A stretch of DNA of 64,000 nt, from positions 3,720,001-3,784,000 of the forward strand of contig NZ_CP053985.1 in NCBI RefSeq assembly GCF_013267355.1, in the 5' to 3' direction. Shown here in pieces: positions 1-64,000 of the stretch (position 1 is its first letter; the number at the start of each line of letters is the position of its first letter). A model generated the notes under the pieces. The model saw nothing but the letters and a program-made list of their open reading frames with translations, did no database searches and was not told the DNA's origin. Source of the stretch: Achromobacter pestifer (GTDB taxonomy: Bacteria > Pseudomonadota > Gammaproteobacteria > Burkholderiales > Burkholderiaceae_B). A program made the translations under genes and the position numbers.

Positions 1-1
1 G

Positions 2-313
2 GCGCCTACCATGCTGTCCTTGATGGGCCTGGACAACGTGAATCCCATGCTGGGCGTGGATCTGACGCAGCGGGATCCGAATCGGGCGATGATGCAGTAC
101 GCGGATAATTTCGGGTATCTGCGGGGGGATCAGTTGCTGGTGCTGGAGCCTTCGAAGCCGCCGCGGCAGTTCAGGTATGAGGCGGCGCCTGTGGGGCGTG
201 ACGAGGTCTATGCGCCGGTGGAGCCTTTGGATCCTCAGCTCTCGGAAGAGGCCTTGGCGCATGCCTTGTGGGCTAGCTGGGCTTATCGGGAAGAGCGGTA
301 TCGGTTGCCTTGA
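2..313 (+). CDS. LTA synthase family sulfatase/phosphoglycerol transferase, C-terminal end (partial)
   Basis: The reading frame is open from the left edge and ends at a TGA at 311-313, so only about the last 103 residues are present. The segment APTMLSLMGLDNVNPMLGVD is typical of the C-terminal part of the sulfatase fold in LTA-synthase-like proteins, followed by a poorly conserved tail. Such proteins are inner-membrane enzymes with a periplasmic catalytic domain that transfer phosphoglycerol or related groups to glycans. The catalytic Thr and the metal ligands lie upstream of the window, so activity cannot be judged here. Confidence 0.7.
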   Translation, partial: APTMLSLMGLDNVNPMLGVDLTQRDPNRAMMQYADNFGYLRGDQLLVLEPSKPPRQFRYEAAPVGRDEVYAPVEPLDPQLSEEALAHALWASWAYREERYRLP

Positions 314-355
314 TGGTGGCTTTCTTTATGCGGGATGTTGCTGGTTCTTAAGACG

Positions 356-513
356 CTTGGGGCGTTGGGGGCCTGGGGCGCGCGGGGCAACGATTGCGGT
401 CCGGAGCCTTCGCTCCGGACTTCCCCTGCGTCATCCTCGTACGCCTTCGGCTCCCTACGGATTCCCTCGGGCTTATCGACGCCCCGCGCGCCCCAGGCCC
501 CCAACGCCCCAAG
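356..513. repeat. 33-bp perfect inverted repeat enclosing 92 bp
   Basis: Arms at 356-388 and 481-513 are exact reverse complements. The left arm begins CTTGGGGCGTTGGGGGCC. Inside is a second hairpin at 399-420 with stem GTCCGGAGC and loop CTTC. No convincing coding frame crosses it. It lies just after the sulfatase gene. It could be a terminator, a REP/MITE-like dispersed element, or both. Arms this long are unusual for a plain terminator. Confidence 0.75.
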
Positions 514-606
514 CTCCGGTGGTTAATTGCCAGAAATCGCGGGGGAGAATGTTGTTCTTGGGATAATTGGCACCGTCATTTTGTGGCGGAAGATCTTGCG
601 GTGCCC

Positions 607-640
607 GCTCGATGAGGCCGCCCGGGCGGCCTCATCGAGC
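607..640. terminator. 34-bp perfect palindrome, probable hairpin
   Basis: The two 17-base halves (607-623, 624-640) are exact reverse complements and begin GCTCGATGAGG. The RNA would fold with a CCCGGG tip. There is no clear T-run after it on the plus strand. It lies between the sulfatase gene and the acyltransferase gene. The remaining bases of 314-736 hold no gene I can support. Confidence 0.5.
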
Positions 641-736
641 ATACGCTCTGTCTTGCGGTGAGTGCTGACGCTGCGCGCTGATGGTAGGCTTGATTCTGCG
701 CAAGTCGGATTTTTCTTGAAGGTAGGAAACTGGCGC

Positions 737-1807
737 ATGACTTTTCCTGAATCGTCTTCCGGGGCTGGCCGCGCTGCCGCGGCCCAATCGAATAAATCCG
801 ATGCCCGCGCGTCCGTGCGGCGTCGCGTGCTGCCGTTGCCGCGCGGGCGGTTCGCGTGGGTGACGGGTGTCGTCAGTACCGTCTGGCTGGCGTTCAACAC
901 GGTGTTCTGGTGCCTGCTGCTGTTCCCTCTGGCCTTGTTGAAGCTGCTGCTGCCGTTCGCGGCGGTCAGGCGGGGCGTCGATCCCGTGCTCAACGGCATC
1001 GCCACGGCCTGGGTGTCCTGCAACGCCGGGTGGCTGGCGCGGATCCAGGATGTGTCCTGGGATGTGCAGGGCAATAGTGGGCTGCGCTATGCGGACTGGT
1101 ATCTGGTGAACTGCAATCACCAGTCCTGGGTCGATATCTTCGTGCTGCAGCAGTCGTTGAACCGGCGCATTCCGCTGCTGAAGTTCTTCCTGAAGCAGCA
1201 GCTGATCTATGTGCCGGTAATCGGGCTGGCGTGGTGGGCGTTGGATTTTCCGTTCATGAAGCGCCACGGCAAGGCGGCGCTGCGCCGCAATCCGGATCTG
1301 GGGCGGCAGGATCAGGAGACTGCGCGGCGGGCCTGCGCGAAGTTTTCGCTGGTGCCGACCAGCGTGATGGTGTTTGCGGAGGGGACGCGTTTCAGTCCTG
1401 CCAAGCGCGATGCGCAGGGATCGCCGTACCGGCATCTGCTCAAGCCCAAGGCGGGCGGGCTGGCGGTGGCGTTGAATGCGATGGGCAAGCGGTTTCGCTC
1501 GATGATAGACGTGACGATCGCCTATCCGGAGGGGGCGCCCAGTTTCTGGGATCTGGCCTGCGGCCGCGCGGGGCAGGTGCTGGTGCGCATGCGGCAGTTG
1601 CCGGTGCCGCCGGAGTTCTGCGAGGGCAACTACTCCGGCGACAAGGCTTTCCGCACGACCTTCCACCACTGGCTGGGCCAGCAGTGGCAGGCCAAGGACG
1701 ATGAGATCGAGGCCTTGACGGCGCCCGCCAGGACGGGCGCCGGCGCGGATCAGGCGCGGGCGGGCAGCACCGTGCCGGAGCATGCGCCGAAACCGATGCG
1801 CGGGTAG
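737..1807 (+). CDS. PlsC/YihG-type acyltransferase
   Basis: This is a 356-residue member of the 1-acylglycerol-phosphate acyltransferase family, which moves acyl chains onto lysophospholipids at the inner membrane. A hydrophobic segment spans about residues 41-75. The catalytic HX4D motif is NHQSWVD (H128, D133), and the later FAEGTRF motif binds the phosphate group. Length and motifs resemble E. coli YihG more than the short PlsC. I chose ATG 737 over an in-frame upstream start at 662, because the extra 25 residues are not conserved-looking and the hydrophobic segment follows 737 naturally. The 3' end overlaps the convergent fahA gene by 58 bases. Confidence 0.8.
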   Translation: MTFPESSSGAGRAAAAQSNKSDARASVRRRVLPLPRGRFAWVTGVVSTVWLAFNTVFWCLLLFPLALLKLLLPFAAVRRGVDPVLNGIATAWVSCNAGWLARIQDVSWDVQGNSGLRYADWYLVNCNHQSWVDIFVLQQSLNRRIPLLKFFLKQQLIYVPVIGLAWWALDFPFMKRHGKAALRRNPDLGRQDQETARRACAKFSLVPTSVMVFAEGTRFSPAKRDAQGSPYRHLLKPKAGGLAVALNAMGKRFRSMIDVTIAYPEGAPSFWDLACGRAGQVLVRMRQLPVPPEFCEGNYSGDKAFRTTFHHWLGQQWQAKDDEIEALTAPARTGAGADQARAGSTVPEHAPKPMRG

Positions 1808-3066
1808 CCGGCTTTCACGCATTCGGCGCGGATGATGACCTGGTCGCCATCCTGCAGGAAGGTGCGCTTTTCGCCCCAGGGCAGGTCGATCGGGCTTTTG
1901 CCGCCGTTGCTCAGTTCCAGCAGGGAGCCTGCTTCCGAGGGTTGCGGGCCGGACAGGGTGCCGGTGCCCAGCATGTCGCCCGCTTGCAGGTTGCAGCCGT
2001 TGACGGTGTGGTGGGTGATCAGCTGCGCCACGTTCCAGTAGGCATCGCGGAAGTTGCTGCGCGACAGGAAGGCGGGCGGCTGCTGGTCGGCGCGCGACTT
2101 TTCGGTGGTCAGCAGGACTTCCATCTGCACGTCGAAGGCGCCCTTGGCGCGGTTCGCGTCGGATGCCAGGTAGGGCATGGGTTGCGGTTCGGACGGGCCG
2201 CGCAGCCACTGCGTGCGGAACGGCTCCAGTGCTTCCATGGTGACGATCCAGGGCGAGATCGTGGAGGCGAAGTTCTTCGACAGGAAGGGGCCCAGGGGCT
2301 GGTACTCCCAGGCCTGGATGTCGCGCGCCGACCAATCGTTCAGGATGCATAGGCCGAACACGTGCGATTCGGCGTCGGCCAGGGGGATGCGCTCGCCCTG
2401 GGCGTTGCCGGTGCCGACGAAGATGCCCAGTTCCAGTTCGTAGTCCAGGCGGGCGCAGGGGCCGAATTGCGGCGCTTCGCCTTCATTGGCGGGGCGGGTC
2501 TGGCCGACGGGGCGGGGGAATTTCTGGTCCACGCCGATGCTGGAGGCGCGGCCGTGGTAGCCGATGGGCACCCACTTGTAGTTCGGCAGCAGGGGATTGT
2601 CGGGGCGGAACTGCTTGCCCACGGCGGTGGCGTGGTGCACCGAGATGTAGAAGTCGGTGTAGTCGCCGATGCGGGCGGGCGTGGTGTATGCGGCGTCGGC
2701 CTGGGCGACCAGCAGGGGCTCGACCGTGCCGCGCAGGGCGGCGCCTTCGCGCAGCGCGCGGGACAGCGCCAGGCGCAGGGCGCTCCAGTGGGCTTGGCCC
2801 AGGGCCATCAGGGCGTTCAGGCTGTCCGTGGCGCACGCGGCCAGGGCCTCGGCCGCCAGACCTTCGAAGGGCTGTTTGGCGGCCAGCGCGGCCAGGTCCA
2901 GGATCTGGTCGCCGATGGCCACGCCAGGGCGGAACGATTCCGTCGTGCCCTGGCGGCGGAAGGCGGCGTAGGGCAGGTTCTGTACCGGGAAATCGGACTT
3001 GCCGGTGTTGGCGCTGGCAATCCAGCTCTTCAAGGACGGGTCGTGGGTTTCGTTGATGGTGGTCAT
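1750..3066 (-). CDS. fahA: Fumarylacetoacetase
   Basis: A 438-residue enzyme for the last step of homogentisate degradation: 4-fumarylacetoacetate to fumarate and acetoacetate. It shows the family's SH3-like N-terminal part and the hydrolase core with DYTDFY, DYELELGIFVG and NDWSARDIQAWEYQPLGPF, which carry the Asp/Glu metal ligands and the catalytic region. ATG 3066 is preceded by AAGAGA. It lies downstream of hmgA on the same strand with a 124-base gap containing a hairpin. Maleylacetoacetate isomerase is not in the window, so that step must be encoded elsewhere or a maleylacetoacetate-tolerant route is used. Confidence 0.95.
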   Translation of the reverse strand: MTTINETHDPSLKSWIASANTGKSDFPVQNLPYAAFRRQGTTESFRPGVAIGDQILDLAALAAKQPFEGLAAEALAACATDSLNALMALGQAHWSALRLALSRALREGAALRGTVEPLLVAQADAAYTTPARIGDYTDFYISVHHATAVGKQFRPDNPLLPNYKWVPIGYHGRASSIGVDQKFPRPVGQTRPANEGEAPQFGPCARLDYELELGIFVGTGNAQGERIPLADAESHVFGLCILNDWSARDIQAWEYQPLGPFLSKNFASTISPWIVTMEALEPFRTQWLRGPSEPQPMPYLASDANRAKGAFDVQMEVLLTTEKSRADQQPPAFLSRSNFRDAYWNVAQLITHHTVNGCNLQAGDMLGTGTLSGPQPSEAGSLLELSNGGKSPIDLPWGEKRTFLQDGDQVIIRAECVKAGYPRIGFGACSGTVLPARA

Positions 3067-3137
3067 GGCTGCGTGTCTCTTTCAGTGTGGTTATGCGGTG
3101 GCCGGGCGCCAGGCGCCGGAAAATACAAATGCCAAAC

Positions 3138-3163
3138 GGCGATGAGCTTGCGCTCATCGCCGC
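3138..3163 (-). terminator. Hairpin between hmgA and fahA
   Basis: Arms CGGCGATGAGC and GCTCATCGCCG with loop TTGC form an 11-bp perfect stem. On the minus strand it is followed by a T-rich stretch, TTTGGCATTTGTATTTTCC. It fits a partial, rho-independent terminator after hmgA that would lower fahA expression relative to hmgA. Confidence 0.5.
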
Positions 3164-3190
3164 GGGCGTGGAAAGCAGGAGGCCTGCGCG

Positions 3191-4489
3191 TCACGCCTTG
3201 CTGGGGTCGAAATGCTTGGCGATGCCCTGCCAGCACCGGTAGTAGTCGCCCTGCAATTCTACCGAGGCCAGCGCCTGTTCCGTGGGGCGGATGACGCGCC
3301 GCGTCTCGAACATGAACGCCATGGTGTCGCGGATGTAGTGGGCCTTGCTGGTGTCGGCATGGGAGGCCTTTTCGAAGGTCTCGGCATCGGGACCGTGGCC
3401 GCTCATGCAGTTGTGCAGGCTGGCGCCGCCCGGCGCGAAACCGTCGGCCTTGGCATCGTAGACGCCCTGGATCAGGCCCATGAACTCGCTGGCGATGTTG
3501 CGGTGGAACCAGGGCGGACGGAAGGTGTTCTCCATGGCCAGGATCCGCGGCGGGAAGATCGCGAAGTCCATGTTGGCCGTTCCCGGGGTGTCCGACGGCG
3601 CGGTCAACACGGTGAAGATCGAGGGATCCGGGTGGTCGTAGCTGATGGAGCCGACGGTGTTGAAGTTGCGCAGGTCGTACTTGTACGGCGCGTGCGTGCC
3701 ATGCCAGGCCACCACGTTCAGCGGTGAATGGTCGATGGAGGCGCGCCAGAAGCCGCCCGTGAACTTGGCGATGAGTTCGAAGTCGCCCTCGATGTCTTCG
3801 TACCAGGCCACCGGGGTCTTGAAGTCGCGGGCGTTGGCCAGGCAGTTCGAGCCGATGGGGCCCAGTTCGGGCAGGCGCATGGCCGCGCCGAAGTTCTCCA
3901 GCATGTAACCGCGCGCGCTGCCGTCCAGCAGTTCCACGCGGAAGCGCACGCCGCGCGGGATGACCGCGATTTCCAGCGGCTCCAGGTCGATCAGGCCCAG
4001 TTCCGTGGCCAGGCGCAGGCGGCCTTCCTGCGGCACCAGCAGCAGTTCGCCGTCGGCGTTGTAGAAATAGCGGCCTTGCATCGAGCGGTTGGCGGCATAC
4101 ATGTGTATGGCCACGCCGCCCAGCTCGTCGGGGCTGCCGTTGCCGCCCCAGGTCTTCACGCCTTCCAGGAAGTCGGTGGGGGCGGCGGGAATGGGCAGCG
4201 GGCTCCAGCGCAGCTGGTTGGGCGTGACGGGGCCCTGGCCGAAGGTGCTTTGCCAGCCGGCGGCGCCGTCGAAGGCTTCGAACGGCTTGTGCTGCGCGCC
4301 GGGACGGATGCGGTAGAGCCAGGAGCGGCGGTTCTCGCTGCGCGGCGCGGTGAAGGCAGTACCGGAAAGTTGTTCGGCGTACAGGCCGTAGGGGCATTGC
4401 TGCGGCGAATTGCGGCCCAGCGGCAGCGCGCCGGGCAGGGCTTCGGTGGCGCAATTGTTGCCGAAGCCGGTCTGGTATTGCAGTTCCAT
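3191..4489 (-). CDS. hmgA: Homogentisate 1,2-dioxygenase
   Basis: A 432-residue non-haem iron dioxygenase that opens the homogentisate ring to 4-maleylacetoacetate. The likely Fe ligands H329, E335 (WFHRNIASE) and H365 (GHGPDAE) have the same spacing, 6 and 30 residues, as in the human enzyme. The [14 protein letters not shown] region is also typical. ATG 4489 has a strong AGGAGG Shine-Dalgarno. It is the first gene of the hmgA-fahA unit and diverges from a LysR gene. The 170-base gap between them should hold both promoters. Confidence 0.97.
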
Positions 4490-4627
4490 GGAATCCTCCT
4501 GAGTGGCGGCGCGGTGCTTGGCTGCGCGGCCTGGTTGGGGGTGGCCGGTACGGAAAGGTGTCCGGGGGGCCGATATGCCATTGTCGGAAAAAACCCCCGC
4601 TGCGGCTACGGGAATGTAAAAATAGAG

Positions 4628-4648
4628 ACTATAAATTTTGTGAATAGT
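4628..4648. promoter_or_regulatory. Candidate LysR-type box
   Basis: ACTAT and ATAGT arms are separated by 11 A/T-rich bases, giving the T-N11-A pattern used by LysR-type regulators. It lies in the hmgA/lysR divergent region, directly before the lysR ribosome binding site (AGGGGG, 4649-4654). It could serve autoregulation and activation of hmgA. The motif is short, so this is a suggestion only. Confidence 0.4.
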
Positions 4649-4659
4649 AGGGGGTGCGC

Positions 4660-5568
4660 ATGGCCGAGTTGCGCGATGTCGATCTGAATCTGCTGCTGCT
4701 GTTCCAGCACTTGTTGGAGGACCGCAATCTGTCAGCCGTGGCGCGGCGCATGGACCTGTCGCAACCCGCGGTCAGCAACGCGCTGCGGCGCTTGCGGGAA
4801 GCATTCGGCGACGACCTGTTCGTGCGCACGGCGCAGGGCATGCTGCCCACGCCGCGCGCGCAGCGCCTGGCGGGTCCGGTCAGCGAGGCGCTGACCATGC
4901 TGTCGCAGGCCCTGAAGGACCAGGACGTGTTCGACGCGGCCACCAGCACGCGCCGCTTCCGGGTGGCGATGACGGACGTGGGCGAAATCCACTTCATGCC
5001 GCGCCTGATGGAAGTGTGCGTGCAGGTGGCGCCGCTGGTGCGCATCGATTCGGTGCGGGTGCAAGGACCGGATCTGCCGCGGGAAATGGAGACCGGGCGG
5101 GTGGATCTGGCGATCGGCGCATTCGATGAAATGGGGGCGGGCACGTTGCAGCGCATGCTGTTCCGCCAGGGCTATGCGACCCTGTTCCGGCAGGCGCATC
5201 CGACGGCGCACGCCGGCATGGGCCTGAAGGCGTTCCGCGCCGAACGCCACCTCATCGTGTCGCGCGCCGCGCCCTATGGGCAGGTCAACCAGTCCATGGA
5301 GCGCGCGGGCGTGGATCTGGCCGAGCATTTCAGCGTGCCGCACTTTTCGGCCGTGCCGTACATCGTCAGCGCGACCGATCTGCTGGCTACCGTGCCCGAG
5401 AAACTCGCCGCCAGCGCGGCGCCGCCGTTTGGCCTGCGCTACATGGCGCCGCCGATAAGAGTGCCGGCGCTGCAGACCAATATGTACTGGCAGCGCCGGG
5501 TGGACCGGGACAGCGGCAACCAGTGGCTGCGCGCCTTGATCGTGAATACGTTCGCGGTGGGGGCGTGA
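4660..5568 (+). CDS. LysR-family transcriptional regulator
   Basis: A 302-residue regulator. The N-terminal winged helix, about residues 5-62, contains [20 protein letters not shown] followed by [13 protein letters not shown]. The rest is a periplasmic-binding-protein-like effector domain ending in the typical QNQWLR-like segment. ATG 4660 is favoured over GTG 4654 because AGGGGG is spaced correctly for it. It diverges from hmgA-fahA and converges on the flavoprotein group, so an aromatic acid or homogentisate-pathway intermediate is a plausible inducer. Pseudomonas hmg genes are known to use an IclR-type regulator instead. The regulatory link here is inferred from position. Confidence 0.85.
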
Positions 5569-5574
5569 ACGGGT

Positions 5575-5769
5575 TTACGGCGCCACGGACGCGCGCGCCT
5601 GGCGCAGGGCCTCGCGCAGCACGTTCATGTCGCCCAGGTGGTTGGCCAGCAGCAGGATCAGCGCCGCGTTGAGTTCCTGGCTTTGCTCGTTGGTGAGATC
5701 GCGGTGGGTCTCGATCAGGGCTTCGTAGAAGTCATCCGGCGAGATCAGATTGGTTTCGGTAATCAGCAT
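5575..5769 (-). CDS. mhaB: DUF2783 small protein, MhaB-like hydroxylase partner
   Basis: A 64-residue, mostly helical acidic protein without Cys, membrane segment or signal peptide. It starts 19 bases after the flavoprotein hydroxylase gene on the same strand. In Pseudomonas putida U and Burkholderia xenovorans the 3-hydroxyphenylacetate 6-hydroxylase is described as a flavoprotein (MhaA) plus a very small coupling protein (MhaB) near the hmg genes. Size and position match that arrangement. The symbol is given by this analogy, not by sequence comparison. If wrong, it is simply a DUF2783 protein. Confidence 0.6.
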   Translation of the reverse strand: MLITETNLISPDDFYEALIETHRDLTNEQSQELNAALILLLANHLGDMNVLREALRQARASVAP

Positions 5770-5788
5770 GATGGAGTGATCTCGAAGT

Positions 5789-7459
5789 TCAGGCGCGGCC
5801 CGTGGCGCGGCCGACTGCTGCGGCGACGGCGGCAGCGTTGAAGGCGCGCCAGCGGCCGCAGACGTGTTGGTCGGGGCGGATCAGGTAGGCGGTGCCGGCC
5901 TGTGCGTCGTAGCGCTTGCCCAGGCAGCCCTCGCGGTCCGTCACGGCAGGCAGTTCCTTGGGCAGCGCGGACAGATTGCACTGCGGGCTGGCCACCAGCA
6001 CGGCCTTGACCGGCACCGGCGCCATGCGCAGGGCTTGCAGGGCAAGCAGCGTGTCGCGGTCGGGCAGGGCGTCGCCGCAGAACAGGGCCAGCACGAATTC
6101 GCCGTCCAGCTGCGCCAGCCACCAATCCTGCGCGTTCACGGGAGCATCCAGCGCGACCGCGCCCGGCACCATGCGGCCGCTGAAGGCGTCCGTGTCCGGC
6201 GTGTTCAGCGGCGAGCCGGCGTAGGTCGCGGGCAGCGACAGGCGGCCGCTGTTGACCAGCGAGCGCGCGAAGGGGTGGGTCTTGGCCAGGTTCAGCACCG
6301 CGTTGCGGAAGCTGCGGCTGATGTCGCTCTTGGGCGTGATGAAGTCGGTGGCGCGCGAGGAATTCAGGATGTTCTCGTCGGCGGCGTATTCGCGTTCGAC
6401 GGCGTAGCTGTCGATCAGCGTCTCGGGCGCGTGGCCAGCCAGCACCAGTTTCAGCTTCCAGGCCAGGTTTTCCGCGTCCTGCACGCCGCTGTTGGCGCCG
6501 CGGGCGCCGAACGGCGACACGCGGTGCGCGGAATCGCCCGCGAACACGACGCGGCCGTGGCGGAACTTGTCCATGCGTTCGCACGCAAAGGTATAGACGC
6601 TGACCCATTCCAGCTCGAAGCGCGCGTCCGGGCCCAGCAGGGCGCGGATGCGCGGCAGCACGTTCTCGGGCTTGACGGCCTCGACCGGGTCGGCATTCCA
6701 GCCCAGTTGGAAGTCGATGCGCCAGACATTGTCCGGCTGGCGGTGCAGCAGGACGGACTGGTTGGGGTGGAAGGGCGGGTCGAACCAGAACCAGCGTTCG
6801 GTCGGAAAGTCCGCCTGCATCTTGACGTCGGCGATCAGGAAGCGGTCGCGGAAGATGCGGCCATGGCTTTCCTGGCCGATCAGCTTGCGCACCGGCGAAC
6901 GCGCGCCGTCGCAGGCGATGAGCCAATCGGCATGCAACGCATAGGCGCCGTCGGGCGTTTCCACGCTGAGGACGACGCCGTCGTCGCACTGCTCCACGCC
7001 GGCGACCTTGTTCTTCCAGCGCAGATCGATATTGGGTTCCTGCCGCGCCTGCTCGTACAGATAGCCTTCGGCGTAGTACTGCTGCAGGTTGATGAAGGCG
7101 GGGCGGCGATGGCCGGGCTCGGGCAGCAGGTCGAAGCGCCAGACTTCCTGCTCGCGGAAGAAGACCTTGCCCACGTTCCAGGACACGCCTTTGTCTATCA
7201 TGCGCTGACCCACGCCCAGGCGGTCCCAGATTTCCAGCGTGCGCTTGGAGAAACAGATGGCGCGGGAACCGGTCGACAGGCGGAAGTCGTCGTCCAGCAC
7301 CACCACGCGCACGCCCTGGCGGGCAAGATCCAGCGCGGTGGTCAGGCCGACCGGGCCGGCTCCCACCACCACCACCTGATGCCTTGCCTGCGCGCTGGCG
7401 GCCTGGTCGGCGTGCTTTTCATAGGCGAATTCCATCGCCTGAAAGTCGATGTCTCCCAC
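5789..7459 (-). CDS. mhaA: FAD-dependent aromatic hydroxylase, MhaA-like
   Basis: A 556-residue class A flavoprotein monooxygenase. The FAD-binding GxGxxG is at G33-G38 (VVGAGPVGL), the DG motif at D184-G185 (CDGARSP) and the GD motif at G308-D309 (FAGDSAHRVSPFGARGANSG). A thioredoxin-like C-terminal domain follows, as in MhpA/PheA relatives. GTG 7459 has AGGAGAC seven bases before it. The substrate is not visible in the sequence. With hmgA, fahA and the tiny partner gene beside it, 3-hydroxyphenylacetate 6-hydroxylation to homogentisate is the best guess. 3-(3-hydroxyphenyl)propionate hydroxylase is the main alternative. Confidence 0.75.
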   Translation of the reverse strand: MGDIDFQAMEFAYEKHADQAASAQARHQVVVVGAGPVGLTTALDLARQGVRVVVLDDDFRLSTGSRAICFSKRTLEIWDRLGVGQRMIDKGVSWNVGKVFFREQEVWRFDLLPEPGHRRPAFINLQQYYAEGYLYEQARQEPNIDLRWKNKVAGVEQCDDGVVLSVETPDGAYALHADWLIACDGARSPVRKLIGQESHGRIFRDRFLIADVKMQADFPTERWFWFDPPFHPNQSVLLHRQPDNVWRIDFQLGWNADPVEAVKPENVLPRIRALLGPDARFELEWVSVYTFACERMDKFRHGRVVFAGDSAHRVSPFGARGANSGVQDAENLAWKLKLVLAGHAPETLIDSYAVEREYAADENILNSSRATDFITPKSDISRSFRNAVLNLAKTHPFARSLVNSGRLSLPATYAGSPLNTPDTDAFSGRMVPGAVALDAPVNAQDWWLAQLDGEFVLALFCGDALPDRDTLLALQALRMAPVPVKAVLVASPQCNLSALPKELPAVTDREGCLGKRYDAQAGTAYLIRPDQHVCGRWRAFNAAAVAAAVGRATGRA

Positions 7460-7572
7460 GGTTGTCTCCTGTGTGGGTCATATTGTTTTTATGTCACGAA
7501 GCCGCGCGCCGCCTTGCGGCGCGCGATTCCGGTTCCAGCGGGGAAGGGCCGCCGGCGGGCGGCCCGCCGGGA

Positions 7573-8526
7573 TCAGCCTTCCAGCTGCGCCCACATCTCC
7601 AGGTCGCGCTTGTCGGTCCAGATGCGCGGGTCGGTGTAGCCGGTGGCCTCGTCATAGGCGCGCGATACGTCGAACGGCATGCAGTGGTCGAAGATCACCC
7701 AGTCGCTGTAGCGCGGCTTCATGAAGTCGTAGACCTCGCGGTAGATGGTCTTCAGGTCCTTGCCTTCGGCCACGCCGCGGTTCACCGCGCCGTACAGGTC
7801 GGTCAGGAAGGCGCGCGTGCCGGCCAGGCCCTGGCGGACCTCGGTGGCGTTCTTCAGCGCGGGGCCGCGGCCCGGGACCATTTTTTCGGCTTCGAAACTG
7901 GACAGCGCGTCCAGCGTGCTGGGCCAGTCGCGGAAATAGGCGTCGCCGCAGTAGGGGGTGGATTGGTACTCGACCAGGTCGCCGGCGAACAGGATCTTCT
8001 GCTCGGGCAGCCAGGCGATGGTGTCGCCCTTGGTGTGGCCGCGGCCCACTTGCAGCAGCTTGACTTCCAGGTTGCCCAGGTTGACGGTCATCTCGCCCTT
8101 GAACGTCATGGTCGGCCAGACCAGGCCGGCCGGAATCGATTCGGCGTTGCGGAACAGGCGGGGGAAGCGGCCGATTTCGCTGGCCTTGTCCTGTTCGCCG
8201 CGCTCGACGATCAGGTCGTAGGTGTCGCGGCTGGCCAGGATTTCCTGGGCGTTGTAGGCCGACGCGCCGAACACGCGCACGGCGTGGTAGTGCGACAGCA
8301 GGATGTACTTGATGGGCTTGTCCGTGACTTCGCGGATGCGGCGGATCACGTCCTGCGCCATGACCGGGGTGGCCTGGGTGTCGACCACCATGACGGCCTC
8401 GTCGCCGATGATCACGCCCGTGTTGGGGTCGCCTTCGGCCGTGTAGGCATAGGCGTTGTCGGACAGTTTTTCGAACGAGACGACCTTGTCGTCCAGGTCG
8501 GCGTGCGAGGCGAATTGCTTGCTCAT
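7573..8526 (-). CDS. Metallo-beta-lactamase-fold protein with altered HxHxDH motif
   Basis: A 317-residue MBL-fold protein. The usual HxHxDH metal motif reads HYHAVR (H79, H81, V83, R84), so the Asp and last His that bind the second metal are missing. H164 (GRGHTKGD) and D183 (FAGDLVEY) are kept. One metal site may remain. ATG 8526 is chosen because GGAAGGAG lies just before it. The longer frame adds nearly 100 residues that look non-coding. It is the first gene of a minus-strand group with the flavoprotein hydroxylase, 113 bases upstream of it, suggesting a role in aromatic degradation, perhaps an ester, lactone or thioester hydrolase. Confidence 0.8.
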   Translation of the reverse strand: MSKQFASHADLDDKVVSFEKLSDNAYAYTAEGDPNTGVIIGDEAVMVVDTQATPVMAQDVIRRIREVTDKPIKYILLSHYHAVRVFGASAYNAQEILASRDTYDLIVERGEQDKASEIGRFPRLFRNAESIPAGLVWPTMTFKGEMTVNLGNLEVKLLQVGRGHTKGDTIAWLPEQKILFAGDLVEYQSTPYCGDAYFRDWPSTLDALSSFEAEKMVPGRGPALKNATEVRQGLAGTRAFLTDLYGAVNRGVAEGKDLKTIYREVYDFMKPRYSDWVIFDHCMPFDVSRAYDEATGYTDPRIWTDKRDLEMWAQLEG

Positions 8527-8532
8527 GGAGGC

Positions 8533-8569
8533 TCCTTCCACTTTTCTAGGAATAGGGTGTGTGGAAGGA
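8533..8569 (-). promoter_or_regulatory. 5'-UTR hairpin covering the Shine-Dalgarno of the MBL-fold gene
   Basis: On the minus-strand mRNA TCCTTCCAC (8569-8561) pairs with GTGGAAGGA (8541-8533), a 9-bp stem with a 19-base loop. The second arm contains most of the GGAAGGAG ribosome binding site for the start at 8526. This would hide the site until melted or bound. The upstream A/T-rich bases 8580-8640 are the likely promoter region. Confidence 0.55.
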
Positions 8570-8665
8570 ATATAGCTCGGCGTTAGTGTTTGTGCAATAC
8601 GTTTGCTATAAACAAATGTCCTTGTTTTTACAGGGATTTCCCGCAGATTTTCGGAGTGGAATAGG

Positions 8666-9493
8666 TCAGTTCCGTTGGCATTTCGGGCAGTAATAGGTAG
8701 CGCGCTGCCCCTGGACGATGCGCCGTATCGGGGTGCCGCAGACCCGGCAGGGCTGGCCCTCGCGTTCATAGACCGCCGCGTGGATCTCGAAGTAGGCGCC
8801 CGGCTCGCCGGTGGCCCCGACATAGTCCCGAAGCGTGCTGCCGCCCGAGGTCAGGGCGTCGGCCAGGGTGGCGCGCACCATGTCGGCCAGGCGCTCGCAG
8901 CGGGCCGGCGACAGTTTGTTGGCCGGCGTCTTGGGATTGATGCGGGCGCGGAACAGACTTTCCGATGCATAGATATTGCCCACGCCCACCACGGCCATGC
9001 CCGCCAACAGCACCTGCTTGATGGCGGCGCCGTGATTCTTGAAGTGGCGGTGCAGCCAGGCGCCGTCGAAACGCGGGTCGAAGGGTTCGATGCCTAGCTT
9101 GGCCAGCAGGGGATGGGCTTCGATGGGGCCGTCGGACTCCGGGTGCCACAGCACCGCGCCGAAGCGCCGCGGGTCATGCAGGCGCAGCACCGCTTCCTCG
9201 AAGATCCATTCGACATGGTCATGCTTGCGCAGGAATTCGCCGGGGGCGACGCTGCGCAGAGACCCCGACATGCCCAGATGCACGATCTGGGTGCCGTGTT
9301 CGAACCGCAGCAGCAGATACTTGCCCCGTCGCGCGCACTCCAGCACGGCGCGGCCAGCGATCACGGCCGGCAGATCCGGCGGGATGGGCCAGCGCATGCG
9401 GGATTCATGGATGACCAGCCGCGTCAGCGTCCGGCCGGTGATGACGGCGTCGATTCCCCGACGCGTGGTTTCGACTTCAGGCAGTTCCGGCAT
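8666..9493 (-). CDS. mutM: Formamidopyrimidine-DNA glycosylase
   Basis: A 275-residue bifunctional base-excision enzyme that removes 8-oxoguanine and cuts the AP site. The mature N-terminus is PELPEVET, where Pro is the Schiff-base nucleophile and Glu3 is catalytic. The C-terminal C4 zinc finger reads CRVCGT...YYCPKCQ. The start at 9493 is fixed by MPELPEVE. It is divergent from the TPR-protein gene with a short shared upstream region. Confidence 0.97.
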   Translation of the reverse strand: MPELPEVETTRRGIDAVITGRTLTRLVIHESRMRWPIPPDLPAVIAGRAVLECARRGKYLLLRFEHGTQIVHLGMSGSLRSVAPGEFLRKHDHVEWIFEEAVLRLHDPRRFGAVLWHPESDGPIEAHPLLAKLGIEPFDPRFDGAWLHRHFKNHGAAIKQVLLAGMAVVGVGNIYASESLFRARINPKTPANKLSPARCERLADMVRATLADALTSGGSTLRDYVGATGEPGAYFEIHAAVYEREGQPCRVCGTPIRRIVQGQRATYYCPKCQRN

Positions 9494-9554
9494 GAGCCAG
9501 TGTAAGATCATTAATTGCGTGTACGAAGATTGTGCCATCAACCGGACGGGCCGC

Positions 9555-11378
9555 GTGAAGTCGTCTTTCAAACCTATAAACATCGGGATCGCCGCGCTAG
9601 CGCTTGCGCTGGCAGCAATACTGACCCCACCGGCCCAGGCCGCCGACAGCCGGACGCGCGACGCGACCGGGCCTCGGATGGCGCCCCAGAGCCGCCACCC
9701 TGAAACCGAAGTCATCCGGCTGCGCCCCGGGCAGTTGCCCTATGTCTCGCTGACCGCCGACATCTTTTATCGCGTGCTCGCGTCCGAGATCGCCGCGCAG
9801 CGCGGCATGTACGGCTCGGCGGCTACCACCATGCTGGGCCTGGCGCGGGATACCGGCGATCCACGCCTGGCCCGCCGCGCCCTCGAGTTCCAACTGGCTG
9901 GCGGCAACCTGCCCGGCGCCCTGGACGCCGCCCGGGTCTGGGCGCGCCTGTCTCCCAACGACGTCGAGGCCAGCTCCACCGAGCTGGCGCTGGCCGCCGC
10001 CAACGGCCAGACCAAGGGCCTGTCGCAGGCTCTGCGCAACCGCATCGATTCCTCGCGCGACAAGCCGGCCGCCATCGGCCAGGCCCTGGCCGTGCTGAGC
10101 CGTCTGAACGACCGCCGCCTGGCCTTGCGCATCCTGGATGAATCGCTCAGCGACAGCGTGCGCAAGCTGCCGGCCGCGCACCTGGCGCTGGCGGACGTGG
10201 CCTCCGCCTCGGGCGACTACACCCGCGCCGCGCAGGAGTCGCGCGCGGCCCTGGCCGCGGATCCCAAGTCGGAACCCGCCGCCCTGCGCGTGCTGGAATA
10301 CGGCTACAAGGTGGACCCGCAGCGCGCGCAGACCGAGGCGCGCGCCTACATCGCCCGCAATCCCAACGCCCGCAAGGTGCGCCTGATGCTGGCCGGCCAA
10401 TTGGCCGACAGCGGCGACTACAACGGCGCGCTGGCTGAATTGCAGGCCATGTCGCGCCGCTCGCCGGAAGATTTCGACCTCTTGTTCATGCAGGCGCAAC
10501 TGGCTTACAAGGCCGGACAGCTGCCGCAGGCCAAGAGCCTGTTGCAGCAATATCTGGACGTGCAGCAGCAGCGCCAACGTGCCACGGTGCCGGGCGCGAC
10601 CGACGCCGGCGCCGCCGCAGCCGACGCCCATGTGCTGCTGGCCCGCATTGCCGAAGACCAGGGGCACTACGACGACGCCATCGCCGAACTGGGCCGCATC
10701 GACGATCCGACGCTGCGCTACTCGGTACGCATGCGCCAGGCCGCTTTGCGCGCCAAGAGCGGCCGCATCGACGACGCGCTGGCCATGATCGACGCCGCCG
10801 GTCCCCAGGACGAGGAAGAGCGCACCCTGGGCGTGTTGACCAAGGCCCAGATCCTGCGCGACGCCGACCGCGTGAAGCAGGCGGTGTCGGTGCTGGAGGC
10901 GGCCGATCAGGCGCTGCCCGACACGGTCGAGATCAAGTACGAACTGGCCATGCTGTACGAACGCCAGAACCGTCTGGCCGACCTGGAGCGCATGCTGCGC
11001 CAGGTCATCGCGCTGGACCCGGACCACGCGCACGCTTACAACGCGCTGGGCTACACGCTGGCCGATCACAACCAGCGTCTGCCCGAGGCCCTGGATCTGA
11101 TCACGCAAGCGCTCGAACTCGCTCCCAACGACCCGTTCATTCTCGACAGCATGGGCTGGGTCAAGTACCGCATGGGCGATTCCGCGGCCGCGGCCGACTA
11201 CCTGCGGCGCGCCTACAGCGTGCGTCCGGAGGCCGACATCGCGGCCCACCTGGCCGAAGTCCTCTGGACCCAGGGCAAGCGCGACCAGGCTATCGAGCTG
11301 CTGCGCGCCGCGGTGGCCAAGGATCCCAAGAACAAGACCGTTCAGGACGTGGCCAAGCGCCTGGGGATCAGCCTGTGA
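9555..11378 (+). CDS. Tetratricopeptide-repeat protein, probably periplasmic
   Basis: About 607 residues from GTG 9555. The N-terminus VKSSFKPINIGIAALALALA...PAQAAD is a Sec signal peptide. The rest is built of repeated alpha-helical TPR-like units, clearest near the C-terminus (HAYNALGYTLADHNQRLPEA, NDPFILDSMGWVKYRMGD). TPR arrays bind other proteins. The frame is also open to an ATG at 9492 that overlaps the mutM start, but the signal peptide supports 9555. The stop overlaps the lolB start (GTGA), so the two are co-translated. This pairing suggests an outer-membrane or lipoprotein-assembly setting. Confidence 0.85.
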   Translation: MKSSFKPINIGIAALALALAAILTPPAQAADSRTRDATGPRMAPQSRHPETEVIRLRPGQLPYVSLTADIFYRVLASEIAAQRGMYGSAATTMLGLARDTGDPRLARRALEFQLAGGNLPGALDAARVWARLSPNDVEASSTELALAAANGQTKGLSQALRNRIDSSRDKPAAIGQALAVLSRLNDRRLALRILDESLSDSVRKLPAAHLALADVASASGDYTRAAQESRAALAADPKSEPAALRVLEYGYKVDPQRAQTEARAYIARNPNARKVRLMLAGQLADSGDYNGALAELQAMSRRSPEDFDLLFMQAQLAYKAGQLPQAKSLLQQYLDVQQQRQRATVPGATDAGAAAADAHVLLARIAEDQGHYDDAIAELGRIDDPTLRYSVRMRQAALRAKSGRIDDALAMIDAAGPQDEEERTLGVLTKAQILRDADRVKQAVSVLEAADQALPDTVEIKYELAMLYERQNRLADLERMLRQVIALDPDHAHAYNALGYTLADHNQRLPEALDLITQALELAPNDPFILDSMGWVKYRMGDSAAAADYLRRAYSVRPEADIAAHLAEVLWTQGKRDQAIELLRAAVAKDPKNKTVQDVAKRLGISL

Positions 11379-11974
11379 CGGCAGTATTCCAACGTGTGTG
11401 CGGCGCCACCGCGCCGCTGCGCTGGTTCCTGATGGCAATGCTGGCGGCGACGCTGGCCGCCTGCACCACGCCCAAGCCGATCGAAGGCGCCAGCGCCGAC
11501 GCCTTCTCGCGCATCGGCCGTTTCGCCATCACCGTCAACGAGGAAAGCGGCAAGCAGAATGCCGTGCAGGGCGGCTTCTCGTGGTCGGACGACGGCCGCC
11601 GCTATGTGCTGGACCTGACCAATCCCCTGGGCTCGACCGAGGCACGCGTGGAAGGTGGGCCAGGCGCGGCCAGCCTGACCAAGGCCGACGGCACCCGCCT
11701 GGTCGCCGACAATCCCGATGCGCTGGCAGCCGAGGCGCTGGGCAGCAGCATGCCGGTGTCCGGCCTGCGCGACTGGCTGCGCGGCAAGCTGGCCGCCACG
11801 CCTGAAGCCACCGAAGTATCACGCGACGAACTGGGCCGGCCGGCGGCGTTCGAGCAGGGCGGCTGGCGTGCGCGGCTGTCGCGCTACGACACGCTGGGTC
11901 CCCAATTGCTGGTGCTGGAGCGCCTGGAGCCGGGCCGCCGCATCATGCTGCGCCTGGTTGTCAACCAGCCTTGA
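11375..11974 (+). CDS. lolB: Outer-membrane lipoprotein receptor LolB
   Basis: A 199-residue lipoprotein with signal peptide and lipobox LAAC (Cys30). LolB takes lipoproteins from the periplasmic carrier LolA and inserts them in the outer membrane. The core FSRIGRFAITV..., GGFSWSDDGRRYVLDLTNPLG and the central strand pattern match the family. It starts with GTG in a GTGA overlap with the TPR gene. The adjacent downstream ispE, as in many proteobacteria, supports the call. Confidence 0.92.
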   Translation: MTAVFQRVCGATAPLRWFLMAMLAATLAACTTPKPIEGASADAFSRIGRFAITVNEESGKQNAVQGGFSWSDDGRRYVLDLTNPLGSTEARVEGGPGAASLTKADGTRLVADNPDALAAEALGSSMPVSGLRDWLRGKLAATPEATEVSRDELGRPAAFEQGGWRARLSRYDTLGPQLLVLERLEPGRRIMLRLVVNQP

Positions 11975-12047
11975 ACAATGGGCCGCCTCGGCCCGGAACA
12001 GGCGGCCGCCCGGTAAAATCGGGCGACCGCTTTTTTTTCGCCCAGCC

Positions 12048-12959
12048 GTGACTCTCTACGACGTACCCGCTCCCGCCAAGCTGAATCTGTTCCTGCACGT
12101 CGTGGGCCGCCGCGCCGACGGCTACCATCTGCTGCAGACCGTTTTCCGCTTCATCGACCTGTGCGACACCCTGCACTTCGACGTGCGCGCCGATGGCGTC
12201 ATCAGCCGCGCCACGGAGCTGCCGGGCGTACCGGAGGAGCAGGACCTGACCTTGCGCGCCGCGCACGCGCTGCAGCGTGCCACAGGCACGAAGCAGGGCG
12301 TGCAGATCGGCCTGGAAAAGCGCATTCCCCAGGGCGGCGGCCTGGGCGGCGGCTCCAGCGATGCCGCCTCGGTGCTGATCGCGCTGAACCGGCTGTGGGG
12401 CACGGGGCTGTCGCGGCGCGAACTCATGGAGCTCGCCCTGCCGCTGGGAGCCGATGTGCCCGTCTTCGTCTTCGGGCAGTCCGCCTTTGCTCAGGGCGTG
12501 GGCGAAGATCTGACCGCGGTGACGCTGCCGGAGCGCGCTTATCTGGTGGCGCAGCCGGATGCCAGCGTGCCCACGCCTAGGATATTTTCGGCGCCCGATT
12601 TGACAAGGGATTCTTCTTACATCACAATAGCTGTCTTTCTTGCTTCGCCTACTTCCCGCTTCGGCAGGAATGATTTGGAGCCGGTGGTCTACCGTCTTTA
12701 CCCAGAAGTGCTTGGGGCATCGCGGTGGCTTGCTGAACAGGGAATCCTTCGTGGAGCCCCGGTTCGCATGTCGGGATCTGGTGCGTGTTTATTCGCCGAA
12801 TTTTCCGAACTCTCCGAAGCCGTTTTGGCAGAAGCAGAAATATCCGCTATAATGCGCGGCGCTGATAAAATATTCAGCCAAACGCATCCACGGTTTCGGT
12901 TAGTGCAGGCATGTACTGGGTTAGCTGAACATCCGTTGCGGAATTGGATTGCAAGATAG
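12048..12959 (+). CDS. ispE: 4-(cytidine 5'-diphospho)-2-C-methyl-D-erythritol kinase
   Basis: A 303-residue GHMP kinase of the MEP isoprenoid pathway that phosphorylates the 2-OH of CDP-methylerythritol. It shows PAPAKLNLFLHVVGRRADGY, the ATP loop PQGGGLGGGSSDAA and the C-terminal RMSGSGACLFA. GTG 12048 is the family-length start; a clear Shine-Dalgarno is not visible. From about base 12575 onward the gene turns A/T-richer than the rest. That part contains promoter-like sequences for the following tRNA. Confidence 0.95.
   Translation: MTLYDVPAPAKLNLFLHVVGRRADGYHLLQTVFRFIDLCDTLHFDVRADGVISRATELPGVPEEQDLTLRAAHALQRATGTKQGVQIGLEKRIPQGGGLGGGSSDAASVLIALNRLWGTGLSRRELMELALPLGADVPVFVFGQSAFAQGVGEDLTAVTLPERAYLVAQPDASVPTPRIFSAPDLTRDSSYITIAVFLASPTSRFGRNDLEPVVYRLYPEVLGASRWLAEQGILRGAPVRMSGSGACLFAEFSELSEAVLAEAEISAIMRGADKIFSQTHPRFRLVQACTGLAEHPLRNWIAR
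12825..12853 (+). promoter_or_regulatory. Sigma-70 promoter inside ispE for tRNA-Gln
   Basis: TTGGCA (12825-12830), 17-base spacer, then a consensus TATAAT (12848-12853), followed at once by the GC-rich GCGCGGCGC, the discriminator type found on stable-RNA promoters under stringent control. The tRNA begins about 100 bases after the expected start. A weaker candidate, TTGACA-17-CACAAT, lies at 12600-12628. Confidence 0.75.
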
Positions 12960-12960
12960 T

Positions 12961-13037
12961 TGGGGAGTCGCCAAGCTGGTTAAGGCACCGGATTTTGATT
13001 CCGGCATGCGAAGGTTCGAATCCTTCCTCCCCAGCCA
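12961..13037 (+). tRNA. tRNA-Gln (TTG anticodon)
   Basis: Full cloverleaf. The acceptor stem TGGGGAG pairs with CTCCCCA (13027-13033), the anticodon stem CCGGA/TCCGG has loop TTTTGAT (anticodon TTG at 12995-12997), the T-arm reads AAGGTTCGAATCCTT, discriminator G and an encoded CCA at 13035-13037. It lies two bases after the ispE stop codon. Confidence 0.97.
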
Positions 13038-13048
13038 ACCGAATACAT

Positions 13049-13103
13049 AAAAAAGCTGTTGAACACGCCTGTAAGACACTGGCCCGGGTTCAGCAGCTTT
13101 TTT
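13049..13103 (+). terminator. Rho-independent terminator after tRNA-Gln
   Basis: AAAAAAGCTGTTGAAC (13049-13064) pairs with GTTCAGCAGCTTTTTT (13088-13103), with one unpaired or mismatched position at TGTTGAAC/GTTCAGCA, and continues into TATTTT. The loop is about 23 bases. Confidence 0.75.
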
Positions 13104-13177
13104 ATTTTCCGGGTCCGCTGGTGCATCACCTCGCATCACCTCGTTAGTGTCTTAAAACGACCATCGCATCATCCATC

Positions 13178-14128
13178 ATGGCAAACGATAGCTTCATGAT
13201 TTTCACGGGTACAGCCAACACTCGGCTGGCCGTGGACGTAGTCAACCACCTCGATATGTCCCTGGGCAAGATGACCGTCGGTCGCTTCTCGGACGGCGAA
13301 GTGATGGTCGAGATCAACGAGAATGTGCGCGGCAAGGACGTCTTCGTCCTGCAGCCCACCTGTGCCCCCACCAACGACAACCTGATGGAAATCATGGTGA
13401 TGGTCGATGCCTTGCGCCGCGCTTCCGCTGGCCGCATCACCGCCGCCATTCCTTATTTCGGCTATGCCCGCCAGGACCGCCGCCCGCGCTCGGCGCGCGT
13501 GGCCATCTCGGCCAAGGTCGTGGCCAACATGCTGCAAGTGGCTGGCGTCGACCGCGTTCTGACGATGGACCTGCACGCCGACCAGATCCAGGGCTTCTTC
13601 GATATCCCCGTGGACAACATCTACGCCGGTCCGATCCTGCTGGGCGACATCTGGCGCCGCAATTTCTCGAACCTGGTTATCGTGTCTCCGGACATCGGCG
13701 GCGTGGTGCGAGCCCGCGCGCTGGCCAAGCAGCTGGAAGCCGATCTGGCCATCATCGACAAGCGCCGTCCGCGCGCCAACGTGTCGGAAGTGATGAACAT
13801 CATCGGTGAAGTCGACGGCCGCACCTGCATCATCATGGACGATATGGTCGACACCGCCGGCACGCTGTGCAAGGCGGCGCAGGCCCTGAAGGACCGCGGC
13901 GCCGGCGCCGTTTACGCCTATTGCACGCACCCGGTGCTGTCGGGCGGCGCCATCGACCGCATCGAAGCGTCGCAACTGGACGAACTGGTCGTCACCGACA
14001 CCATTCCGCTCTCCGAGCAAGGCCAGGCCAGCGGCAAGATCCGCCAGCTGTCGTGCGCCGCGCTGCTGGGCGAGACCATCCTGCGTATCTCGAACGCGGA
14101 ATCGGTCAGCTCGCTGTTCGTCGACTAA
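13178..14128 (+). CDS. prs: Ribose-phosphate pyrophosphokinase
   Basis: A 316-residue PRPP synthase. It makes 5-phosphoribosyl-1-diphosphate from ribose 5-phosphate and ATP for nucleotide, His and Trp synthesis. The N-terminal GRFSDGE, the flexible-loop region [21 protein letters not shown], the metal-binding [13 protein letters not shown] and the PRPP loop [13 protein letters not shown] are all intact. Length equals the bacterial class I enzyme. It follows the tRNA-Gln terminator and precedes rplY, a common betaproteobacterial order. Confidence 0.98.
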
Positions 14129-14168
14129 GACGCGGCATCCCTCGGACGGGTAGTCCGGATACAGAGTT

Positions 14169-14198
14169 TTGCGCCTTGCTGGTCGCGGCAAGGCGCAA
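14169..14198 (+). promoter_or_regulatory. 11-bp hairpin in the prs-rplY gap
   Basis: TTGCGCCTTGC and GCAAGGCGCAA enclose TGGTCGCG. No T-run follows on the plus strand, so it may be an RNA-processing or leader structure, or a weak terminator for prs. Confidence 0.4.
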
Positions 14199-14274
14199 CA
14201 AACGCGGCGCGTATTTCGCGTGCCGTGTACCAACCGGCGAAGTCTCTTCGCCCTTATTGTTTTTGGAGTTTTCC

Positions 14275-14889
14275 ATGAAATTCAATGCAACTGCGCGTAG
14301 CGTCCAGGGTTCGAGTGCGAGCCGCCGCCTGCGCCGCGCGGGCCGCGTTCCCGCCATCGTTTATGGCGGTACGGCTGCCCCCCTGAACATCGAACTCGAC
14401 CACAACGAGATCTACCACGCCCTGCGCAAGGAACAATTCCACGCGTCGATCCTGCAAATGGCGCTGGAAGGCGCAGCCAAGGAAGAACAAGTCCTGCTGC
14501 GTTCGGTTCAATGGCACGCCTACAAGCCGCAAGTCCTGCACGTGGACTTCCAGCGCGTGGACGCCAACCAGGCCCTGCACACCAAGGTCCCGTTCCACTT
14601 CATCAACGCTGAAGTCTCGCCGGCCGTGAAGCTGGGCGGCGCCATCATCAGCCACGTCCTGACCGAACTGGAAGTCACCTGCCTGCCGGCAGCGCTGCCC
14701 CAGTTCATCGAAGTGGACCTGAAGGATCTGCTGCCTGGCGCTTCGATCCACCTGGCCGACATCGCTCTGCCCAAGGGCGTGACCTACGTCCCGCACGGTG
14801 GCGACGCCAACCCGCTGCTGGCCGCCACTGCCGTGGTCAAGGGCGGCGCTGCCGCCGACGAAGGCGCTGCCGAAGCTCCGGCCGCCTAA
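14275..14889 (+). CDS. rplY: 50S ribosomal protein L25/general stress protein Ctc
   Basis: A 204-residue protein of the long (CTC) type. The N-terminal L25 domain, about residues 1-92, binds 5S rRNA ([31 protein letters not shown]). The beta-rich C-terminal TL5 domain follows, and an Ala-rich tail ends in [18 protein letters not shown] precedes ATG 14275. Followed by a strong terminator and pth, the usual rplY-pth pairing. Confidence 0.96.
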
Positions 14890-14931
14890 GTCCCGCTGGG
14901 AAGCCCCCGGGCTTTCCGCGGCTGATGCCCG

Positions 14932-14968
14932 AAACCCTGCGTGTGCATTTGCATGCGCAGGGTTTTTT
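14932..14968 (+). terminator. Rho-independent terminator after rplY
   Basis: AAACCCTGCG and CGCAGGGTTT form the stem, with further pairing near TGTGCA/TGCATG, then a T-run (GGGTTTTTTGG). It lies between rplY and pth, so pth is expected to have its own promoter or depend on readthrough. Confidence 0.85.
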
Positions 14969-14986
14969 GGTTTAAACACCCCCATC

Positions 14987-15583
14987 ATGTCTACTCCTAT
15001 ACGCCTCATCGTGGGGCTGGGTAATCCCGGCCCCGACTACGAAACCACCCGGCACAACGCCGGCTTCTGGCTGGCTGACCACCTGGCGGACGACTTGCGC
15101 GCTTCTTTTGCGCTGGAGAAGTCCTTTTTTGGCATGGTGGCCAAGTCCCGCCTGGGCGCGGACAACGTGCTGCTGCTAAAGCCCAACACCTACATGAACC
15201 GTTCCGGCCAGGCGGTCGGCGCGCTGGCCCGCTTCTATAAGCTGGTGCCGGAGCAGGTGCTGGTGCTGCACGACGAACTGGATCTGATGCCCGGCCAGGT
15301 GAAACTGAAGCAGGGTGGCGGCCATGCCGGCCACAACGGCTTGAAGGACATCCAGGCGGCCTTGGGTAGCCCCAACTTCTGGCGTCTGCGCATCGGCATC
15401 GGCCATCCCCGCACGCTGGGCCTGGCCCAGCAGGTGGCGGACTTCGTGCTGCATCCGCCGCGCCGTGAAGAGCAGAAAGAGATAGAAGCGGTGATCGACC
15501 GTTGCCGCGCCGTGGTGCCGGCGATGCTGGCCGGCGATTTTCCATTGGCGACGCGTCAACTCCATAGCGGCAACGAGGCCTGA
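14987..15583 (+). CDS. pth: Peptidyl-tRNA hydrolase
   Basis: A 198-residue enzyme that releases peptides from tRNA after abortive translation. Typical motifs: [21 protein letters not shown] (with the catalytic His in RHN), [20 protein letters not shown] and [11 protein letters not shown]. Start ATG 14987 gives the usual N-terminus. The stop overlaps the next gene by one base. Confidence 0.97.
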
Positions 15584-16368
15584 TGACAGACCAGCGGCAA
15601 TCGGCGTCGGTGTCTGGCGGAAAACTGCGCTTTCGCAGCGAGATCGCGGACTTCTGGCGCTTCATCCGCCATCCGCATCCCGCTTCGCGCCTGCCGGGCC
15701 GTGCGGCCGCCAGCGGGCTGGTTGCCGACTGGTGGCCGGGCCTGGGGCCGGGACGCCTGCTGGCCTGGGCCGCGCTGCTGTGGGCAGTGAACCTGTTTGC
15801 GCTGGGGCCAGTGGCAGTGGCCGCCGCCGGGCTGGGCGGCGTCACGCACCGGCTTGATCCCGCCAACATCCCCTGGCTGACCGCCGTCATCTGGGCGCCG
15901 CTGGTGGAAGAGATACTGTTCCGCTACGGCTTGCGCCGCCCCAAGCAGGCGCTGTGGCTGATTCCGGCGATGGTGCCCGTGGTGCTGTGGGGGCCCAAGG
16001 TCTGGACCGGCCTGCTGCTGGCCGCATTCGTGATCCTGGCCTGCTGGGGCGCGCGCCAGCGCGCCGAACCGCTGCAAGGTTGGGACACCACCTGGCGGCG
16101 CTACTACCTGCGGCATTTCGGCCTGGTGTTCCACCTGGTCGCGCTGACCTTCGCCGCGGTGCACCTGACCAACTTCGTCTACAGCAAGACGCCGTACTGG
16201 CTGCTGCCCCTGCTGGTGCTGCCGCAATGGCTCACGGGCCTGGTGCTGGGCTGGATGCGCGTGCGCCGCGGAATCGGCGCGGCGATCCTGCTGCACTCCG
16301 TTTTCAACGCCGGCCCCATTTTGATGATCTGGGTCATCATGCGCTGGGTCCCTGCCGCCGCGGCTTAA
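15583..16368 (+). CDS. CPBP-family intramembrane metalloprotease
   Basis: A 261-residue polytopic membrane protein. The CPBP/Abi signature EEILFR (E109, E110, R114) is followed by later conserved His in FAAVHLTNF and LLHSVFN, which together form the intramembrane catalytic site. Bacterial members are linked to protein maturation and, in some species, to bacteriocin self-immunity. Its one-base overlap with pth suggests it is simply co-expressed here. Substrate unknown. Confidence 0.85.
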   Translation: MTDQRQSASVSGGKLRFRSEIADFWRFIRHPHPASRLPGRAAASGLVADWWPGLGPGRLLAWAALLWAVNLFALGPVAVAAAGLGGVTHRLDPANIPWLTAVIWAPLVEEILFRYGLRRPKQALWLIPAMVPVVLWGPKVWTGLLLAAFVILACWGARQRAEPLQGWDTTWRRYYLRHFGLVFHLVALTFAAVHLTNFVYSKTPYWLLPLLVLPQWLTGLVLGWMRVRRGIGAAILLHSVFNAGPILMIWVIMRWVPAAAA

Positions 16369-16465
16369 GCGGGGCCGCAACGGCGGCCGGGCCGGCGGGG
16401 CTTGAGCGCCCAGCCGGGGTAAACTAGAACGTTAACGATCAATACCGTACTTACACAGGATTCCC

Positions 16466-17557
16466 ATGGCTCTGCAATGCGGCATCGTCGGCCTGCCCAA
16501 CGTAGGCAAATCGACACTCTTCAACGCTCTGACCCGCGCCGGCATCGCCGCCGAGAACTATCCGTTCTGCACCATCGAACCCAACGTCGGTGTGGTCGAA
16601 GTGCCGGATCCGCGCCTGCAGAAACTGGCTGAAATCGTCAAGCCCGAACGCATCCTGTCCGCCACCGTCGAATTCGTCGACATCGCGGGCCTGGTCGCCG
16701 GCGCGAGCAAGGGCGAAGGCCTGGGCAACCAGTTCCTCTCGCACATCCGCGAAACCGACGCCATCGTCAACGTGGTGCGCTGCTTTGAAGACCCCAACGT
16801 GATCCACGTGGCGGGAAAGATCGACCCCATCGCCGACATCGAAGTCATCGAAACCGAGCTGGCACTGGCCGACATGCAGACCGCCGAAAAGGCGCTGCAT
16901 CGTCACCAGAAGACCGCGCGCTCCGGCGACAAGGAATCGCAGCGCATCGTGGCCGTGCTGGAAAAATGCGTGGCCCAGCTGAACGAAGCCAAGCCCATCC
17001 GCGCGCTGGATCTCTCGGCCGAAGAGCAGGCCGATATCGCCCAGCTCTGCTTCATCACCGCCAAGCGCGCGATGTACGTGGGCAACGTGGCCGACGACGG
17101 CTTCACCAACAATCCGCTGCTGGACCGCCTGACCGAATTCGCCGCCGCGCGCAACGCGCCCGTGGTCGCCATCTGCGCCTCCATCGAATCCGAAATCGTC
17201 GACCTCGACGATGCCGACCGCCTGGCCTTCCTGTCGGACATGGGCATGGAAGAACCCGGCCTGAACCGCCTGATCCGCGCCGCCTTCAAGCTGCTGGGCC
17301 TGCAGACCTACTTCACCGCCGGCGTGAAGGAAGTACGCGCCTGGACCGTGCCGATCGGCGCCACCGCGCCGCAAGCCGCTGGCGTCATCCACACCGACTT
17401 CGAACGCGGCTTCATCCGCGCCCAGACCATCGCCTACGAAGACTTCATCACCTACAAGGGTGAGCAGGGCGCCAAGGAAGCGGGCAAGATGCGCGCCGAA
17501 GGCAAGGAATACATCGTGCAGGATGGGGACGTGATGAACTTCCTGTTCAACGTCTGA
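16466..17557 (+). CDS. ychF: Obg-like ATPase YchF
   Basis: A 363-residue P-loop protein of the Obg/OLA1 group that binds ribosomes and [20 protein letters not shown] is the P-loop, [12 protein letters not shown] the switch region and [20 protein letters not shown] the G3 region. The C-terminal TGS domain ends [23 protein letters not shown] precedes ATG 16466. The last 11 bases including the stop codon recur at 20035-20045 and mark the island attachment site. No terminator is seen directly after the gene. Confidence 0.97.
17547..17557. other. Candidate attL (end of ychF)
   Basis: TCAACGTCTGA, identical to 20035-20045. With one mismatch the match extends to TGNTCAACGTCTGA. The repeat preserves the ychF stop codon. 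Confidence 0.55.
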
Positions 17558-17698
17558 CGATTTTTGCTGGATCTCGGTGGCGCTCAGTAGCGTTTGGTGG
17601 ACGGATTGACTCGTTTTAAATCAATGAGTTGCGGAAACAATACGGTCTGCTGAGCGTTCCTAATGTTCATCGAGGTCCGGAAAATTCGGGGTAGCGTT

Positions 17699-17728
17699 GG
17701 GGGTACTCGTGTTCAACCGTGGGGGTAC
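17699..17728 (+). repeat. Paired GGGGGTAC motifs before the integrase (left)
   Basis: GGGGGTAC at 17699-17706 and 17721-17728, 22 bases apart, directly upstream of the integrase fragment. The same octamer occurs twice near the right end. They may be integrase arm-type sites or part of the integrase promoter control. Confidence 0.45.
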
Positions 17729-17752
17729 TTTTCCCCGCAGTGGAGTCCAACG

Positions 17753-18394
17753 ATGCCCGAAAACCTACTCACCGACCTCAAGGTCAGGTCGGCCAAATCG
17801 ACTGATCGAGATTGGAAACTATCAGACGGCGGGGGCCTGTTCCTGCTGGTCAAGCCCGCCGGCGGAAAGCTCTGGCGGTGGAAGTACCGCCTGCAAGGCA
17901 AGGAGAACCTCTTTGCCATTGGCAGCTTTCCCCAGGTAAGTCTTGCGGAGGCTCGCGCTGCCCGCGAGAAAGCGCGTGCCTTGGTCAAGCAAGGTATCCA
18001 CCCTGCGCATGAGCGGCAGCAGGTCAAGCAGCGCAACCTGGAAGTGCTGGAGGAACGCAAGCGTGCTCGTGAAAGCTCGTCTGCCAAGGTAGCGAAAGCG
18101 TACCTGGCGGAGATCAAACCGGTCTTCGGGCTCAGTTCCTACCGTACGAAAGAATCCCGCATCAGGAAGTACCTGTCGCCGAAGTTCGACGGGATGCCGA
18201 TGAGTGACATTGGCGTTAAACAGATTCGCCCACTGCTGGAAGAGTGCAAGGCCCACGGTGCGTGGGCAGCCATTCATGTCAAAGGCGATCTGGCGGCGAT
18301 CTTTGAGTTCGCGGTGGTGCGGGGGCTGGTCGAGGCCAATCCGATCCCCAGCCTGCGTGGGCTGCTGGGCATACCTGGGGTGGTTCCGCCTTGA
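17753..18394 (+). pseudogene. Truncated tyrosine integrase (P4/DUF4102 type)
   Basis: A 213-residue frame that starts like a P4-type integrase. The arm-binding DUF4102 domain spans about residues 1-90 (LTDLKVRSAK, DGGGLFLLVKPAGGKLWRWK, FAIGSFPQVSLAEARAAR) and a core-binding helical region about 100-200. It stops where the catalytic domain should begin. The Arg-His-Arg-Tyr residues are all missing, so it cannot recombine DNA. Full-length relatives are around 400 residues. ATG 17753 matches the family start; an in-frame upstream start adds 30 atypical residues. It lies between the candidate attL and the rest of the island. Confidence 0.8.
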
Positions 18395-18549
18395 CGGGTC
18401 TGAGCTTACAGGAACCTGCGCTGTTGGGGTTGCCGATGTACGAAGCCCATTGGTCTTGGCAACTGCCCGGTCAGTGTAGGTCGGGCTTCATCATGTCTGC
18501 CGCACACAATGGGATCTGGTGTGCGCCCGCATTGTTGCTGGCGTGTGCG

Positions 18550-18580
18550 GGGCCGTCACTGCGGCGTGCAGTGACGGCCC
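18550..18580. terminator. 13-bp perfect hairpin between integrase fragment and STY4528 gene
   Basis: GGGCCGTCACTGC and GCAGTGACGGCCC enclose GGCGT. It sits between the 3' ends of two convergent genes and may act as a bidirectional terminator. The rest of 18395-18598 shows no gene. Confidence 0.5.
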
Positions 18581-18598
18581 GTTTCGCGGCAGCATTTA

Positions 18599-19756
18599 TT
18601 ACGCAGGATGCGGTTGCCATCCCCTGGTCTGCATTGCCTGCGCTGCGATGTCCCCTGCATTCGTCGAGGTGTTCATGATCTTGCGGATGTTGGCGATGTG
18701 CGCCAGGGCGGTTTCACGTGATGCCGGTTGCGCAGTCGGTTTTGGGCGGTCTGCGGTGCGCGGCGGAGCTGCCGGTCGATTCTCGGCAGGCCGTGGGGTG
18801 GTAGACGTCTCCTTGCGACCTGCCCACAAGCGGAACTCGCCCGCAACGACGCGCTTCACCAAGACGAAGAAGTAGGCCACGACATTGCGCACGGTGCCGC
18901 TCTGGCTGCGAGCCTGCAACTCGTCGAGCACTTCCCGGCGATGCTGCGGCGACAGCCGCCGCAAGGCGGCCTGCACGTCGTTTTGCTGATGTGCCTGGGC
19001 ATTGCTCAGGCAAGGCGGCAAGCTCACCGACTGCGATGCCGGATCGCCGTCGCCTTCGCGCGCGCGGTACGTACGTTCTTTTTTATACATATACGTCTTA
19101 TACGTACTGCCCTGCTCAGCCGTCATGTGGCGAGCGTGTTCGGTCTGTTGCGGAACAGGCGTGCTGCCAGCGGAATCGCCAGACAATGGCAGCGGGTCGG
19201 CTGCCTCGCTCGCCTGCGACGGCGGCATAGGGGGCAAATCATCGTCATCGTGGCGCTGATCGTGGGTCGCAATGGAGGCGGCTTCAGGTGCCTGCGCCAG
19301 CACTGCCTGAATGTGGACGGCCACCCGATCTACCTGGTTGTTTTCATGGCCGATGGAGGCTTGCAAAAGCGCGGGTAGACTGGCATCGAGCGTGCGGGCC
19401 TGCTGGAAGTCCAGGGCACTTTCGTGAACCTGATACAGCTCGCTGAGCACATGGCCGGTCAGAGGATCGCGGTGCTGACCCACCAGACTGATCCACCCCG
19501 TCAGCCGAAGCACGACGAGAGCGCGCCGGGCCGTCTCGTATCCGGCCCGCTGCCCCAGCGGTGTAGAGGTGAGATAGCGGCGCAACTGCCCCAGGTTCGC
19601 CAGTGGGCTGATGCCTTCCGCAGAGCGCAGCATGCGCAGAACCTGCCAACCATTGCGCTCCAGCGGCGTGAGGCGGGCATCGAGCATGAGCGAGGCCGGC
19701 GTAGTGAACAGGGCATCTTGCCCCAGCGGATTGTGGCGGGTGTGACGGTTTGCCAT
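18599..19756 (-). CDS. STY4528-family island replication-type protein
   Basis: A 385-residue protein whose N-terminus resembles the STY4528 family of SPI-7/pKLC102-like integrative elements, often labelled pathogenicity island replication protein. Residues about 1-120 look like a winged-helix DNA-binding region (LTPLERNGWQVLRMLRSAEG, GYETARRALVVLRLTGWISLVG). The middle is low-complexity and Pro/Gln-rich. A conserved-looking block RRLSPQHRREVLDELQARS precedes a proline-rich tail. ATG 19756 has GGAGAG before it; the upstream 50 in-frame residues look non-coding. The frame is intact, but no partner genes of such islands remain. Function is inferred from family name only. Confidence 0.7.
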   Translation of the reverse strand: MANRHTRHNPLGQDALFTTPASLMLDARLTPLERNGWQVLRMLRSAEGISPLANLGQLRRYLTSTPLGQRAGYETARRALVVLRLTGWISLVGQHRDPLTGHVLSELYQVHESALDFQQARTLDASLPALLQASIGHENNQVDRVAVHIQAVLAQAPEAASIATHDQRHDDDDLPPMPPSQASEAADPLPLSGDSAGSTPVPQQTEHARHMTAEQGSTYKTYMYKKERTYRAREGDGDPASQSVSLPPCLSNAQAHQQNDVQAALRRLSPQHRREVLDELQARSQSGTVRNVVAYFFVLVKRVVAGEFRLWAGRKETSTTPRPAENRPAAPPRTADRPKPTAQPASRETALAHIANIRKIMNTSTNAGDIAAQAMQTRGWQPHPA

Positions 19757-19921
19757 GAGAGCTCTCCGAGGTATGGGCAACAGCGGCCCGTTCCCCTGCA
19801 TCTCATCGCGTACCGTTCCATGCGTCAGCCAACAATGCGGTCTGCGCCATACCCGTTTTATCCGGCAGGCGCAGCGCTGGCACCGGCATCCAGACTGATC
19901 TATCATCCCGATACCCCTTAT

Positions 19922-19941
19922 GGGGGTACAACTGGGGGTAC
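19922..19941. repeat. Paired GGGGGTAC motifs (right)
   Basis: GGGGGTAC at 19922-19929 and 19934-19941, 12 bases apart, upstream of the STY4528-type gene and near the right boundary. The same octamer pair precedes the integrase fragment. Apart from these and the attR candidate, 19757-20108 shows no gene. Confidence 0.45.
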
Positions 19942-20034
19942 TTCCAGCGATTCCCGCAAAGGCAGTGGCTTGATTTCCCCGCGAAACCTAGCATTCACGG
20001 CCCTTTGCAGACCGATCAACGTTTAAACGTGTGA

Positions 20035-20045
20035 TCAACGTCTGA
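20035..20045. other. Candidate attR
   Basis: TCAACGTCTGA, matching the end of ychF. A second related GATCAACGT lies 21 bases upstream, and CGTCTGACCGATT follows at 20048, resembling the bases after ychF. The exact crossover point is therefore uncertain by about 10-20 bases. Confidence 0.55.
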
Positions 20046-20108
20046 TCCGTCTGACCGATTTCACGGCGTTTCGTGAAACTCGGTGAAATTGTGGAAGTAC
20101 CTGAAAAG

Positions 20109-20130
20109 CCGCGCAAATGCGCGGTTTTTT
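20109..20130 (+). terminator. Rho-independent terminator, probably the displaced ychF terminator
   Basis: CCGCGC, loop AAAT, GCGCGG, then six T. The A-run before the stem can pair with the T-run, so it may work in both directions. It lies 64 bases beyond the candidate attR. Confidence 0.85.
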
Positions 20131-20190
20131 GGTTTCAGCCGTTGGCAGCCAGTCGCTCGCCGCCTGCCGCCTTGGAAAATAGGGGGGCGC

Positions 20191-20298
20191 ATGGTTCTGA
20201 ACAGTACCGACGGCGAACCCAACACCGTCATCGCCCAGCGCTTGAGGTTGACCAAGGTCTCCGCGGAAAAGTGCGTGGTTCCGCGACTAGACACCTAG
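20191..20298 (+). pseudogene. IS630-type transposase N-terminal fragment
   Basis: A 35-residue fragment beginning MVLNSTDGEPNTVIAQRLRL, recalling the N-terminal helix-turn-helix of IS630-family transposases. The frame then degenerates and stops. No DDE catalytic part and no terminal inverted repeats are visible, so this is a decayed scrap. It shows that the zone just right of the island has been used by other mobile DNA. Confidence 0.55.
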
Positions 20299-20365
20299 CG
20301 ATGCCCGCCGTAGCATGCATTGAATCCAACGAACACGTACGGACCCACCCCGTGAGGTCTTTGAG

Positions 20366-21124
20366 ATGGATACCCAAGGCACTACCCGATCATGGCTCGA
20401 CCGCATCGTTGCGGGCGTGGGTGTCTTGGGGACGCTTGTAACCATCGTACTGACGATCTGGAATGCGCAGACCAAGCAACTGATTGACCAGCGCGAGGCG
20501 GATTTGAAGATTCAGAGTGCGGCGCTGGATGCCGAGCTTCGGCGACGCAGCACCAGCGTTGAAGAGTCCAAGGAACGCGTGGAGCGTTACAAGTGGGTCT
20601 ACAGTCTTGTTCCCGAGCTGAGCGTTCAGGATGGGGCCAAGCGCAATGCTGCGCTCGCCATGGTCCGGCTTGCACTTTCCAAAGAAGAGGCGGACGGCTT
20701 GCTCGCAGGGCTGCAGCAGTCACCCAACGAGGAGGTCCGCAAAGCCGCCGCGCAAAGTGTCGCAACCATCGCCAAGATTGAAAATGCGGAAATTGTTCGC
20801 CTTGTTTCTCAGATGAATGCGCCTGGCGTGGACGAACGCCGCCGCGCCACGGGCAGGTTGCAGAGAGACTTCAATGATTCAGCGGACGCCATTGTCGAGG
20901 CCTTGAAGTTGCTGAATAGCGATCAGATCGACAAGCTCTCTCCGAGCGGCTTGATCAATGTGCTTTATTTTCTTTCTCGCACGGACCCCCGTGCCTGGAC
21001 TCAAGACGCGCGCTCTTTGGCTGGGCAGGTCCTGCCGCTTGTCCGCGCGCGCAATGCCGGCCCTCAGACGCAAGCAGAGTTGTCCAGAGTAGAGGAAACG
21101 CTCAAGGCTGCTGCACGGCAGTAG
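20366..21124 (+). CDS. Membrane-anchored coiled-coil/helical-repeat protein of unknown function
   Basis: A 252-residue protein I do not recognise. Residues about 14-33 form one transmembrane helix (VAGVGVLGTLVTIVLTIWNA). A charged coiled-coil-like segment spans 35-75 (LIDQREADLKIQSAALDAEL). The rest is helical, with a HEAT-like stretch (NEEVRKAAAQSVATIAKIEN) around 115-150. No catalytic motif is visible. GAGGTCTTTGAG lies before ATG 20366. It is upstream of, and in the same direction as, the triple-hydrolase gene with a 324-base gap, in a region scarred by mobile DNA. It could be a partner or protective protein, which is inference from position. Confidence 0.6.
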   Translation: MDTQGTTRSWLDRIVAGVGVLGTLVTIVLTIWNAQTKQLIDQREADLKIQSAALDAELRRRSTSVEESKERVERYKWVYSLVPELSVQDGAKRNAALAMVRLALSKEEADGLLAGLQQSPNEEVRKAAAQSVATIAKIENAEIVRLVSQMNAPGVDERRRATGRLQRDFNDSADAIVEALKLLNSDQIDKLSPSGLINVLYFLSRTDPRAWTQDARSLAGQVLPLVRARNAGPQTQAELSRVEETLKAAARQ

Positions 21125-21448
21125 CCGATTCGAGCTTCCAAGCAAAATCCGACGATTGGACTGTAGCCGGCAACGCTGGCGATGGGCGGTGCGCGCTGCC
21201 TCCACCCGTTGCTGGACCGCACCCAGTGCCCGTGGTTTGACGGTCATCCTCTGGGGCAGAACCTCGCTCCGTCCAGGCGGCTTTCCTGCTCCAGGGTCAG
21301 GGGCCCAATATCCTGGGGCCCAATAACCTATGACAAGCTCTGACTGTGCGCCATACCCAATTGAAGGGATATGCAATGTGAAAGCGCATGACTAGCATCG
21401 GACGCAAAGATCCACTGACGATAGATGCTGGCCGAGGAAGAGACGAAC
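21125..21448. other. 324-bp gap before the triple-hydrolase gene
   Basis: No gene can be supported. A direct repeat GGGGCCCAATA occurs at 21300-21310 and 21315-21325. Bases 21330-21440 are A/T-richer and likely contain the promoter of the next gene. The part around 21180-21290 may be old mobile-element debris, but I cannot name it. Confidence 0.4.
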
Positions 21449-24256
21449 ATGCTGACTGATGTCCAACTCGCGCAGATCATGCGCCACGCATCCCGGCTTC
21501 GCCGTGCGCAGTGCCTGGAGCCTCTCAACGATGCCATGGCGGCTCACCAGATCGACGCCAACCTGCGGCGGGCGGCCGCCTTTGTGGCGCAGTTGGGCCA
21601 TGAGTCGGGGGAATTGCAGTTCCTGGAGGAGCTCTGGGGGCCGACGGCAGCGCAGCGGCGTTATGAACCTCCCAGCGATCTGGCGCGCAGACTTGGCAAC
21701 GCGCATCCGGGCGACGGTCGCCGCTTCAAAGGCCGTGGACCGATCCAGATCACCGGTCGTGCCAACTATGCGCGCTATGGGGAACTGCTGGGCCTGGATC
21801 TGGTCGGTCAGCCTGAACAAGCAGCCGACCCCGTGGTGGGTTTCCGGATTGCGGGGCTGTTTTGGGAACGTAATGGGCTCAATGCGCTGGCCGATGCAGG
21901 CCAGTTTGACGAGATCACGCGCCGCATCAACGGAGGCCAGAATGGTGCCGATGACCGGCGGCGCCTCTATGCCCTGGCACTTGACGTCCTGCGCGGCAGC
22001 CTGCCCGACATGGCTGCTGGTCCGGTACAAGCCACTCGGCGCGGGGGAAAGGCAGGCGCGCGGCGCGCCGCGCCCGCGATGGCGGCGGAGGCGTTGACAC
22101 GCGGCTGGGAGTTCATCGCGGAGGCCGCGCCCGATGATGAGCCGACCGATCAGAAAGCAAGCGGCAAACGCCGCCGCGGCCAGGCGAACGCCGCGACCAA
22201 AAAGGAGGCGGCAGGCGCAGGTCCTGCGCGGCGGCTCGATGCTCGGCCGGATACCCTGGACTTCCGCGATCAGATGTATACCCCCACGCTGATCGAAGTG
22301 CCCTTGCACGTACCGCTGGGTGACTATCTTGAGTGCAACGTGCCTATCCTCGATCAAGGTGCCGAAGGGGCATGTACCGGCTATGGCCTGGCCACCGTGG
22401 CTCACTACCTGCTGCTGCGCCGGCGCGTGGTACCCGATGCAACGCCGGTAAGTCCACGCATGATGTACGAGCTGGCCCGTCGCTATGACGAATGGCCGGG
22501 CGAGGACTATTCCGGCTCCAGCGCACGTGGAGCCATGAAAGGATGGCACAAGCATGGCGTTTGCTCCGAATCGCTCTACCCCAGCGGCGTGGTCAAAGTG
22601 GGTAAGAAGGCCGTCAAGTCTGCCTCCAAGGGTTCCCCTGCCGAGGGCGGCCTGAACGACGAGCGCGTGGTCGACGCGCTGCGTCGTCCGCTGGGGGCAT
22701 ATTTCCGGGTCAACCACAAGGATCTGGTGGCCATGCATTCGGCGATCGCCGAGGTGGGCGTCTTGTACGCGACCTGCACCGTCCATGAAGGATGGTCACA
22801 TGTGGGTGCGGATGGGGAGATCCAGCAGTCGTCCGCAATCCTGGGCGGACATGCTTTCGCCATCGTCGCCTACGACGAGCGCGGTTTCTGGATTCAGAAT
22901 TCCTGGGGACCCGCCTGGGGCCGTAGCGGCTTCGGTCTGCTGAGCTACGACGACTGGCTGGAGAACGGCACCGACGTGTGGGTGGCCCGCCTGGGCGCGC
23001 CAGTCACGCTGCGGCGGCCGGAATCTACCGCGACGGTGCATGCCACCACGGCAGCTCAGTCCGTCAGCTATTCCTACGCCGACTTGCGGCCACACATCAT
23101 CAGCGTGGGCAACAATGGCGCGCTCAAAGCCGGTGGCGATTACGGCAGCACGACTGACGAACTCCAGCGTGTTTTCGACGAGGATATCCCGCGCGTTACC
23201 GGTGGCTGGGCGGTGCCGCGGATCCTTCTTTATGCCCACGGCGGTTTGGTGGGTGAACAGGCCGCCGTGCAGCGGCTGGCCGAGTATCGTCCGTTGCTAT
23301 TGGATGGCGAGGTTTATCCATTGGCCTTTATCTGGCGTTCGGACTACTGGACCACCATCACCAACATCCTGCGCGATGCCGTCAATCGCCGAAAGCCCGA
23401 GGGGGGGCTGGATGCCGCCAAGGACTTCATGCTGGACCGCCTGGACGATGCGCTGGAGCCGCTGGCGCGCACGCTCACCGGAAAATCCGCTTGGAGCGAA
23501 ATGAAGCAGAACGCCCTGGCTGCCAGCGACAATGGTGGTGCGGCCGAACAAGTCGCCGACCTGCTGGTGGCTTTGCGTAAACGCCTGCCCGCGCTGGAAG
23601 TGCACATGGTCGGTCACAGCGCCGGTTCCATCCTGCTGGCGCCGTTGGTCAGCCTGCTGGGCGCGCGGAAGATCCCCGTAAAGAGTTGCACCTTGTGGGC
23701 GCCCGCCTGCCAGGTAGAGCTGTTCAAAGAGCATTACGCGTCCGCGCTGGAGAAGAAAAAGGTCGAAAAGATGGCCATCTTTGCCCTCACGGATAAGGCC
23801 GAGCGAGATGACAACTGCGGCCGCATCTACAACAAGTCGCTGCTTTACCTGGTTTCCAACGCCTTCGAAGACCCGGCGCGCATTCCACTGTTTCGCGATG
23901 GCTGCCCCATCCTGGGCATGGAGCGCTTCATTGACCGGACGCTGATGCAGCAATTGGGCGTGGATCTGGTGCTGGCGCCCAACACCGAGCCGGATGACTC
24001 TCTTTCCGCCTCAGGCGCCACCCATCATGGCGACTTCGACGACGACAAACGCACCGTGATGGCCACGTTCCGCCGCATTGCGCAGGCAAGTGCCAAGAAG
24101 GCAGCTTCAAAGGCGGCGGCTGCGGCGCGGGTAAAGACAAAACGCATCAAGGATGGCGAGCAGCCGACGGTGACGGTGGCGCCCACCTTCAATCGTTCGG
24201 AATCGTCCATGCGCGACCAACGTCAACTCATTGATCTCCGTACAAAGGCACTCTAG
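21449..24256 (+). CDS. Three-domain hydrolase: GH19 muramidase/chitinase + papain-like protease + alpha/beta-hydrolase
   Basis: A 935-residue protein. Residues about 1-185 are a GH19 domain (AQLGHESGELQFLEE with likely catalytic E52; FKGRGPIQITGRANYARYG), the fold of phage endolysins and chitinases. A basic Ala/Lys linker (190-265) leads to a C1 papain-like domain, about 270-520, with Q303 and C309 (DQGAEGACTGYG), H468 (LGGHAFAIVAYD) and N484 (IQNSWGPAWG), so the full Gln-Cys-His-Asn set is present. Residues about 540-870 are an alpha/beta-hydrolase with HGG (597-599), nucleophile S724 (VGHSAGS) and a likely His at 859/860. A basic tail follows. No signal peptide or transmembrane segment is seen. 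ATG 21449 has GAGGAAG nine bases upstream and is preferred over 21425. Role unknown; antagonism, lysis or defence are options. Confidence 0.8.
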   Translation: MLTDVQLAQIMRHASRLRRAQCLEPLNDAMAAHQIDANLRRAAAFVAQLGHESGELQFLEELWGPTAAQRRYEPPSDLARRLGNAHPGDGRRFKGRGPIQITGRANYARYGELLGLDLVGQPEQAADPVVGFRIAGLFWERNGLNALADAGQFDEITRRINGGQNGADDRRRLYALALDVLRGSLPDMAAGPVQATRRGGKAGARRAAPAMAAEALTRGWEFIAEAAPDDEPTDQKASGKRRRGQANAATKKEAAGAGPARRLDARPDTLDFRDQMYTPTLIEVPLHVPLGDYLECNVPILDQGAEGACTGYGLATVAHYLLLRRRVVPDATPVSPRMMYELARRYDEWPGEDYSGSSARGAMKGWHKHGVCSESLYPSGVVKVGKKAVKSASKGSPAEGGLNDERVVDALRRPLGAYFRVNHKDLVAMHSAIAEVGVLYATCTVHEGWSHVGADGEIQQSSAILGGHAFAIVAYDERGFWIQNSWGPAWGRSGFGLLSYDDWLENGTDVWVARLGAPVTLRRPESTATVHATTAAQSVSYSYADLRPHIISVGNNGALKAGGDYGSTTDELQRVFDEDIPRVTGGWAVPRILLYAHGGLVGEQAAVQRLAEYRPLLLDGEVYPLAFIWRSDYWTTITNILRDAVNRRKPEGGLDAAKDFMLDRLDDALEPLARTLTGKSAWSEMKQNALAASDNGGAAEQVADLLVALRKRLPALEVHMVGHSAGSILLAPLVSLLGARKIPVKSCTLWAPACQVELFKEHYASALEKKKVEKMAIFALTDKAERDDNCGRIYNKSLLYLVSNAFEDPARIPLFRDGCPILGMERFIDRTLMQQLGVDLVLAPNTEPDDSLSASGATHHGDFDDDKRTVMATFRRIAQASAKKAASKAAAAARVKTKRIKDGEQPTVTVAPTFNRSESSMRDQRQLIDLRTKAL

Positions 24257-24383
24257 CTAGGGGGCTTGCCAGCTGATCCGTGGGCAAAGTCGATGTCATT
24301 TCTCGACGATCGAATCTGCGGTGGCGGTCCACTGAAATGTTCGGCACGGGCCAGCGGATCTCTGTCAGCCCACGATGGCCGTC

Positions 24384-24770
24384 TCATCCCTGCGCCTGAG
24401 CTTCCTGGCCGCATGCACGCAAGTTTTCAAGCGGCACCCAGCCCGTCTCGCCATCCACGAGCCTGACCGCCCACACCCATCCATTCAATTCGCGTTCGCC
24501 GCGCAGCATTTCGCCTTCCGCGACATCCAGTTCCTTGTTGGTGAAATCCTCCAGCATCGTGGCGCTGCCGTCGGCGTGGCGATCCAGGAATTGCGCCGGC
24601 ACGAAGCCGGCTTCCTGGTTCGCTGGCGTGCAGAGATACCAGTCGGGCCAGCCCTCGGGGCCATCGTACCGCTCGCCGACGGTGACGCGATCTCCCTTGC
24701 GTACCAGCATGGGCTCGGGAAACTCGCTGGCGTGGGCCTGGACGACGAGGTAGCGGCGATCGGGATTCAT
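24384..24770 (-). CDS. SH3-like domain protein
   Basis: A 128-residue soluble protein made of two SH3-like beta-barrels. The first spans about 1-62 (MLVRKGDRVTVGERYDGPEG, WYLCTPANQEAGFVPAQFL) and the second about 66-122 (LDVAEGEMLRGERELNGWVW, GETGWVPLENL). The GWVP-type ends are characteristic of SH3 repeats. No export signal. It converges with the triple-hydrolase gene, with 127 bases between the stops. It may bind proline-rich or other protein ligands; function unknown. Confidence 0.7.
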   Translation of the reverse strand: MNPDRRYLVVQAHASEFPEPMLVRKGDRVTVGERYDGPEGWPDWYLCTPANQEAGFVPAQFLDRHADGSATMLEDFTNKELDVAEGEMLRGERELNGWVWAVRLVDGETGWVPLENLRACGQEAQAQG

Positions 24771-24808
24771 GGGTGTTGTACCTGTCCGTGTTGCTGTCAG
24801 GGGCGGAA

Positions 24809-25564
24809 CTATGCCACGCGTTCAAGCAGCCGCGGCACTGCCGATGCCAGCAAGGCGACGCCGGACGCCGTCAGCAGCCCCAACACGATCTGCCGGAAGC
24901 GCGCCTCGCTGATGCCTATGTAAAGCTTCGCGCCCAGCAGCACCGGCACCAGCATGGCGGCGGCGACGATGGCGAACATGGGCAGCATGGCGCGCGTGAC
25001 GATGCCGCTTGCCAGATACGTGCCCATGGTCACCAGCAGCATGGACAGGTTGAAGTTCTGGATGATGGCGCGTTGCGCGTCCTTGTCCAATCCGCGCAGC
25101 GTGCACCACAAGGTGGGCAGCGTGCCCGTGAAGCCGCCGATGCCGCCCAGCACGCCGCCGGCCATGCCGACGGCCGCGTCGGCCGCGCGGCCGCCTGCGG
25201 AGATCTTCGGCAGGTTCTTGGCGTACAGCATGGCGGGGCACCAGATCACCAGCAGGGCGCCGAGTATGGCCTTGAACCAGTCCATGTCCAGGCGCGGCAG
25301 CAGCGCCACGCCCAGCGGAATGCCGAACAGGCCGCCGATCACGAAAGGCAGCAATCGTCCCAGGTCGAAGCCGCGGCGCACGGTGATGGCGGCGAGGACC
25401 TGCCCCACCAAGGCGCCGAAGACCGCGAGCGCCGCAGCCAGGCGCGGGTCCAGCACCCAGGCCCAGAACGACATCGCCACCAGGCCGAACGCAAAGCCCG
25501 ACAGGCCTTGCACGAAGCCCGCGATGACCGCGCCCAGGGTGACCACCAGATATACGGAATCCAT
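24809..25564 (-). CDS. TauE/SafE-family permease
   Basis: A 251-residue membrane protein with about eight hydrophobic segments and the repeated family pattern (VIAGFVQGLSGFAFGLVAMSF; GGVLGGIGGFTGTLPTLW). Members export or import small anions such as sulfite, sulfoacetate or other organosulfur compounds. I chose ATG 25564 so that the first membrane segment starts directly. An in-frame start at 25603 would add 13 residues. No neighbour reveals the substrate. Confidence 0.85.
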   Translation of the reverse strand: MDSVYLVVTLGAVIAGFVQGLSGFAFGLVAMSFWAWVLDPRLAAALAVFGALVGQVLAAITVRRGFDLGRLLPFVIGGLFGIPLGVALLPRLDMDWFKAILGALLVIWCPAMLYAKNLPKISAGGRAADAAVGMAGGVLGGIGGFTGTLPTLWCTLRGLDKDAQRAIIQNFNLSMLLVTMGTYLASGIVTRAMLPMFAIVAAAMLVPVLLGAKLYIGISEARFRQIVLGLLTASGVALLASAVPRLLERVA

Positions 25565-26182
25565 TGCCGTGCTCTTTGCGCCTTGTACGGAAGGGATTTG
25601 CATTATGGGCGATTCCCGTGCCTCGAAAATCGCATTTTCCTATGGTCCGATAACAAGGGTCTTATGGTTGCGGGTGTCAGGAAGAAGATCCATGATTAAC
25701 GAGAGCTCTGGGTGCCAAGAAGGCGCGGATGCATTATCTCGAATTAATCATTTTCTGGAGATTGATTCATGCTTTGTCTGTGGTCATACGAAAATGTAGC
25801 CCGATACTCGGCATTAGTCCGTTTATAGAGCTTCCATGGAGTTCGTTCTTCGTGCGGTTTACTTTTGCATAGAGGTTTTCAAGTCAAGTAGCAGAGTATC
25901 GTCAGTCTCGCTGATTTTCTACGGTTGACGGGATTTCTTAGGAATTCCAGTTATTTAACCCTGTTATTTTGAATAGGGATGGATTAAAAGAGCTAAATTT
26001 TTGGGTCGCTAAATCGTTAAGAAATCGCAGGAAATGGAAAGTGAATCTCTTAACAATGCCAACGTGTCGACGCTCGTCGATGGATAGGTTGCGCGACAGC
26101 ACATTTGAATAGGCTGTGCTTGGCGGATGTGCCGCAACCAGGGCTGACTCGACACAAAAGCGCCCAGATGGGAGTTCGTGCG
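25565..26182. other. A/T-rich 618-bp intergenic region
   Basis: Clearly lower in GC than the surroundings, mainly 25680-26080. No ORF with coding character, tRNA or recognisable RNA is seen. It separates the TauE permease from the small exported protein and exporter operon and probably contains their promoter. The base composition suggests acquired DNA or a silenced regulatory region. Confidence 0.5.
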
Positions 26183-26653
26183 ATGCAAATCAAGAAAGCC
26201 ATGGTTGTAGCAACACTTGCCGCCACTACGATGTGCGCTGCCGGAGCGGCTGTTTCAGGGCCTGCGGTAACGGTTACGTTCAAGAATCTGGGGGCGCAGC
26301 CGGCTACGTATACGCCCGTGACCAATAACGAAACCAGCACCTTTGTCGATGCGAGGCCAAAACCTAAGAAACTCGTCAGAGCGGGCGATTCAGACTCGTA
26401 TCAAGTGCAGAACCTGATCAGTCCCGACGCCAACGCAGCCGTCGTGCGCTACACGATGGACGGCAAGACATGCGTCTTCGGCACCACATTTGTGTATGCC
26501 ATTGGCGGGGGATCACTGATTACGGGTGGTCTCACCAAGATACCGAAGTGGAACAAGACGGCCACGGGCACCGGAGGGGCGGATTGCAATGCCGCGTTCA
26601 CCTTGCAGAACCCCGTAACCCACGAGTGGTCGGTTGAGTTCACCATGAGGTAG
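26183..26653 (+). CDS. Small Sec-exported protein of unknown function
   Basis: A 156-residue protein with a clear signal peptide (MQIKKAMVVATLAATTMCAA, cleavage near residue 23-26). The mature part is about 130 residues, beta-rich in appearance, with exactly two cysteines (C97, C135) that could form a disulfide. GGAG eight bases before ATG 26183 supports the start over the upstream in-frame ATG. Not recognised. It lies 5' of an unknown 275-residue protein and a MacAB-TolC-type exporter. A periplasmic, disulfide-bonded substrate of that exporter is one possibility. Confidence 0.6.
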   Translation: MQIKKAMVVATLAATTMCAAGAAVSGPAVTVTFKNLGAQPATYTPVTNNETSTFVDARPKPKKLVRAGDSDSYQVQNLISPDANAAVVRYTMDGKTCVFGTTFVYAIGGGSLITGGLTKIPKWNKTATGTGGADCNAAFTLQNPVTHEWSVEFTMR

Positions 26654-26686
26654 CAAGGCGGGGCAGCCTCGCGCTGCCTCCTTGCT
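26652..26686 (+). terminator. Hairpin after the small exported protein
   Basis: AGCAAGG/CCTTGCT outer and GGCAG/CTGCC inner stems, loop CCTCGCG, immediately overlapping the stop codon. There is no T-run, so it may stabilise the mRNA end rather than terminate. Confidence 0.4.
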
Positions 26687-26714
26687 GCCGCATACAGTCT
26701 AAATCCTATCAACG

Positions 26715-27542
26715 ATGGACCGGCATATGAATCACATCAATCAATTCAGTTATTCCGCGGTACGCAGCCAGCAGCCCGCGCGGCAGGACCTCGCCGGTAA
26801 AACCGCCGTCAGCCATGCGTCTCCGGCGTCCGGCGCGTCTGGCTCACTGCCCGCCAGCAAGACCGGCGTTTCGTCGCTCGCGCGTTTGCTGAGCGAAGCG
26901 GGCACGCGGGCGGCCGCTAGGGATGCCAGCACCAGCCGCGAGGGCCTGGTCAAGATTGTCGACGCCACTGTCGATAAGCTGATAGGCGACGGTTACCGGA
27001 TGAACAAGTCCAAGGCTGATGCCGAAGTGCCCAAGTCGGACGATCCACAACGGCTCGCCCTGGCCAAGCAGGCTACCGACTTCGCCAACGGCGCGGGTCC
27101 CAATCCCTTCAAAGGGATGTCGCGCGAGCAATTGGCATTGATCACCTACGACGATAGCGGAGCCTTCACCGTCAATGAGCGTCAAGCGGCTTGGCGGGAA
27201 GACTATGACCAGGATCAGGTATGGAGGCGGGGCATCATCGCGAAGCTGAACGATGACTCCCGTCGGATAGGTCGGGATTCGCCCCAAACCCTGCAGGAAA
27301 TGCTGGATTACCACAGATCGTTGCCGCCCATTCTAAGAGCCCAGGAGCCCCAGGACTACGAGGCCAAGCTGGAGGTAGCGATTACTCAGTCGAAGCGTAC
27401 GGAGTCGACGCCGCAGAAGGACGAATTCCAATCCTTGCTGACGCTGTTGCTAAAGCGCTTGAGCGACGATCAGGGCAAGCGACGCCACACCGTGGCTCCC
27501 GCGCATGTGGCGGGAGCATTGAGGATGAGATCGGCTTCTTGA
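26715..27542 (+). CDS. Unknown 275-residue protein upstream of an ABC exporter
   Basis: Not recognised. The N-terminal 60 residues are Ser/Ala/Gly/Gln-rich without a Sec signal (HASPASGASGSLPASKTG), a composition often seen at the start of proteins exported by dedicated systems. The middle has a distinctive block GPNPFKGMSREQLALITYDD followed by SGAFTVNERQAAWRE, suggesting a conserved family. The C-terminus is helical and charged. A second ATG at 26727 is an equally possible start. It is co-oriented with and 129 bases before the exporter ATPase gene, so it may be cargo, an assembly factor or a regulator of that system. Confidence 0.6.
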   Translation: MDRHMNHINQFSYSAVRSQQPARQDLAGKTAVSHASPASGASGSLPASKTGVSSLARLLSEAGTRAAARDASTSREGLVKIVDATVDKLIGDGYRMNKSKADAEVPKSDDPQRLALAKQATDFANGAGPNPFKGMSREQLALITYDDSGAFTVNERQAAWREDYDQDQVWRRGIIAKLNDDSRRIGRDSPQTLQEMLDYHRSLPPILRAQEPQDYEAKLEVAITQSKRTESTPQKDEFQSLLTLLLKRLSDDQGKRRHTVAPAHVAGALRMRSAS

Positions 27543-27671
27543 TATATCGCGCGTCGCGAGGCGGCTGAGTCGCCGTGTTCGGTTGCCGCTGATGCCAACG
27601 AACATCTGTCGGGGCGATGCTTGTGTTTGCGGATGGAAGGGGGAGGAGTGCCTGGAATATACGACACGGAC

Positions 27672-28346
27672 ATGCTCCGCCTGGAGGGAATCACACATGC
27701 CTATGCTGCGGGCGCTTCCAGGCAAGCAATATTGCACGACGTGTCGCTTTCCATCCCCGCGGGCCAAAGCTGCGCCATCGTCGGTGCATCGGGATCCGGC
27801 AAGAGCACACTGCTCAACCTCATGGGGCTATTGGATGCGCCCACCGCCGGGCGTGTGTTGCTCGCCGGTGTGGATATGACGCGCGCCGGCTCCGGCGAGT
27901 GCGCGCGGGTGCGCAATCGGAGTATTGGATTCGTTTTTCAGAGCTTCCATCTACTGCCGCGCCTCGATGCGCTGGACAATGTCGCGTTGCCCTTGCTGTA
28001 TCGCGGCCTGTCGCGGCCGGCAGCGAGACAGGCTGCCCTGGCGCAACTGGCGAAGGTGGGATTGGAAGAACGCACCTGGTACCTCCCCGCGGATCTGTCG
28101 GGCGGCCAGCGTCAGCGCGTGGCCATTGCCCGGGCCTTGGTGGGCGAGCCGGCCCTGTTGCTGGCCGATGAACCTACCGGCAATCTCGATGGCCAGACCG
28201 CACAGGACACTATTGATCTGCTGCTTTCCTTGAATCGGGAGCAAGGCGCCACGCTGATCCTGGTGACTCATGACCATGGAATTGCCAATCGCATGGAACG
28301 CCGCATCGAAGTGTGCGATGGCCGAATCCGGGAGGCACATGGTTAG
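27672..28346 (+). CDS. MacB-type ABC transporter ATP-binding protein
   Basis: A 224-residue nucleotide-binding protein of the MacB/LolD class. Walker A GASGSGKSTLLN, Q-loop FVFQSFHLLPRLDALDN, signature [15 protein letters not shown], Walker [13 protein letters not shown] and the switch His LVTHD are complete. MLRLEGITHAY at ATG 27672 is the canonical start, but in-frame starts at 27621, 27633 and GTG 27648 are possible; a GGGGGAGGA lies at 27639-27647. Separate ATPase and permease genes overlap (28339-28346), as in YknYZ-like systems rather than the fused MacB. Confidence 0.88.
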   Translation: MLRLEGITHAYAAGASRQAILHDVSLSIPAGQSCAIVGASGSGKSTLLNLMGLLDAPTAGRVLLAGVDMTRAGSGECARVRNRSIGFVFQSFHLLPRLDALDNVALPLLYRGLSRPAARQAALAQLAKVGLEERTWYLPADLSGGQRQRVAIARALVGEPALLLADEPTGNLDGQTAQDTIDLLLSLNREQGATLILVTHDHGIANRMERRIEVCDGRIREAHG

Positions 28347-29589
28347 GGCGCGGGCGCCACATGTTGGGCGTCATGTCCTGCAATCCGGTTATGGCCCGTC
28401 CTGGTCGCAACTGCTGCGAGAATCGATCGAGAACCTCCGCTTGCAGGGGCGGCGGGCCATCTTGTCCATGTTGGGGATCGCGGTGGGCTGCATGGCCGTC
28501 GTGGCGCTGTTGAACATCGGGCACAACGCCCAGCTTGAAGCCATGCGCGTCTTCCAAGGCATGGGCACTGATCTATTGGTGGCCAGCGTGAAGAATCGCA
28601 TCGAGGGTCGCAGTGCCGCGGTGCCCGCCGTCGCTCACCTGGATGTCGGCTCGTTGCGCGCAGCGCTGCCCGATATTGCGGCGGCGGCCGTGTTGATTCC
28701 AACGGGCGCGGAAGCACGGTTGCGGGGACGTTCCCTGAGCGTCACGGTATTGGGCAGTAATACCGAGCTGCGGAACGTTCTGGATCTGCGGCTGGCGCGA
28801 GGCCGATTCCTGAGCGAGTTCGACGCTGGAGCCACCCATGCGGTTTTGGGGGCGAATGTCGCGGCTGAGTGGGAACGCGCAGGCGTTGCCGTTTCATTGG
28901 GTGACCAGATGCGGCTTGGCGGCTACTTGTTTGAAGTGGTCGGCATTCTATGGCCGAACGGACAGAATCCATTGCTACCCGTTTCCCCGGACGATGCGGT
29001 TCTTTTGCCCGTCGAAGGGATGCGGCGTGTCATGCCGCTTCCGCAAATTTCCAGCATCCTGGCTCGTAACGCCGATAGCGGTACGCTCGGGCATACCTCA
29101 CCCCAGCTACAGGCCTGGCTGACGGAAAGGTTGCCCGGATTCGAGATCGATGTGCAGATCCCCCAGCAATTGCTGGACGGCATGGCGCAGCAGTCACGCC
29201 TGTTTTCATGGTTCCTGACGGGTCTGGGGGGCATCTCCCTGCTGGTGGGCGGGATAGGCGTGATGAATGTCATGGTGATGAGCGTCGCGGAGCGGCGCCG
29301 GGAAATCGGCGTACGCATGGCGCTGGGCGCGCGTCCCATGGATATTGCGCGCCTCTTTCTGCTGGAGGCAATCCTGCTGTCGGCCGCTGGTTCGCTGGTT
29401 GGCGCGGCATGCGGCTTCGCGGCGGCCAGGCTCTTCGTGCATCTCTCCGGCTGGTCGTCGTTTTCAGCATCGGTGGCGGCGTTGCCATTGGGTGTCGGCA
29501 GCGCCATTGCGATTGGCTTGTTCTTTGGATTGTCACCGGCGTTGGCGGCGGCGCGCCTGGCGCCTGTAGAGGCGCTGCGCGATGTGTAG
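28339..29589 (+). CDS. MacB-type ABC transporter permease
   Basis: A 416-residue permease. The first membrane helix is near residue 35-55 (AILSMLGIAVGCMAVVALL). A large periplasmic MacB-type domain follows to about 290, then three C-terminal helices of the FtsX domain (GISLLVGGIGVMNVMVMSV, GVRMALGARPMDIARLFLLE). Such transporters do not move solutes across the inner membrane. They drive export from the periplasm through an adaptor and TolC. GGGAGG precedes ATG 28339, which overlaps the ATPase stop by 8 bases. Confidence 0.9.
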   Translation: MVRARAPHVGRHVLQSGYGPSWSQLLRESIENLRLQGRRAILSMLGIAVGCMAVVALLNIGHNAQLEAMRVFQGMGTDLLVASVKNRIEGRSAAVPAVAHLDVGSLRAALPDIAAAAVLIPTGAEARLRGRSLSVTVLGSNTELRNVLDLRLARGRFLSEFDAGATHAVLGANVAAEWERAGVAVSLGDQMRLGGYLFEVVGILWPNGQNPLLPVSPDDAVLLPVEGMRRVMPLPQISSILARNADSGTLGHTSPQLQAWLTERLPGFEIDVQIPQQLLDGMAQQSRLFSWFLTGLGGISLLVGGIGVMNVMVMSVAERRREIGVRMALGARPMDIARLFLLEAILLSAAGSLVGAACGFAAARLFVHLSGWSSFSASVAALPLGVGSAIAIGLFFGLSPALAAARLAPVEALRDV

Positions 29590-31069
29590 GCTGCACGCCA
29601 TTGTTGCTGCGCTGCTTGCCGCAGCACTCTTCATCACTTCTGAAAGAGCCGCGGCGCGGACGGCACCGATGCAGGCAGGTCGGCAAGGCCAGGGGGCACC
29701 TGCCGCTACCGGGAAGTCGTTGAATGCCTCAACCATCGATCTGACATTGAGCGACGCAATCTATCTGGGGTTGCGGGAAAACCGTGCCATTCGCAGCGCC
29801 TATCTGGATCGCGTGGCTCAAAAGTTCGACCTGCGTGTGGCCGAGGATCGTTTTACGCCAAAGCTGACGCTCCGCGGCAGCTACCTTTCTCTGCGGAATC
29901 AGGCGGATCCCTACCGACAGGGGACCCTGGCCCCCACCGCGAGTCTGCAGACGCCTTATGGCAGTCGTGTCAGCCTGGGCTGGAACTACAGCCACATGCG
30001 GGCCAGCGAGGGCGGCCTGTCGCGCAATGACGGCGCCAACATCGCTGTGATCCAGCCTTTGTTGCGCGGCGCCGGGAAGGACATCGCGACGGCCCCCGTG
30101 CGCCTCGCGCGCCTGAATGAACTGATAAACCGGCTCAACCTTAAGCTCATTGTCGCGCAGACCATCACGCAGGTCGTTGTTTCCTACCGAGCACTGCTGC
30201 AAGCGCAGGGGCAGTTGGCGATTGCGCAGGAATCGCTGGAGCGCGCGCGTCAGTTGGTTGACGTCAATCGCGCCATGATCGCTGCCGGGCGCATGGCCGA
30301 ATTTGAAATTGTGCAAACGGAAGCCGAGGTGGCCACGCAGGAACTGGCCTATGAAGACACGCGCAATCAGGTGGAGAGCGCTCGCCTGGCCCTGCTGCAG
30401 TTGCTGACCCTGAACCTGAACACGCCGATTGTCGCGACCGAGGCCTTGCAGGCGCAGCGCCTGGACGTCAATGCTGTCGAAGCGCTACGGCAGGCCGAAG
30501 CTTCTCAACCTGCTTATCTGACACAGATCATTGCCAGCGAGCAAGCTACCGTCAATCTTGCCGTCGCGCGCAACGATCGCCTCTGGAATGTATCGCTCGT
30601 GGGTGGCGCCAGTCAGGCGCGCGAGCGCAGCGCCTTGAGCGGCGCCTCGCGCAACTGGGAAAACTATGTTGGGCTTCAGGTGGAAATTCCCATTGGCGAC
30701 TTGAGCACGCGCCAGACCGAAGTACAGGCCGAGGTCAACGTGCGCAGCCAGGAACTTCAGTTGGCGGAGGCTCGCCAACAATTGGAGCGTGATGTGGTCA
30801 ACGCCGTGCGCGATATCGGAACGCGGTGGCGCCAATACGAAATTTCCCAGCGTGCACGCGATCTTTCTCGCCGAAAACTGGAAATAGAACGTGAAAAGCT
30901 CACCGTGGGCCGCTCCAGCAACTTTCAGGTCCTGAGCTTCGAGAATGATCTGCGCAATGCGGAAAACGCGAGGCTCAACGCGCTTGTCAGCTATCTCAAT
31001 GCGCAGGCCGAACTGGACCAGAAGCTGGGGACCACGCTGCAAAGCTGGGACATCGCGCTCGATGACTAG
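29582..31069 (+). CDS. TolC-family outer-membrane efflux protein
   Basis: A 495-residue outer-membrane channel with an N-terminal signal peptide (MCRLHAIVAALLAAALFITS). Two homologous halves of long alpha-helices are visible, for example LTLSDAIYLGLRENRAIRSA and RARQLVDVNRAMIAAGRMAE, with GRSSNFQVLSFENDL near the end as in TolC proteins. It overlaps the permease gene by 8 bases and the adaptor gene by 8 bases, so the exporter parts are translated as one unit. It provides the exit duct for the MacAB-like pump. Confidence 0.9.
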   Translation: MCRLHAIVAALLAAALFITSERAAARTAPMQAGRQGQGAPAATGKSLNASTIDLTLSDAIYLGLRENRAIRSAYLDRVAQKFDLRVAEDRFTPKLTLRGSYLSLRNQADPYRQGTLAPTASLQTPYGSRVSLGWNYSHMRASEGGLSRNDGANIAVIQPLLRGAGKDIATAPVRLARLNELINRLNLKLIVAQTITQVVVSYRALLQAQGQLAIAQESLERARQLVDVNRAMIAAGRMAEFEIVQTEAEVATQELAYEDTRNQVESARLALLQLLTLNLNTPIVATEALQAQRLDVNAVEALRQAEASQPAYLTQIIASEQATVNLAVARNDRLWNVSLVGGASQARERSALSGASRNWENYVGLQVEIPIGDLSTRQTEVQAEVNVRSQELQLAEARQQLERDVVNAVRDIGTRWRQYEISQRARDLSRRKLEIEREKLTVGRSSNFQVLSFENDLRNAENARLNALVSYLNAQAELDQKLGTTLQSWDIALDD

Positions 31070-32366
31070 CTTCCGTCTTGCGAGCCAAGCTCTCTTCTTC
31101 ATCGGCCGCAGGCCACTCTTGCTGATGTTGCTGTCGCTGGCTGGCGGCATGCTGCTTTGGCGGCCATGGAAGACAGATGCCGCGGAGACAGAGCCGGCAA
31201 CGAGCGAGTGGGTGGCCGTGGAGCCCCGGCTTCTCGAACAGCGGCTTGGCTTGGTCGGACGTATTCAGCCGAGCCGTCAGGAGACGCTGGGGGCTCCATT
31301 CGAAGGTGTCATCCGCGAAGTGCTGGCGCGCGAAGGACAGTCCGTTGATGCGGGGCAAGTTCTGATACGACTTGACCCTGGGAAGATCGATATTCAGCTG
31401 CGTCAGGCACAGGCTGAGCTGCTCAAGGCACAGCGGGAAGCCAATCAGCTGCGCAACTGGGACAGCAGTTCCGACGTTTTTCGCGCTCGACGAGCCGTGC
31501 AGACCGCTCGCACTACCCTGGAAAATACAGAGACGAACCTGCGCGATACCCGGATGCTCTTTGCGCGCGGCATCGTCGCCCGCATGGAAGTCGACACCAT
31601 GGCGCAACTGGTGCGCACGCAGCAGCAGGATCTGCTCGCCGCGCAGGAGGAGCTGCACATCGTTGAGACTCGCGGGCAGGGCGTGGACCGGGAGATCGTC
31701 GAGATGGAGCTGGTCAATGCTCAGGCTCGCCATCAGGCGTTGCTTGCACAACGCGATCGTCAGGCGGTCACGGCTCCATTTGCGGGGTTCGTCGCGCGCC
31801 CCTCGGTTCCCGACGGAGGGAAGGCGCTGAGCGTGCAGCCTGGCGTGCTGGTCAGCCAGGGTACGCCCTTGTTGAGCGTGACTGGGCGGGAACACATCCA
31901 GGTGCTCTCCAGGGTGGAGGAGATGGATCTGCACCGGTTGCGCGTAGGCATGCCGGTGCAGATCGCGGGCGACGGCTTTGCCGGGCAGGTGCTGGGCGGG
32001 CACATCGAGTCCATTGCGGTGCAAGGCAACGCAATGGACGTGCAAGGGGCTGCCGCATACTACGACGTAGTGGCATCGGTCGACGCCTCGCTCACCGATC
32101 TCAGCAAGCACGTCCGGTTAGGGATGAGCGCTCGCTTGACGGTCATTCTGTATCGCAATGAACAGGGCATCGCGGTGCCGCCCGACGCGTTGCGGATTGA
32201 TGCCGACGGAGCATCCTACGTCCTCTATCGCGCAACACTGGATGCCTTGCCGTCGAAGATCGTCGTGAAACCCGGCCAGGCGATAGCGCAGGGCGTGGAG
32301 GTGCAGGGATTGGATGTGGGATATGTGCAGACAGGTTATGGGCAGTCCAGGGCGCGGGCGCGGTGA
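31062..32366 (+). CDS. MacA/HlyD-type periplasmic adaptor protein
   Basis: A 434-residue membrane-fusion protein with an N-terminal membrane helix (PLLLMLLSLAGGMLL). The lipoyl-like halves are FEGVIREVLAREGQSVDAGQ and AVTAPFAGFVARPSVPDGGK, with a long coiled-coil hairpin between them (about residues 115-225) and beta-barrel domains after. It links the permease to the TolC channel. The ATG lies inside the end of the tolC-like gene. Last gene of the exporter operon; the marR gene converges 44 bases downstream. Confidence 0.9.
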   Translation: MTSFRLASQALFFIGRRPLLLMLLSLAGGMLLWRPWKTDAAETEPATSEWVAVEPRLLEQRLGLVGRIQPSRQETLGAPFEGVIREVLAREGQSVDAGQVLIRLDPGKIDIQLRQAQAELLKAQREANQLRNWDSSSDVFRARRAVQTARTTLENTETNLRDTRMLFARGIVARMEVDTMAQLVRTQQQDLLAAQEELHIVETRGQGVDREIVEMELVNAQARHQALLAQRDRQAVTAPFAGFVARPSVPDGGKALSVQPGVLVSQGTPLLSVTGREHIQVLSRVEEMDLHRLRVGMPVQIAGDGFAGQVLGGHIESIAVQGNAMDVQGAAAYYDVVASVDASLTDLSKHVRLGMSARLTVILYRNEQGIAVPPDALRIDADGASYVLYRATLDALPSKIVVKPGQAIAQGVEVQGLDVGYVQTGYGQSRARAR

Positions 32367-32410
32367 CTGCTCGGAGGTTTTCCGCCAACGCCGCATTCGG
32401 CCTGGCGTCT

Positions 32411-32857
32411 TCAACCTTGAGGCGTCTTATCCGCCTTCCGCAGGAAATTCGCTTCCAGCACGCTCAGCACGCGGTTCAATGTATCGATATCCGCGGCCGA
32501 CAAACCCTTGAGCGACTCTTCGAAGAAGGCCGCCCGCTTGGGCAGGGCCTCGTCCACCACGGCCTGGCCGGCGGGCGTGAGGCTGGCGTTGGTCAGGCGG
32601 TTGTCTTGCGGGTCCATCGCGCGCGCGATCCAGCCCAGTTTCTGCATGGCCTGCAACTGGCGCGTGAGCGATGCGGGATCGAGCCGGCAGCGTTCGGCCA
32701 GGTGCTTCTGCGAGCATTGGCCGCATTCGTGCAGCGCCAGCAGGATGCGCCAGCGGGGCAGGGCGTGGCCGACCGTGCCGCTGAACGCGCTCTGCATGCC
32801 GCGGTAGGTCTGCCCCATGTGCTGGATGACCTGCAAGCCTTGTTGTTGTTTGGGCAA
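32411..32857 (-). CDS. MarR-family repressor
   Basis: A 148-residue winged-helix regulator. It shows the MarR core: LPRWRILLALHECGQCSQKHLAERC, LDPASLTRQLQAMQKLGWIA and the wing DNRLTNASLTPAGQAV. It starts three bases after the MFS-transporter stop codon, so the two genes form one operon. A 22-bp palindrome before the MFS gene is the expected operator, giving autoregulation and drug- or phenolic-inducible export. Confidence 0.9.
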   Translation of the reverse strand: MPKQQQGLQVIQHMGQTYRGMQSAFSGTVGHALPRWRILLALHECGQCSQKHLAERCRLDPASLTRQLQAMQKLGWIARAMDPQDNRLTNASLTPAGQAVVDEALPKRAAFFEESLKGLSAADIDTLNRVLSVLEANFLRKADKTPQG

Positions 32858-32860
32858 AAG

Positions 32861-34459
32861 CTATTCTCCGACGCCGGCCGGCTCCGGTTTGGAGGGGCGG
32901 ATCAACTGGACCGGCGGCACGCGCCGCACACACCAGAGCGCGAACACGGCAACCACCAGGGCGATGAGCTGTCCTTCGTGGATGGCGCCGACAAGCGCGA
33001 CGCGCGCGATCTCGATCAGCGAGGTTCCGTCCTGGCCTTGATGCGCCAATTGTGCCAGGAACTGCGTCTGGGCCGCGGGATTGACCAGCATCTGGGGATC
33101 GTTCAGCTCGGGCAGCCAGCGGGCGGAAGCGCCGCGCAGGGTGGACTCGACGCCGCTGAAATAGCTGTGGCTGACCATGGTGCCGACGATCGCCGTGCCC
33201 AGCATGCCGCCTATCATGCGCAGGGATTGCAGCAGTGCGGTGGCGATGCCCAGATGGCTGCGGCCGGCGGTCTGCTGGGCGAAGACCGTCAGGTTGGGCA
33301 TGATGAAGCCCATGCCCAGGCCGGCCATCAGCATGTATGCGGCGATGAGCGCATGTGACGTATAGCTATGGGTGGTAACAATTCCCAGGCACGAGAGCGC
33401 CATCAGGATGAAGCCCGCATACAGCATCCGGTTGGGATTGCGGATGCGGGTGATGATGCGGCCGTTGATGATGCTGCCCACGGTGATGAAGACCACCATG
33501 GGGGTGATGAGCAGGCCGGCATCCTGGGGCGACAGCCCGAAGCCGCCCTGCAGCAGCAGCGGCGCGTAGAACAGCAGCGAGTACATGGTCACGCCCACCA
33601 GCAGGGCCAGCGTGAAGAGCATGGCCAGGCCGCGGTTGCGGAACATGTCCAGCGGCAGCAGCGGGTGCGGGCAGCGCCGTTCCCACCAGAGCAGGACGGC
33701 GAAGGCGACCGCGCTGCCCACGCCCAGCAGCATGATGGGCCCGCTCAGCCCTTCCTTGGGCAGCAATTCGACCAGCAGTTGCAGGCTGCCCAGCGCCAGC
33801 GCGATGAGCACCGCGCCCTGCCAATCCAGCCGCACGCGGCCGGTCGTGTGGTTGCGCAGGTGCGGCAGATAGCGTCCGACGAACCAGAGGCCGAGGATGC
33901 CGATGGGCAGGTTGACGTAGAACACCGAGCGCCAGCCGTAGTGCTCCGTCAGCGCGCCGCCCAGGGTCGGGCCCACGGCGTTGGCGATGCCGAAGGCGGA
34001 GCTGAGCATGACCTGCCAGCGCAGCCGTACATGGGGATCAGGGAACAGGTCGGGGATGGAGGCGAACGCGGTGCCCACCAGCATGCCGCCGCCTATGCCT
34101 TGCAGCGCGCGAGCCAGGACCAGCGTGAACATGCTGTCGGCCGCGCCGCAGAGCACCGAGGCGAGGGTGAACAGCACGATCGCCGCCACCACGAACGGCT
34201 TGCGCCCGTAGTAGTCGCCCAGCCGGCCGAAGATGGGAACGGTGATGACGGAGGTCAGCAGGTAAGACGTCGCTACCCATGCATACAGTTCGAAGCCCTT
34301 GAGTTCGGCCACAATGGTCGGAAGCGCGGTGCCGACCACGGTCTGATCGATGGCGACCATCATCATGACGAAGCACATGCCCAGCATGGCGAGCAGGGTC
34401 TGGCGGAAAGGAAGCACCTGGCCGGGCGAGTGCGGGGTGCCTGTAGCGGGGGCGGACAT
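32861..34459 (-). CDS. DHA2-family MFS drug exporter (EmrB/QacA type)
   Basis: A 532-residue proton antiporter with about 14 transmembrane helices. VAIDQTVVGTALPTIVAEL is the first-helix motif of the DHA2 group, and FGRLGDYYGRKPF is the conserved loop 2-3 motif A. The C-terminal helices precede RRVPPVQLIRPSKPEP. ATG 34459 is preferred over 34489, because the palindromic operator overlaps the longer version. First gene of the mfs-marR operon. No emrA-like adaptor is adjacent. Confidence 0.9.
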   Translation of the reverse strand: MSAPATGTPHSPGQVLPFRQTLLAMLGMCFVMMMVAIDQTVVGTALPTIVAELKGFELYAWVATSYLLTSVITVPIFGRLGDYYGRKPFVVAAIVLFTLASVLCGAADSMFTLVLARALQGIGGGMLVGTAFASIPDLFPDPHVRLRWQVMLSSAFGIANAVGPTLGGALTEHYGWRSVFYVNLPIGILGLWFVGRYLPHLRNHTTGRVRLDWQGAVLIALALGSLQLLVELLPKEGLSGPIMLLGVGSAVAFAVLLWWERRCPHPLLPLDMFRNRGLAMLFTLALLVGVTMYSLLFYAPLLLQGGFGLSPQDAGLLITPMVVFITVGSIINGRIITRIRNPNRMLYAGFILMALSCLGIVTTHSYTSHALIAAYMLMAGLGMGFIMPNLTVFAQQTAGRSHLGIATALLQSLRMIGGMLGTAIVGTMVSHSYFSGVESTLRGASARWLPELNDPQMLVNPAAQTQFLAQLAHQGQDGTSLIEIARVALVGAIHEGQLIALVVAVFALWCVRRVPPVQLIRPSKPEPAGVGE

Positions 34460-34472
34460 TGTTGGATCTATC

Positions 34473-34494
34473 AATGATTGATGTATCAATCATT
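34473..34494. promoter_or_regulatory. MarR-type operator palindrome
   Basis: AATGATTGAT and ATCAATCATT are exact inverted copies separated by GT. It lies 13 bases before the MFS start codon, in the 5' region of the mfs-marR operon. Spacing and symmetry fit a MarR dimer site. Confidence 0.75.
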
Positions 34495-34627
34495 CTAGCC
34501 CTACAATCCGCGAGACAGAAAGTTGTCAGGTCCGAGGCTGGATTTCGAAGCACGGAGCCCGGGGCAAGAGTGCTGAATTTGCGCGGTTTTGCCTGGCTTT
34601 CCGCGCGAAGCCGGCTTGATTTGTTAC

Positions 34628-34639
34628 GATAGCGCTATC
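34628..34639. promoter_or_regulatory. 12-bp palindrome in the MFS/asmA gap
   Basis: GATAGCGCTATC is perfectly symmetric. It lies in the 394-bp gap 34460-34853 between the divergent MFS and asmA genes, about 215 bases before asmA. It could bind a dimeric regulator. No small gene is seen in the gap. Confidence 0.3.
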
Positions 34640-34853
34640 TGTACGCTGGTCTAGCTGGCGTCTTCATCAGGCTTTCCTTGGCAGATCCCCATTTTTGGCG
34701 CCGCAGCCCCAGGCTCGGCAAGAGAGCGGGCACGCCCTGAAAGGCCGTGGCTACATGGGCCGGGCGGTTTTTCCGCCGCTAAAGCACCTTCCGCGCGCCT
34801 GGCGCTGCGGACGGCATTCAAGGATTTCCAGTCGAGGTACCGACGGGGCAGCA

Positions 34854-37382
34854 ATGAAAACGTGGTTCAAGCGCATTTTGATAGGCCTGGTAGTGTTGGT
34901 TGTCGTGGCCGTCGTTGGCCTGGCCATCTTCTTGCTGACATTCGACCCCAACGCGTACAAGTACAAGCTGGAAGAGCTTGTCCAGCAACGCTACCAACGC
35001 ACGTTGACGATCGACGGCGAGATCGAGCTGTCGCTCTTCCCGCGCATCGGGCTGTCGGTCCAGGGCGTGTCGCTGTCCGAGCCGAACAGCGCCGAAACCT
35101 TCGCCTCCATCGATAGCACCAGGCTGGCGGTTGCCGTGTGGCCGCTGCTGTCCAATAGCTTCGTCGTCGATCACGTGGCCATCACCGGTTTCAAGGCCCG
35201 GGTGGTGCGGGACAAGCAAGGCCATTTCAATTTCAGCAATCTCGTGGGCGGCATCGCGCCGGTCACGGCGGCGCCGGCCAATCCCGCCGAAGCCTTGGCG
35301 GGCGCGGCGCAGAGCGCGGTGCAGGCCATCGCCAACGGCAACCTGCCGCAGCCGCGCAACAACATGCAGATCGACATCGCCGGGCTGGACCTGAAGGACG
35401 GCCAGGTGCAGCTGCAGGACGCCATCACGGGCATGGCGGTGGCGGTGACCAAGATCAACGCCAACACCGGCCGCGTTACCTTCAATCAGCCGTTCGATGT
35501 GCGCATGACCGCGCGCGTCGAGGGCGGCAATCCGCGCGTGGACGCCAATCTGACCGGCCAGGCGCTGCTGACGCTGGACCCGTCGGCCAAGCGTTACGCC
35601 GCGCAGAAGCTGGACCTGCGCATGGACGGCAAGCTGCCGGGCGCCGAGGCCAAGAGCCTGGCCATGCGCGGCAATCTGGCCTTCAACGGCCAGAAGTCTG
35701 CGCTGGACATCGCCGGCCTGGAAGTCGTGTTCCAGGGCGACGTCACGGATCCCGCTGCGCGCGCGACCAATGTGGATGCCAGCGTGGCCATCCCCAAGCT
35801 GGCGATCGACCCGCACAAGAGCCAGCTGCAGATCGAGAAGCTGGCGATACGCGCCAAGGGCGGCGTGGCCGATGGTCCCTTCGAATTCGCCGTGGACGCG
35901 CCCGCGCTCAATATCTCTCCGGCGTCGGCCACGGGTGAAGCGCTGACGGGCCGCGTGCGCATCAGCGGCCTGGACGCGAGCTTCGGCCTGAACGGCATCA
36001 GCGGCAACGCCGGTGAGCTGGACATCAAGGAAGCCAAGCTGGACAGCACCTCCAAGAACGGCGAAAGGATCGTCAAGCTGAACTTCGCCTCGCCGCTGTC
36101 CTTGAACCTGCTGCAGCGCAGCGGCGGCCTGTCCGGCCTGCGCGGCGACGTCAACATCACCGATCCCGGGCTGCCCAAGGGCAGCCTGCAGATTCCCGTG
36201 ATCGGCAGCGTGACCGCGGACCTGCTGAAGGATCAGGCCACCAGCAAGATCAACGCGGTGCTGGAAGGCGGCAAGTTCGACCTGAGCGCGGACATTACCA
36301 AGCTGAGCGATTCACCGAAGGTGAGTTTCGCGCTGGTGGTGGATACGCTGGACCTGGACAAGCTGGTGCCGCCCGCGGCGGCAACGCCCGCGCAGCCCGC
36401 TTCCAAGCAGCCTGCCGAAGCCAAGAAGGAAGACGGCAAGCCGGCGCAGCCGGCCGCTGCTCCGGCTCCCCCCGCTCCCGCCAAGCCCGCCGACGATACG
36501 ATCGACCTGTCGGCGCTGATCGGCCCCAGCGTCAACGGCACCATCAAGGTCGGCAAGCTGGTCGTGCGCGGCCTGAAGGCCGACGACGTCGGCGCCGCCA
36601 TCAAGCTGGACAAGGGCAAGCTGGACATCTCCAGCCTGACGGCTGGCCTCTACGGCGGCAAGCTGGCGGGCACCTTGTCGGTGGACGCCGCGCAGGGCAA
36701 CCAGCTGGCCACCAAGATGTCGCTGGCCGGCATCGCCATCGAACCGTTCCTGATGGACCTGGCGCGCCAGAACGTGCTGAGCGGAACGGGCAGCCTTGCG
36801 CTGGACCTGAAGACGGCCGGCGCCAACGCCTACGCCATGAAGAGCGGCCTGGGCGGCACCCTGCAACTGCGCCTGCGCGACGGCGCGGTCAAGGGCATCA
36901 ACCTGACGCAGACGCTGCGCGAACTGAAGGCCGCCTTCAAACCGGAATCGCAGAACGAGACCGTGGCCTCCGACACCAGCAAGCAGACGGCATTCTCCGA
37001 GATGGACGCCGACCTGGCCTTCACCAAGGGCGTGGCCGCGGTCAAGCGCCTGAACGTGGTGTCGCCCCTGCTGCGCGTGACACAGGGCGAACCGGCCACC
37101 ATCGACTTCGTCAAGAGCGAGCTGGACCTGGTGGCGCGCGCCCGCGTCGTCAATCCGGCTGCCGATCCGGAAGGCAAGGAACTGATAGACCTGAAGGACG
37201 TGACCATCCCCGTGCACGTCAAGGGGCCGTTCGACAAGCCTACCTACACCGTGCTCTGGAAGGACGCCATCGGCGGCATTCTCCAGCGCAGCCTGGAAAA
37301 CAAGCTGCGCGAAGCGGTGACAGGCAAGGGCAAGGGCGGCGCGGCCGTCGACAAGGCTTTGAAGGGACTGCTGGGCAAATGA
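34854..37382 (+). CDS. AsmA-family envelope protein
   Basis: An 842-residue protein anchored by an N-terminal membrane helix (IGLVVLVVVAVVGLAIFLLT) with a large periplasmic beta-rich body. DPNAYKYKLEELVQQRYQRT and ELSLFPRIGLSVQGVSL match the AsmA N-terminus. A Pro/Ala/Lys-rich linker lies around 505-545, and the C-terminal AsmA domain (GLYGGKLAGTLSVDAAQGNQ, LDLKTAGANAYAMKSGLGG) follows. AsmA-like proteins are thought to carry phospholipids between membranes. ATG 34854 starts directly before the membrane helix; a longer in-frame version is unlikely. It overlaps the next gene by four bases. Confidence 0.9.
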   Translation: MKTWFKRILIGLVVLVVVAVVGLAIFLLTFDPNAYKYKLEELVQQRYQRTLTIDGEIELSLFPRIGLSVQGVSLSEPNSAETFASIDSTRLAVAVWPLLSNSFVVDHVAITGFKARVVRDKQGHFNFSNLVGGIAPVTAAPANPAEALAGAAQSAVQAIANGNLPQPRNNMQIDIAGLDLKDGQVQLQDAITGMAVAVTKINANTGRVTFNQPFDVRMTARVEGGNPRVDANLTGQALLTLDPSAKRYAAQKLDLRMDGKLPGAEAKSLAMRGNLAFNGQKSALDIAGLEVVFQGDVTDPAARATNVDASVAIPKLAIDPHKSQLQIEKLAIRAKGGVADGPFEFAVDAPALNISPASATGEALTGRVRISGLDASFGLNGISGNAGELDIKEAKLDSTSKNGERIVKLNFASPLSLNLLQRSGGLSGLRGDVNITDPGLPKGSLQIPVIGSVTADLLKDQATSKINAVLEGGKFDLSADITKLSDSPKVSFALVVDTLDLDKLVPPAAATPAQPASKQPAEAKKEDGKPAQPAAAPAPPAPAKPADDTIDLSALIGPSVNGTIKVGKLVVRGLKADDVGAAIKLDKGKLDISSLTAGLYGGKLAGTLSVDAAQGNQLATKMSLAGIAIEPFLMDLARQNVLSGTGSLALDLKTAGANAYAMKSGLGGTLQLRLRDGAVKGINLTQTLRELKAAFKPESQNETVASDTSKQTAFSEMDADLAFTKGVAAVKRLNVVSPLLRVTQGEPATIDFVKSELDLVARARVVNPAADPEGKELIDLKDVTIPVHVKGPFDKPTYTVLWKDAIGGILQRSLENKLREAVTGKGKGGAAVDKALKGLLGK

Positions 37383-37765
37383 ACGCCGAGAACTTCCAAC
37401 CCGTGGCCGAGTGCGGCGCCACCACGCAGGCCCAGGCCGCTGGCTATCACCGGCAATGGCTGGTCGCCAACGATTCCGGGCAGTGGTTGAACCGCGCCCT
37501 GTGTCCTCGGTTGGCCGAGGTCGCGGTCGAGCTGCGGCTGGGTTATCTGGTGCTGAAGGCGCCGGGCATGCTGCGCATGGATATTCCGCTGGACGTCATC
37601 GAAGACGACGACAGCGTGCGCTACAGCATGAAGGTGGGCGAGCAGGTGATCGACGTGATCGACGAAGGGGAGCTGGCCGCAGCCTGGATTTCCAACTTCG
37701 TGCAAGTGCCTTGCCGCATCATGAAGGTGCATCCCGACACGCCCGTGGCTGCCTGGCCGGCCTGA
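37379..37765 (+). CDS. Stand-alone MOSC N-terminal beta-barrel protein
   Basis: A 128-residue soluble protein resembling only the N-terminal beta-barrel that precedes MOSC domains (AAGYHRQWLVANDSGQWLNRA, LRLGYLVLKAPGMLRMDIPL, then VPCRIMKVHPDTPVAAWPA). The sulfur-carrying MOSC domain with its conserved Cys is absent, so molybdenum-cofactor sulfur transfer is not expected. ATGA overlap with asmA shows translational coupling, yet no functional link with AsmA is known to me. Confidence 0.65.
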   Translation: MNAENFQPVAECGATTQAQAAGYHRQWLVANDSGQWLNRALCPRLAEVAVELRLGYLVLKAPGMLRMDIPLDVIEDDDSVRYSMKVGEQVIDVIDEGELAAAWISNFVQVPCRIMKVHPDTPVAAWPA

Positions 37766-37787
37766 ACGGGCCGGGCGCAAGGGCCGC

Positions 37788-39011
37788 TCAGGCCTGCGTG
37801 CCCGAGCGCTTGAACTCGAATGCCGCGTGGGCCAGCAGGCCCGCCATCAGGCCCCAGAAGGCCGAACCGATACCCCAGAAACTGAAGCCCGATGCCGTGG
37901 CCAGCAGCGTGATGAGCGCGGCTTCGCGGCGTTGCGGGTTGGCCATGGCCGCGGCCATGCCGCCCATGATGGTGCCCAGCAGCGCCAGCCCGGCCAGCGC
38001 GGCCAGCAAGGCGGCGGGCAGGGCCTGGAAGAACACGGCCACGGCGCCGGCAACGACGCTCAGCACAACATAGCCCAGGCCGTAGGTGGCGGCGGCGATG
38101 TATCGCTTGGACGGGTCCGCGTGCGCTTCGGGGCCGGTGCAGATGGCCGCGCTGATGGCGCCCATCGTGACGCTGTGCGCGCCGAAGGGCGCGGCCAGCA
38201 GGCCCAGCAGGCCGGTGGCCGCCACCAGGCGCGAGGCGGGCGGCTGGTAGCCGGCGGCTTGCAGGATGGCCAGGCCGGGCAGATTCTGCGAGGCCATCGC
38301 GACGACGAATAGCGGAATGCCCAGGCTGACCGCGGCCTGCGCGCTGAAGGCGGGCGTGGTCCAGACGAATTCGGTGAGGCGCCAGTCCAGCAGGTCCAGC
38401 TGGATCAGGTTCAAGCCGAAGGCAATGGCGATGGCCACCAGCATGACGACCAGCACCGCGTAGCGCGGCGCCCAGCGCCGGCACAGCAGATAGGCGGCGC
38501 ACATCGCCAGCACCAGCGCGGGCTGCTGCTTGATGTTGCTGAAGACGCCCATGCCGAAATTGAGCAGCACGCCCGCCAGCATGGCCGCGGCGATTTCGCC
38601 GGGGATGCGGCGCAGGATGGGATCGATCCAGCCGAACAGGCCGCAGGCCAGCGTCAGCGCGGCGGCAAGGATGAAGGCGCCGATGGCTTCATTGAAGGGA
38701 ACCCCTGCCAGCGCGGTGACCAGCAGGGCCGCGCCGGGGGTGGACCAGGCCATGACGATGGGCAGGCCCGTGCGCAGGCTGTACACGGCGCCGCCCAGGC
38801 CGAACGCCAGGCTCAGCGAGCCGATCCAGGAACCGATGTGCGCGGAATCCAGGCCCGCGGTATGGCCTGCCTGCACCATCAGCACGGCGGTGCCGCCGAA
38901 GCTGACCAGTACGGCGACCAGGCCGGCGGCGATGGCCGATGCGGACAGATCACGGCGAGCGTGGTGGCGGGCAGGAGGGAGGTTGATGCTGGACTGCGCG
39001 GCGTCGCTCAT
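37788..39011 (-). CDS. benE: Benzoate/H+ symporter family protein
   Basis: A 407-residue membrane protein with about 11-12 helices. The BenE signatures GLPIVMAWSTPGAALL and MASQNLPGLAILQAAGYQPP are present, along with APFGAHSVTMGAISAAICTG. BenE proteins import benzoate with protons, though many homologues are untested. ATG 39011 overlaps the ferredoxin stop codon (ATGA). The longer frame upstream lies inside the ferredoxin gene. No benzoate-degradation genes are nearby, so the true substrate is open. Confidence 0.88.
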   Translation of the reverse strand: MSDAAQSSINLPPARHHARRDLSASAIAAGLVAVLVSFGGTAVLMVQAGHTAGLDSAHIGSWIGSLSLAFGLGGAVYSLRTGLPIVMAWSTPGAALLVTALAGVPFNEAIGAFILAAALTLACGLFGWIDPILRRIPGEIAAAMLAGVLLNFGMGVFSNIKQQPALVLAMCAAYLLCRRWAPRYAVLVVMLVAIAIAFGLNLIQLDLLDWRLTEFVWTTPAFSAQAAVSLGIPLFVVAMASQNLPGLAILQAAGYQPPASRLVAATGLLGLLAAPFGAHSVTMGAISAAICTGPEAHADPSKRYIAAATYGLGYVVLSVVAGAVAVFFQALPAALLAALAGLALLGTIMGGMAAAMANPQRREAALITLLATASGFSFWGIGSAFWGLMAGLLAHAAFEFKRSGTQA

Positions 39012-39259
39012 GCCGCACCGGTCAGGCGGCGGTACTTGGCCATGAGCTGTTCCTGGCCTTCCTTCCATTGCGGGTGCAGCTCGATGCACTCCACGGGGCA
39101 CACCACCTTGCATTGCGGCTCGTCGTGGTGGCCCACGCATTCGGTGCACCGGTCAGGGTCGATGATGTAATAGTCCTCGCCCATGGAGATTGCTTCGTTC
39201 GGGCACTGGGGCTCGCAAACGTCGCAATTGATGCATTCTTCGGTGATGGTCAGGGCCAT
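39008..39259 (-). CDS. YfhL-type ferredoxin (two 4Fe-4S)
   Basis: An 83-residue ferredoxin. The first cluster motif is CINCDVCEPQCP, the second CTECVGHHDEPQCKVVCP with the insertion typical of YfhL/Alvin-type ferredoxins, followed by a C-terminal helix. It transfers electrons in the cytoplasm. It lies after coaD, as in many betaproteobacteria, and overlaps benE by four bases. Confidence 0.93.
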   Translation of the reverse strand: MALTITEECINCDVCEPQCPNEAISMGEDYYIIDPDRCTECVGHHDEPQCKVVCPVECIELHPQWKEGQEQLMAKYRRLTGAA

Positions 39260-39384
39260 GGCGGGCTACGGTATGGGGCGGGTAGGGCTACGCGCATTGT
39301 ACCGCCGTCGCCCGCCCGGGCCGCGCAGCGCAAGAAGGGCGCTCTGCGCGCCCTTCGAGGGTGGAGCAATACCTGCGGCGGGGC

Positions 39385-39888
39385 TCAGCCCGGCCAGGAC
39401 TGTTCGCGGCGTTCCTTGGCCTTTTCCTGGAGCCAGCGCTCGACCGACGGGAACACGAACTTGCTCACGTCGCCGCCCAGTTGCGCGATTTCGCGCACGA
39501 TGGTGCCGGAGATGAACTGGTACTGGTCCGAGGGCGTCATGAACAGCGTTTCGACGTCGGGCAGCAGATGGCGGTTCATGCCGGCCATCTGGAATTCGTA
39601 CTCGAAGTCGGACACGGCGCGCAGGCCGCGCACGATGACGCGGCCGTTCTGGTCGCGCACGAAGTCCTTGAGCAGGCCGGCGAAGCTTTGCACTTCCACG
39701 TTGGGATAGTGGCCCAGCACTTCGCGCGCGATTTCCACGCGTTCGTCGATGCTGAAGAAGGGCTTCTTGTTGCGGCTGATGGCGATACCCACCACGACCT
39801 TGTCGAAAAGCGTGGCGGCACGGCGGACCAGGTCTTCGTGGCCTCTGGTCAGCGGGTCGAAAGTGCCAGGATATACAGCGATGATCAT
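39385..39888 (-). CDS. coaD: Phosphopantetheine adenylyltransferase
   Basis: A 167-residue nucleotidyltransferase for the fourth step of CoA synthesis, 4'-phosphopantetheine plus ATP to dephospho-CoA. The T/HxGH motif TRGH near residue 15 and [19 protein letters not shown], plus [16 protein letters not shown] and [13 protein letters not shown] SGTIVREIA, are intact. GGAG precedes ATG 39888. It follows rsmD with a 58-base gap on the same strand. Confidence 0.97.
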
Positions 39889-39946
39889 GCGAGCTCCGTA
39901 CCGTTATTAGTGGTGTACACCATCCTCCGAAGCTCGGATTATTGAC

Positions 39947-40513
39947 CTATTTGCGCAATGCAGCAAATTCCAGCAGGTGGTAGTGGACCGCGCCTGCCTT
40001 GTCCTGCCGCAAGATCGTGAATCCTTCGGGGGCTTCGATGGGGTTTTCCGCCTCTACGTAGACTAGCCCATGCTCGGTCAGAATGCCCGGCAGAATGGGC
40101 CACAGGCGCGGCAGCCAGCCTTGGCCGAAGGGCGGATCCAGCAGAATCAGGTCAAATCGGGACGCATCCATGCGTTCGGCGACCTGCATGGCGTCGCCCA
40201 CGTGGATGCGTATCATGTCGGCTTTGAGCTTGTCGCGTAGTGTCCGCAGCGCGGACGCGGCGGTCTTGTCCCGCTCGACCATCTGCACATGCGCCACGCC
40301 GCGCGAGGCTGCCTCGAAGCCCAGGGCGCCGCTGCCGGCGAACAGATCCAGTACCTGCTTGTCGGCGAAGTCGCCGCCCCACAGGTGATTGAGCCAGTTG
40401 AACAGCGTCTCGCGCACCCGGTCGGGCGTGGGGCGCAGCGTCTCCACGTCGGGCACGGCAATGGGGGTGCGTCTGTATTGGCCCCCGACGATACGAATAT
40501 ACTTGTTACCCAT
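39947..40513 (-). CDS. rsmD: 16S rRNA (guanine966-N2)-methyltransferase
   Basis: A 188-residue SAM-dependent methyltransferase. IRIVGGQYRRTPI is the family start, RPTPDRVRETLFNWL the conserved RNA-binding loop, LDLFAGSGALGFEAASRG the SAM site and LDPPF the catalytic motif. The start ATG at 40513 overlaps the ftsY start codon on the opposite strand by two bases. First gene of rsmD-coaD-ferredoxin-benE. Confidence 0.95.
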   Translation of the reverse strand: MGNKYIRIVGGQYRRTPIAVPDVETLRPTPDRVRETLFNWLNHLWGGDFADKQVLDLFAGSGALGFEAASRGVAHVQMVERDKTAASALRTLRDKLKADMIRIHVGDAMQVAERMDASRFDLILLDPPFGQGWLPRLWPILPGILTEHGLVYVEAENPIEAPEGFTILRQDKAGAVHYHLLEFAALRK

Positions 40514-41918
40514 GTTTAGCCGCTTCTTCAAGAAAAAATCCCCTCCGCCCGCCGCGCCGGTCCAGCCCGCGCCGCCGCCGGAGGCCGCAGACGCCGTTGT
40601 TGCGCCTGCCGAGCCCGTTCCGGTCATTCCTGCGCCGCCGGCGCCGGTTGCCGCCGAACCGCGAATCGAACCGAGCATCGAACCGCCCGCCGCCACCGCG
40701 CCGGCTGCGACGCCGGCCGCCGCGCCAGTTGCTGCACCGCATGAGACGCCGGCCGCAACGCCTGCGCCGGTTGCGCCTGCAACGTTTGCGCCCGTACATG
40801 CTCCAGCTCCGGCAGCCACTCTGGCACCGGTACATGCTCCAGCTCCGGCACCGGTACCCGCTCCGGTAGTGGCTCCGGCGCCCGTCGCGGCTCCCGCGCC
40901 GTTGGCACCCACTCCCACGCCGCCCTCTGCTCCCGCTCCGGTTGCGGCTCCGGTGGCGGCGCCGGCTCCCGTGGCTGCCGTCGAGCCTGCCGCCGAAGCC
41001 CCCAAGAAGGCTTCCTGGCTGTCCCGCCTGAAGCAAGGCCTGTCGCGCACGGGCCAGAGCATAGGCGGCATCTTCGTCGGCGTGAAGGTCGACGAGAACC
41101 TGTTCGAGGAACTCGAATCGGCGCTCATTATGGCCGATGCGGGCCTGGAGGCCACCGAAAAGCTCCTGACCGCGCTGCGCGCCCGCGTAAAGAAGGAACG
41201 CATCGAGGATCCGGCCAAGGTGAAGGCGGCCTTGCGCCAACTGCTGGCCGATCACCTGCGCCCGCTGGAGCGCGCCTTCGACCTGAAGCGCACGCAGCCC
41301 CTGGTCGTCATGATCGCTGGCGTCAACGGCGCCGGCAAGACCACGTCCATCGGCAAGCTGGCCCATACCTTCCAGCGCCAGGGCGCCAGCGTGCTGCTGG
41401 CTGCCGGCGACACGTTCCGCGCGGCCGCGCGCGAGCAGCTCATCGAATGGGGCAGCCGCAACAACGTGACCGTGATTTCGCAGGAAGGCGGGGATCCGGC
41501 GGCGGTGGCGTTCGACGCCGTCAACGCGGGCCGCGCGCGCGGCATGGGCGTGGTGATGGTGGATACCGCGGGCCGCCTGCCCACGCAATTGCACCTGATG
41601 GAAGAACTGAAGAAGATCCGCCGCGTCATCGGCAAGGCGGATGCCGCCGCGCCGCACGAGGTGCTGCTGGTGGTGGACGGCAATACCGGTCAGAACGCCT
41701 TGGCGCAGATCCGCGCTTTCGATGCCGCCATCAATCTGACCGGCCTGGTCGTGACCAAGCTGGACGGCACCGCCAAGGGCGGCACGCTGGCCGCCGTGGC
41801 CGCGGGCAGCCAGGGCGTGCGCCCGATCCCGGTGTACTGGATCGGCGTGGGCGAGAGCCTGGAAGACCTGCAGCCCTTCGTGGCCGACGAGTTCGCCGGG
41901 GCTTTGCTGGCGGATTGA
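40512..41918 (+). CDS. ftsY: Signal recognition particle receptor FtsY
   Basis: A 468-residue SRP-receptor GTPase that docks ribosome-SRP complexes at the membrane. Residues 1-9 (MFSRFFKKK) are the membrane-binding start. Residues about 11-165 are a Pro/Ala-rich linker. The NG domain follows: N region [21 protein letters not shown]-loop [23 protein letters not shown] and [10 protein letters not shown]. The long low-complexity acidic/proline N-terminal part is usual in proteobacterial FtsY, here strongly Pro/Ala. No good Shine-Dalgarno is seen, and ATG 40512 abuts the divergent rsmD start. Confidence 0.96.
40794..40850 (+). repeat. 36-bp-period repeat in the ftsY linker
   Basis: A 21-base unit beginning GTACATGCTCCAGCTCC occurs at 40794-40814 and 40830-40850, coding for VHAPAPA twice within the Pro/Ala linker. 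Such a repeat can change copy number without breaking the frame. Confidence 0.7.
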
Positions 41919-41954
41919 GGCCCATGGGTCCGGCGCGCAGGCGCCGGAAAAAAC

Positions 41955-41980
41955 AAAGGGACGGCGCATGCCGTCCCTTT
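41955..41980. terminator. Bidirectional terminator between ftsY and the CYTH/CHAD gene
   Basis: AAAGGGACGGC, loop GCAT, GCCGTCCCTTT. Followed on the plus strand by TGTATT and on the minus strand by GTTTTTTCC. Suits both convergent genes. Confidence 0.85.
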
Positions 41981-41996
41981 TGTATTCAAGCCCGCG

Positions 41997-43655
41997 TCAC
42001 TTCCAGAACGGCTTGCTGGCGGCCAGGTCGTCGAACGCTTTCTGTGCGTCGTCGGCCAGTTCTTCCAGGCGGGCGCTGATCCAGCCCAGCGCAAACCAGG
42101 CTTGCGGGTGGGTGGCGGTGCACGACTCGTAGTAGTCCTTGGCCACCGCCAGGTCGTTGATTTCGCCCAGCACGTCCTGCACGCGCGACAAGAGCTTGCG
42201 ATAGCCGCGCAGCTTGCCGGCAGGCAGCAGCGATTCGGCGAACGCCAGGCTGTAGCGCAGGCGCTTGCCGCGCTTGCGCAATTCGTGGCGCGTGGGAATG
42301 TCCAGCGTCGCGAATTGCGTGCCCTGGTCGGCCACCTTGCTGTGCCAGCGATGCAGCCGCCGCGCGAGCTGCTTGTGCAGGCGCTGCGGATCGGGTGCGG
42401 GCGCCAGCATCGGAATGATGGTGGGTTTGACGCTGGGCGTCGCCACGCCGCCTTCCAGCCGGATGGCGGGCTCGGGCGCGGTGTCGCTGGGCGTGCCGTT
42501 GGCAATAGTCTGGCCTTCGGTGGAAGGCAGGGCCGGCGGCACGTCCAGGCTCCATTCCAGCAGCTCCAGCAGCCAGGCCTGGAAAGCCTTGCCGCCGGCG
42601 ATGCTGCGGGCGTCCTGATCCGGGGGCGCGGCTTCCATCGGGATGACAGGCATGCCCGCGCGCATCAGCGCGGGCGCCACGGTTTCGTTCAGCACGTCCT
42701 GGTCGCGGTTGGCGCCGAAGGCGGCGAAGTGCGTGCGCACGCCTTGCAGCAGAGCGTCCGGAATCGGCGCGATCCAGCCGTCGAACAGCTTCCAGGCCGA
42801 ACGCAGCCGGCGCACGCCCACGCGCAACTGGTGCACGTGTTCGGAGTTGCCCGCGCGGTATACGCCTTCGGTGTCGACCTCGGCCAGCACCGCGGCGTTG
42901 CGCGCAATCTGGTCCAGGCATTCGGCGGCGATGCGCGCCATGGCCTGAGGCGCCGTCATGTCCTCGCGCAGCTTGACCGATGTGGCGCCGCGCGGCGCCC
43001 AAAATTGCGCGATGGCTTGTGCGCGGCGGGCTTCGAGGTCATCGCCGGGAATGGCGTCAGCGTCGGCCAGGCGCTGCGCCAGCTGGGCCAGCGCATCACC
43101 GCGTTCCGACTTGCTGCGCGGGTCCAGCACCAGGCTGTGGCGCTGCTGCCAGCCGCGAGCCGCCGCGAAGATGGCGGCGGGGCGGCCCGATACCAATTCG
43201 AATTCCAGTTCGGAGATGGGCAGCTCCAGCGCGCCGGCGCGCAGGATGCCGGTGTCGTAGGCCAGTTCCACCGTGCCGTAGCGCGTGCGGACCTTGCGCA
43301 GCAGGCGCTGCACATCGGTTTCGTAGCGCAGGCCCAGTTCGCCCTTGACGGCCGCCAGCGCGGCTTCGACTTCGGTGCCGGCATACACCGACAGGTCCAG
43401 CACCGGACCGGGCCGCGGGTGATTGAGTTCGATGCGCGTGATGGCATTGATGCCGGGCATCTTCAGCGTCTGCACCCAGTCGCGGCCTTCCTGGCGCAGC
43501 CGGATGGCGATGCGCGCCCGCGCAAGTTCGCGTTCCGGCGTATCGAAATACATGGCGTGCAGGCGGATGCGGGTCGCCTCGCGCTGCTTGACCTCTCGCT
43601 GCACCGCCTGGCGCGAAGCCGCGGGCACGTGCAGTTTCAATTCCTGTTCCGACAT
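41997..43655 (-). CDS. CYTH-CHAD domain protein (YgiF-like triphosphatase)
   Basis: A 552-residue two-domain protein. The N-terminal CYTH domain, about 1-205, starts with the ELKLHV strand of the ExExK signature and has MYFDTPERELARARIAIRLR, KMPGINAITRIELN and YDTGILRAGALELPISELEFEL, the tunnel that hydrolyses inorganic triphosphate in YgiF. The C-terminal CHAD domain, about 235-545, is helical with conserved His (VHQLRVGVRRLRSAWKLF, RHELRKRGKRLRYSLAF) and is known to bind polyphosphate. It is single and monocistronic here, with a terminator shared with ftsY. Confidence 0.93.
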   Translation of the reverse strand: MSEQELKLHVPAASRQAVQREVKQREATRIRLHAMYFDTPERELARARIAIRLRQEGRDWVQTLKMPGINAITRIELNHPRPGPVLDLSVYAGTEVEAALAAVKGELGLRYETDVQRLLRKVRTRYGTVELAYDTGILRAGALELPISELEFELVSGRPAAIFAAARGWQQRHSLVLDPRSKSERGDALAQLAQRLADADAIPGDDLEARRAQAIAQFWAPRGATSVKLREDMTAPQAMARIAAECLDQIARNAAVLAEVDTEGVYRAGNSEHVHQLRVGVRRLRSAWKLFDGWIAPIPDALLQGVRTHFAAFGANRDQDVLNETVAPALMRAGMPVIPMEAAPPDQDARSIAGGKAFQAWLLELLEWSLDVPPALPSTEGQTIANGTPSDTAPEPAIRLEGGVATPSVKPTIIPMLAPAPDPQRLHKQLARRLHRWHSKVADQGTQFATLDIPTRHELRKRGKRLRYSLAFAESLLPAGKLRGYRKLLSRVQDVLGEINDLAVAKDYYESCTATHPQAWFALGWISARLEELADDAQKAFDDLAASKPFWK

Positions 43656-43713
43656 GGCGACGAGCGTCCAACGGCAAAAGCCGAGATCTTAATCAAACAA
43701 GGGGGGCGATTTG

Positions 43714-43725
43714 ATGACCGGTCAT
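43714..43725. promoter_or_regulatory. Palindrome ATGACCGGTCAT in the CYTH/CHAD-autotransporter gap
   Basis: A perfect 12-bp symmetric site 58 bases before the CYTH/CHAD start codon, near a six-G run at 43701-43706. The 341-bp gap 43656-43996 is A/T-richer than its flanks and should hold the promoters of both divergent genes. No further gene is seen there. Confidence 0.4.
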
Positions 43726-43996
43726 ATTTATTTCACATGGAGCATAGACGTGTTTGCGGCGCATCAACAACTGGCTGAGCGGGCTGATCGCCTGACGCTT
43801 GCTGGAGCATCCAAGGGCCGGTAGCCATATGGCCCGGAGCCGGCGGGGCCGCTGAAATTACCCAGTTTCAGTGATATGCAATGTTACGGATCGCTTTTCT
43901 AATTGTAATCGGCGGGTAACGCGACCCGCACGTTGCCATTTCCACTCGCGTCCGCTGGGCGCCAGTCTGCGCGGGCCAAGATTACAGAAGAGCCCC

Positions 43997-46900
43997 ATGA
44001 ACCGCACGTATCGCATAGTCTTCAACCGCAGCGCGGGATTGTGGCAGGTTGTAAGTGAGCATGCCCGCGGGCAAGGCAAGGGCGGTCGCCGTGAAAGCAG
44101 ATCCGCGCGCGCGCGCCTGCCGTTGATGGCGATATTGCTGGCGGCCCTGGGTACGGCCGGCGCAGTACAGGCAGGGCCGATGGTCACCCTCACCGGCGAT
44201 ACCACTTTCGGAGCTTATTCAGATCCATACCTCACGGTCGTCGGCCCGCTTCACGTGGGCATGACCGGTGTAGGAACATTGACCGTTGCCGATGGCGGCC
44301 AGGTGACGATACTGCCCGGCCACATGGTGATTCTGGCCGACTCGGCCTCGGCTCAGGGCACGATCAACATCGGCGCGGCTCCCGGCGCTGCGCCCGCGGG
44401 CGCCGGTGTCCTGGCGACGGGGCTACTCGAGTTCGGCGCGGGCGCGGGCACGCTGAACTTCAACACCAACGACCTCCACAACTTCGGCGCGGCGCTGGTC
44501 AGCCGCGGGTCGGGCACGCATAAACTCAATCACTATGCCGGCGAGACGCTGCTGCGCGGTGATAGTTCGGCCTTCGCGGGCGCGGTCAAGGTCATGGGCG
44601 GAAGGCTGACCATTCTCAACACACTGGGCGCGTCCGAAGGACGGCTCGATGCCGGAATTGCGGCGGGCGCCAGGGCCAGGGTCGACGTGGGCCGCGGCGG
44701 GGCCTGGAACATTGCGGGCAACTTGTTTGTCGGCGAAGTCGGCTCCGGCGAGCTCAGAATTCTTGACGGGGGCACGGTATCGAACCAGTTTGGCACGGTC
44801 AACGCCAAGATGGGTTCCGCCGCTCAAGTAACGGTTTTCGGTGCGAATTCCCGCTGGGTGAACAGCCATGCCCTGTTGATCGGCACGGACGGTGCGCGGG
44901 GGGCGATGACGGTCGAGCAGGGCGGCTACGTGAGCAGCAACGACGCCTATGTCGGCCGCATGCAGGACGGCCATGGGACCGTCTTGGTGACGGGGAGCGG
45001 ATCGGCCTGGGCCAGCGGCGGCAGACTCCTGGTGGGAGACATGTCAGCCCAGGGCTTATTGAGCATCGAGACGGGCGCTGTCGTCACGACTGTCGACAGC
45101 GTGGTGGGCAGCATGGGCGGCAGCGGCAGTGTGGTCGTCAGCGGAGCCGGCGCCTCCTGGAACAATACCGGTGCGCTCAATCTGGGCTTCGGCCAGGCTC
45201 TCCTCTTTGGCACCGGCAGCGTGACGATCGCGAATGCGGGCGCCGTCAATGTCGGTGCGAACGGAACAGGGGTGGTTGCCTTGGCCAAGGATGGCCTGTT
45301 CCCCGGGTTCGGCACGACCGGCACGATCAATATCGGCGCGCAGGCCAACCAGGCCGCCGTCGCGGCCGGTACGCTCAACGCCTCGGCGATCGAATTCGGC
45401 AAGGGCAATGCCACGCTCAATTTCAACCATGCCGATGCGGGCTATCGATTCCTGGCGCAGCTCAAAAGCACGGGCAATGGCACACACCAGCTGAACCAGA
45501 TCGCCGGCTCCACCATCATGGAGGGAGACAGCTCCGGCTTCAGGGGCGCGATGAAGGTGTCGGGCGGCAAGTTGACCGTGATGGGAAAACTGGGTGGATC
45601 CGCGGAGGTGACGGGCGGCGTGCTGCAGTATGGCGATGGCGCCACGGGCGCGGCCAACAGCCTGAGCGGCAACCTGAAAGTCTCCGGCGTCGGCAGCATG
45701 CTGGCGCTGCGAGGGGGCGCCACGCTCGGGGTCGCAGGCGACGTCGATCTGGCCGACGCCACCGTGTTGGACATCGCGGCCGGCGCGGGCAGTCCGTCAT
45801 TGCAGGCAAACAAGGTCAAGCTGGGCGACGGCGTGGTGTTCAAGCTGAGCGGCATTGCCGACAGGAGCCAGCTTGACAAGGTACTGATCCAGAGCACGAA
45901 CGGCATCGATGGTGATTTCAGCGGCGTGAGCGTGGGCGGTTTCACGGGCGCCGTCGATTACCTTACCGTCCACACGCGCAAATCCGCGGACGGCCTGCAG
46001 TACCGCGCCACCTACGATTTGAGCTGGACCGCCAACAACAATCTGGGCCATGGCACCTTCACGCTGGCCAACCCTGCGGACCGTTTCGACGTGGGCGTGG
46101 CGCTGTCGGACCAGGCCGCCAATGCCGCGGCCGGCTGGGATGGCAACACGCTGACGAAGGCAGGAGCGGGCACGCTGGTGCTGAGCGGCAACAACACCTA
46201 CAGCGGCGGCACGGTGATCGCCGGCGGCACGCTGCAGGTCGCAAACAATGCGAATCTGGGTTCCGGCACGCTGACCTTCAGCGGCGGGACATTGGCGGTC
46301 ACGCACTCTTTCGACACCTCGCGCGCCGTCGCGCTGGCGCAGCCTGGCAGGTTCGACGTGGCTGACGGCGCCGTGCTGGGCCTGACCGGCAGCGTGACGG
46401 GGAGCAGCGACCTGATCAAGAGCGGCGCGGGCACGCTGCGCCTGGACAAGGCGGGCAATGCCTACGGCAACACCTGGATCCAGTCGGGGACGCTGATCGG
46501 CAATGCCGCTTCGATCTCCGGCACCGTCAACAACGGCGGCAAGCTGGTGTTCGACCAGGCGATCAATGGCAACTTCTCGGGCAGCATCTTCGGGGCTGGC
46601 GCGCTCGTCAAGCAGGGCGCAGGTACGCTGGTGCTGTCCGGGGACCATGTTGCTTTCTCTGGCAAGACGACGGTGTCGGCGGGCACGCTGGCCGTGCAGG
46701 GCGTGTTGGGCGGCTCGGCGGAGGTCACGGGCGGCACCTTGCAGTATGGCAATGGCGTTGTCGGCGCGGCCAACCGCTTGAGTGGCGACCTGAAGGTGAG
46801 GGCTGCGGGTAGCACGCTGTCGGTGCAGGGCGCCGCCACCTTGTCGGTCGCGGGCGATGTCGGCCTGGCTGATGACACTGTGCTGGACGTCGACACCAGC

Positions 46901-49900
46901 GCGAACGGGCCGGTCTTGCAGGCGGGCAGCGTCACGCTTGGCGACGGTGTTGCTTTCCGGATCAACGGCATCACCGGCGCGGGGATGGCGGAAAAGGTCC
47001 TGATCGATACCCGTACCGGCATCAGCGGGGACTTCGGGTCCGTGAGCGTCGGCGGCTATTCGGGCGCGGTGGACTACCTTGCCGTCAACACGCGCAAATC
47101 GGCGGATCAACTGCAGTATCTGGCCAGCTATGGTCTGAGCTGGATGGCCAACAACGATCAGGCAGGCGGCACGTTCACGCTGACCGGCGCCACGGACCGG
47201 TTCGAGGCCGGCGCGGCGCTGAGCGATCAGGCGCCCAATGCCGCGAAAGGCTGGAACGGCCGCAGCCTGACCAAGGCGGGCGCGGGCACGCTGGTGCTGA
47301 GCGGGAACAACCGCTACACCGGCGGCACCGAGATCCTGGGTGGCACGCTGCAAGTGGCGCGCGATGAGAACCTGGGCGCAGCCTCGGGCGGGCTGGCTTT
47401 CAACGGCGGCACGCTGGCCGCCACGGGCTCCTTCGACACCGCGCGCGCCGTCACGCTGTCGAACTCAGGAACCTTCGACGTGGCAGACGGTGCCAGGCTG
47501 GGGCTGAATGGGCAAATCTCGGGCGGCGGTTCCCTCGTCAAGACGGGGGCGGGTACCTTGGCCCTGGGCCCAAGCAACAGCTACATCGGCGACACGACGA
47601 TTGCCGGCGGCACCTTGCAGATCGGGAGCGATGCCAGCCTGGGGGCGCTGGTCAACCGTCTGTACATCACCGGCGGCAGGCTGGCGACGACGTCGTCCTT
47701 TGATTTGTCGCGCGCCGTGACGTTGGGGGGCGCGGCGGCGGGGTTCGACGTGGCAGCTGGCACGTCGCTGGGCGTGACGGGTCCGGTATCGGGCTCGGGC
47801 ATGCTGGCGAAATCCGGAGCCGGCACGCTGGTGTTGAGCGGCAGCAATAGCTACACCGGCGGCACGCGTATCGATGGCGGCAGGCTGAAAATCTCCAATG
47901 ATTCGAACCTGGGCGCCGCGGCTGGCGGACTGGCGCTCGATGGCGGCACGCTGGCCACCACCGGCATCTTTGACATGGCGCGCGCGATCGCGCTGACACG
48001 GCAAGGCAGTTTCGACGTGGCTGCCGGCACGACGCTGGGCCTGACGGGCAAGGTGTCGGGCAACGGAGACCTGCTCAAGGCCGGAGCAGGCACCTTGCGC
48101 CTGGACAACGGAGCCAATGCCTACGGCAATACGTGGATTCAGGCAGGTACGCTGGTCGGACATGCCGGTTCGGTCTCGGGAAATGTCGGCAACAACGGAA
48201 CGCTGGTGTTCGAGCAGGCCGCCGATGCGAGCTTTGGCGGCGCCATTTCCGGCAGCGGCAATTTGATCAAGACCGGCGCAGGCACGCTGGACCTGGCCGG
48301 CAATCACGCTTCGTACACAGGCAAGACGACCGTGTCGCAGGGGCGGCTGATCGTGCAAGGCGTGCTGGGCGGTTCGGCCGCGGTGACGGGCGGCACATTG
48401 CAATACGGCAATGGCGTCGCGGGCGAGGCAAACCACCTGAGCGGCGATCTGAAGGTTGCCGGCGGCACGCTGTCGGTGCAGGGGACGGCCGTGCTGTCGG
48501 TGGCGGGTGATACCGATCTGGCCGACGGTACGGCCCTGGAGATTGCGGCAGCGACTGGCCGCCCCGCCTTGCAGTCCGATCGCGTCTTGCTGGGCGATGG
48601 CGTGACGTTCCGGCTGGCAGGCATCTCCGACACGAGCCGGCTCGACCAGGTGTTGATCGATACCCGCCACGGCATCAGCGGAGACTTCGCGTCGGTGAGC
48701 GTAGGCGGCTTCACGGGCGCCGTGGACTACATGACCGTCAATACGCGCAAGTCGGCGGACAATATGCAGTATCTGGCGACTTATGGCTTGTCCTGGAGCG
48801 CCGGCAACAACCTGGCGCACGGCACGTTCACGCTGACCAACGCCACGGACAGCTTCCTGGTGGGAGCGGCGTTGACGGATCAAGCCGGCAGTGCCGCCAG
48901 CGGTTGGGACGGCAGGACCCTGACCAAGGCCGGCGCGGGCACGCTCGTGTTGAGCGGCGACAACAGCTATGGCGGCGGTACGACCATCTCGGGCGGCGTG
49001 CTGCAGGTTGGCCGCGACGCGAACCTGGGGGCGGCCACGGGCGGGCTGAGCTTCAACGGCGGCACGCTGGCGACTACCGGGACTTTCGACACCGCGCGCG
49101 CGATCACGCTGGCGCAGGCGGGCGGCTTCGACGTGGCGGCCGGTACTGCCTTGGGCCTGGCCGGCACGGTATCGGGTAACGGCATGCTCATCAAGGCGGG
49201 GGCCGGCACGCTGGTGCTGAGCGGCAATAACACCTATGGCGGCGGCACGCGCATCGTTGGCGGCAGCGTGCAGATCGCGCAGGACGCGAGCCTGGGCGCG
49301 GCTTCAGGCGCGCTGACGTTCGACGGCGGCGCGCTGGCGAGCACGGGGTCGTTCGACACCTCGCGCGCTGTCCTGCTGGCGCAGTCGGGCAGCTTCGACG
49401 TCGCCGCAGGCACGGTCTTGGGCCTGAACGGCACGGTGTCGGGAGGCGGCATGTTCGCCAAAACCGGGGCTGGCACGCTGGTGCTGGGCGGCAGCAATAC
49501 CCACGCCGGTGGCACGCGGGTCGATGGCGGCACCTTGCAGGTCGCGCGGGACGCGAACCTGGGCGCAGCCGCTGGCGCGGTAACGTTCAATGGCGGCACG
49601 CTGGCGACTACTGCGTCATTCGATACCACGCGCCCGATGTCGCTGATGCAGTCGGGTCGCTTCGACGTGGCTGCAGGCACGGCGCTGGGCCTGAGCGGCA
49701 CGGTTTCGGGCGCTGGCGCGTTTGCCAAGCTTGGCGCCGGCACGCTGATCCTGAGCGCAAGCAACAGCTATGCCGGCGGCACCGCGATCGCCGGCGGCGT
49801 CTTGCAGGTCGCGCAGGACGCGAACCTGGGCGCGGCCGCTGGCGCGTTGACGTTCAATGGCGGCACGCTGGCGGCCACGGGCAGCTTCGATACCGCGCGC

Positions 49901-51859
49901 ACGGTCGCGCTGGCGCAGACAGGGACCTTCGACGTCGCCGCCAGCACGACGCTGGGCCTGACCGGCATGGTCTCGGGTAGCGGCAATCTGATCAAGACCG
50001 GGTCCGGCACGCTGCGTCTGGACAACTCGGCCAATGCCTACGGCAACACGCTGATCCGGGACGGCATCTTGGTCGGCAATGCCGCTTCGATCCTCGGCAA
50101 CGTCGACAACAACGGCACGCTGGTGTTCGATCAGGGCGCGAATGCGTCGTTCGGCGGCGCCATTTCCGGCAACGGTGCCCTGGTCAAGAGCGGCGCCGGC
50201 ACGCTGGGGCTGACCGGCGACAGCTCGGGCTTTACCGGCAGCACCACGGTCCAGGGCGGCAGGCTGGCCCTGAACGGCAAGCTGGGCGGCGGCTTGAATA
50301 TCGGTGCGGGCGGCGTGCTTGCAGGCGCGGGCACCGTGGGCTCGGGAGCCGGCTCGACGGTGACGGTGGCGGCCGGCGCCACGCTGGCGCCGGGCAATTC
50401 CATAGGCACGCTGACCGTCGATGGCGATCTCGTCATCGAGAGCGGCGCGCGCTACGCCGTGGAAACCAATCCGCGCGGCGCCGATGCCGACCTCATCCAT
50501 GTCACTGGCAATGCCACGATCAATGGCGGCTCCGTCGCGCATATCGGCATCGATGGCGACTACGGACTGCGTTCCGTGTACACGCTACTGGCCGCTGACG
50601 GCGCCTTGTCCGGCCGGTTCGACACGGTGACTTCCGACTATGCCTTCCTGACGCCGCAACTTGGGTACGACTATGGCGCGGGCCGGGTGTCGCTGGAATT
50701 GACGCGCAACGGCACGGCCATGGCCACCGCCGCTGCCACGCGCAACCAGCGCGCGGCGGCGGGCGCCATCGACAGCATCGGCATGGCGGCGGGCAACGGG
50801 CTCTACGATGCGATCGTGGCGCTGCCCGACGACAAGGGTTTGCTGCGTTCCAGTTTCGACCAACTGTCCGGCGAAATCCACGCGTCGGCCAAGACCGTGC
50901 TGCTCGAGGACAGCCGCTATGTGCGCGACGCGGCCAGCGAGCGCCTGCGCTCGGCCGCAGGCGCGGTCGGCGCATCGGCGGCGCCAGTCCTGGCGTCCGC
51001 CGGGGACGGCGCCCGGCTGGCTCCGGCGGGCGCCATGGGGCCAGCCAGCTGGATACAGGGTCTGGGTTCCTGGCGCCAGACCGATGGCGACGGCAACGCC
51101 GCTCAGGTCAAGAGCTCGACCGGCGGCTTTCTGCTGGGTGTGGACGCGCCGGTGTCCGACGCCTGGCGGCTGGGTCTGATGGCGGGCTACACCCGCACGG
51201 ATTTCGATCTGCGCGACCGGGCCTCCTCCGGCGACAGCGACAACTACCATCTTGGCGCCTACGGCGGCGGCCAATGGGGTGCGTTGGGTCTGCGCGGCGG
51301 GCTGGCCTACAGCTGGCACGACATCGCGACTCGGCGCTCGGTTGCCATGCCCGGCTACTCCGACCGCCTCAAGGCCAACTACGATGGCCGCACCGTCCAG
51401 GCCTTTGCCGACCTCAGCTACCGCATCGACACGCGCATCGCCGCGCTTGAGCCGTTCGCCAACCTGGCCTATGTCAACCTCAAGACCGACGGCTACAGCG
51501 AGAGCGGCGGCGCCGCGGCGCTGCGCGCCAACAGCCAGACCAACGAGACCACGTACACGACACTGGGCTCGCGGCTCATGTCCAGCTTCGAACTGGGCGG
51601 CGCGCAAGCCACGGCCCGGGGATCGCTGGGCTGGCGCTACGCCTTTGGCGATTTGAAACCCGCCGCCACCCAGGCCTTCGCGGCGGGCGATGCCTTTACC
51701 GTGGCCGGCGTGCCCATCGCGAAGAACAGCGCGGTACTGGAAGCGGGGCTGGATGTGCAGGTATCCCGCAAGGTCTCCTTCGATCTGTCGTATCAGGGGC
51801 AGCTCGCCAGCGGAGCCCAGGATCACGGCGTCAGGGCGGGGCTGAACGTGCGGTTCTGA
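43997..51859 (+). CDS. Giant autotransporter (type Va secretion) with repeat passenger
   Basis: A 2620-residue outer-membrane protein. Residues 1-~30 (MNRTYRIVFNRSAGLWQVVS) are the extended signal peptide region of large autotransporters. A classical hydrophobic core (LPLMAILLAALGTAGAVQA) follows, with cleavage near 59. The passenger, about 60-2300, is beta-helix forming, with many AGAGTLVLSGNN-type autotransporter-associated strand repeats. The C-terminal beta-barrel, about 2345-2620, ends GVRAGLNVRF with the terminal Phe needed for assembly. GAAGAG precedes ATG 43997. No protease motif was seen, so adhesion or aggregation is more likely than enzymatic activity. Confidence 0.93.
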   Translation: MNRTYRIVFNRSAGLWQVVSEHARGQGKGGRRESRSARARLPLMAILLAALGTAGAVQAGPMVTLTGDTTFGAYSDPYLTVVGPLHVGMTGVGTLTVADGGQVTILPGHMVILADSASAQGTINIGAAPGAAPAGAGVLATGLLEFGAGAGTLNFNTNDLHNFGAALVSRGSGTHKLNHYAGETLLRGDSSAFAGAVKVMGGRLTILNTLGASEGRLDAGIAAGARARVDVGRGGAWNIAGNLFVGEVGSGELRILDGGTVSNQFGTVNAKMGSAAQVTVFGANSRWVNSHALLIGTDGARGAMTVEQGGYVSSNDAYVGRMQDGHGTVLVTGSGSAWASGGRLLVGDMSAQGLLSIETGAVVTTVDSVVGSMGGSGSVVVSGAGASWNNTGALNLGFGQALLFGTGSVTIANAGAVNVGANGTGVVALAKDGLFPGFGTTGTINIGAQANQAAVAAGTLNASAIEFGKGNATLNFNHADAGYRFLAQLKSTGNGTHQLNQIAGSTIMEGDSSGFRGAMKVSGGKLTVMGKLGGSAEVTGGVLQYGDGATGAANSLSGNLKVSGVGSMLALRGGATLGVAGDVDLADATVLDIAAGAGSPSLQANKVKLGDGVVFKLSGIADRSQLDKVLIQSTNGIDGDFSGVSVGGFTGAVDYLTVHTRKSADGLQYRATYDLSWTANNNLGHGTFTLANPADRFDVGVALSDQAANAAAGWDGNTLTKAGAGTLVLSGNNTYSGGTVIAGGTLQVANNANLGSGTLTFSGGTLAVTHSFDTSRAVALAQPGRFDVADGAVLGLTGSVTGSSDLIKSGAGTLRLDKAGNAYGNTWIQSGTLIGNAASISGTVNNGGKLVFDQAINGNFSGSIFGAGALVKQGAGTLVLSGDHVAFSGKTTVSAGTLAVQGVLGGSAEVTGGTLQYGNGVVGAANRLSGDLKVRAAGSTLSVQGAATLSVAGDVGLADDTVLDVDTSANGPVLQAGSVTLGDGVAFRINGITGAGMAEKVLIDTRTGISGDFGSVSVGGYSGAVDYLAVNTRKSADQLQYLASYGLSWMANNDQAGGTFTLTGATDRFEAGAALSDQAPNAAKGWNGRSLTKAGAGTLVLSGNNRYTGGTEILGGTLQVARDENLGAASGGLAFNGGTLAATGSFDTARAVTLSNSGTFDVADGARLGLNGQISGGGSLVKTGAGTLALGPSNSYIGDTTIAGGTLQIGSDASLGALVNRLYITGGRLATTSSFDLSRAVTLGGAAAGFDVAAGTSLGVTGPVSGSGMLAKSGAGTLVLSGSNSYTGGTRIDGGRLKISNDSNLGAAAGGLALDGGTLATTGIFDMARAIALTRQGSFDVAAGTTLGLTGKVSGNGDLLKAGAGTLRLDNGANAYGNTWIQAGTLVGHAGSVSGNVGNNGTLVFEQAADASFGGAISGSGNLIKTGAGTLDLAGNHASYTGKTTVSQGRLIVQGVLGGSAAVTGGTLQYGNGVAGEANHLSGDLKVAGGTLSVQGTAVLSVAGDTDLADGTALEIAAATGRPALQSDRVLLGDGVTFRLAGISDTSRLDQVLIDTRHGISGDFASVSVGGFTGAVDYMTVNTRKSADNMQYLATYGLSWSAGNNLAHGTFTLTNATDSFLVGAALTDQAGSAASGWDGRTLTKAGAGTLVLSGDNSYGGGTTISGGVLQVGRDANLGAATGGLSFNGGTLATTGTFDTARAITLAQAGGFDVAAGTALGLAGTVSGNGMLIKAGAGTLVLSGNNTYGGGTRIVGGSVQIAQDASLGAASGALTFDGGALASTGSFDTSRAVLLAQSGSFDVAAGTVLGLNGTVSGGGMFAKTGAGTLVLGGSNTHAGGTRVDGGTLQVARDANLGAAAGAVTFNGGTLATTASFDTTRPMSLMQSGRFDVAAGTALGLSGTVSGAGAFAKLGAGTLILSASNSYAGGTAIAGGVLQVAQDANLGAAAGALTFNGGTLAATGSFDTARTVALAQTGTFDVAASTTLGLTGMVSGSGNLIKTGSGTLRLDNSANAYGNTLIRDGILVGNAASILGNVDNNGTLVFDQGANASFGGAISGNGALVKSGAGTLGLTGDSSGFTGSTTVQGGRLALNGKLGGGLNIGAGGVLAGAGTVGSGAGSTVTVAAGATLAPGNSIGTLTVDGDLVIESGARYAVETNPRGADADLIHVTGNATINGGSVAHIGIDGDYGLRSVYTLLAADGALSGRFDTVTSDYAFLTPQLGYDYGAGRVSLELTRNGTAMATAAATRNQRAAAGAIDSIGMAAGNGLYDAIVALPDDKGLLRSSFDQLSGEIHASAKTVLLEDSRYVRDAASERLRSAAGAVGASAAPVLASAGDGARLAPAGAMGPASWIQGLGSWRQTDGDGNAAQVKSSTGGFLLGVDAPVSDAWRLGLMAGYTRTDFDLRDRASSGDSDNYHLGAYGGGQWGALGLRGGLAYSWHDIATRRSVAMPGYSDRLKANYDGRTVQAFADLSYRIDTRIAALEPFANLAYVNLKTDGYSESGGAAALRANSQTNETTYTTLGSRLMSSFELGGAQATARGSLGWRYAFGDLKPAATQAFAAGDAFTVAGVPIAKNSAVLEAGLDVQVSRKVSFDLSYQGQLASGAQDHGVRAGLNVRF
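46140..50260 (+). repeat. Tandem autotransporter repeats, about 267-bp unit
   Basis: Units of about 89 residues, each starting KAGAGTLVLSG and ending near a LGLTGTVSG-like strand, recur with 267-270-base spacing, clearest at about 49198, 49465 and 49735. A longer module (GGSAEVTGGTLQYG to SADQLQYLASYGLSW) occurs three times, at about 45594, 46707 and 48366. The region looks built by duplication. Confidence 0.8.
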
Positions 51860-51870
51860 GTCGTCGCCCC

Positions 51871-51895
51871 AAAAAAAAACGCCCGTTTCCGGGCG
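51871..51895 (-). terminator. Terminator of the phn operon
   Basis: CGCCCG, loop TTTC, CGGGCG (51880-51895) with nine A at 51871-51879, which is a nine-T run on the minus strand. Placed after phnE2 and just past the autotransporter stop. Confidence 0.88.
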
Positions 51896-51929
51896 GAGCA
51901 AAGGAACGCTGCAGGGATCCGCGGACGCG

Positions 51930-52754
51930 TCAGAGGATGCGTTTGCGGACCTGGGTGATGATGATTTCAGCCACGACGACCACCGCGAAGATGGCGGCCA
52001 GCACCAGCGCCACGCGGTCCCACTGGAACAGGTTCAGCGCGGTGTCCAGCGCCATGCCGATGCCGCCGGCGCCAACCAGGCCCAGCACGGCCGATTCGCG
52101 CACGTTGATGTCCCAGCGCAGCAGCACGATGGACCAGAAGGCCGGGCGGATCTGCGGCCAGTAGGCGTACCAGATCACCGAGGCCTTGCTGGCGCCGGTG
52201 GCGGTGACGGCCTCGATGGGGCCGCGCTGCGCTTCCTCGATGGCTTCGCCCACCAGCTTGCCGACGAAACCGATGGAGCGGAACGCGATGGCCAGCGTGC
52301 CGGCCAGGGCGCCCGGCCCGAAGATGGCGATGAACAGCAGCGCCCACACCAGTGAATTGACCGAACGGCTGGACACCAGGATCAGCCTGGCCAGCATGTT
52401 GACGGTCTTGCTGGGCGTGAGGTTGTTGGCCGCGAGCAACCCGACAGGCACCGCCATCACCACGGACAGGATGGTGCCCAGCGTGGCGATGTGCAGCGTT
52501 TCGATCAGCGCGCCGTGCACGCCTTCCGGGTAGTAGGCCCAGTCTATCGGCCACATGCGCCGGAACAGGTCGGCCATCTGCTCGGGCGCGTCGTACAGGA
52601 ACTCCGGAATGACCTCGACGCCGCGGATCGCCTGCACGATGGCCGCGACCAGCAGCAGGTAGAGCGCGAAGCGCAACAGGCGCTGGCCCATGCTGTAGCG
52701 TTGCCAGACGCGCGGCGTGCCCGCCGGATTCAGGATGGAGGCATGGGCGTTCAT
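51930..52754 (-). CDS. phnE: Phosphonate-type ABC transporter permease PhnE (second)
   Basis: A 274-residue permease with six or so helices. The EAA-type coupling loop is AIEEAQRGPIEAVTATGAS, and LGLVGAGGIGMALDTALNLF is conserved in PhnE. It forms the membrane channel with the adjacent first PhnE. The ATG at 52754 overlaps the upstream phnE stop (ATGA), so the two are translated together. Last gene of the operon. Confidence 0.93.
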   Translation of the reverse strand: MNAHASILNPAGTPRVWQRYSMGQRLLRFALYLLLVAAIVQAIRGVEVIPEFLYDAPEQMADLFRRMWPIDWAYYPEGVHGALIETLHIATLGTILSVVMAVPVGLLAANNLTPSKTVNMLARLILVSSRSVNSLVWALLFIAIFGPGALAGTLAIAFRSIGFVGKLVGEAIEEAQRGPIEAVTATGASKASVIWYAYWPQIRPAFWSIVLLRWDINVRESAVLGLVGAGGIGMALDTALNLFQWDRVALVLAAIFAVVVVAEIIITQVRKRIL

Positions 52755-53635
52755 TCGTCCACCTCCGCCCGGCGCTTGACCGGCGTTGTGCTGCTGCCGA
52801 TGCCGCGCGCGCCGGCGAAGCGGCCTTGCAGGATGCGGTCGAAGCCCAGGTTGTCCAGGAACACGGCGCGCACGAAGCCCGCCAGGATTTCGCCCAGCAT
52901 GATGATGGCGATCAGGGTCAGCAGGATGGCGCTGACGAAGTCGTAGTCGAAGCGCTGGAACGCCGAGAACAAGGTGCCGCCCACGCCGCCCGCGCCCACG
53001 ATCCCCACCATGGTGGAATTGCGCAGGTTGGAGTCGAACTGGTAGGTCGCAAAGCCGATGAAGCGGGCGAACACCTGCGGCAGCACGCCGAAGATGATCA
53101 CGTTGGCGAACGACGCGCCCGTGGCGCGCACCGCTTCGACCTGCTTGAGCGATATTTCCTCGATGGCCTCGGTGAACAGCTTGCCGATGAAGCCGACGGA
53201 GGCGACCGTCAGCGCCAGGATGCCGGCCAGCGCGCCGAAGCCCACGGCCTTGACGAACAGGATGGCGACGATGACGGGATGCAGCGCGCGGCACAGCGCC
53301 ACGATGGCGCGGGCGGGCCACGATACCCAGGTGGGCATCATGTTGCGCGCGCCCAGCAAGCCGATGGGCAGGGCGATGATGATGCCCAGCACCGAAGCCA
53401 GCACCGCGATTTCCAGGCTCTCCGCGATGCCCTTCCACAAGGTGGCAGGCTTTTCGAAGTTGGGCGGGAACATGCGCGCCAGAAACGTGGACGCGTGGCC
53501 CATGCCGGTTTCGAAGCGCGCCCAGCTGAAGTCCAGCTGCGCGCCGGCGTACAGCGTGTAGGCCAGCAGCAACAGCAGGCCCGCCTTGGCGCGTCCGGAC
53601 ATGGCGAAGGGGCGGGCCCCTTTGGGTGCGATCAT
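52751..53635 (-). CDS. phnE: Phosphonate-type ABC transporter permease PhnE (first)
   Basis: A 294-residue permease. Coupling loop [19 protein letters not shown] and [20 protein letters not shown] are typical of PhnE. ATG 53635 overlaps the phnC stop by four bases, which decides the start over an upstream TTG at 53644. Two different PhnE subunits, as here, are known from several proteobacterial phosphonate importers. Confidence 0.93.
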
Positions 53636-54402
53636 TCCAGCCAAGACTCGCCTCCGTAGATGGTCTTGAGCATGGTGGCGTCCAGCCCCTGGCCGTCGCC
53701 GTCATAGACCACATGCCCGCCGGACATGCCGACGATGCGGGTGGCGTAGCGGCGGGCGAGTTCGACGTCGTGGATGTTGACGATGACGGGAATGCCCGTG
53801 GCGCTGCCCTGTTCGGACAGCAGTTCCATGATCTCGACGGAGGTCTTGGGATCGAGCGAGGAGGTGGGTTCGTCCGCCAGCAGCAGCTGCGGACGCTGCA
53901 TCAGCGCGCGGGCGATGCCCACGCGCTGGCGCTGGCCGCCCGACAGCGCATCGGCGCGCTGGTCGGCAAAGCCCGCCAGGCCCACGGTGTCCAGCAGCTT
54001 GTAGGCATGCTGGATGTCCTCGGGCTCGAAGCGGCGCATCCACGCCTTCACGGCGGAGGTGTAGCCCAGCCGTCCAGTCAGCAGGTTCTCCATGACCGTC
54101 AGGCGTTCCACCAGGTTGTATTCCTGGAACACCATGCCGATGCGCCGGCGCGCGCGGCGCAGCGACGCGCCGCGCACGCGGGCCAGGTCCACGGTGCCAT
54201 CCTGGGACTGCAGCACGATCTCGCCCTTGGTGGGTTCGATCAGCCGGTTGATGCAACGCAGAAGCGTGCTCTTGCCGGTGCCCGAGGGGCCAATGATGGC
54301 GGTCAGCCCCTGTCCCGCGATCTGCAGGTCGATGCCGTTGAGTACCGGCCGGCCGGCCCGGTATTCCTTCACCAGGCCGGAAATGCGTAGCGACGTCGTC
54401 AT
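53632..54402 (-). CDS. phnC: Phosphonate-type ABC transporter ATP-binding protein PhnC
   Basis: A 256-residue ATPase. Walker [19 protein letters not shown]-loop [20 protein letters not shown], signature [18 protein letters not shown], Walker [16 protein letters not shown] and the conserved His of VNIHDVELA are all present. The [20 protein letters not shown] block is diagnostic of PhnC. It starts seven bases after phnD and overlaps phnE1. Confidence 0.95.
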
Positions 54403-54408
54403 ACGGAA

Positions 54409-55407
54409 TTACTTCTTGCTCTTGGCGGATTCGCGGTCGTAGGCAGCGCGGTTGAAGCTCTCGCCGCCGGATTCGGCGACTTGGCGCACGATGGCCCAGT
54501 CCTTCTCGTAGGTCACCGGATAGAAGCGGTCGGCGCCGTCGAAGGCCTTCGACATTTCTGCCGGGAAGCGGTAGTCGTAGAAGCACTTGAGCATCTGGTC
54601 GCGGAACTTCGGCTCCAGGTCATGCGCATAGGCGAACGACGAGGTCGGGAACTTCTCGCTCTTGTAGATCACGCGGAAGTCGGCTTCCTTGACCTGGCCG
54701 CGCTCGACCATGCGCTTGAACACGTCCGAGGCCACGGCCGCGGCGTCGTAGTCGCCGGAGTTCACGCCCATGACGGATTGGTCGTGCTTGCCGGAGAAGA
54801 TGACTTTGTAGTCCTTGTCGGGGGTCAGGCCTTCCTTGGGGAACAGCGCGACCGGCGCCATGTGGCCCGAGTTCGACGAGGGCGCGGTGTGCGCGAGCTT
54901 CTTGCCCTTCAGGTCGGCCAGCTTCTGGTAGGGGCTGTCCTTCTTGACGATGACGATCAGGTTGTAGCCCTGGAAGCCGTCGGCGTAGCCCTTGACGGCG
55001 AACGGCACGGCGCCGGCGATATTCACGGCGAAGGCGGTGGGGCCGGTCGAGAAACCACCCACATGCAGGCGGCCCGAGCGCATGGCTTCGATTTCCGCGG
55101 CATTGCTTTGCACCTGATAGAACACCACGCGCTTGCCCGTGCATTCGGACAGGTGCTTGGTGAAGGGCTTGAAGATGTCTTCGTAGACCGCCGGGTCTTC
55201 CACCGGGGTGTAGGTGAATACCAGCGTGGACGGGGTCTTCAGCTTGGCCGGATCGGTGGGCGTGTCGGCCACCAGGTCCTTGTTGGCGTCGCAGTACATC
55301 TGGTCCAGATCGCCGCGGTTGGTGCAGGCATCGGCGGCCTGCGCGGCGGACGTACCCAGGGCGAAGGCGGCCAGCGTGGCCGCTTGAAGCAGGCGCAGAG
55401 CTTGCAT
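54409..55407 (-). CDS. phnD: Phosphonate/phosphite-type periplasmic binding protein PhnD
   Basis: A 332-residue binding protein with a signal peptide (LLQAATLAAFALGTSAAQAA). The ligand-loop HTAPSSNSGHMAP and NSGDYDAAAVASDVFKRMVE match PhnD/PtxB proteins. Two Cys pairs near the N-terminus (CTNRGDLDQMYC) look disulfide-forming. GAGGAG lies eight bases before ATG 55407. The ligand (phosphonate, phosphite or a phosphate ester) cannot be told from sequence alone. Confidence 0.93.
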   Translation of the reverse strand: MQALRLLQAATLAAFALGTSAAQAADACTNRGDLDQMYCDANKDLVADTPTDPAKLKTPSTLVFTYTPVEDPAVYEDIFKPFTKHLSECTGKRVVFYQVQSNAAEIEAMRSGRLHVGGFSTGPTAFAVNIAGAVPFAVKGYADGFQGYNLIVIVKKDSPYQKLADLKGKKLAHTAPSSNSGHMAPVALFPKEGLTPDKDYKVIFSGKHDQSVMGVNSGDYDAAAVASDVFKRMVERGQVKEADFRVIYKSEKFPTSSFAYAHDLEPKFRDQMLKCFYDYRFPAEMSKAFDGADRFYPVTYEKDWAIVRQVAESGGESFNRAAYDRESAKSKK

Positions 55408-55433
55408 CTTGTGTCTCCTCTTTCTTTGTTTGT

Positions 55434-55462
55434 GTGACGTGTCACTTAATTCAACCTGAATT
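55434..55462 (-). promoter_or_regulatory. Inverted repeats upstream of phnD
   Basis: GTGAC-GT-GTCAC (55434-55445) and AATTCA-ACC-TGAATT (55448-55462) lie 27-55 bases before the phnD start. Further upstream, near 55520-55556, the minus strand reads CGAATATAAAT, CGAACAAAA, CGAACAAAAG, a loose direct repeat. These are candidate sites for the IclR protein encoded just upstream. Confidence 0.45.
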
Positions 55463-55568
55463 CAAACATGGAAGAGGAGGGGCTGCACTCGGGAAAGTCC
55501 CTGCCTTTCTTTTCGGCTTTTGTTCGTTTTGTTCGATTTATATTCGTTTTTGCGCGAATTTGGCCCGT

Positions 55569-56387
55569 TCAGCTTCGGTAGCCGAGCTTGCGCGAGATTT
55601 CCTGCGCGCAGGCCAGCAGCGGCCGGGCGATGGCGCCGTCCCAGGCCACGTCGAACAGCCCCGTGGGACCCAGGCTGGTCAGGGCCAGGACGATATTGCC
55701 GGTGTTGTCGAAGACCGGCACCGACAGCGCGTCCACGCCCGGCAGCGGGTTGCCCAGCGCGCGTGCCATGCCGTGCACGCGGATGTCCGCCAGTTGCGCC
55801 TCAATGTTGGCGCGGGAGGCCTTGCGCGGGGGCGGCACGCTGGCGATGACGGCCGTGTCGCCTTCCTCGCGCGCGATGTAGTGCTCGCTGACCTTGGGCG
55901 GCAGCCAGGCGGCGAACACCAGGCCGGTCGCCGTATGCAGCATGGACATCACCGTGCCCTTGCGCATGTTCACGTGTACCGGGTAGCTGGCTTCGGTCAT
56001 GTGGATCATGGTGGGGCCGTGCGAGCCGAGCACGGCGATGCCCAGCGTGTGGCCGATTTCCGATTGCAGCTTGGCGATTTCCGGCATGGCGACGCGCACG
56101 GGGTCCAGGCGCTGCAGGCTGACCAGGCCCATCTGCAGGGCGAAGGGGCCGAGCTCGTACTGGCCGGTGATGGCGTCCTGCTGCACCAGGCCGACGCGGA
56201 TGAAGCTGACCAGGTACGGGTGCGCCTTGGCCGAGGTCATGCCAGCGCCTGCCGCCAGGTCGCGCAGGGTCAGGGGCTTGCCGGCGTCGACCAGGGCGGC
56301 CAGCAGCGGCACGCCCACCTCGATCGACTGGATGCTGCGGCGGCCATCGTTGGCGGCCGGGGATGAAACGGGATGGGATGTCGCCAC
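55569..56387 (-). CDS. IclR-family transcriptional regulator
   Basis: A 272-residue regulator. The N-terminal winged helix, about residues 15-80, contains SIEVGVPLLAALVDAGKPLT and LRDLAAGAGMTSAKAHPYLV. The GAF-like effector domain has GHTLGIAVLGSHGPTMIHMT and the C-terminal DALSVPVFDNTGNIVLALTSLG pattern. GTG 56387 is the start. It sits between the HAD phosphatase gene (12-base gap) and phnD on the same strand and most likely controls the transporter. Confidence 0.9.
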   Translation of the reverse strand: MATSHPVSSPAANDGRRSIQSIEVGVPLLAALVDAGKPLTLRDLAAGAGMTSAKAHPYLVSFIRVGLVQQDAITGQYELGPFALQMGLVSLQRLDPVRVAMPEIAKLQSEIGHTLGIAVLGSHGPTMIHMTEASYPVHVNMRKGTVMSMLHTATGLVFAAWLPPKVSEHYIAREEGDTAVIASVPPPRKASRANIEAQLADIRVHGMARALGNPLPGVDALSVPVFDNTGNIVLALTSLGPTGLFDVAWDGAIARPLLACAQEISRKLGYRS

Positions 56388-56399
56388 GGTGTGCGGACC

Positions 56400-57215
56400 T
56401 CAGGCCGGCTGTGCTTGGGTGGACCGCGCGGCCAGCAGCCGGTCGGCCATTTCCACGAAACCCGCGCCGCCGTGGAAGGCGGCGACGAAGGCGGGGCGGT
56501 GCGTCAGGCGGTGCAACTGAGCCTGGATGTTGGCCACGCCGACCGAAATCGGGAAGTAGGCGAACATGGGCTCGTCGTTGGGGGAGTCGCCAATGAATAG
56601 GGTGCTGTCCAGGGCGTTCGCCACGTCCGCGCCGAATTCGCGCTGGAACATGGTGCGCGTCATGGTGAGCTTGTCGTAGTCGCCGAACCAGCCATTGACG
56701 TGGATGGAACTGACCTTGGCCTGGGCGCCGGCTTCCTCGAAGATCTGGACGATCCGGGTGATCGCCGTATCGGGCAGGGCGGGTACGTCCTCGCAGAAAT
56801 CGATGGCCAGGTCGGCCACGCGGTAGTCCTGATCGCTGGCCACGGCGGCGCCGGGCACTTCGGCCAGGACGCGGTCGCGGATGGCGTCCAGCTTTCTGCG
56901 GCTGGCCTGGCGCGAGGCGGCGTCCGTCCAGTAGTGGGTGGTCATGCGGCGGGCCTGGCGGTCATAGGCGTAGTAGAACGCGCCGTTTTCGCCGACCACG
57001 GCGCGCACCGGCCACATGCGGGCGATATGGTCGCACCAGCCGGCCGGGCGGCCGGTGATGGGCACGACCTGGATGCCAGCCAGTTCCAGGCGTTCCAGCG
57101 CCGCGTAGGCGTCCGCCGGCAGGCGGCCTTCGGTGGTCAGCGTGTCGTCGATGTCGGTCAGCACGACGCGGACGGCCGCCGCGACGGTCAAAGGCATGGC
57201 CGCAAGGGCTTGCAT
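56400..57215 (-). CDS. HAD-IIB superfamily phosphatase
   Basis: A 271-residue HAD hydrolase. Motif I is VLTDIDDTLTTEG (D21 nucleophile, D23 acid), motif II is VPITGRP and motif IV IGDSPNDEPMF. The cap between about residues 90-200 fits type IIB (sugar phosphatase, Cof, mannosyl-3-phosphoglycerate phosphatase). It is not of the phosphonoacetaldehyde hydrolase type. AAGGA precedes ATG 57215. Its place at the head of the iclR-phn group suggests it releases phosphate from an imported or derived organophosphate. Confidence 0.85.
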   Translation of the reverse strand: MQALAAMPLTVAAAVRVVLTDIDDTLTTEGRLPADAYAALERLELAGIQVVPITGRPAGWCDHIARMWPVRAVVGENGAFYYAYDRQARRMTTHYWTDAASRQASRRKLDAIRDRVLAEVPGAAVASDQDYRVADLAIDFCEDVPALPDTAITRIVQIFEEAGAQAKVSSIHVNGWFGDYDKLTMTRTMFQREFGADVANALDSTLFIGDSPNDEPMFAYFPISVGVANIQAQLHRLTHRPAFVAAFHGGAGFVEMADRLLAARSTQAQPA

Positions 57216-57366
57216 GTGAGGTTTCCTTGGCTCGGTTTTTAAGGGTTGGTCTCCGGGCGAAAGTTTACCGGACACCCCCGGCTGGCGGGGCTGGCAGGGC
57301 CAGATAGGGGTTCCGCCTCCAGGGGCGGTAAAATCCGGGCTTTCCCGCCTGGTTTACGTGCCCGCC

Positions 57367-58542
57367 ATGTCCGTCCAGTTGTCCCCTTTGCCCGGCTCCG
57401 AGCCGGAATCCTTCGGCATCGCCTCGGTCGCCGAAATCATCGCCGAGCTGCGCGCCGGCCGCATCGTCATCCTGGTTGACGAGGAAGACCGTGAAAACGA
57501 GGGCGACCTGGTCATGGCCGCCGAATTCGTCACGCCAGAAGCCATCAACTTCATGGTGACGCACGGCCGCGGCCTGGTGTGCCTGACCCTGACCGAAGAG
57601 CGTTGCCGCCAGCTGGACCTGCCCCTGATGGCGGCCCGCAACGGCACGCGCTACGGCACCAACTTCACTCAGTCGATCGAGGCCGCCGAAGGCGTCGAGA
57701 CCGGCATTTCGGCCGCCGACCGCGCCCGCACCATCCAGGTGGCGGTGGCGCGCGACGCCAAGCCCGCGGACCTGGTCCAGCCCGGCCACATCTTCCCGGT
57801 GCGTGCGGTGCCCGGCGGCGTGCTGGTGCGCGCCGGCCACACCGAGGCGGGCTGCGACCTGACCGCCATGGCCGGCCTGACGCCCGCCGCCGTCATCTGC
57901 GAAATCCTCAAGCCCGACGGCACCATGGCCCGCCTGCCGGACCTGGTGCAGTTCGCCCGCGAGCACGGCCTGAAGATCGGCACCATCGCCGACCTGATCC
58001 AGTACCGCAGCGAACACGAATCCATCGTCAAGCGCGTGGGCAAGCGCACCATGCAGACGGCCTGGGGCGAATTCGAGGCCGTGGCCTATGAAGACGCCGC
58101 CACCGGCTCCGCCCATTTGGCGCTGGTGCATGGTAACGTGACTCCCGACGCCGAGACGCTGGTGCGGGTGCACGAACCGGCCTCCGTGCTGGACGTGCTG
58201 GACACCGGCGCCAGCCCGCACAGCTGGGGCGTGGCGCAGGCCCTGCAGGCCATCGCGGCCGCGCCCGCGGGGGTGCTGGTACTGATGAATTGCCAATCGT
58301 CCACGGAACACCTGTTTGGCCAGATCGCCGGCTGGAATGACCCGAAGGCCCAGGCCAACTCCGCCAACGCCGACCGTTACGGCCTGCGTACCTACGGGAT
58401 TGGCGCCCAGATTCTGCGTGACCTGCACGTGGGCCAGATGAAGCTGCTGGCCCGGCCGCGCAAGATGCCCAGCATGGCGGGCTTCTCGCTCACCATTACG
58501 GGTTACGATTGCGACCCTCCGAATACTCCCGCAACACACTGA
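57367..58542 (+). CDS. ribB: 3,4-dihydroxy-2-butanone-4-phosphate synthase with degenerate GTP cyclohydrolase II domain (RibBX type)
   Basis: A 391-residue protein. Residues about 15-215 are an intact DHBP synthase: [16 protein letters not shown] (38-53) and HTEAGCDLT (158-166). It forms the four-carbon unit of riboflavin from ribulose 5-phosphate. Residues about 232-380 resemble GTP cyclohydrolase II, but the region that should carry the three zinc Cys reads [16 protein letters not shown], with none. So this half cannot be a normal GTP cyclohydrolase II. Such RibBX variants are known in Proteobacteria. ATG 57367 is preferred to GTG 57358. No FMN riboswitch is visible upstream. Confidence 0.93.
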
Positions 58543-58552
58543 AGGCCGACAC

Positions 58553-59083
58553 ATGAACCCTTACATCCTTACCCCCGACCTGAACGGCGAAGGGCTGCAC
58601 ATCGGCATCGTACGCGCCCGCTTCAGCGAGGAAATCGGTCAGGCCGAACTCGAAGCGTGCCTGAAGGAACTGGCCGAACTGGGCGTGGACGAGCGCGACG
58701 TCATGGTCGTCACCGTTCCCGGCGCCCTGGAACTGGGCGTGGCCCTGTCCCATATGGCCGAAACGTTTGAATTCGACGCCCTGATCGCGCTGGGCGCGGT
58801 CATTCGCGGCGAGACCTATCACTTTGAAGTGGTCAGCAATGAAATGGCCACTGCAATCACCCGTATTTCCCTGGAAACCGGCATCCCCGTCGCCAATGGC
58901 GTGCTGACCGTCGACACCGACGAGCAGGCGCAGGCGCGCGCCGCCGGCAAGGGCCGCGATTGCGCCCAGGTGGCCGTTGAAATGGCCAACCTGGTGGCAG
59001 CCCTGGAACCCGAGGAAGAAGACGAAGACGACGAAGACGAGGACGAAGATTTTGACGACGAAGAAGACGACGACCAGCGCTGA
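58553..59083 (+). CDS. ribH: 6,7-dimethyl-8-ribityllumazine synthase with acidic tail
   Basis: A 176-residue riboflavin enzyme joining the pyrimidine and butanone phosphate. [34 protein letters not shown] (with the catalytic His) and [18 protein letters not shown] are the family core. Residues 152-174 form an extra tail with 21 of 23 residues Asp or Glu. Core lumazine synthases are about 155 residues and assemble into shells. The tail would sit at the C-terminus of each subunit. The last 32 bases overlap the nusB start in another frame. Confidence 0.96.
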
Positions 59084-59555
59084 TAGCGCGGCGCAAGCCC
59101 GCGCCAACGCGCGCAGCGCGCGCCGCCGCGCCCGCGAATTTGCCCTGCAGGGCGTGTACGCGTGGCTGCTGCGCGGCGGCGAAGGCACGCAGGACGCCGG
59201 CGAGATCGACGCCCATCTGCGCGACACCGAGGATTTTTCCGAGGCCGACGCGCAGTGGTTCAAGACCTTGCTGCATGGCGTGCTGCGCGAAGCGCCTGCG
59301 CTGCGCGAGCGTTTCACGCCCTACGTCGACCGTCCGCTGGCCGAACTGTCGCCTGTCGAGCATGGCATCCTGCTGATCGGCAGCTTCGAACTGATCCATC
59401 ATGTCGAAGTGCCGTACAAGGTTGCCATCAATGAAGCCGTCGAACTGGCCAAGTCATTCGGCGGCACCGACGGTTTCAAGTTCGTCAACGGCGTGCTCGA
59501 CAAGCTGGCGGCCGACGTGCGCGCGAACGAAGTCCAGGCTGCGGCTAGAAGGTAG
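59052..59555 (+). CDS. nusB: Transcription antitermination/ribosome biogenesis factor NusB
   Basis: A 167-residue all-helical RNA-binding protein of the rRNA antitermination complex. RARREFALQG-like [56 protein letters not shown] and [21 protein letters not shown] are standard. The frame has no ATG or GTG near the proper start. TTG 59052, with GAGG about nine bases upstream, is the best candidate and lies inside ribH. The ribH-nusB order is widespread. The start is inferred, the rest is certain. Confidence 0.9.
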
Positions 59556-59556
59556 G

Positions 59557-59625
59557 CCCCCCCCCGAAGCGCTGCGCGCTTCCCCCCCAAGGGGGCGCCG
59601 CTGCGGACCGGCGGAGCCGGATCCG
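59557..59625. repeat. C-tract/hairpin intergenic element after nusB
   Basis: Nine C (59557-59565), then GAAGCGC-TGC-GCGCTTC, seven C, AAGGGGG, and a further GC-rich stretch with GGACCGGCGGAGCCGGATCC. From memory such elements are dispersed in Burkholderiales genomes, but I cannot count copies here. It may terminate nusB transcription. The gap to thiL (59556-59767) has no other gene. Confidence 0.45.
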
Positions 59626-59767
59626 CGCGGCCCGGATTGGGAGGCACCTGTTTTTTGCGACGCGCGGGTTTATCTTCGGTTGTGTATGGCGCGGCGCATG
59701 ATTGATGTTGGCTGTCGTGCCGTGTGGGTTTCAACGCCGGCCGGCTGCGCCGGACTGCGGAGTTGCC

Positions 59768-60733
59768 TTGGCGTCCGAATTTGATTTGATCGCGCGCTAT
59801 TTCACCCGCGCGGCCCCTGCCGGCCTGCTGGGCGTGGGCGATGATTGCGCCCTGTTCCCGGTCCCGCCCGGCGAACAGGTGGCCACCAGCACGGACTTGC
59901 TGCTGGAAGGCCGCCACTTCTTTCCCGATGTGGATCCGCAAGCGCTGGGGCACAAGGCCCTGGCGGTGAATCTGTCCGACCTGGCCGCCATGGGCGCGCG
60001 CCCCATCGGCTGCGTGCTGGGCCTGGCCTTGCCGCGGCTGGACGAGCCCTGGCTGGCGGCTTTCGCCGCAGGCTTCCATGCGCTGGCCGCCGCTCACGGC
60101 TGCCCGTTGATCGGTGGCGACACCACGCGCAGCGCGCACGACCTTGCCATCAGTGTCACCGTGTTCGGCGCCGTGCCGGCCGGACTGGCCTTGCGCCGGG
60201 ACGGCGCCCAGGCTGGCGACGACATCTGGGTATCGGGCGAGCTGGGGGCGGCCGACGTGGCCTACCGCCTGCTGGACGGGCAGTACCCTGCCGATGCGGC
60301 GCTGCTCGCGGCGACGCGCGGCGCGCTGGAGTGGCCAGAACCTCAGGTGGCGCTGGGCCTGGCGCTGCGCGGCATTGCCCATGCCGCCATCGATATCTCC
60401 GACGGCCTGCTGCAGGACCTGGGCCACATCCTGGCCGCCAGCCGCGTGGGCGCCACGCTGCACTACGCCGAGCTGCCCGCGGCAGCCGCCCTGGCTGCCC
60501 TGGAAGATGCGCCGCTGCGCCGCGCGGTGCTGGGTGGGGGCGACGTCTACCAGCTATGCTTCACCGCGCCCGCCTCGCGGCGCGAGGCCGTGCTTGCCGC
60601 GGCGGCTGAGGCCGGCGTCCGCGTGACCCGCGTGGGGCAGATCCAGGCGCAGCACGGCCTGTCCGTGCTGGACGGCCAGGGTCAGCCCCTGGGCGACTTG
60701 CCTGCCGGTTTCGATCACTTTCCCGCGGCCTGA
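59768..60733 (+). CDS. thiL: Thiamine-monophosphate kinase
   Basis: A 321-residue kinase that makes thiamine diphosphate from thiamine monophosphate. SEFDLIARYFTRAA and GVGDDCALF at the N-terminus, STDLLLEGRHFF, AVNLSDLAAMGARP, LIGGDTTRS and IDISDGLLQDLGHIL are characteristic of the PurM-like fold. TTG 59768 with GGAG seven bases before is the best start; the frame is open further but with non-family sequence. Precedes pgpA by 26 bases, as in many bacteria. Confidence 0.95.
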   Translation: MASEFDLIARYFTRAAPAGLLGVGDDCALFPVPPGEQVATSTDLLLEGRHFFPDVDPQALGHKALAVNLSDLAAMGARPIGCVLGLALPRLDEPWLAAFAAGFHALAAAHGCPLIGGDTTRSAHDLAISVTVFGAVPAGLALRRDGAQAGDDIWVSGELGAADVAYRLLDGQYPADAALLAATRGALEWPEPQVALGLALRGIAHAAIDISDGLLQDLGHILAASRVGATLHYAELPAAAALAALEDAPLRRAVLGGGDVYQLCFTAPASRREAVLAAAAEAGVRVTRVGQIQAQHGLSVLDGQGQPLGDLPAGFDHFPAA

Positions 60734-60759
60734 TCCGCCGCGCCCCAACCCGCACACCC

Positions 60760-61296
60760 ATGCCGTCCACCGACAACCGTCCCACCTCCATGCGCGACCG
60801 CGCCCGGACCGCCTACCCGCCGCTGTCCTGGGTCTGCCGGGATCCGGGACGGCTCATCGCCTTCGGCTTCGGCAGCGGCCTGATCCGGCCGGCCTCGGGC
60901 ACCTGGGGCACGCTGCTGGCCTGGGCGATCTGGGTCGCGGCCGCGCCCGCCGCGTCGGACTGGGCGATCGGCGCATTCCTGGCCCTGGCTTTTTTGTACG
61001 GATGCTGGGCCTGCCATCGCGTCGGCCGTGAACTCCAGCAGTCGGATCATGTCGGAATGGTCTGGGACGAGATGGTGGCGTTCTGGCTGGTGCTCTGGCT
61101 GACGCCCGCGGGCTGGTTGCCGCAGGCGCTGGCGTTCGTGCTGTTCCGCACGTTCGACATCGTCAAGCCGCCTCCCATCAAGTTCTTCGACGCCCACATC
61201 AAGGGCGGTTTCGGCGTGATGTGGGACGATATCGTGGCGGCTGGATACGCCCTGCTGGTCATGGCGCTGGTCGTGCGCACAGGAGTCTTGGGATGA
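60760..61296 (+). CDS. pgpA: Phosphatidylglycerophosphatase A
   Basis: A 178-residue membrane enzyme that removes the terminal phosphate of phosphatidylglycerophosphate. FGFGSGLIRPASGTWGTLLA, DHVGMVWDEMVAFWLVLW and FRTFDIVKPPPIKFFD are the three family motifs, each with acidic or metal-binding residues. About four membrane segments. The stop overlaps the pncC start (ATGA). Confidence 0.95.
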   Translation: MPSTDNRPTSMRDRARTAYPPLSWVCRDPGRLIAFGFGSGLIRPASGTWGTLLAWAIWVAAAPAASDWAIGAFLALAFLYGCWACHRVGRELQQSDHVGMVWDEMVAFWLVLWLTPAGWLPQALAFVLFRTFDIVKPPPIKFFDAHIKGGFGVMWDDIVAAGYALLVMALVVRTGVLG

Positions 61297-61859
61297 GCGG
61301 ACAACAAGAAGGCACCCGGCCCAATCTGTCGGCCGAACAGCTGGCGCAGGCCACCTCGCTGGCGCTGGCCGAACGGCTGGGCGAAACGCTGCGGCGCAAG
61401 GGCTGGATGCTGGGCACGGCCGAGTCGTGCACCGGCGGCCTCCTGGCCGGGGCCATGACAGCGGTGGCCGGTTCCAGCGATTGGTTCGAGCGCGGCTTCG
61501 TGACCTACAGCAACGAGGCCAAGGTTTCTGAACTGGACGTGTCGCCCGACGCCTTGCACCACTTCGGCGCCGTCAGCGAGCCGGTGGCGCTGGAGATGGC
61601 CAACGGCGTGCTGCTGGCGTCCCCCGCCGCGCATGTGGCGGTGTCCACGACCGGCATTGCCGGTCCCGGCGGCGCGACGCCCGGCAAGCCGGTGGGCATG
61701 GTGTGCTTCGGTTTCGCGCTGCGCGCGGGCGAAGGCATCAGCAGCCGCGCCGTCACGCACGTGTTCCCCGGCGATCGCGCGCAAGTGCGCAACGCGGCGG
61801 TGGATTACGCGCTGCGCGGGGTGCTGGAATTGTTGGGAGCGCCGGTCAACCGGCGCTGA
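61293..61859 (+). CDS. pncC: CinA-family nicotinamide-nucleotide amidohydrolase
   Basis: A 188-residue enzyme corresponding to the C-terminal CinA domain. GTAESCTGGLLAGAMTAVAG carries the catalytic Ser, followed by GFVTYSNEAKVSELDV and STTGIAGPGGATPGKPVGMV. It deamidates nicotinamide mononucleotide to recycle NAD. The N-terminal competence/ADP-ribose domain of full CinA is absent, as in E. coli PncC. ATG 61293 overlaps the pgpA stop. Confidence 0.93.
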   Translation: MSGQQEGTRPNLSAEQLAQATSLALAERLGETLRRKGWMLGTAESCTGGLLAGAMTAVAGSSDWFERGFVTYSNEAKVSELDVSPDALHHFGAVSEPVALEMANGVLLASPAAHVAVSTTGIAGPGGATPGKPVGMVCFGFALRAGEGISSRAVTHVFPGDRAQVRNAAVDYALRGVLELLGAPVNRR

Positions 61860-61868
61860 AGGACGAGG

Positions 61869-61890
61869 CTCGCGCGGCTGGGGGCGCGAG
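61869..61890. terminator. Hairpin between convergent pncC and pyrF
   Basis: CTCGCGC and GCGCGAG enclose GGCTGGGG in the 45-base gap between the two stop codons. No T-run, so it is a weak candidate terminator. Confidence 0.35.
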
Positions 61891-61904
61891 GCCCCCGTGC
61901 CGGA

Positions 61905-62723
61905 TCAGCGCACCGCGTTGATTGCGTCGCGCAGGCCCTTGGCCGCCGTGCCGGCGGCTTCGCGCCAGTCGTCGCCGCCGCTGGCGTAGATGATGGCGCG
62001 GGACGAGTTGATCATCATGCCGCTGCGGGCGGCGTTGGCGCCGGCATTGACCGTGGCGGTGATGTCGCCGCCCTGGGCGCCGATGCCCGGTACCAGCAGG
62101 GGCACCGCATCGCCGATGCGTTCGCGCACCGCGGCTAGCTCATTCGGGAAGGTCGCGCCTACCACCAGGCCGCACTGGCCATTGGCGTTCCATTTGTCGG
62201 CAACCAGGCCCGCGACGTGCAGGTACAGCGGCTCGCCATTGTCCATCTTCAGGAACTGCAGGTCCGAGCCGCCAGGATTGGAGGTGCGGCACAGCACGAT
62301 CACGCCGCGGTCGCGCCACGCCAGGTAGGGCTCGACCGAGTCCAGGCCCATGTAGGGGCTGACCGTCAGCGCATGCGCCTGGTAGCGTTCGTAGGCTTCG
62401 CGGGCATAGTTCTCGGCGGTGGAGCCGATGTCGCCGCGCTTGGCGTCCAGCACGATGGGCAGGTCAGGATGCTTTTCGCGGATGTGCTGGCACAGCGCTT
62501 CCAGCTGGTCTTCGGCGCGGTGGGCGGCGAAGTAGGCGATCTGCGGCTTGAAGCTGCAGGCATAGGGCGCGGTGGCGTCCACGATGTCGCGGCAGAACTG
62601 GAAGATGGCGTCCGGCTTGTCCTGCAGTTCGCGGGGAAAGCGCTGCGGATCGGGATCCAGCCCGACTTGCAGGAGCGAGTTGCTGGTGGTCCAGGCGTGT
62701 TCGAGTTTTTGCAGGAAATTCAT
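61905..62723 (-). CDS. pyrF: Orotidine 5'-phosphate decarboxylase (type 2)
   Basis: A 272-residue TIM-barrel enzyme for the last step of UMP synthesis. [16 protein letters not shown] (D93, K95, D98) is the catalytic tetrad region of the type 2 family. GLDPDP near the start and the phosphate loop [11 protein letters not shown] are present. Length fits type 2 rather than the shorter E. coli type. It precedes nothing on its strand within the window; the oxidoreductase gene lies upstream with a six-base gap and may be co-transcribed. Confidence 0.97.
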
Positions 62724-62729
62724 GGGAGT

Positions 62730-63999
62730 TCAGTGCAGTTTGACCCGCGGGCGCGTGCGCCGCATGAGCAGGCGGGCCAGGGCAAGGGAGGCGGTACGAG
62801 AGATGCCTAGCACCGCTTTGTGGTGCATCAGGTGCAGGCTCATGTACATCAGGCGTGCCAGTGTACCGCTTACGAACAGCCCCCGTCCGGCGAGCTTGCC
62901 CATCAGGCTGCCGACGCCGGCGTCCTGGCCCAGCGACACCAGCGAGCCGTGGTCCTCGTAAACGTAGGGCGCGGTGGGCTCGGGCGCGTGGCGCAGGCGC
63001 GCGGTGAGCTTCTTGGCCAGATAGTCGGCTTCCTGGTGTGCGGCCTGGGCGCGGGCCGGCACGCTGCGGCCGTCGCGCCACGGCGCCGCGCAGCAGTCGC
63101 CCAGCGCCAGGATGTGCGGATCGGCGGTTTCCAGCCGTTCGTTGACTTCCAGTTGGCCCACCTTGTTCAGCGGCAGGTCCAGGTCGGCCAGCAGGGCCGG
63201 GCCCTGGATGCCCGCCGCCCACATGCAGAGCTGGGCGGGGAATTCACGTCCGTCGGCCGTCCTGACGCTGTCGGCGGTGACTTCCGAGACCCGGCAGGAC
63301 GTTTCCACCCGTATGCCCATCTCGGTCAGCCGCTTGGTGGCCGCCACCGAGATCTTCTCGGGCAGGGCCGACAGGATGCGCGGCGCGCCCTCGACCAGGG
63401 TGATGGCCAGGTCGCGTTCGGCGCGGAAGTTGGGCAGGCCGTAGGCGCTGACCACGTGGCTGGCCTCGACCAGTTCCACGGCCAATTCGACGCCGGTGGC
63501 GCCGCCGCCCACGATCACCAGATCCAGGCGGGCCGAGGGATTGCGCACCTTGGCCTGGTCCACCAGGGCCATGGCCTTGAGCATGGTCAGCCGGAATTGC
63601 TCTGCGTTTTCGGTGGAGTCCAGCGTGACCGCGTGCTCGGCCGCGCCCGGCGTATTGAAGAAATTGGAGGTGCTGCCCAGGGCCAGCACCAGGGTGTCGT
63701 AGGCCAGTTCGCGGCGCGGCAGGACTTCCTGGCCCTGCGCGTCGCTCACCGCGCCCACCGTGATCCGGCGCTGCTCGCGGTCGACCTGTTCCAGGCGGCC
63801 CTGCGCGAACGAAAACCCGTTCATGTGGGCCAGCATCAGGTAGGACAGGCCTTCCTGGTGGATGTCCAGCGTGCCCGCGGCCGCTTCGTGCAGCGAGGGC
63901 TTCCAGATATGGAAGGGGCGGCTGTCGACCAGCGTGATGTGCTGCCGGCCATGCAGGCGGCCCAGCTTGGCGGCCAATTCCAGGCCGCCGGCGCCGCCG
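62730..63999 (-). CDS. Type II NADH dehydrogenase-like FAD oxidoreductase (partial)
   Basis: At least 423 residues; the start lies beyond the right edge. The visible N-terminal part is GGAGGLELAAKLGRL, the FAD-binding Rossmann loop. A second dinucleotide-binding site is LDLVIVGGGATGVELAVELV. ADPHILALGDCCAAPW is the FAD C-terminal signature. The C-terminal amphipathic region (LARLMYMSLHLMHHKAVLG) matches NDH-2 enzymes that sit on the inner membrane and pass electrons from NADH to quinone without pumping. The final basic tail RRTRPRVKLH ends six bases before pyrF. Confidence 0.88.
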   Translation of the reverse strand, partial: GGAGGLELAAKLGRLHGRQHITLVDSRPFHIWKPSLHEAAAGTLDIHQEGLSYLMLAHMNGFSFAQGRLEQVDREQRRITVGAVSDAQGQEVLPRRELAYDTLVLALGSTSNFFNTPGAAEHAVTLDSTENAEQFRLTMLKAMALVDQAKVRNPSARLDLVIVGGGATGVELAVELVEASHVVSAYGLPNFRAERDLAITLVEGAPRILSALPEKISVAATKRLTEMGIRVETSCRVSEVTADSVRTADGREFPAQLCMWAAGIQGPALLADLDLPLNKVGQLEVNERLETADPHILALGDCCAAPWRDGRSVPARAQAAHQEADYLAKKLTARLRHAPEPTAPYVYEDHGSLVSLGQDAGVGSLMGKLAGRGLFVSGTLARLMYMSLHLMHHKAVLGISRTASLALARLLMRRTRPRVKLH

Positions 64000-64000
64000 C

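Follow-up and report, generated by a model that had tools for sequence, protein, structure and literature searches.

A GH19 domain, a papain-like protease and an alpha/beta-hydrolase in one island-borne protein of Achromobacter pestifer: a widespread protease-hydrolase core with recurrent wall-enzyme additions and a possible role in cell lysis

Why would a bacterium join a wall-cutting enzyme, a papain-like protease and an alpha/beta-hydrolase in one polypeptide? Such a protein is encoded in the window, the 64,000-nucleotide stretch of Achromobacter pestifer DNA analyzed here. The frame at 21449–24256 of the forward strand translates without a stop into 935 residues. It extends 5' to an ATG at 21425, and we prefer the start at 21449 because a likely ribosome-binding site lies at 21435–21439 and because the window protein shares its MLT start with four relatives (L005, L011, L012 and L053). 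The gene and its parts are as follows.

21435..21439, + strand: likely ribosome-binding site AGGAA, serving the start at 21449
21449..24256, + strand: whole gene, 935 residues, in the order GH19, C1 papain-like protease, alpha/beta-hydrolase
21449..22018, + strand: GH19 muramidase-type domain, residues 1–190; E52 and E61 catalytic by alignment
22019..22234, + strand: linker, residues 191–262, rich in Ala, Arg and Lys, with pLDDT mostly below 60
22235..23002, + strand: papain-like (C1, xylellain-type) protease, residues 263–518, with Q303, C309, H468 and N484
23078..24088, + strand: alpha/beta-hydrolase, residues 544–880, with the H597-G-G-L motif, S724, D782/D788 and H860
24179..24253, + strand: conserved basic C-terminal tail, residues 911–935, of the F.RS.SS[LM]R..R type

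Could these domains be working enzymes? A first-pass annotation had described three enzyme domains with visible active sites in this frame, and Pfam matches, conservation, fold models and alignment all bear this out, each of the three active sites being apparently complete. The residues that it named (E52 in GHESG, Q303, C309, H468, N484 and S724 in GHSAG) lie at the positions it gave, and those of the GH19 and papain-like domains align with the active sites of solved enzymes; the hydrolase triad was assessed by conservation and strand order only. Given relatives at 51–73% identity, conserved catalytic residues and domain models with known folds, we take this architecture to be more than chance, and we are highly confident of both the anatomy and the recurring combination of three activities.

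The GH19 domain is matched by PF00182 at residues 32–140 (4.5e-11; 43.4 bits against a cut-off of 25.5). Its E52 and E61, the second of which was absent from the first-pass residue list, align at the same spacing with E51 and E60 of a P. aeruginosa GH19 endolysin (9eoi, which, from its entry title and length, we take to be the structure of PaGH19Lys). Q100, T102, N161 and R170 align with Q127, T129, N188 and R197 of PaGH19Lys, and H51 also matches its active site. Each of the two glutamates is present in 24 of the 25 rows that cover the GH19 part, the exception probably being L043, whose N-terminus is not GH19. The fold is shared with PaGH19Lys (9eoi; 41–46% identity in structure alignments) and with the SPN1S endolysin (4ok7; 32%), both of phage or prophage origin and, unlike the window protein, without an attached protease or hydrolase. 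E51/E60 form the catalytic pair of PaGH19Lys, and this cryptic-prophage endolysin is a muramidase, inactive on chitin, for which the authors suggest a role in native cell lysis (PMC12329726). The alternative label of chitinase is unlikely for the GH19 domain because its closest solved structures are endolysins.

The Pfam match of the protease domain (PF00112, Peptidase_C1, residues 356–498; 2.2e-4) is barely above the cut-off, at 21.8 against 20.7 bits, and its papain fold was confirmed by comparing the predicted structure with solved folds. The closest solved structure for residues 261–517 is xylellain of Xylella fastidiosa (3ois), with which the catalytic residues align; the solved xylellain chain (291 residues) is a lone cysteine protease, without a wall or ester domain. 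Conservation was read from 104 aligned frames, which include the near-copies L006/L007 and one gene entered twice (L101/L115) and leave out as duplicates L001, L112, L116, L117, L120, L121 and the window copy. Q303, C309, H468 and N484 are kept in 102 of these 104 frames, and the two rows without this active site are, by domain content, L113 and L114, both of which lack the papain domain.

The hydrolase domain was modeled separately because papain rows filled the fold comparison of the full protein. In the model, the GHSAG nucleophile elbow and the Ser-Asp-His residues, which are invariant or nearly so, follow the strands in canonical order; all 104 aligned frames share S724, D788, H860 and the HGGL motif. 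A late histidine had been proposed at 859 or 860, and conservation singles out H860 (104/104) over H859 (42/104). The matches to named families (DUF900, 15.7 against a cut-off of 20.5 bits; Lipase_3, 12 against 22; Abhydrolase_1, 14 against 25.8) are all sub-threshold, and filing the domain under any of them was therefore rejected. The nearest solved folds, at weak scores, are generic esterases, thioesterases and the DDHD domain of Nir2 (9jyx), which we take to be phospholipase-type; the alpha/beta-hydrolase fold and the Ser-Asp-His order are in common. As these folds are generic and weakly scored, lipid as the substrate is a guess.

A simple hydropathy scan, a crude test, shows no signal peptide in the window protein, in agreement with the first-pass annotation. 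Among the 104 N-termini, a Kyte-Doolittle mean of 2 over 12 residues is passed by one, that of L082, whose start is apparently over-extended. The absence of a signal peptide cannot separate a cytoplasmic enzyme from cargo exported by a non-Sec route.

Is the combination peculiar to this genome? A pattern search with one genome per species gave 322 matches, 295 of which encode a relative, and we examined the best 80 of the 295 loci, where relatives are 51–73% identical in the best segment. The full three-domain order is found at no fewer than 19 named-genome loci, mostly in Burkholderiales and including Variovorax, Xenophilus, Ramlibacter, Cupriavidus and Rubrivivax, which rules out a local fusion or an assembly error and shows that not all relatives encode the domains as separate genes. 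The best 80 loci span eight phyla (Pseudomonadota, Bacteroidota, Planctomycetota, Acidobacteriota, Nitrospirota, Thermodesulfobacteriota, Cyanobacteriota and Chloroflexota), and the majority encode the protease-hydrolase pair alone. Among 119 proteins scanned for domains, a set without L007 and the contig-cut L018, this pair stands alone in 91, many of which carry just a short Lys/Ala-rich N-terminal tail. The pair is preceded by GH19 in 23 of the 119, by Amidase_2 in one (L041, Duganella) and by a PF11860 muramidase in one (L128). In a parallel series, the amidase and hydrolase are kept and a caspase takes the place of papain, giving an Amidase_2-hydrolase-caspase order in three of the 119 (L113, L114 and L145, the last on a cyanobacterial plasmid). 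Beyond the 119 proteins, L146 and L147 are of the amidase-hydrolase-caspase kind, L149 is a GH19-pair protein and L156 carries the pair with a second type of GH19. The recognized N-terminal additions are peptidoglycan hydrolases in 28 of 28 cases, the search having been made with these domains alone, and in those of the longest proteins that were scanned with Pfam no enzyme of another kind was recognized at the N-terminus. The protease and hydrolase are thus a widespread unnamed core, to which wall-cutting domains have been added more than once; the first-pass annotation had the three domains right and overlooked the shared core with its later wall additions.

How often were wall enzymes joined to the core? 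A quick tree of 116 protease-hydrolase cores, built with SH-aLRT support only and carrying long-branch warnings (long rows include L128, L144 and L131), groups 19 of the 20 window-type GH19 proteins together (support 83) and leaves the twentieth, L053, joining two unfused rows at a fork that is not resolved. L100, L101 and L115 make up a second GH19 group far from the first; their GH19 is distant and accompanied by a sub-threshold match to PG_binding_1. L041 falls among unfused Oxalobacteraceae and Gallionellaceae rows, and L128 is sister to the paralogues of the window's genus. Subject to the tree's long-branch warnings, the papain series would thus represent at least four separate joinings of a wall enzyme. 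The caspase series, which lies outside the 116-core tree, would add one further joining.

Proteins of a related design have been described. Bacterial amidase-metacaspase proteins were reported in 2012 by Asplund-Samuelsson et al., who took them to strengthen a role in cell death; one of the four published proteins, from Chitinophaga pinensis, also has a GDSL lipase, and the authors call the combination a highly destructive weapon (PMC3501461). Like the window protein, these join a wall enzyme, in their case a peptidoglycan amidase, to a cysteine protease in one chain, although the window protein has GH19 and papain in another order and the published proteins have Amidase_2 and caspase. L113, L114, L145, L146 and L147 combine Amidase_2 and caspase as in the published proteins, with the window's hydrolase domain in addition. 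By Pfam, the window protein lacks Amidase_2 and Peptidase_C14, both of which are present in L114, in L145 and in the two frames of L139. The part of the 2012 account used here mentions neither the alpha/beta-hydrolase nor the papain series (PMC3501461), and a 2023 survey set aside multidomain prokaryotic C1 proteins (PMC10380794). No description of the papain version was recognized in the open-licence literature searched, and the first-pass annotation had likewise known of no described system with this order.

What does the genomic setting add? Upstream of the gene lie the following.

17663..18394, + strand: truncated tyrosine integrase (Arm-DNA-bind_3 and central domain only), an island remnant
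18599..19906, − strand: STY4528-family pathogenicity-island replication protein (1.4e-68), an island remnant
20366..21124, + strand: island gene directly upstream, with an N-terminal hydrophobic segment and sub-threshold HEAT repeats

In six of the 43 genomes, the spacing between ychF and an SH3 gene is ~155–260 bp in the close relatives G004, G005, G041 and G042 (an empty site), ~21 kb in G001 and ~18 kb in G010, compared with 6.9 kb in the window's genome. This 6.9-kb insertion holds the truncated integrase, the replication gene, the HEAT-repeat gene and the triple-enzyme gene; as the last sits among island-remnant genes in the inserted stretch, we regard it as island cargo. The link to an island remnant had been noted earlier, with the position understated as adjacent; the gene lies inside the insertion that follows ychF. 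A toxin with an adjacent immunity gene is unsupported here, since the HEAT-repeat gene has no tblastn match at the other loci L002–L121 and the downstream SH3 gene, which adjoins ychF in four relatives, is ordinary chromosome.

Full-length relatives of other genera sit among varied genes. We scanned with Pfam 67 of 168 adjacent genes (hand-picked, mostly on the same strand, under 900 residues, with near-duplicate loci dropped and with gene calls around unannotated loci made within this analysis). The commonest families among them have three members each, Amidase_2 being one, and no shared family resembling an immunity or delivery gene was seen. Some neighbors are conserved within lineages, such as a UvrD-type helicase at nine loci and a VWA protein in Larkinella; the helicase and similar neighbors look unrelated to lysis. 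A defense island was rejected: among the 25 of 66 PADLOC families listed for the neighbors, the matches were to UvrD-type helicases and GlgB-like enzymes, which we read as housekeeping, and no defense pattern emerged. Nor was a trigger, sensor, holin or antitoxin-like partner common to several lineages seen. The idea that the C-terminal tail might target the protein to an encapsulin-type shell was dropped, a shared shell gene not having been noticed beside the family.

Recurrent assembly from different parts points to a common task for the three activities, most likely the dissolution of a bacterial cell. Could the cell be the maker's own? We propose, at a probability of about 0.4, that the protein is a single-chain, cytoplasmic, envelope-dissolving enzyme for altruistic or defensive self-lysis. 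We favor the own cell as target because no delivery or immunity context was found and because a part in native lysis has been suggested for PaGH19Lys, the cryptic-prophage endolysin. The protein would stay in the maker's cytoplasm and act upon cell damage or another trigger. The alpha/beta-hydrolase would first attack membrane lipid from inside, replacing a phage holin; the GH19 domain would then reach the peptidoglycan and cut MurNAc-GlcNAc bonds, and the papain-like domain might degrade proteins, perhaps its own linkers or an inhibitor. Catalytic activity, lipid substrate, cytoplasmic location, self target, trigger and sequence of events are all inferred here. What speaks most strongly against lysis is the core-only majority. 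With 91 of 119 proteins core-only and a separate wall enzyme gene at 4 of 89 loci (L015, L112, L116 and L120; called genes searched with these wall domains), the core must be useful alone.

On the other hand, the protein could be effector cargo that is delivered to other bacteria by a type VI secretion system (T6SS), a contractile injection system, vesicles or sibling lysis, so that wall, protein and lipid are attacked together in the target cell. Envelope-aimed enzymes and the absence of a signal peptide are usual in injected effectors, and both apply here. The gene is island cargo, its genome carries two sheath genes of the phage type besides one for a T6SS sheath, and the joining of wall enzymes fits an injected antibacterial effector as well as it fits self-lysis. 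Within the window's genus, the T6SS sheath (PF05943) is found in 16 of the 18 genomes with a family member, which is not above the background of 40 of 43 genomes overall. Likewise, it is found in 14 of 25 carriers of the fused form, which belong to several families and include draft and metagenome-built genomes, compared with 141 of 268 genomes in a background drawn from the window's family alone; it is therefore lacking in 11 of the 25. Among genomes holding at least the hydrolase, the sheath is present in 6 of 26, a sample with only 6 of the 18 genus carriers, and in 17 of 38 when all 18 are counted; it is lacking in 19 of the 20 sampled carriers outside the genus. These carrier rates match the genus and family background, so T6SS is frequent in the groups in which the gene is frequent and not beyond expectation, and type VI secretion, which the first-pass annotation had considered as a route, was rejected as a general rule. 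The phage-type sheath (PF04984) occurs in 12 of the 26 genomes (the six given genus genomes and 6 of the 20 others). The Pfam scans of the window protein and the examined relatives listed no delivery domain of the PAAR, VgrG, Rhs or a similar kind, and the neighbor scan revealed no shared immunity family. We consider delivery to other cells a serious but rather unlikely alternative.

Might the core have an unrelated cytoplasmic role in housekeeping or stress, such as the breakdown of damaged material or storage polymers? Wall enzymes would then have been added in some lineages for digesting envelope debris or prey, like the lysozyme-cathepsin-lipase set of the lysosome. Such a role would suit a core that is found in eight phyla among the best 80 of 295 loci, mostly without a common gene neighborhood, that makes up most proteins on its own, often with the short basic tail, and that is carried by anammox, nitrifying and methylotrophic bacteria without an obvious killing lifestyle. 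However, the recognized N-terminal additions all cut peptidoglycan, within the domains searched, which a storage role hardly accounts for, and the caspase series retains all three activities. We judge this explanation to be a serious alternative too, if slightly less likely than delivery.

That the protein is a phage endolysin, or a lysis remnant of a prophage or island, which picked up extra domains is highly improbable, despite a GH19 domain closest to phage and prophage endolysins and a gene within a mobile-element remnant, because none of the 1756 matching phage records covers 80% of the query, all 30 of the 1756 that are listed match the GH19 part only, an IMG/VR pattern scan gave no close relatives, and the full order sits among varied genes in several genera. 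The phage setting that the first-pass annotation had entertained was accordingly not borne out, with no phage record of the whole protein and no phage context, and the full-length homologues are not phage endolysins.

Returning to self-lysis, a broader and rather doubtful proposal is that these proteins form an unnamed cell-dissolving class in at least eight phyla, with a constant alpha/beta-hydrolase, an interchangeable papain or caspase and, in a minority of those found so far, a fused or adjacent peptidoglycan hydrolase from any of three families. The trio would have been assembled repeatedly because membrane, wall and protein must fall together, and would act as a holin-free executioner of programmed lysis. 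If this is true, a lysis enzyme encoded by one gene is present in bacteria from many phyla and goes unnamed as such in current annotation; plasmid records, for example, annotate such relatives as "C1 family peptidase". The repeated assembly from unrelated parts would make the need for all three activities testable, active site by active site. Furthermore, the replacement of papain by caspase in an otherwise shared setting is relevant to the purpose of bacterial caspase relatives, a question raised in the 2012 survey (PMC3501461). If the target is another cell, the protein would still be an effector type undescribed in the open-licence literature searched.

Wall enzymes also occur beside the core as separate genes. 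The core occurs a second time in the own genome (L112), 38% identical and without GH19, and the gene 24 bp upstream of this copy encodes an Amidase_2 domain (1.6e-10) and a further C-terminal part, for which no relative was found in Pfam, NCBIfam or the PDB at useful scores. An Amidase_2 gene lies 22–27 bp upstream of the unfused core at L112, L116 and L120. By tblastn, with a reach of mostly ~1.5 kb, 7 of the 18 paralogue loci in the genus show the amidase next to the core (L002, L084, L087, L092, L094, L098 and L099, of which L087 and L099 are short remnants and L098 is partial) and the other 11 do not. In Cupriavidus L015, an amidase gene 72 bp upstream accompanies a GH19 fusion. A PAS/GAF gene is absent downstream of L112 and from the window's locus, whereas at four of the five wide genus paralogue loci (L116, L117, L120 and L121) a sensor-type gene of this kind lies directly downstream of the core, and its product is a possible candidate for a sensor or trigger.

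The stretch that follows ychF looks like an insertion hotspot, since the corresponding site is empty in four relatives and is filled to three different lengths (~6.9, 18 and 21 kb) in three genomes. Three features of the window are referred to below.

Window 17557-24417: stretch after ychF
Window 18536-18594: inverted repeat, adjoining the STY4528-family replication gene
Window 24179-24253: short basic C-terminal tail of the F.RS.SSLR.RR type, recurring at the C-termini of relatives

The inverted repeat consists of 27-nt arms, 78% complementary, around a 5-nt spacer, and is perhaps a terminator. On the 3' side of the island, genes for an ABC transporter, a MacB/FtsX permease, an outer-membrane efflux protein and an HlyD-type protein follow one another (27621-32366).

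Does the tail recur beyond the window protein? We found that, within the main core clade, many proteins end in a tail of this type, preceded by a linker of variable length. A loose tail pattern was matched by 59 of 79 tails in this clade; when the tails were shuffled, the mean fell to 12. Of the 25 rows outside the clade, 3 fitted the pattern.

The alpha/beta-hydrolase domain of the window protein is also the one found in proteins with the order Amidase_2, alpha/beta-hydrolase, caspase, which are encoded at loci L113, L114, L145, L146 and L147 and, spread across two frames, at L139. They are carried by members of the window's genus, by other genomes from the same phylum and by a plasmid from a cyanobacterium.

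Two genes found beside core paralogues are as follows.

L112:7034-8482: amidase adjoining the own-genome paralogue
L117:11067-14084: PAS/GAF protein of ~1000 residues

For the C-terminal part of the amidase (~250 residues), Pfam and NCBIfam yielded no relative and the PDB no clear one. The PAS/GAF gene, shared by L116, L117, L120 and L121, lies immediately 3' of the core paralogue at these loci of the window's genus; at L112, it does not adjoin the paralogue. Elsewhere in the window, 43871-51859 encodes an autotransporter of 2662 residues with numerous beta-strand repeats.
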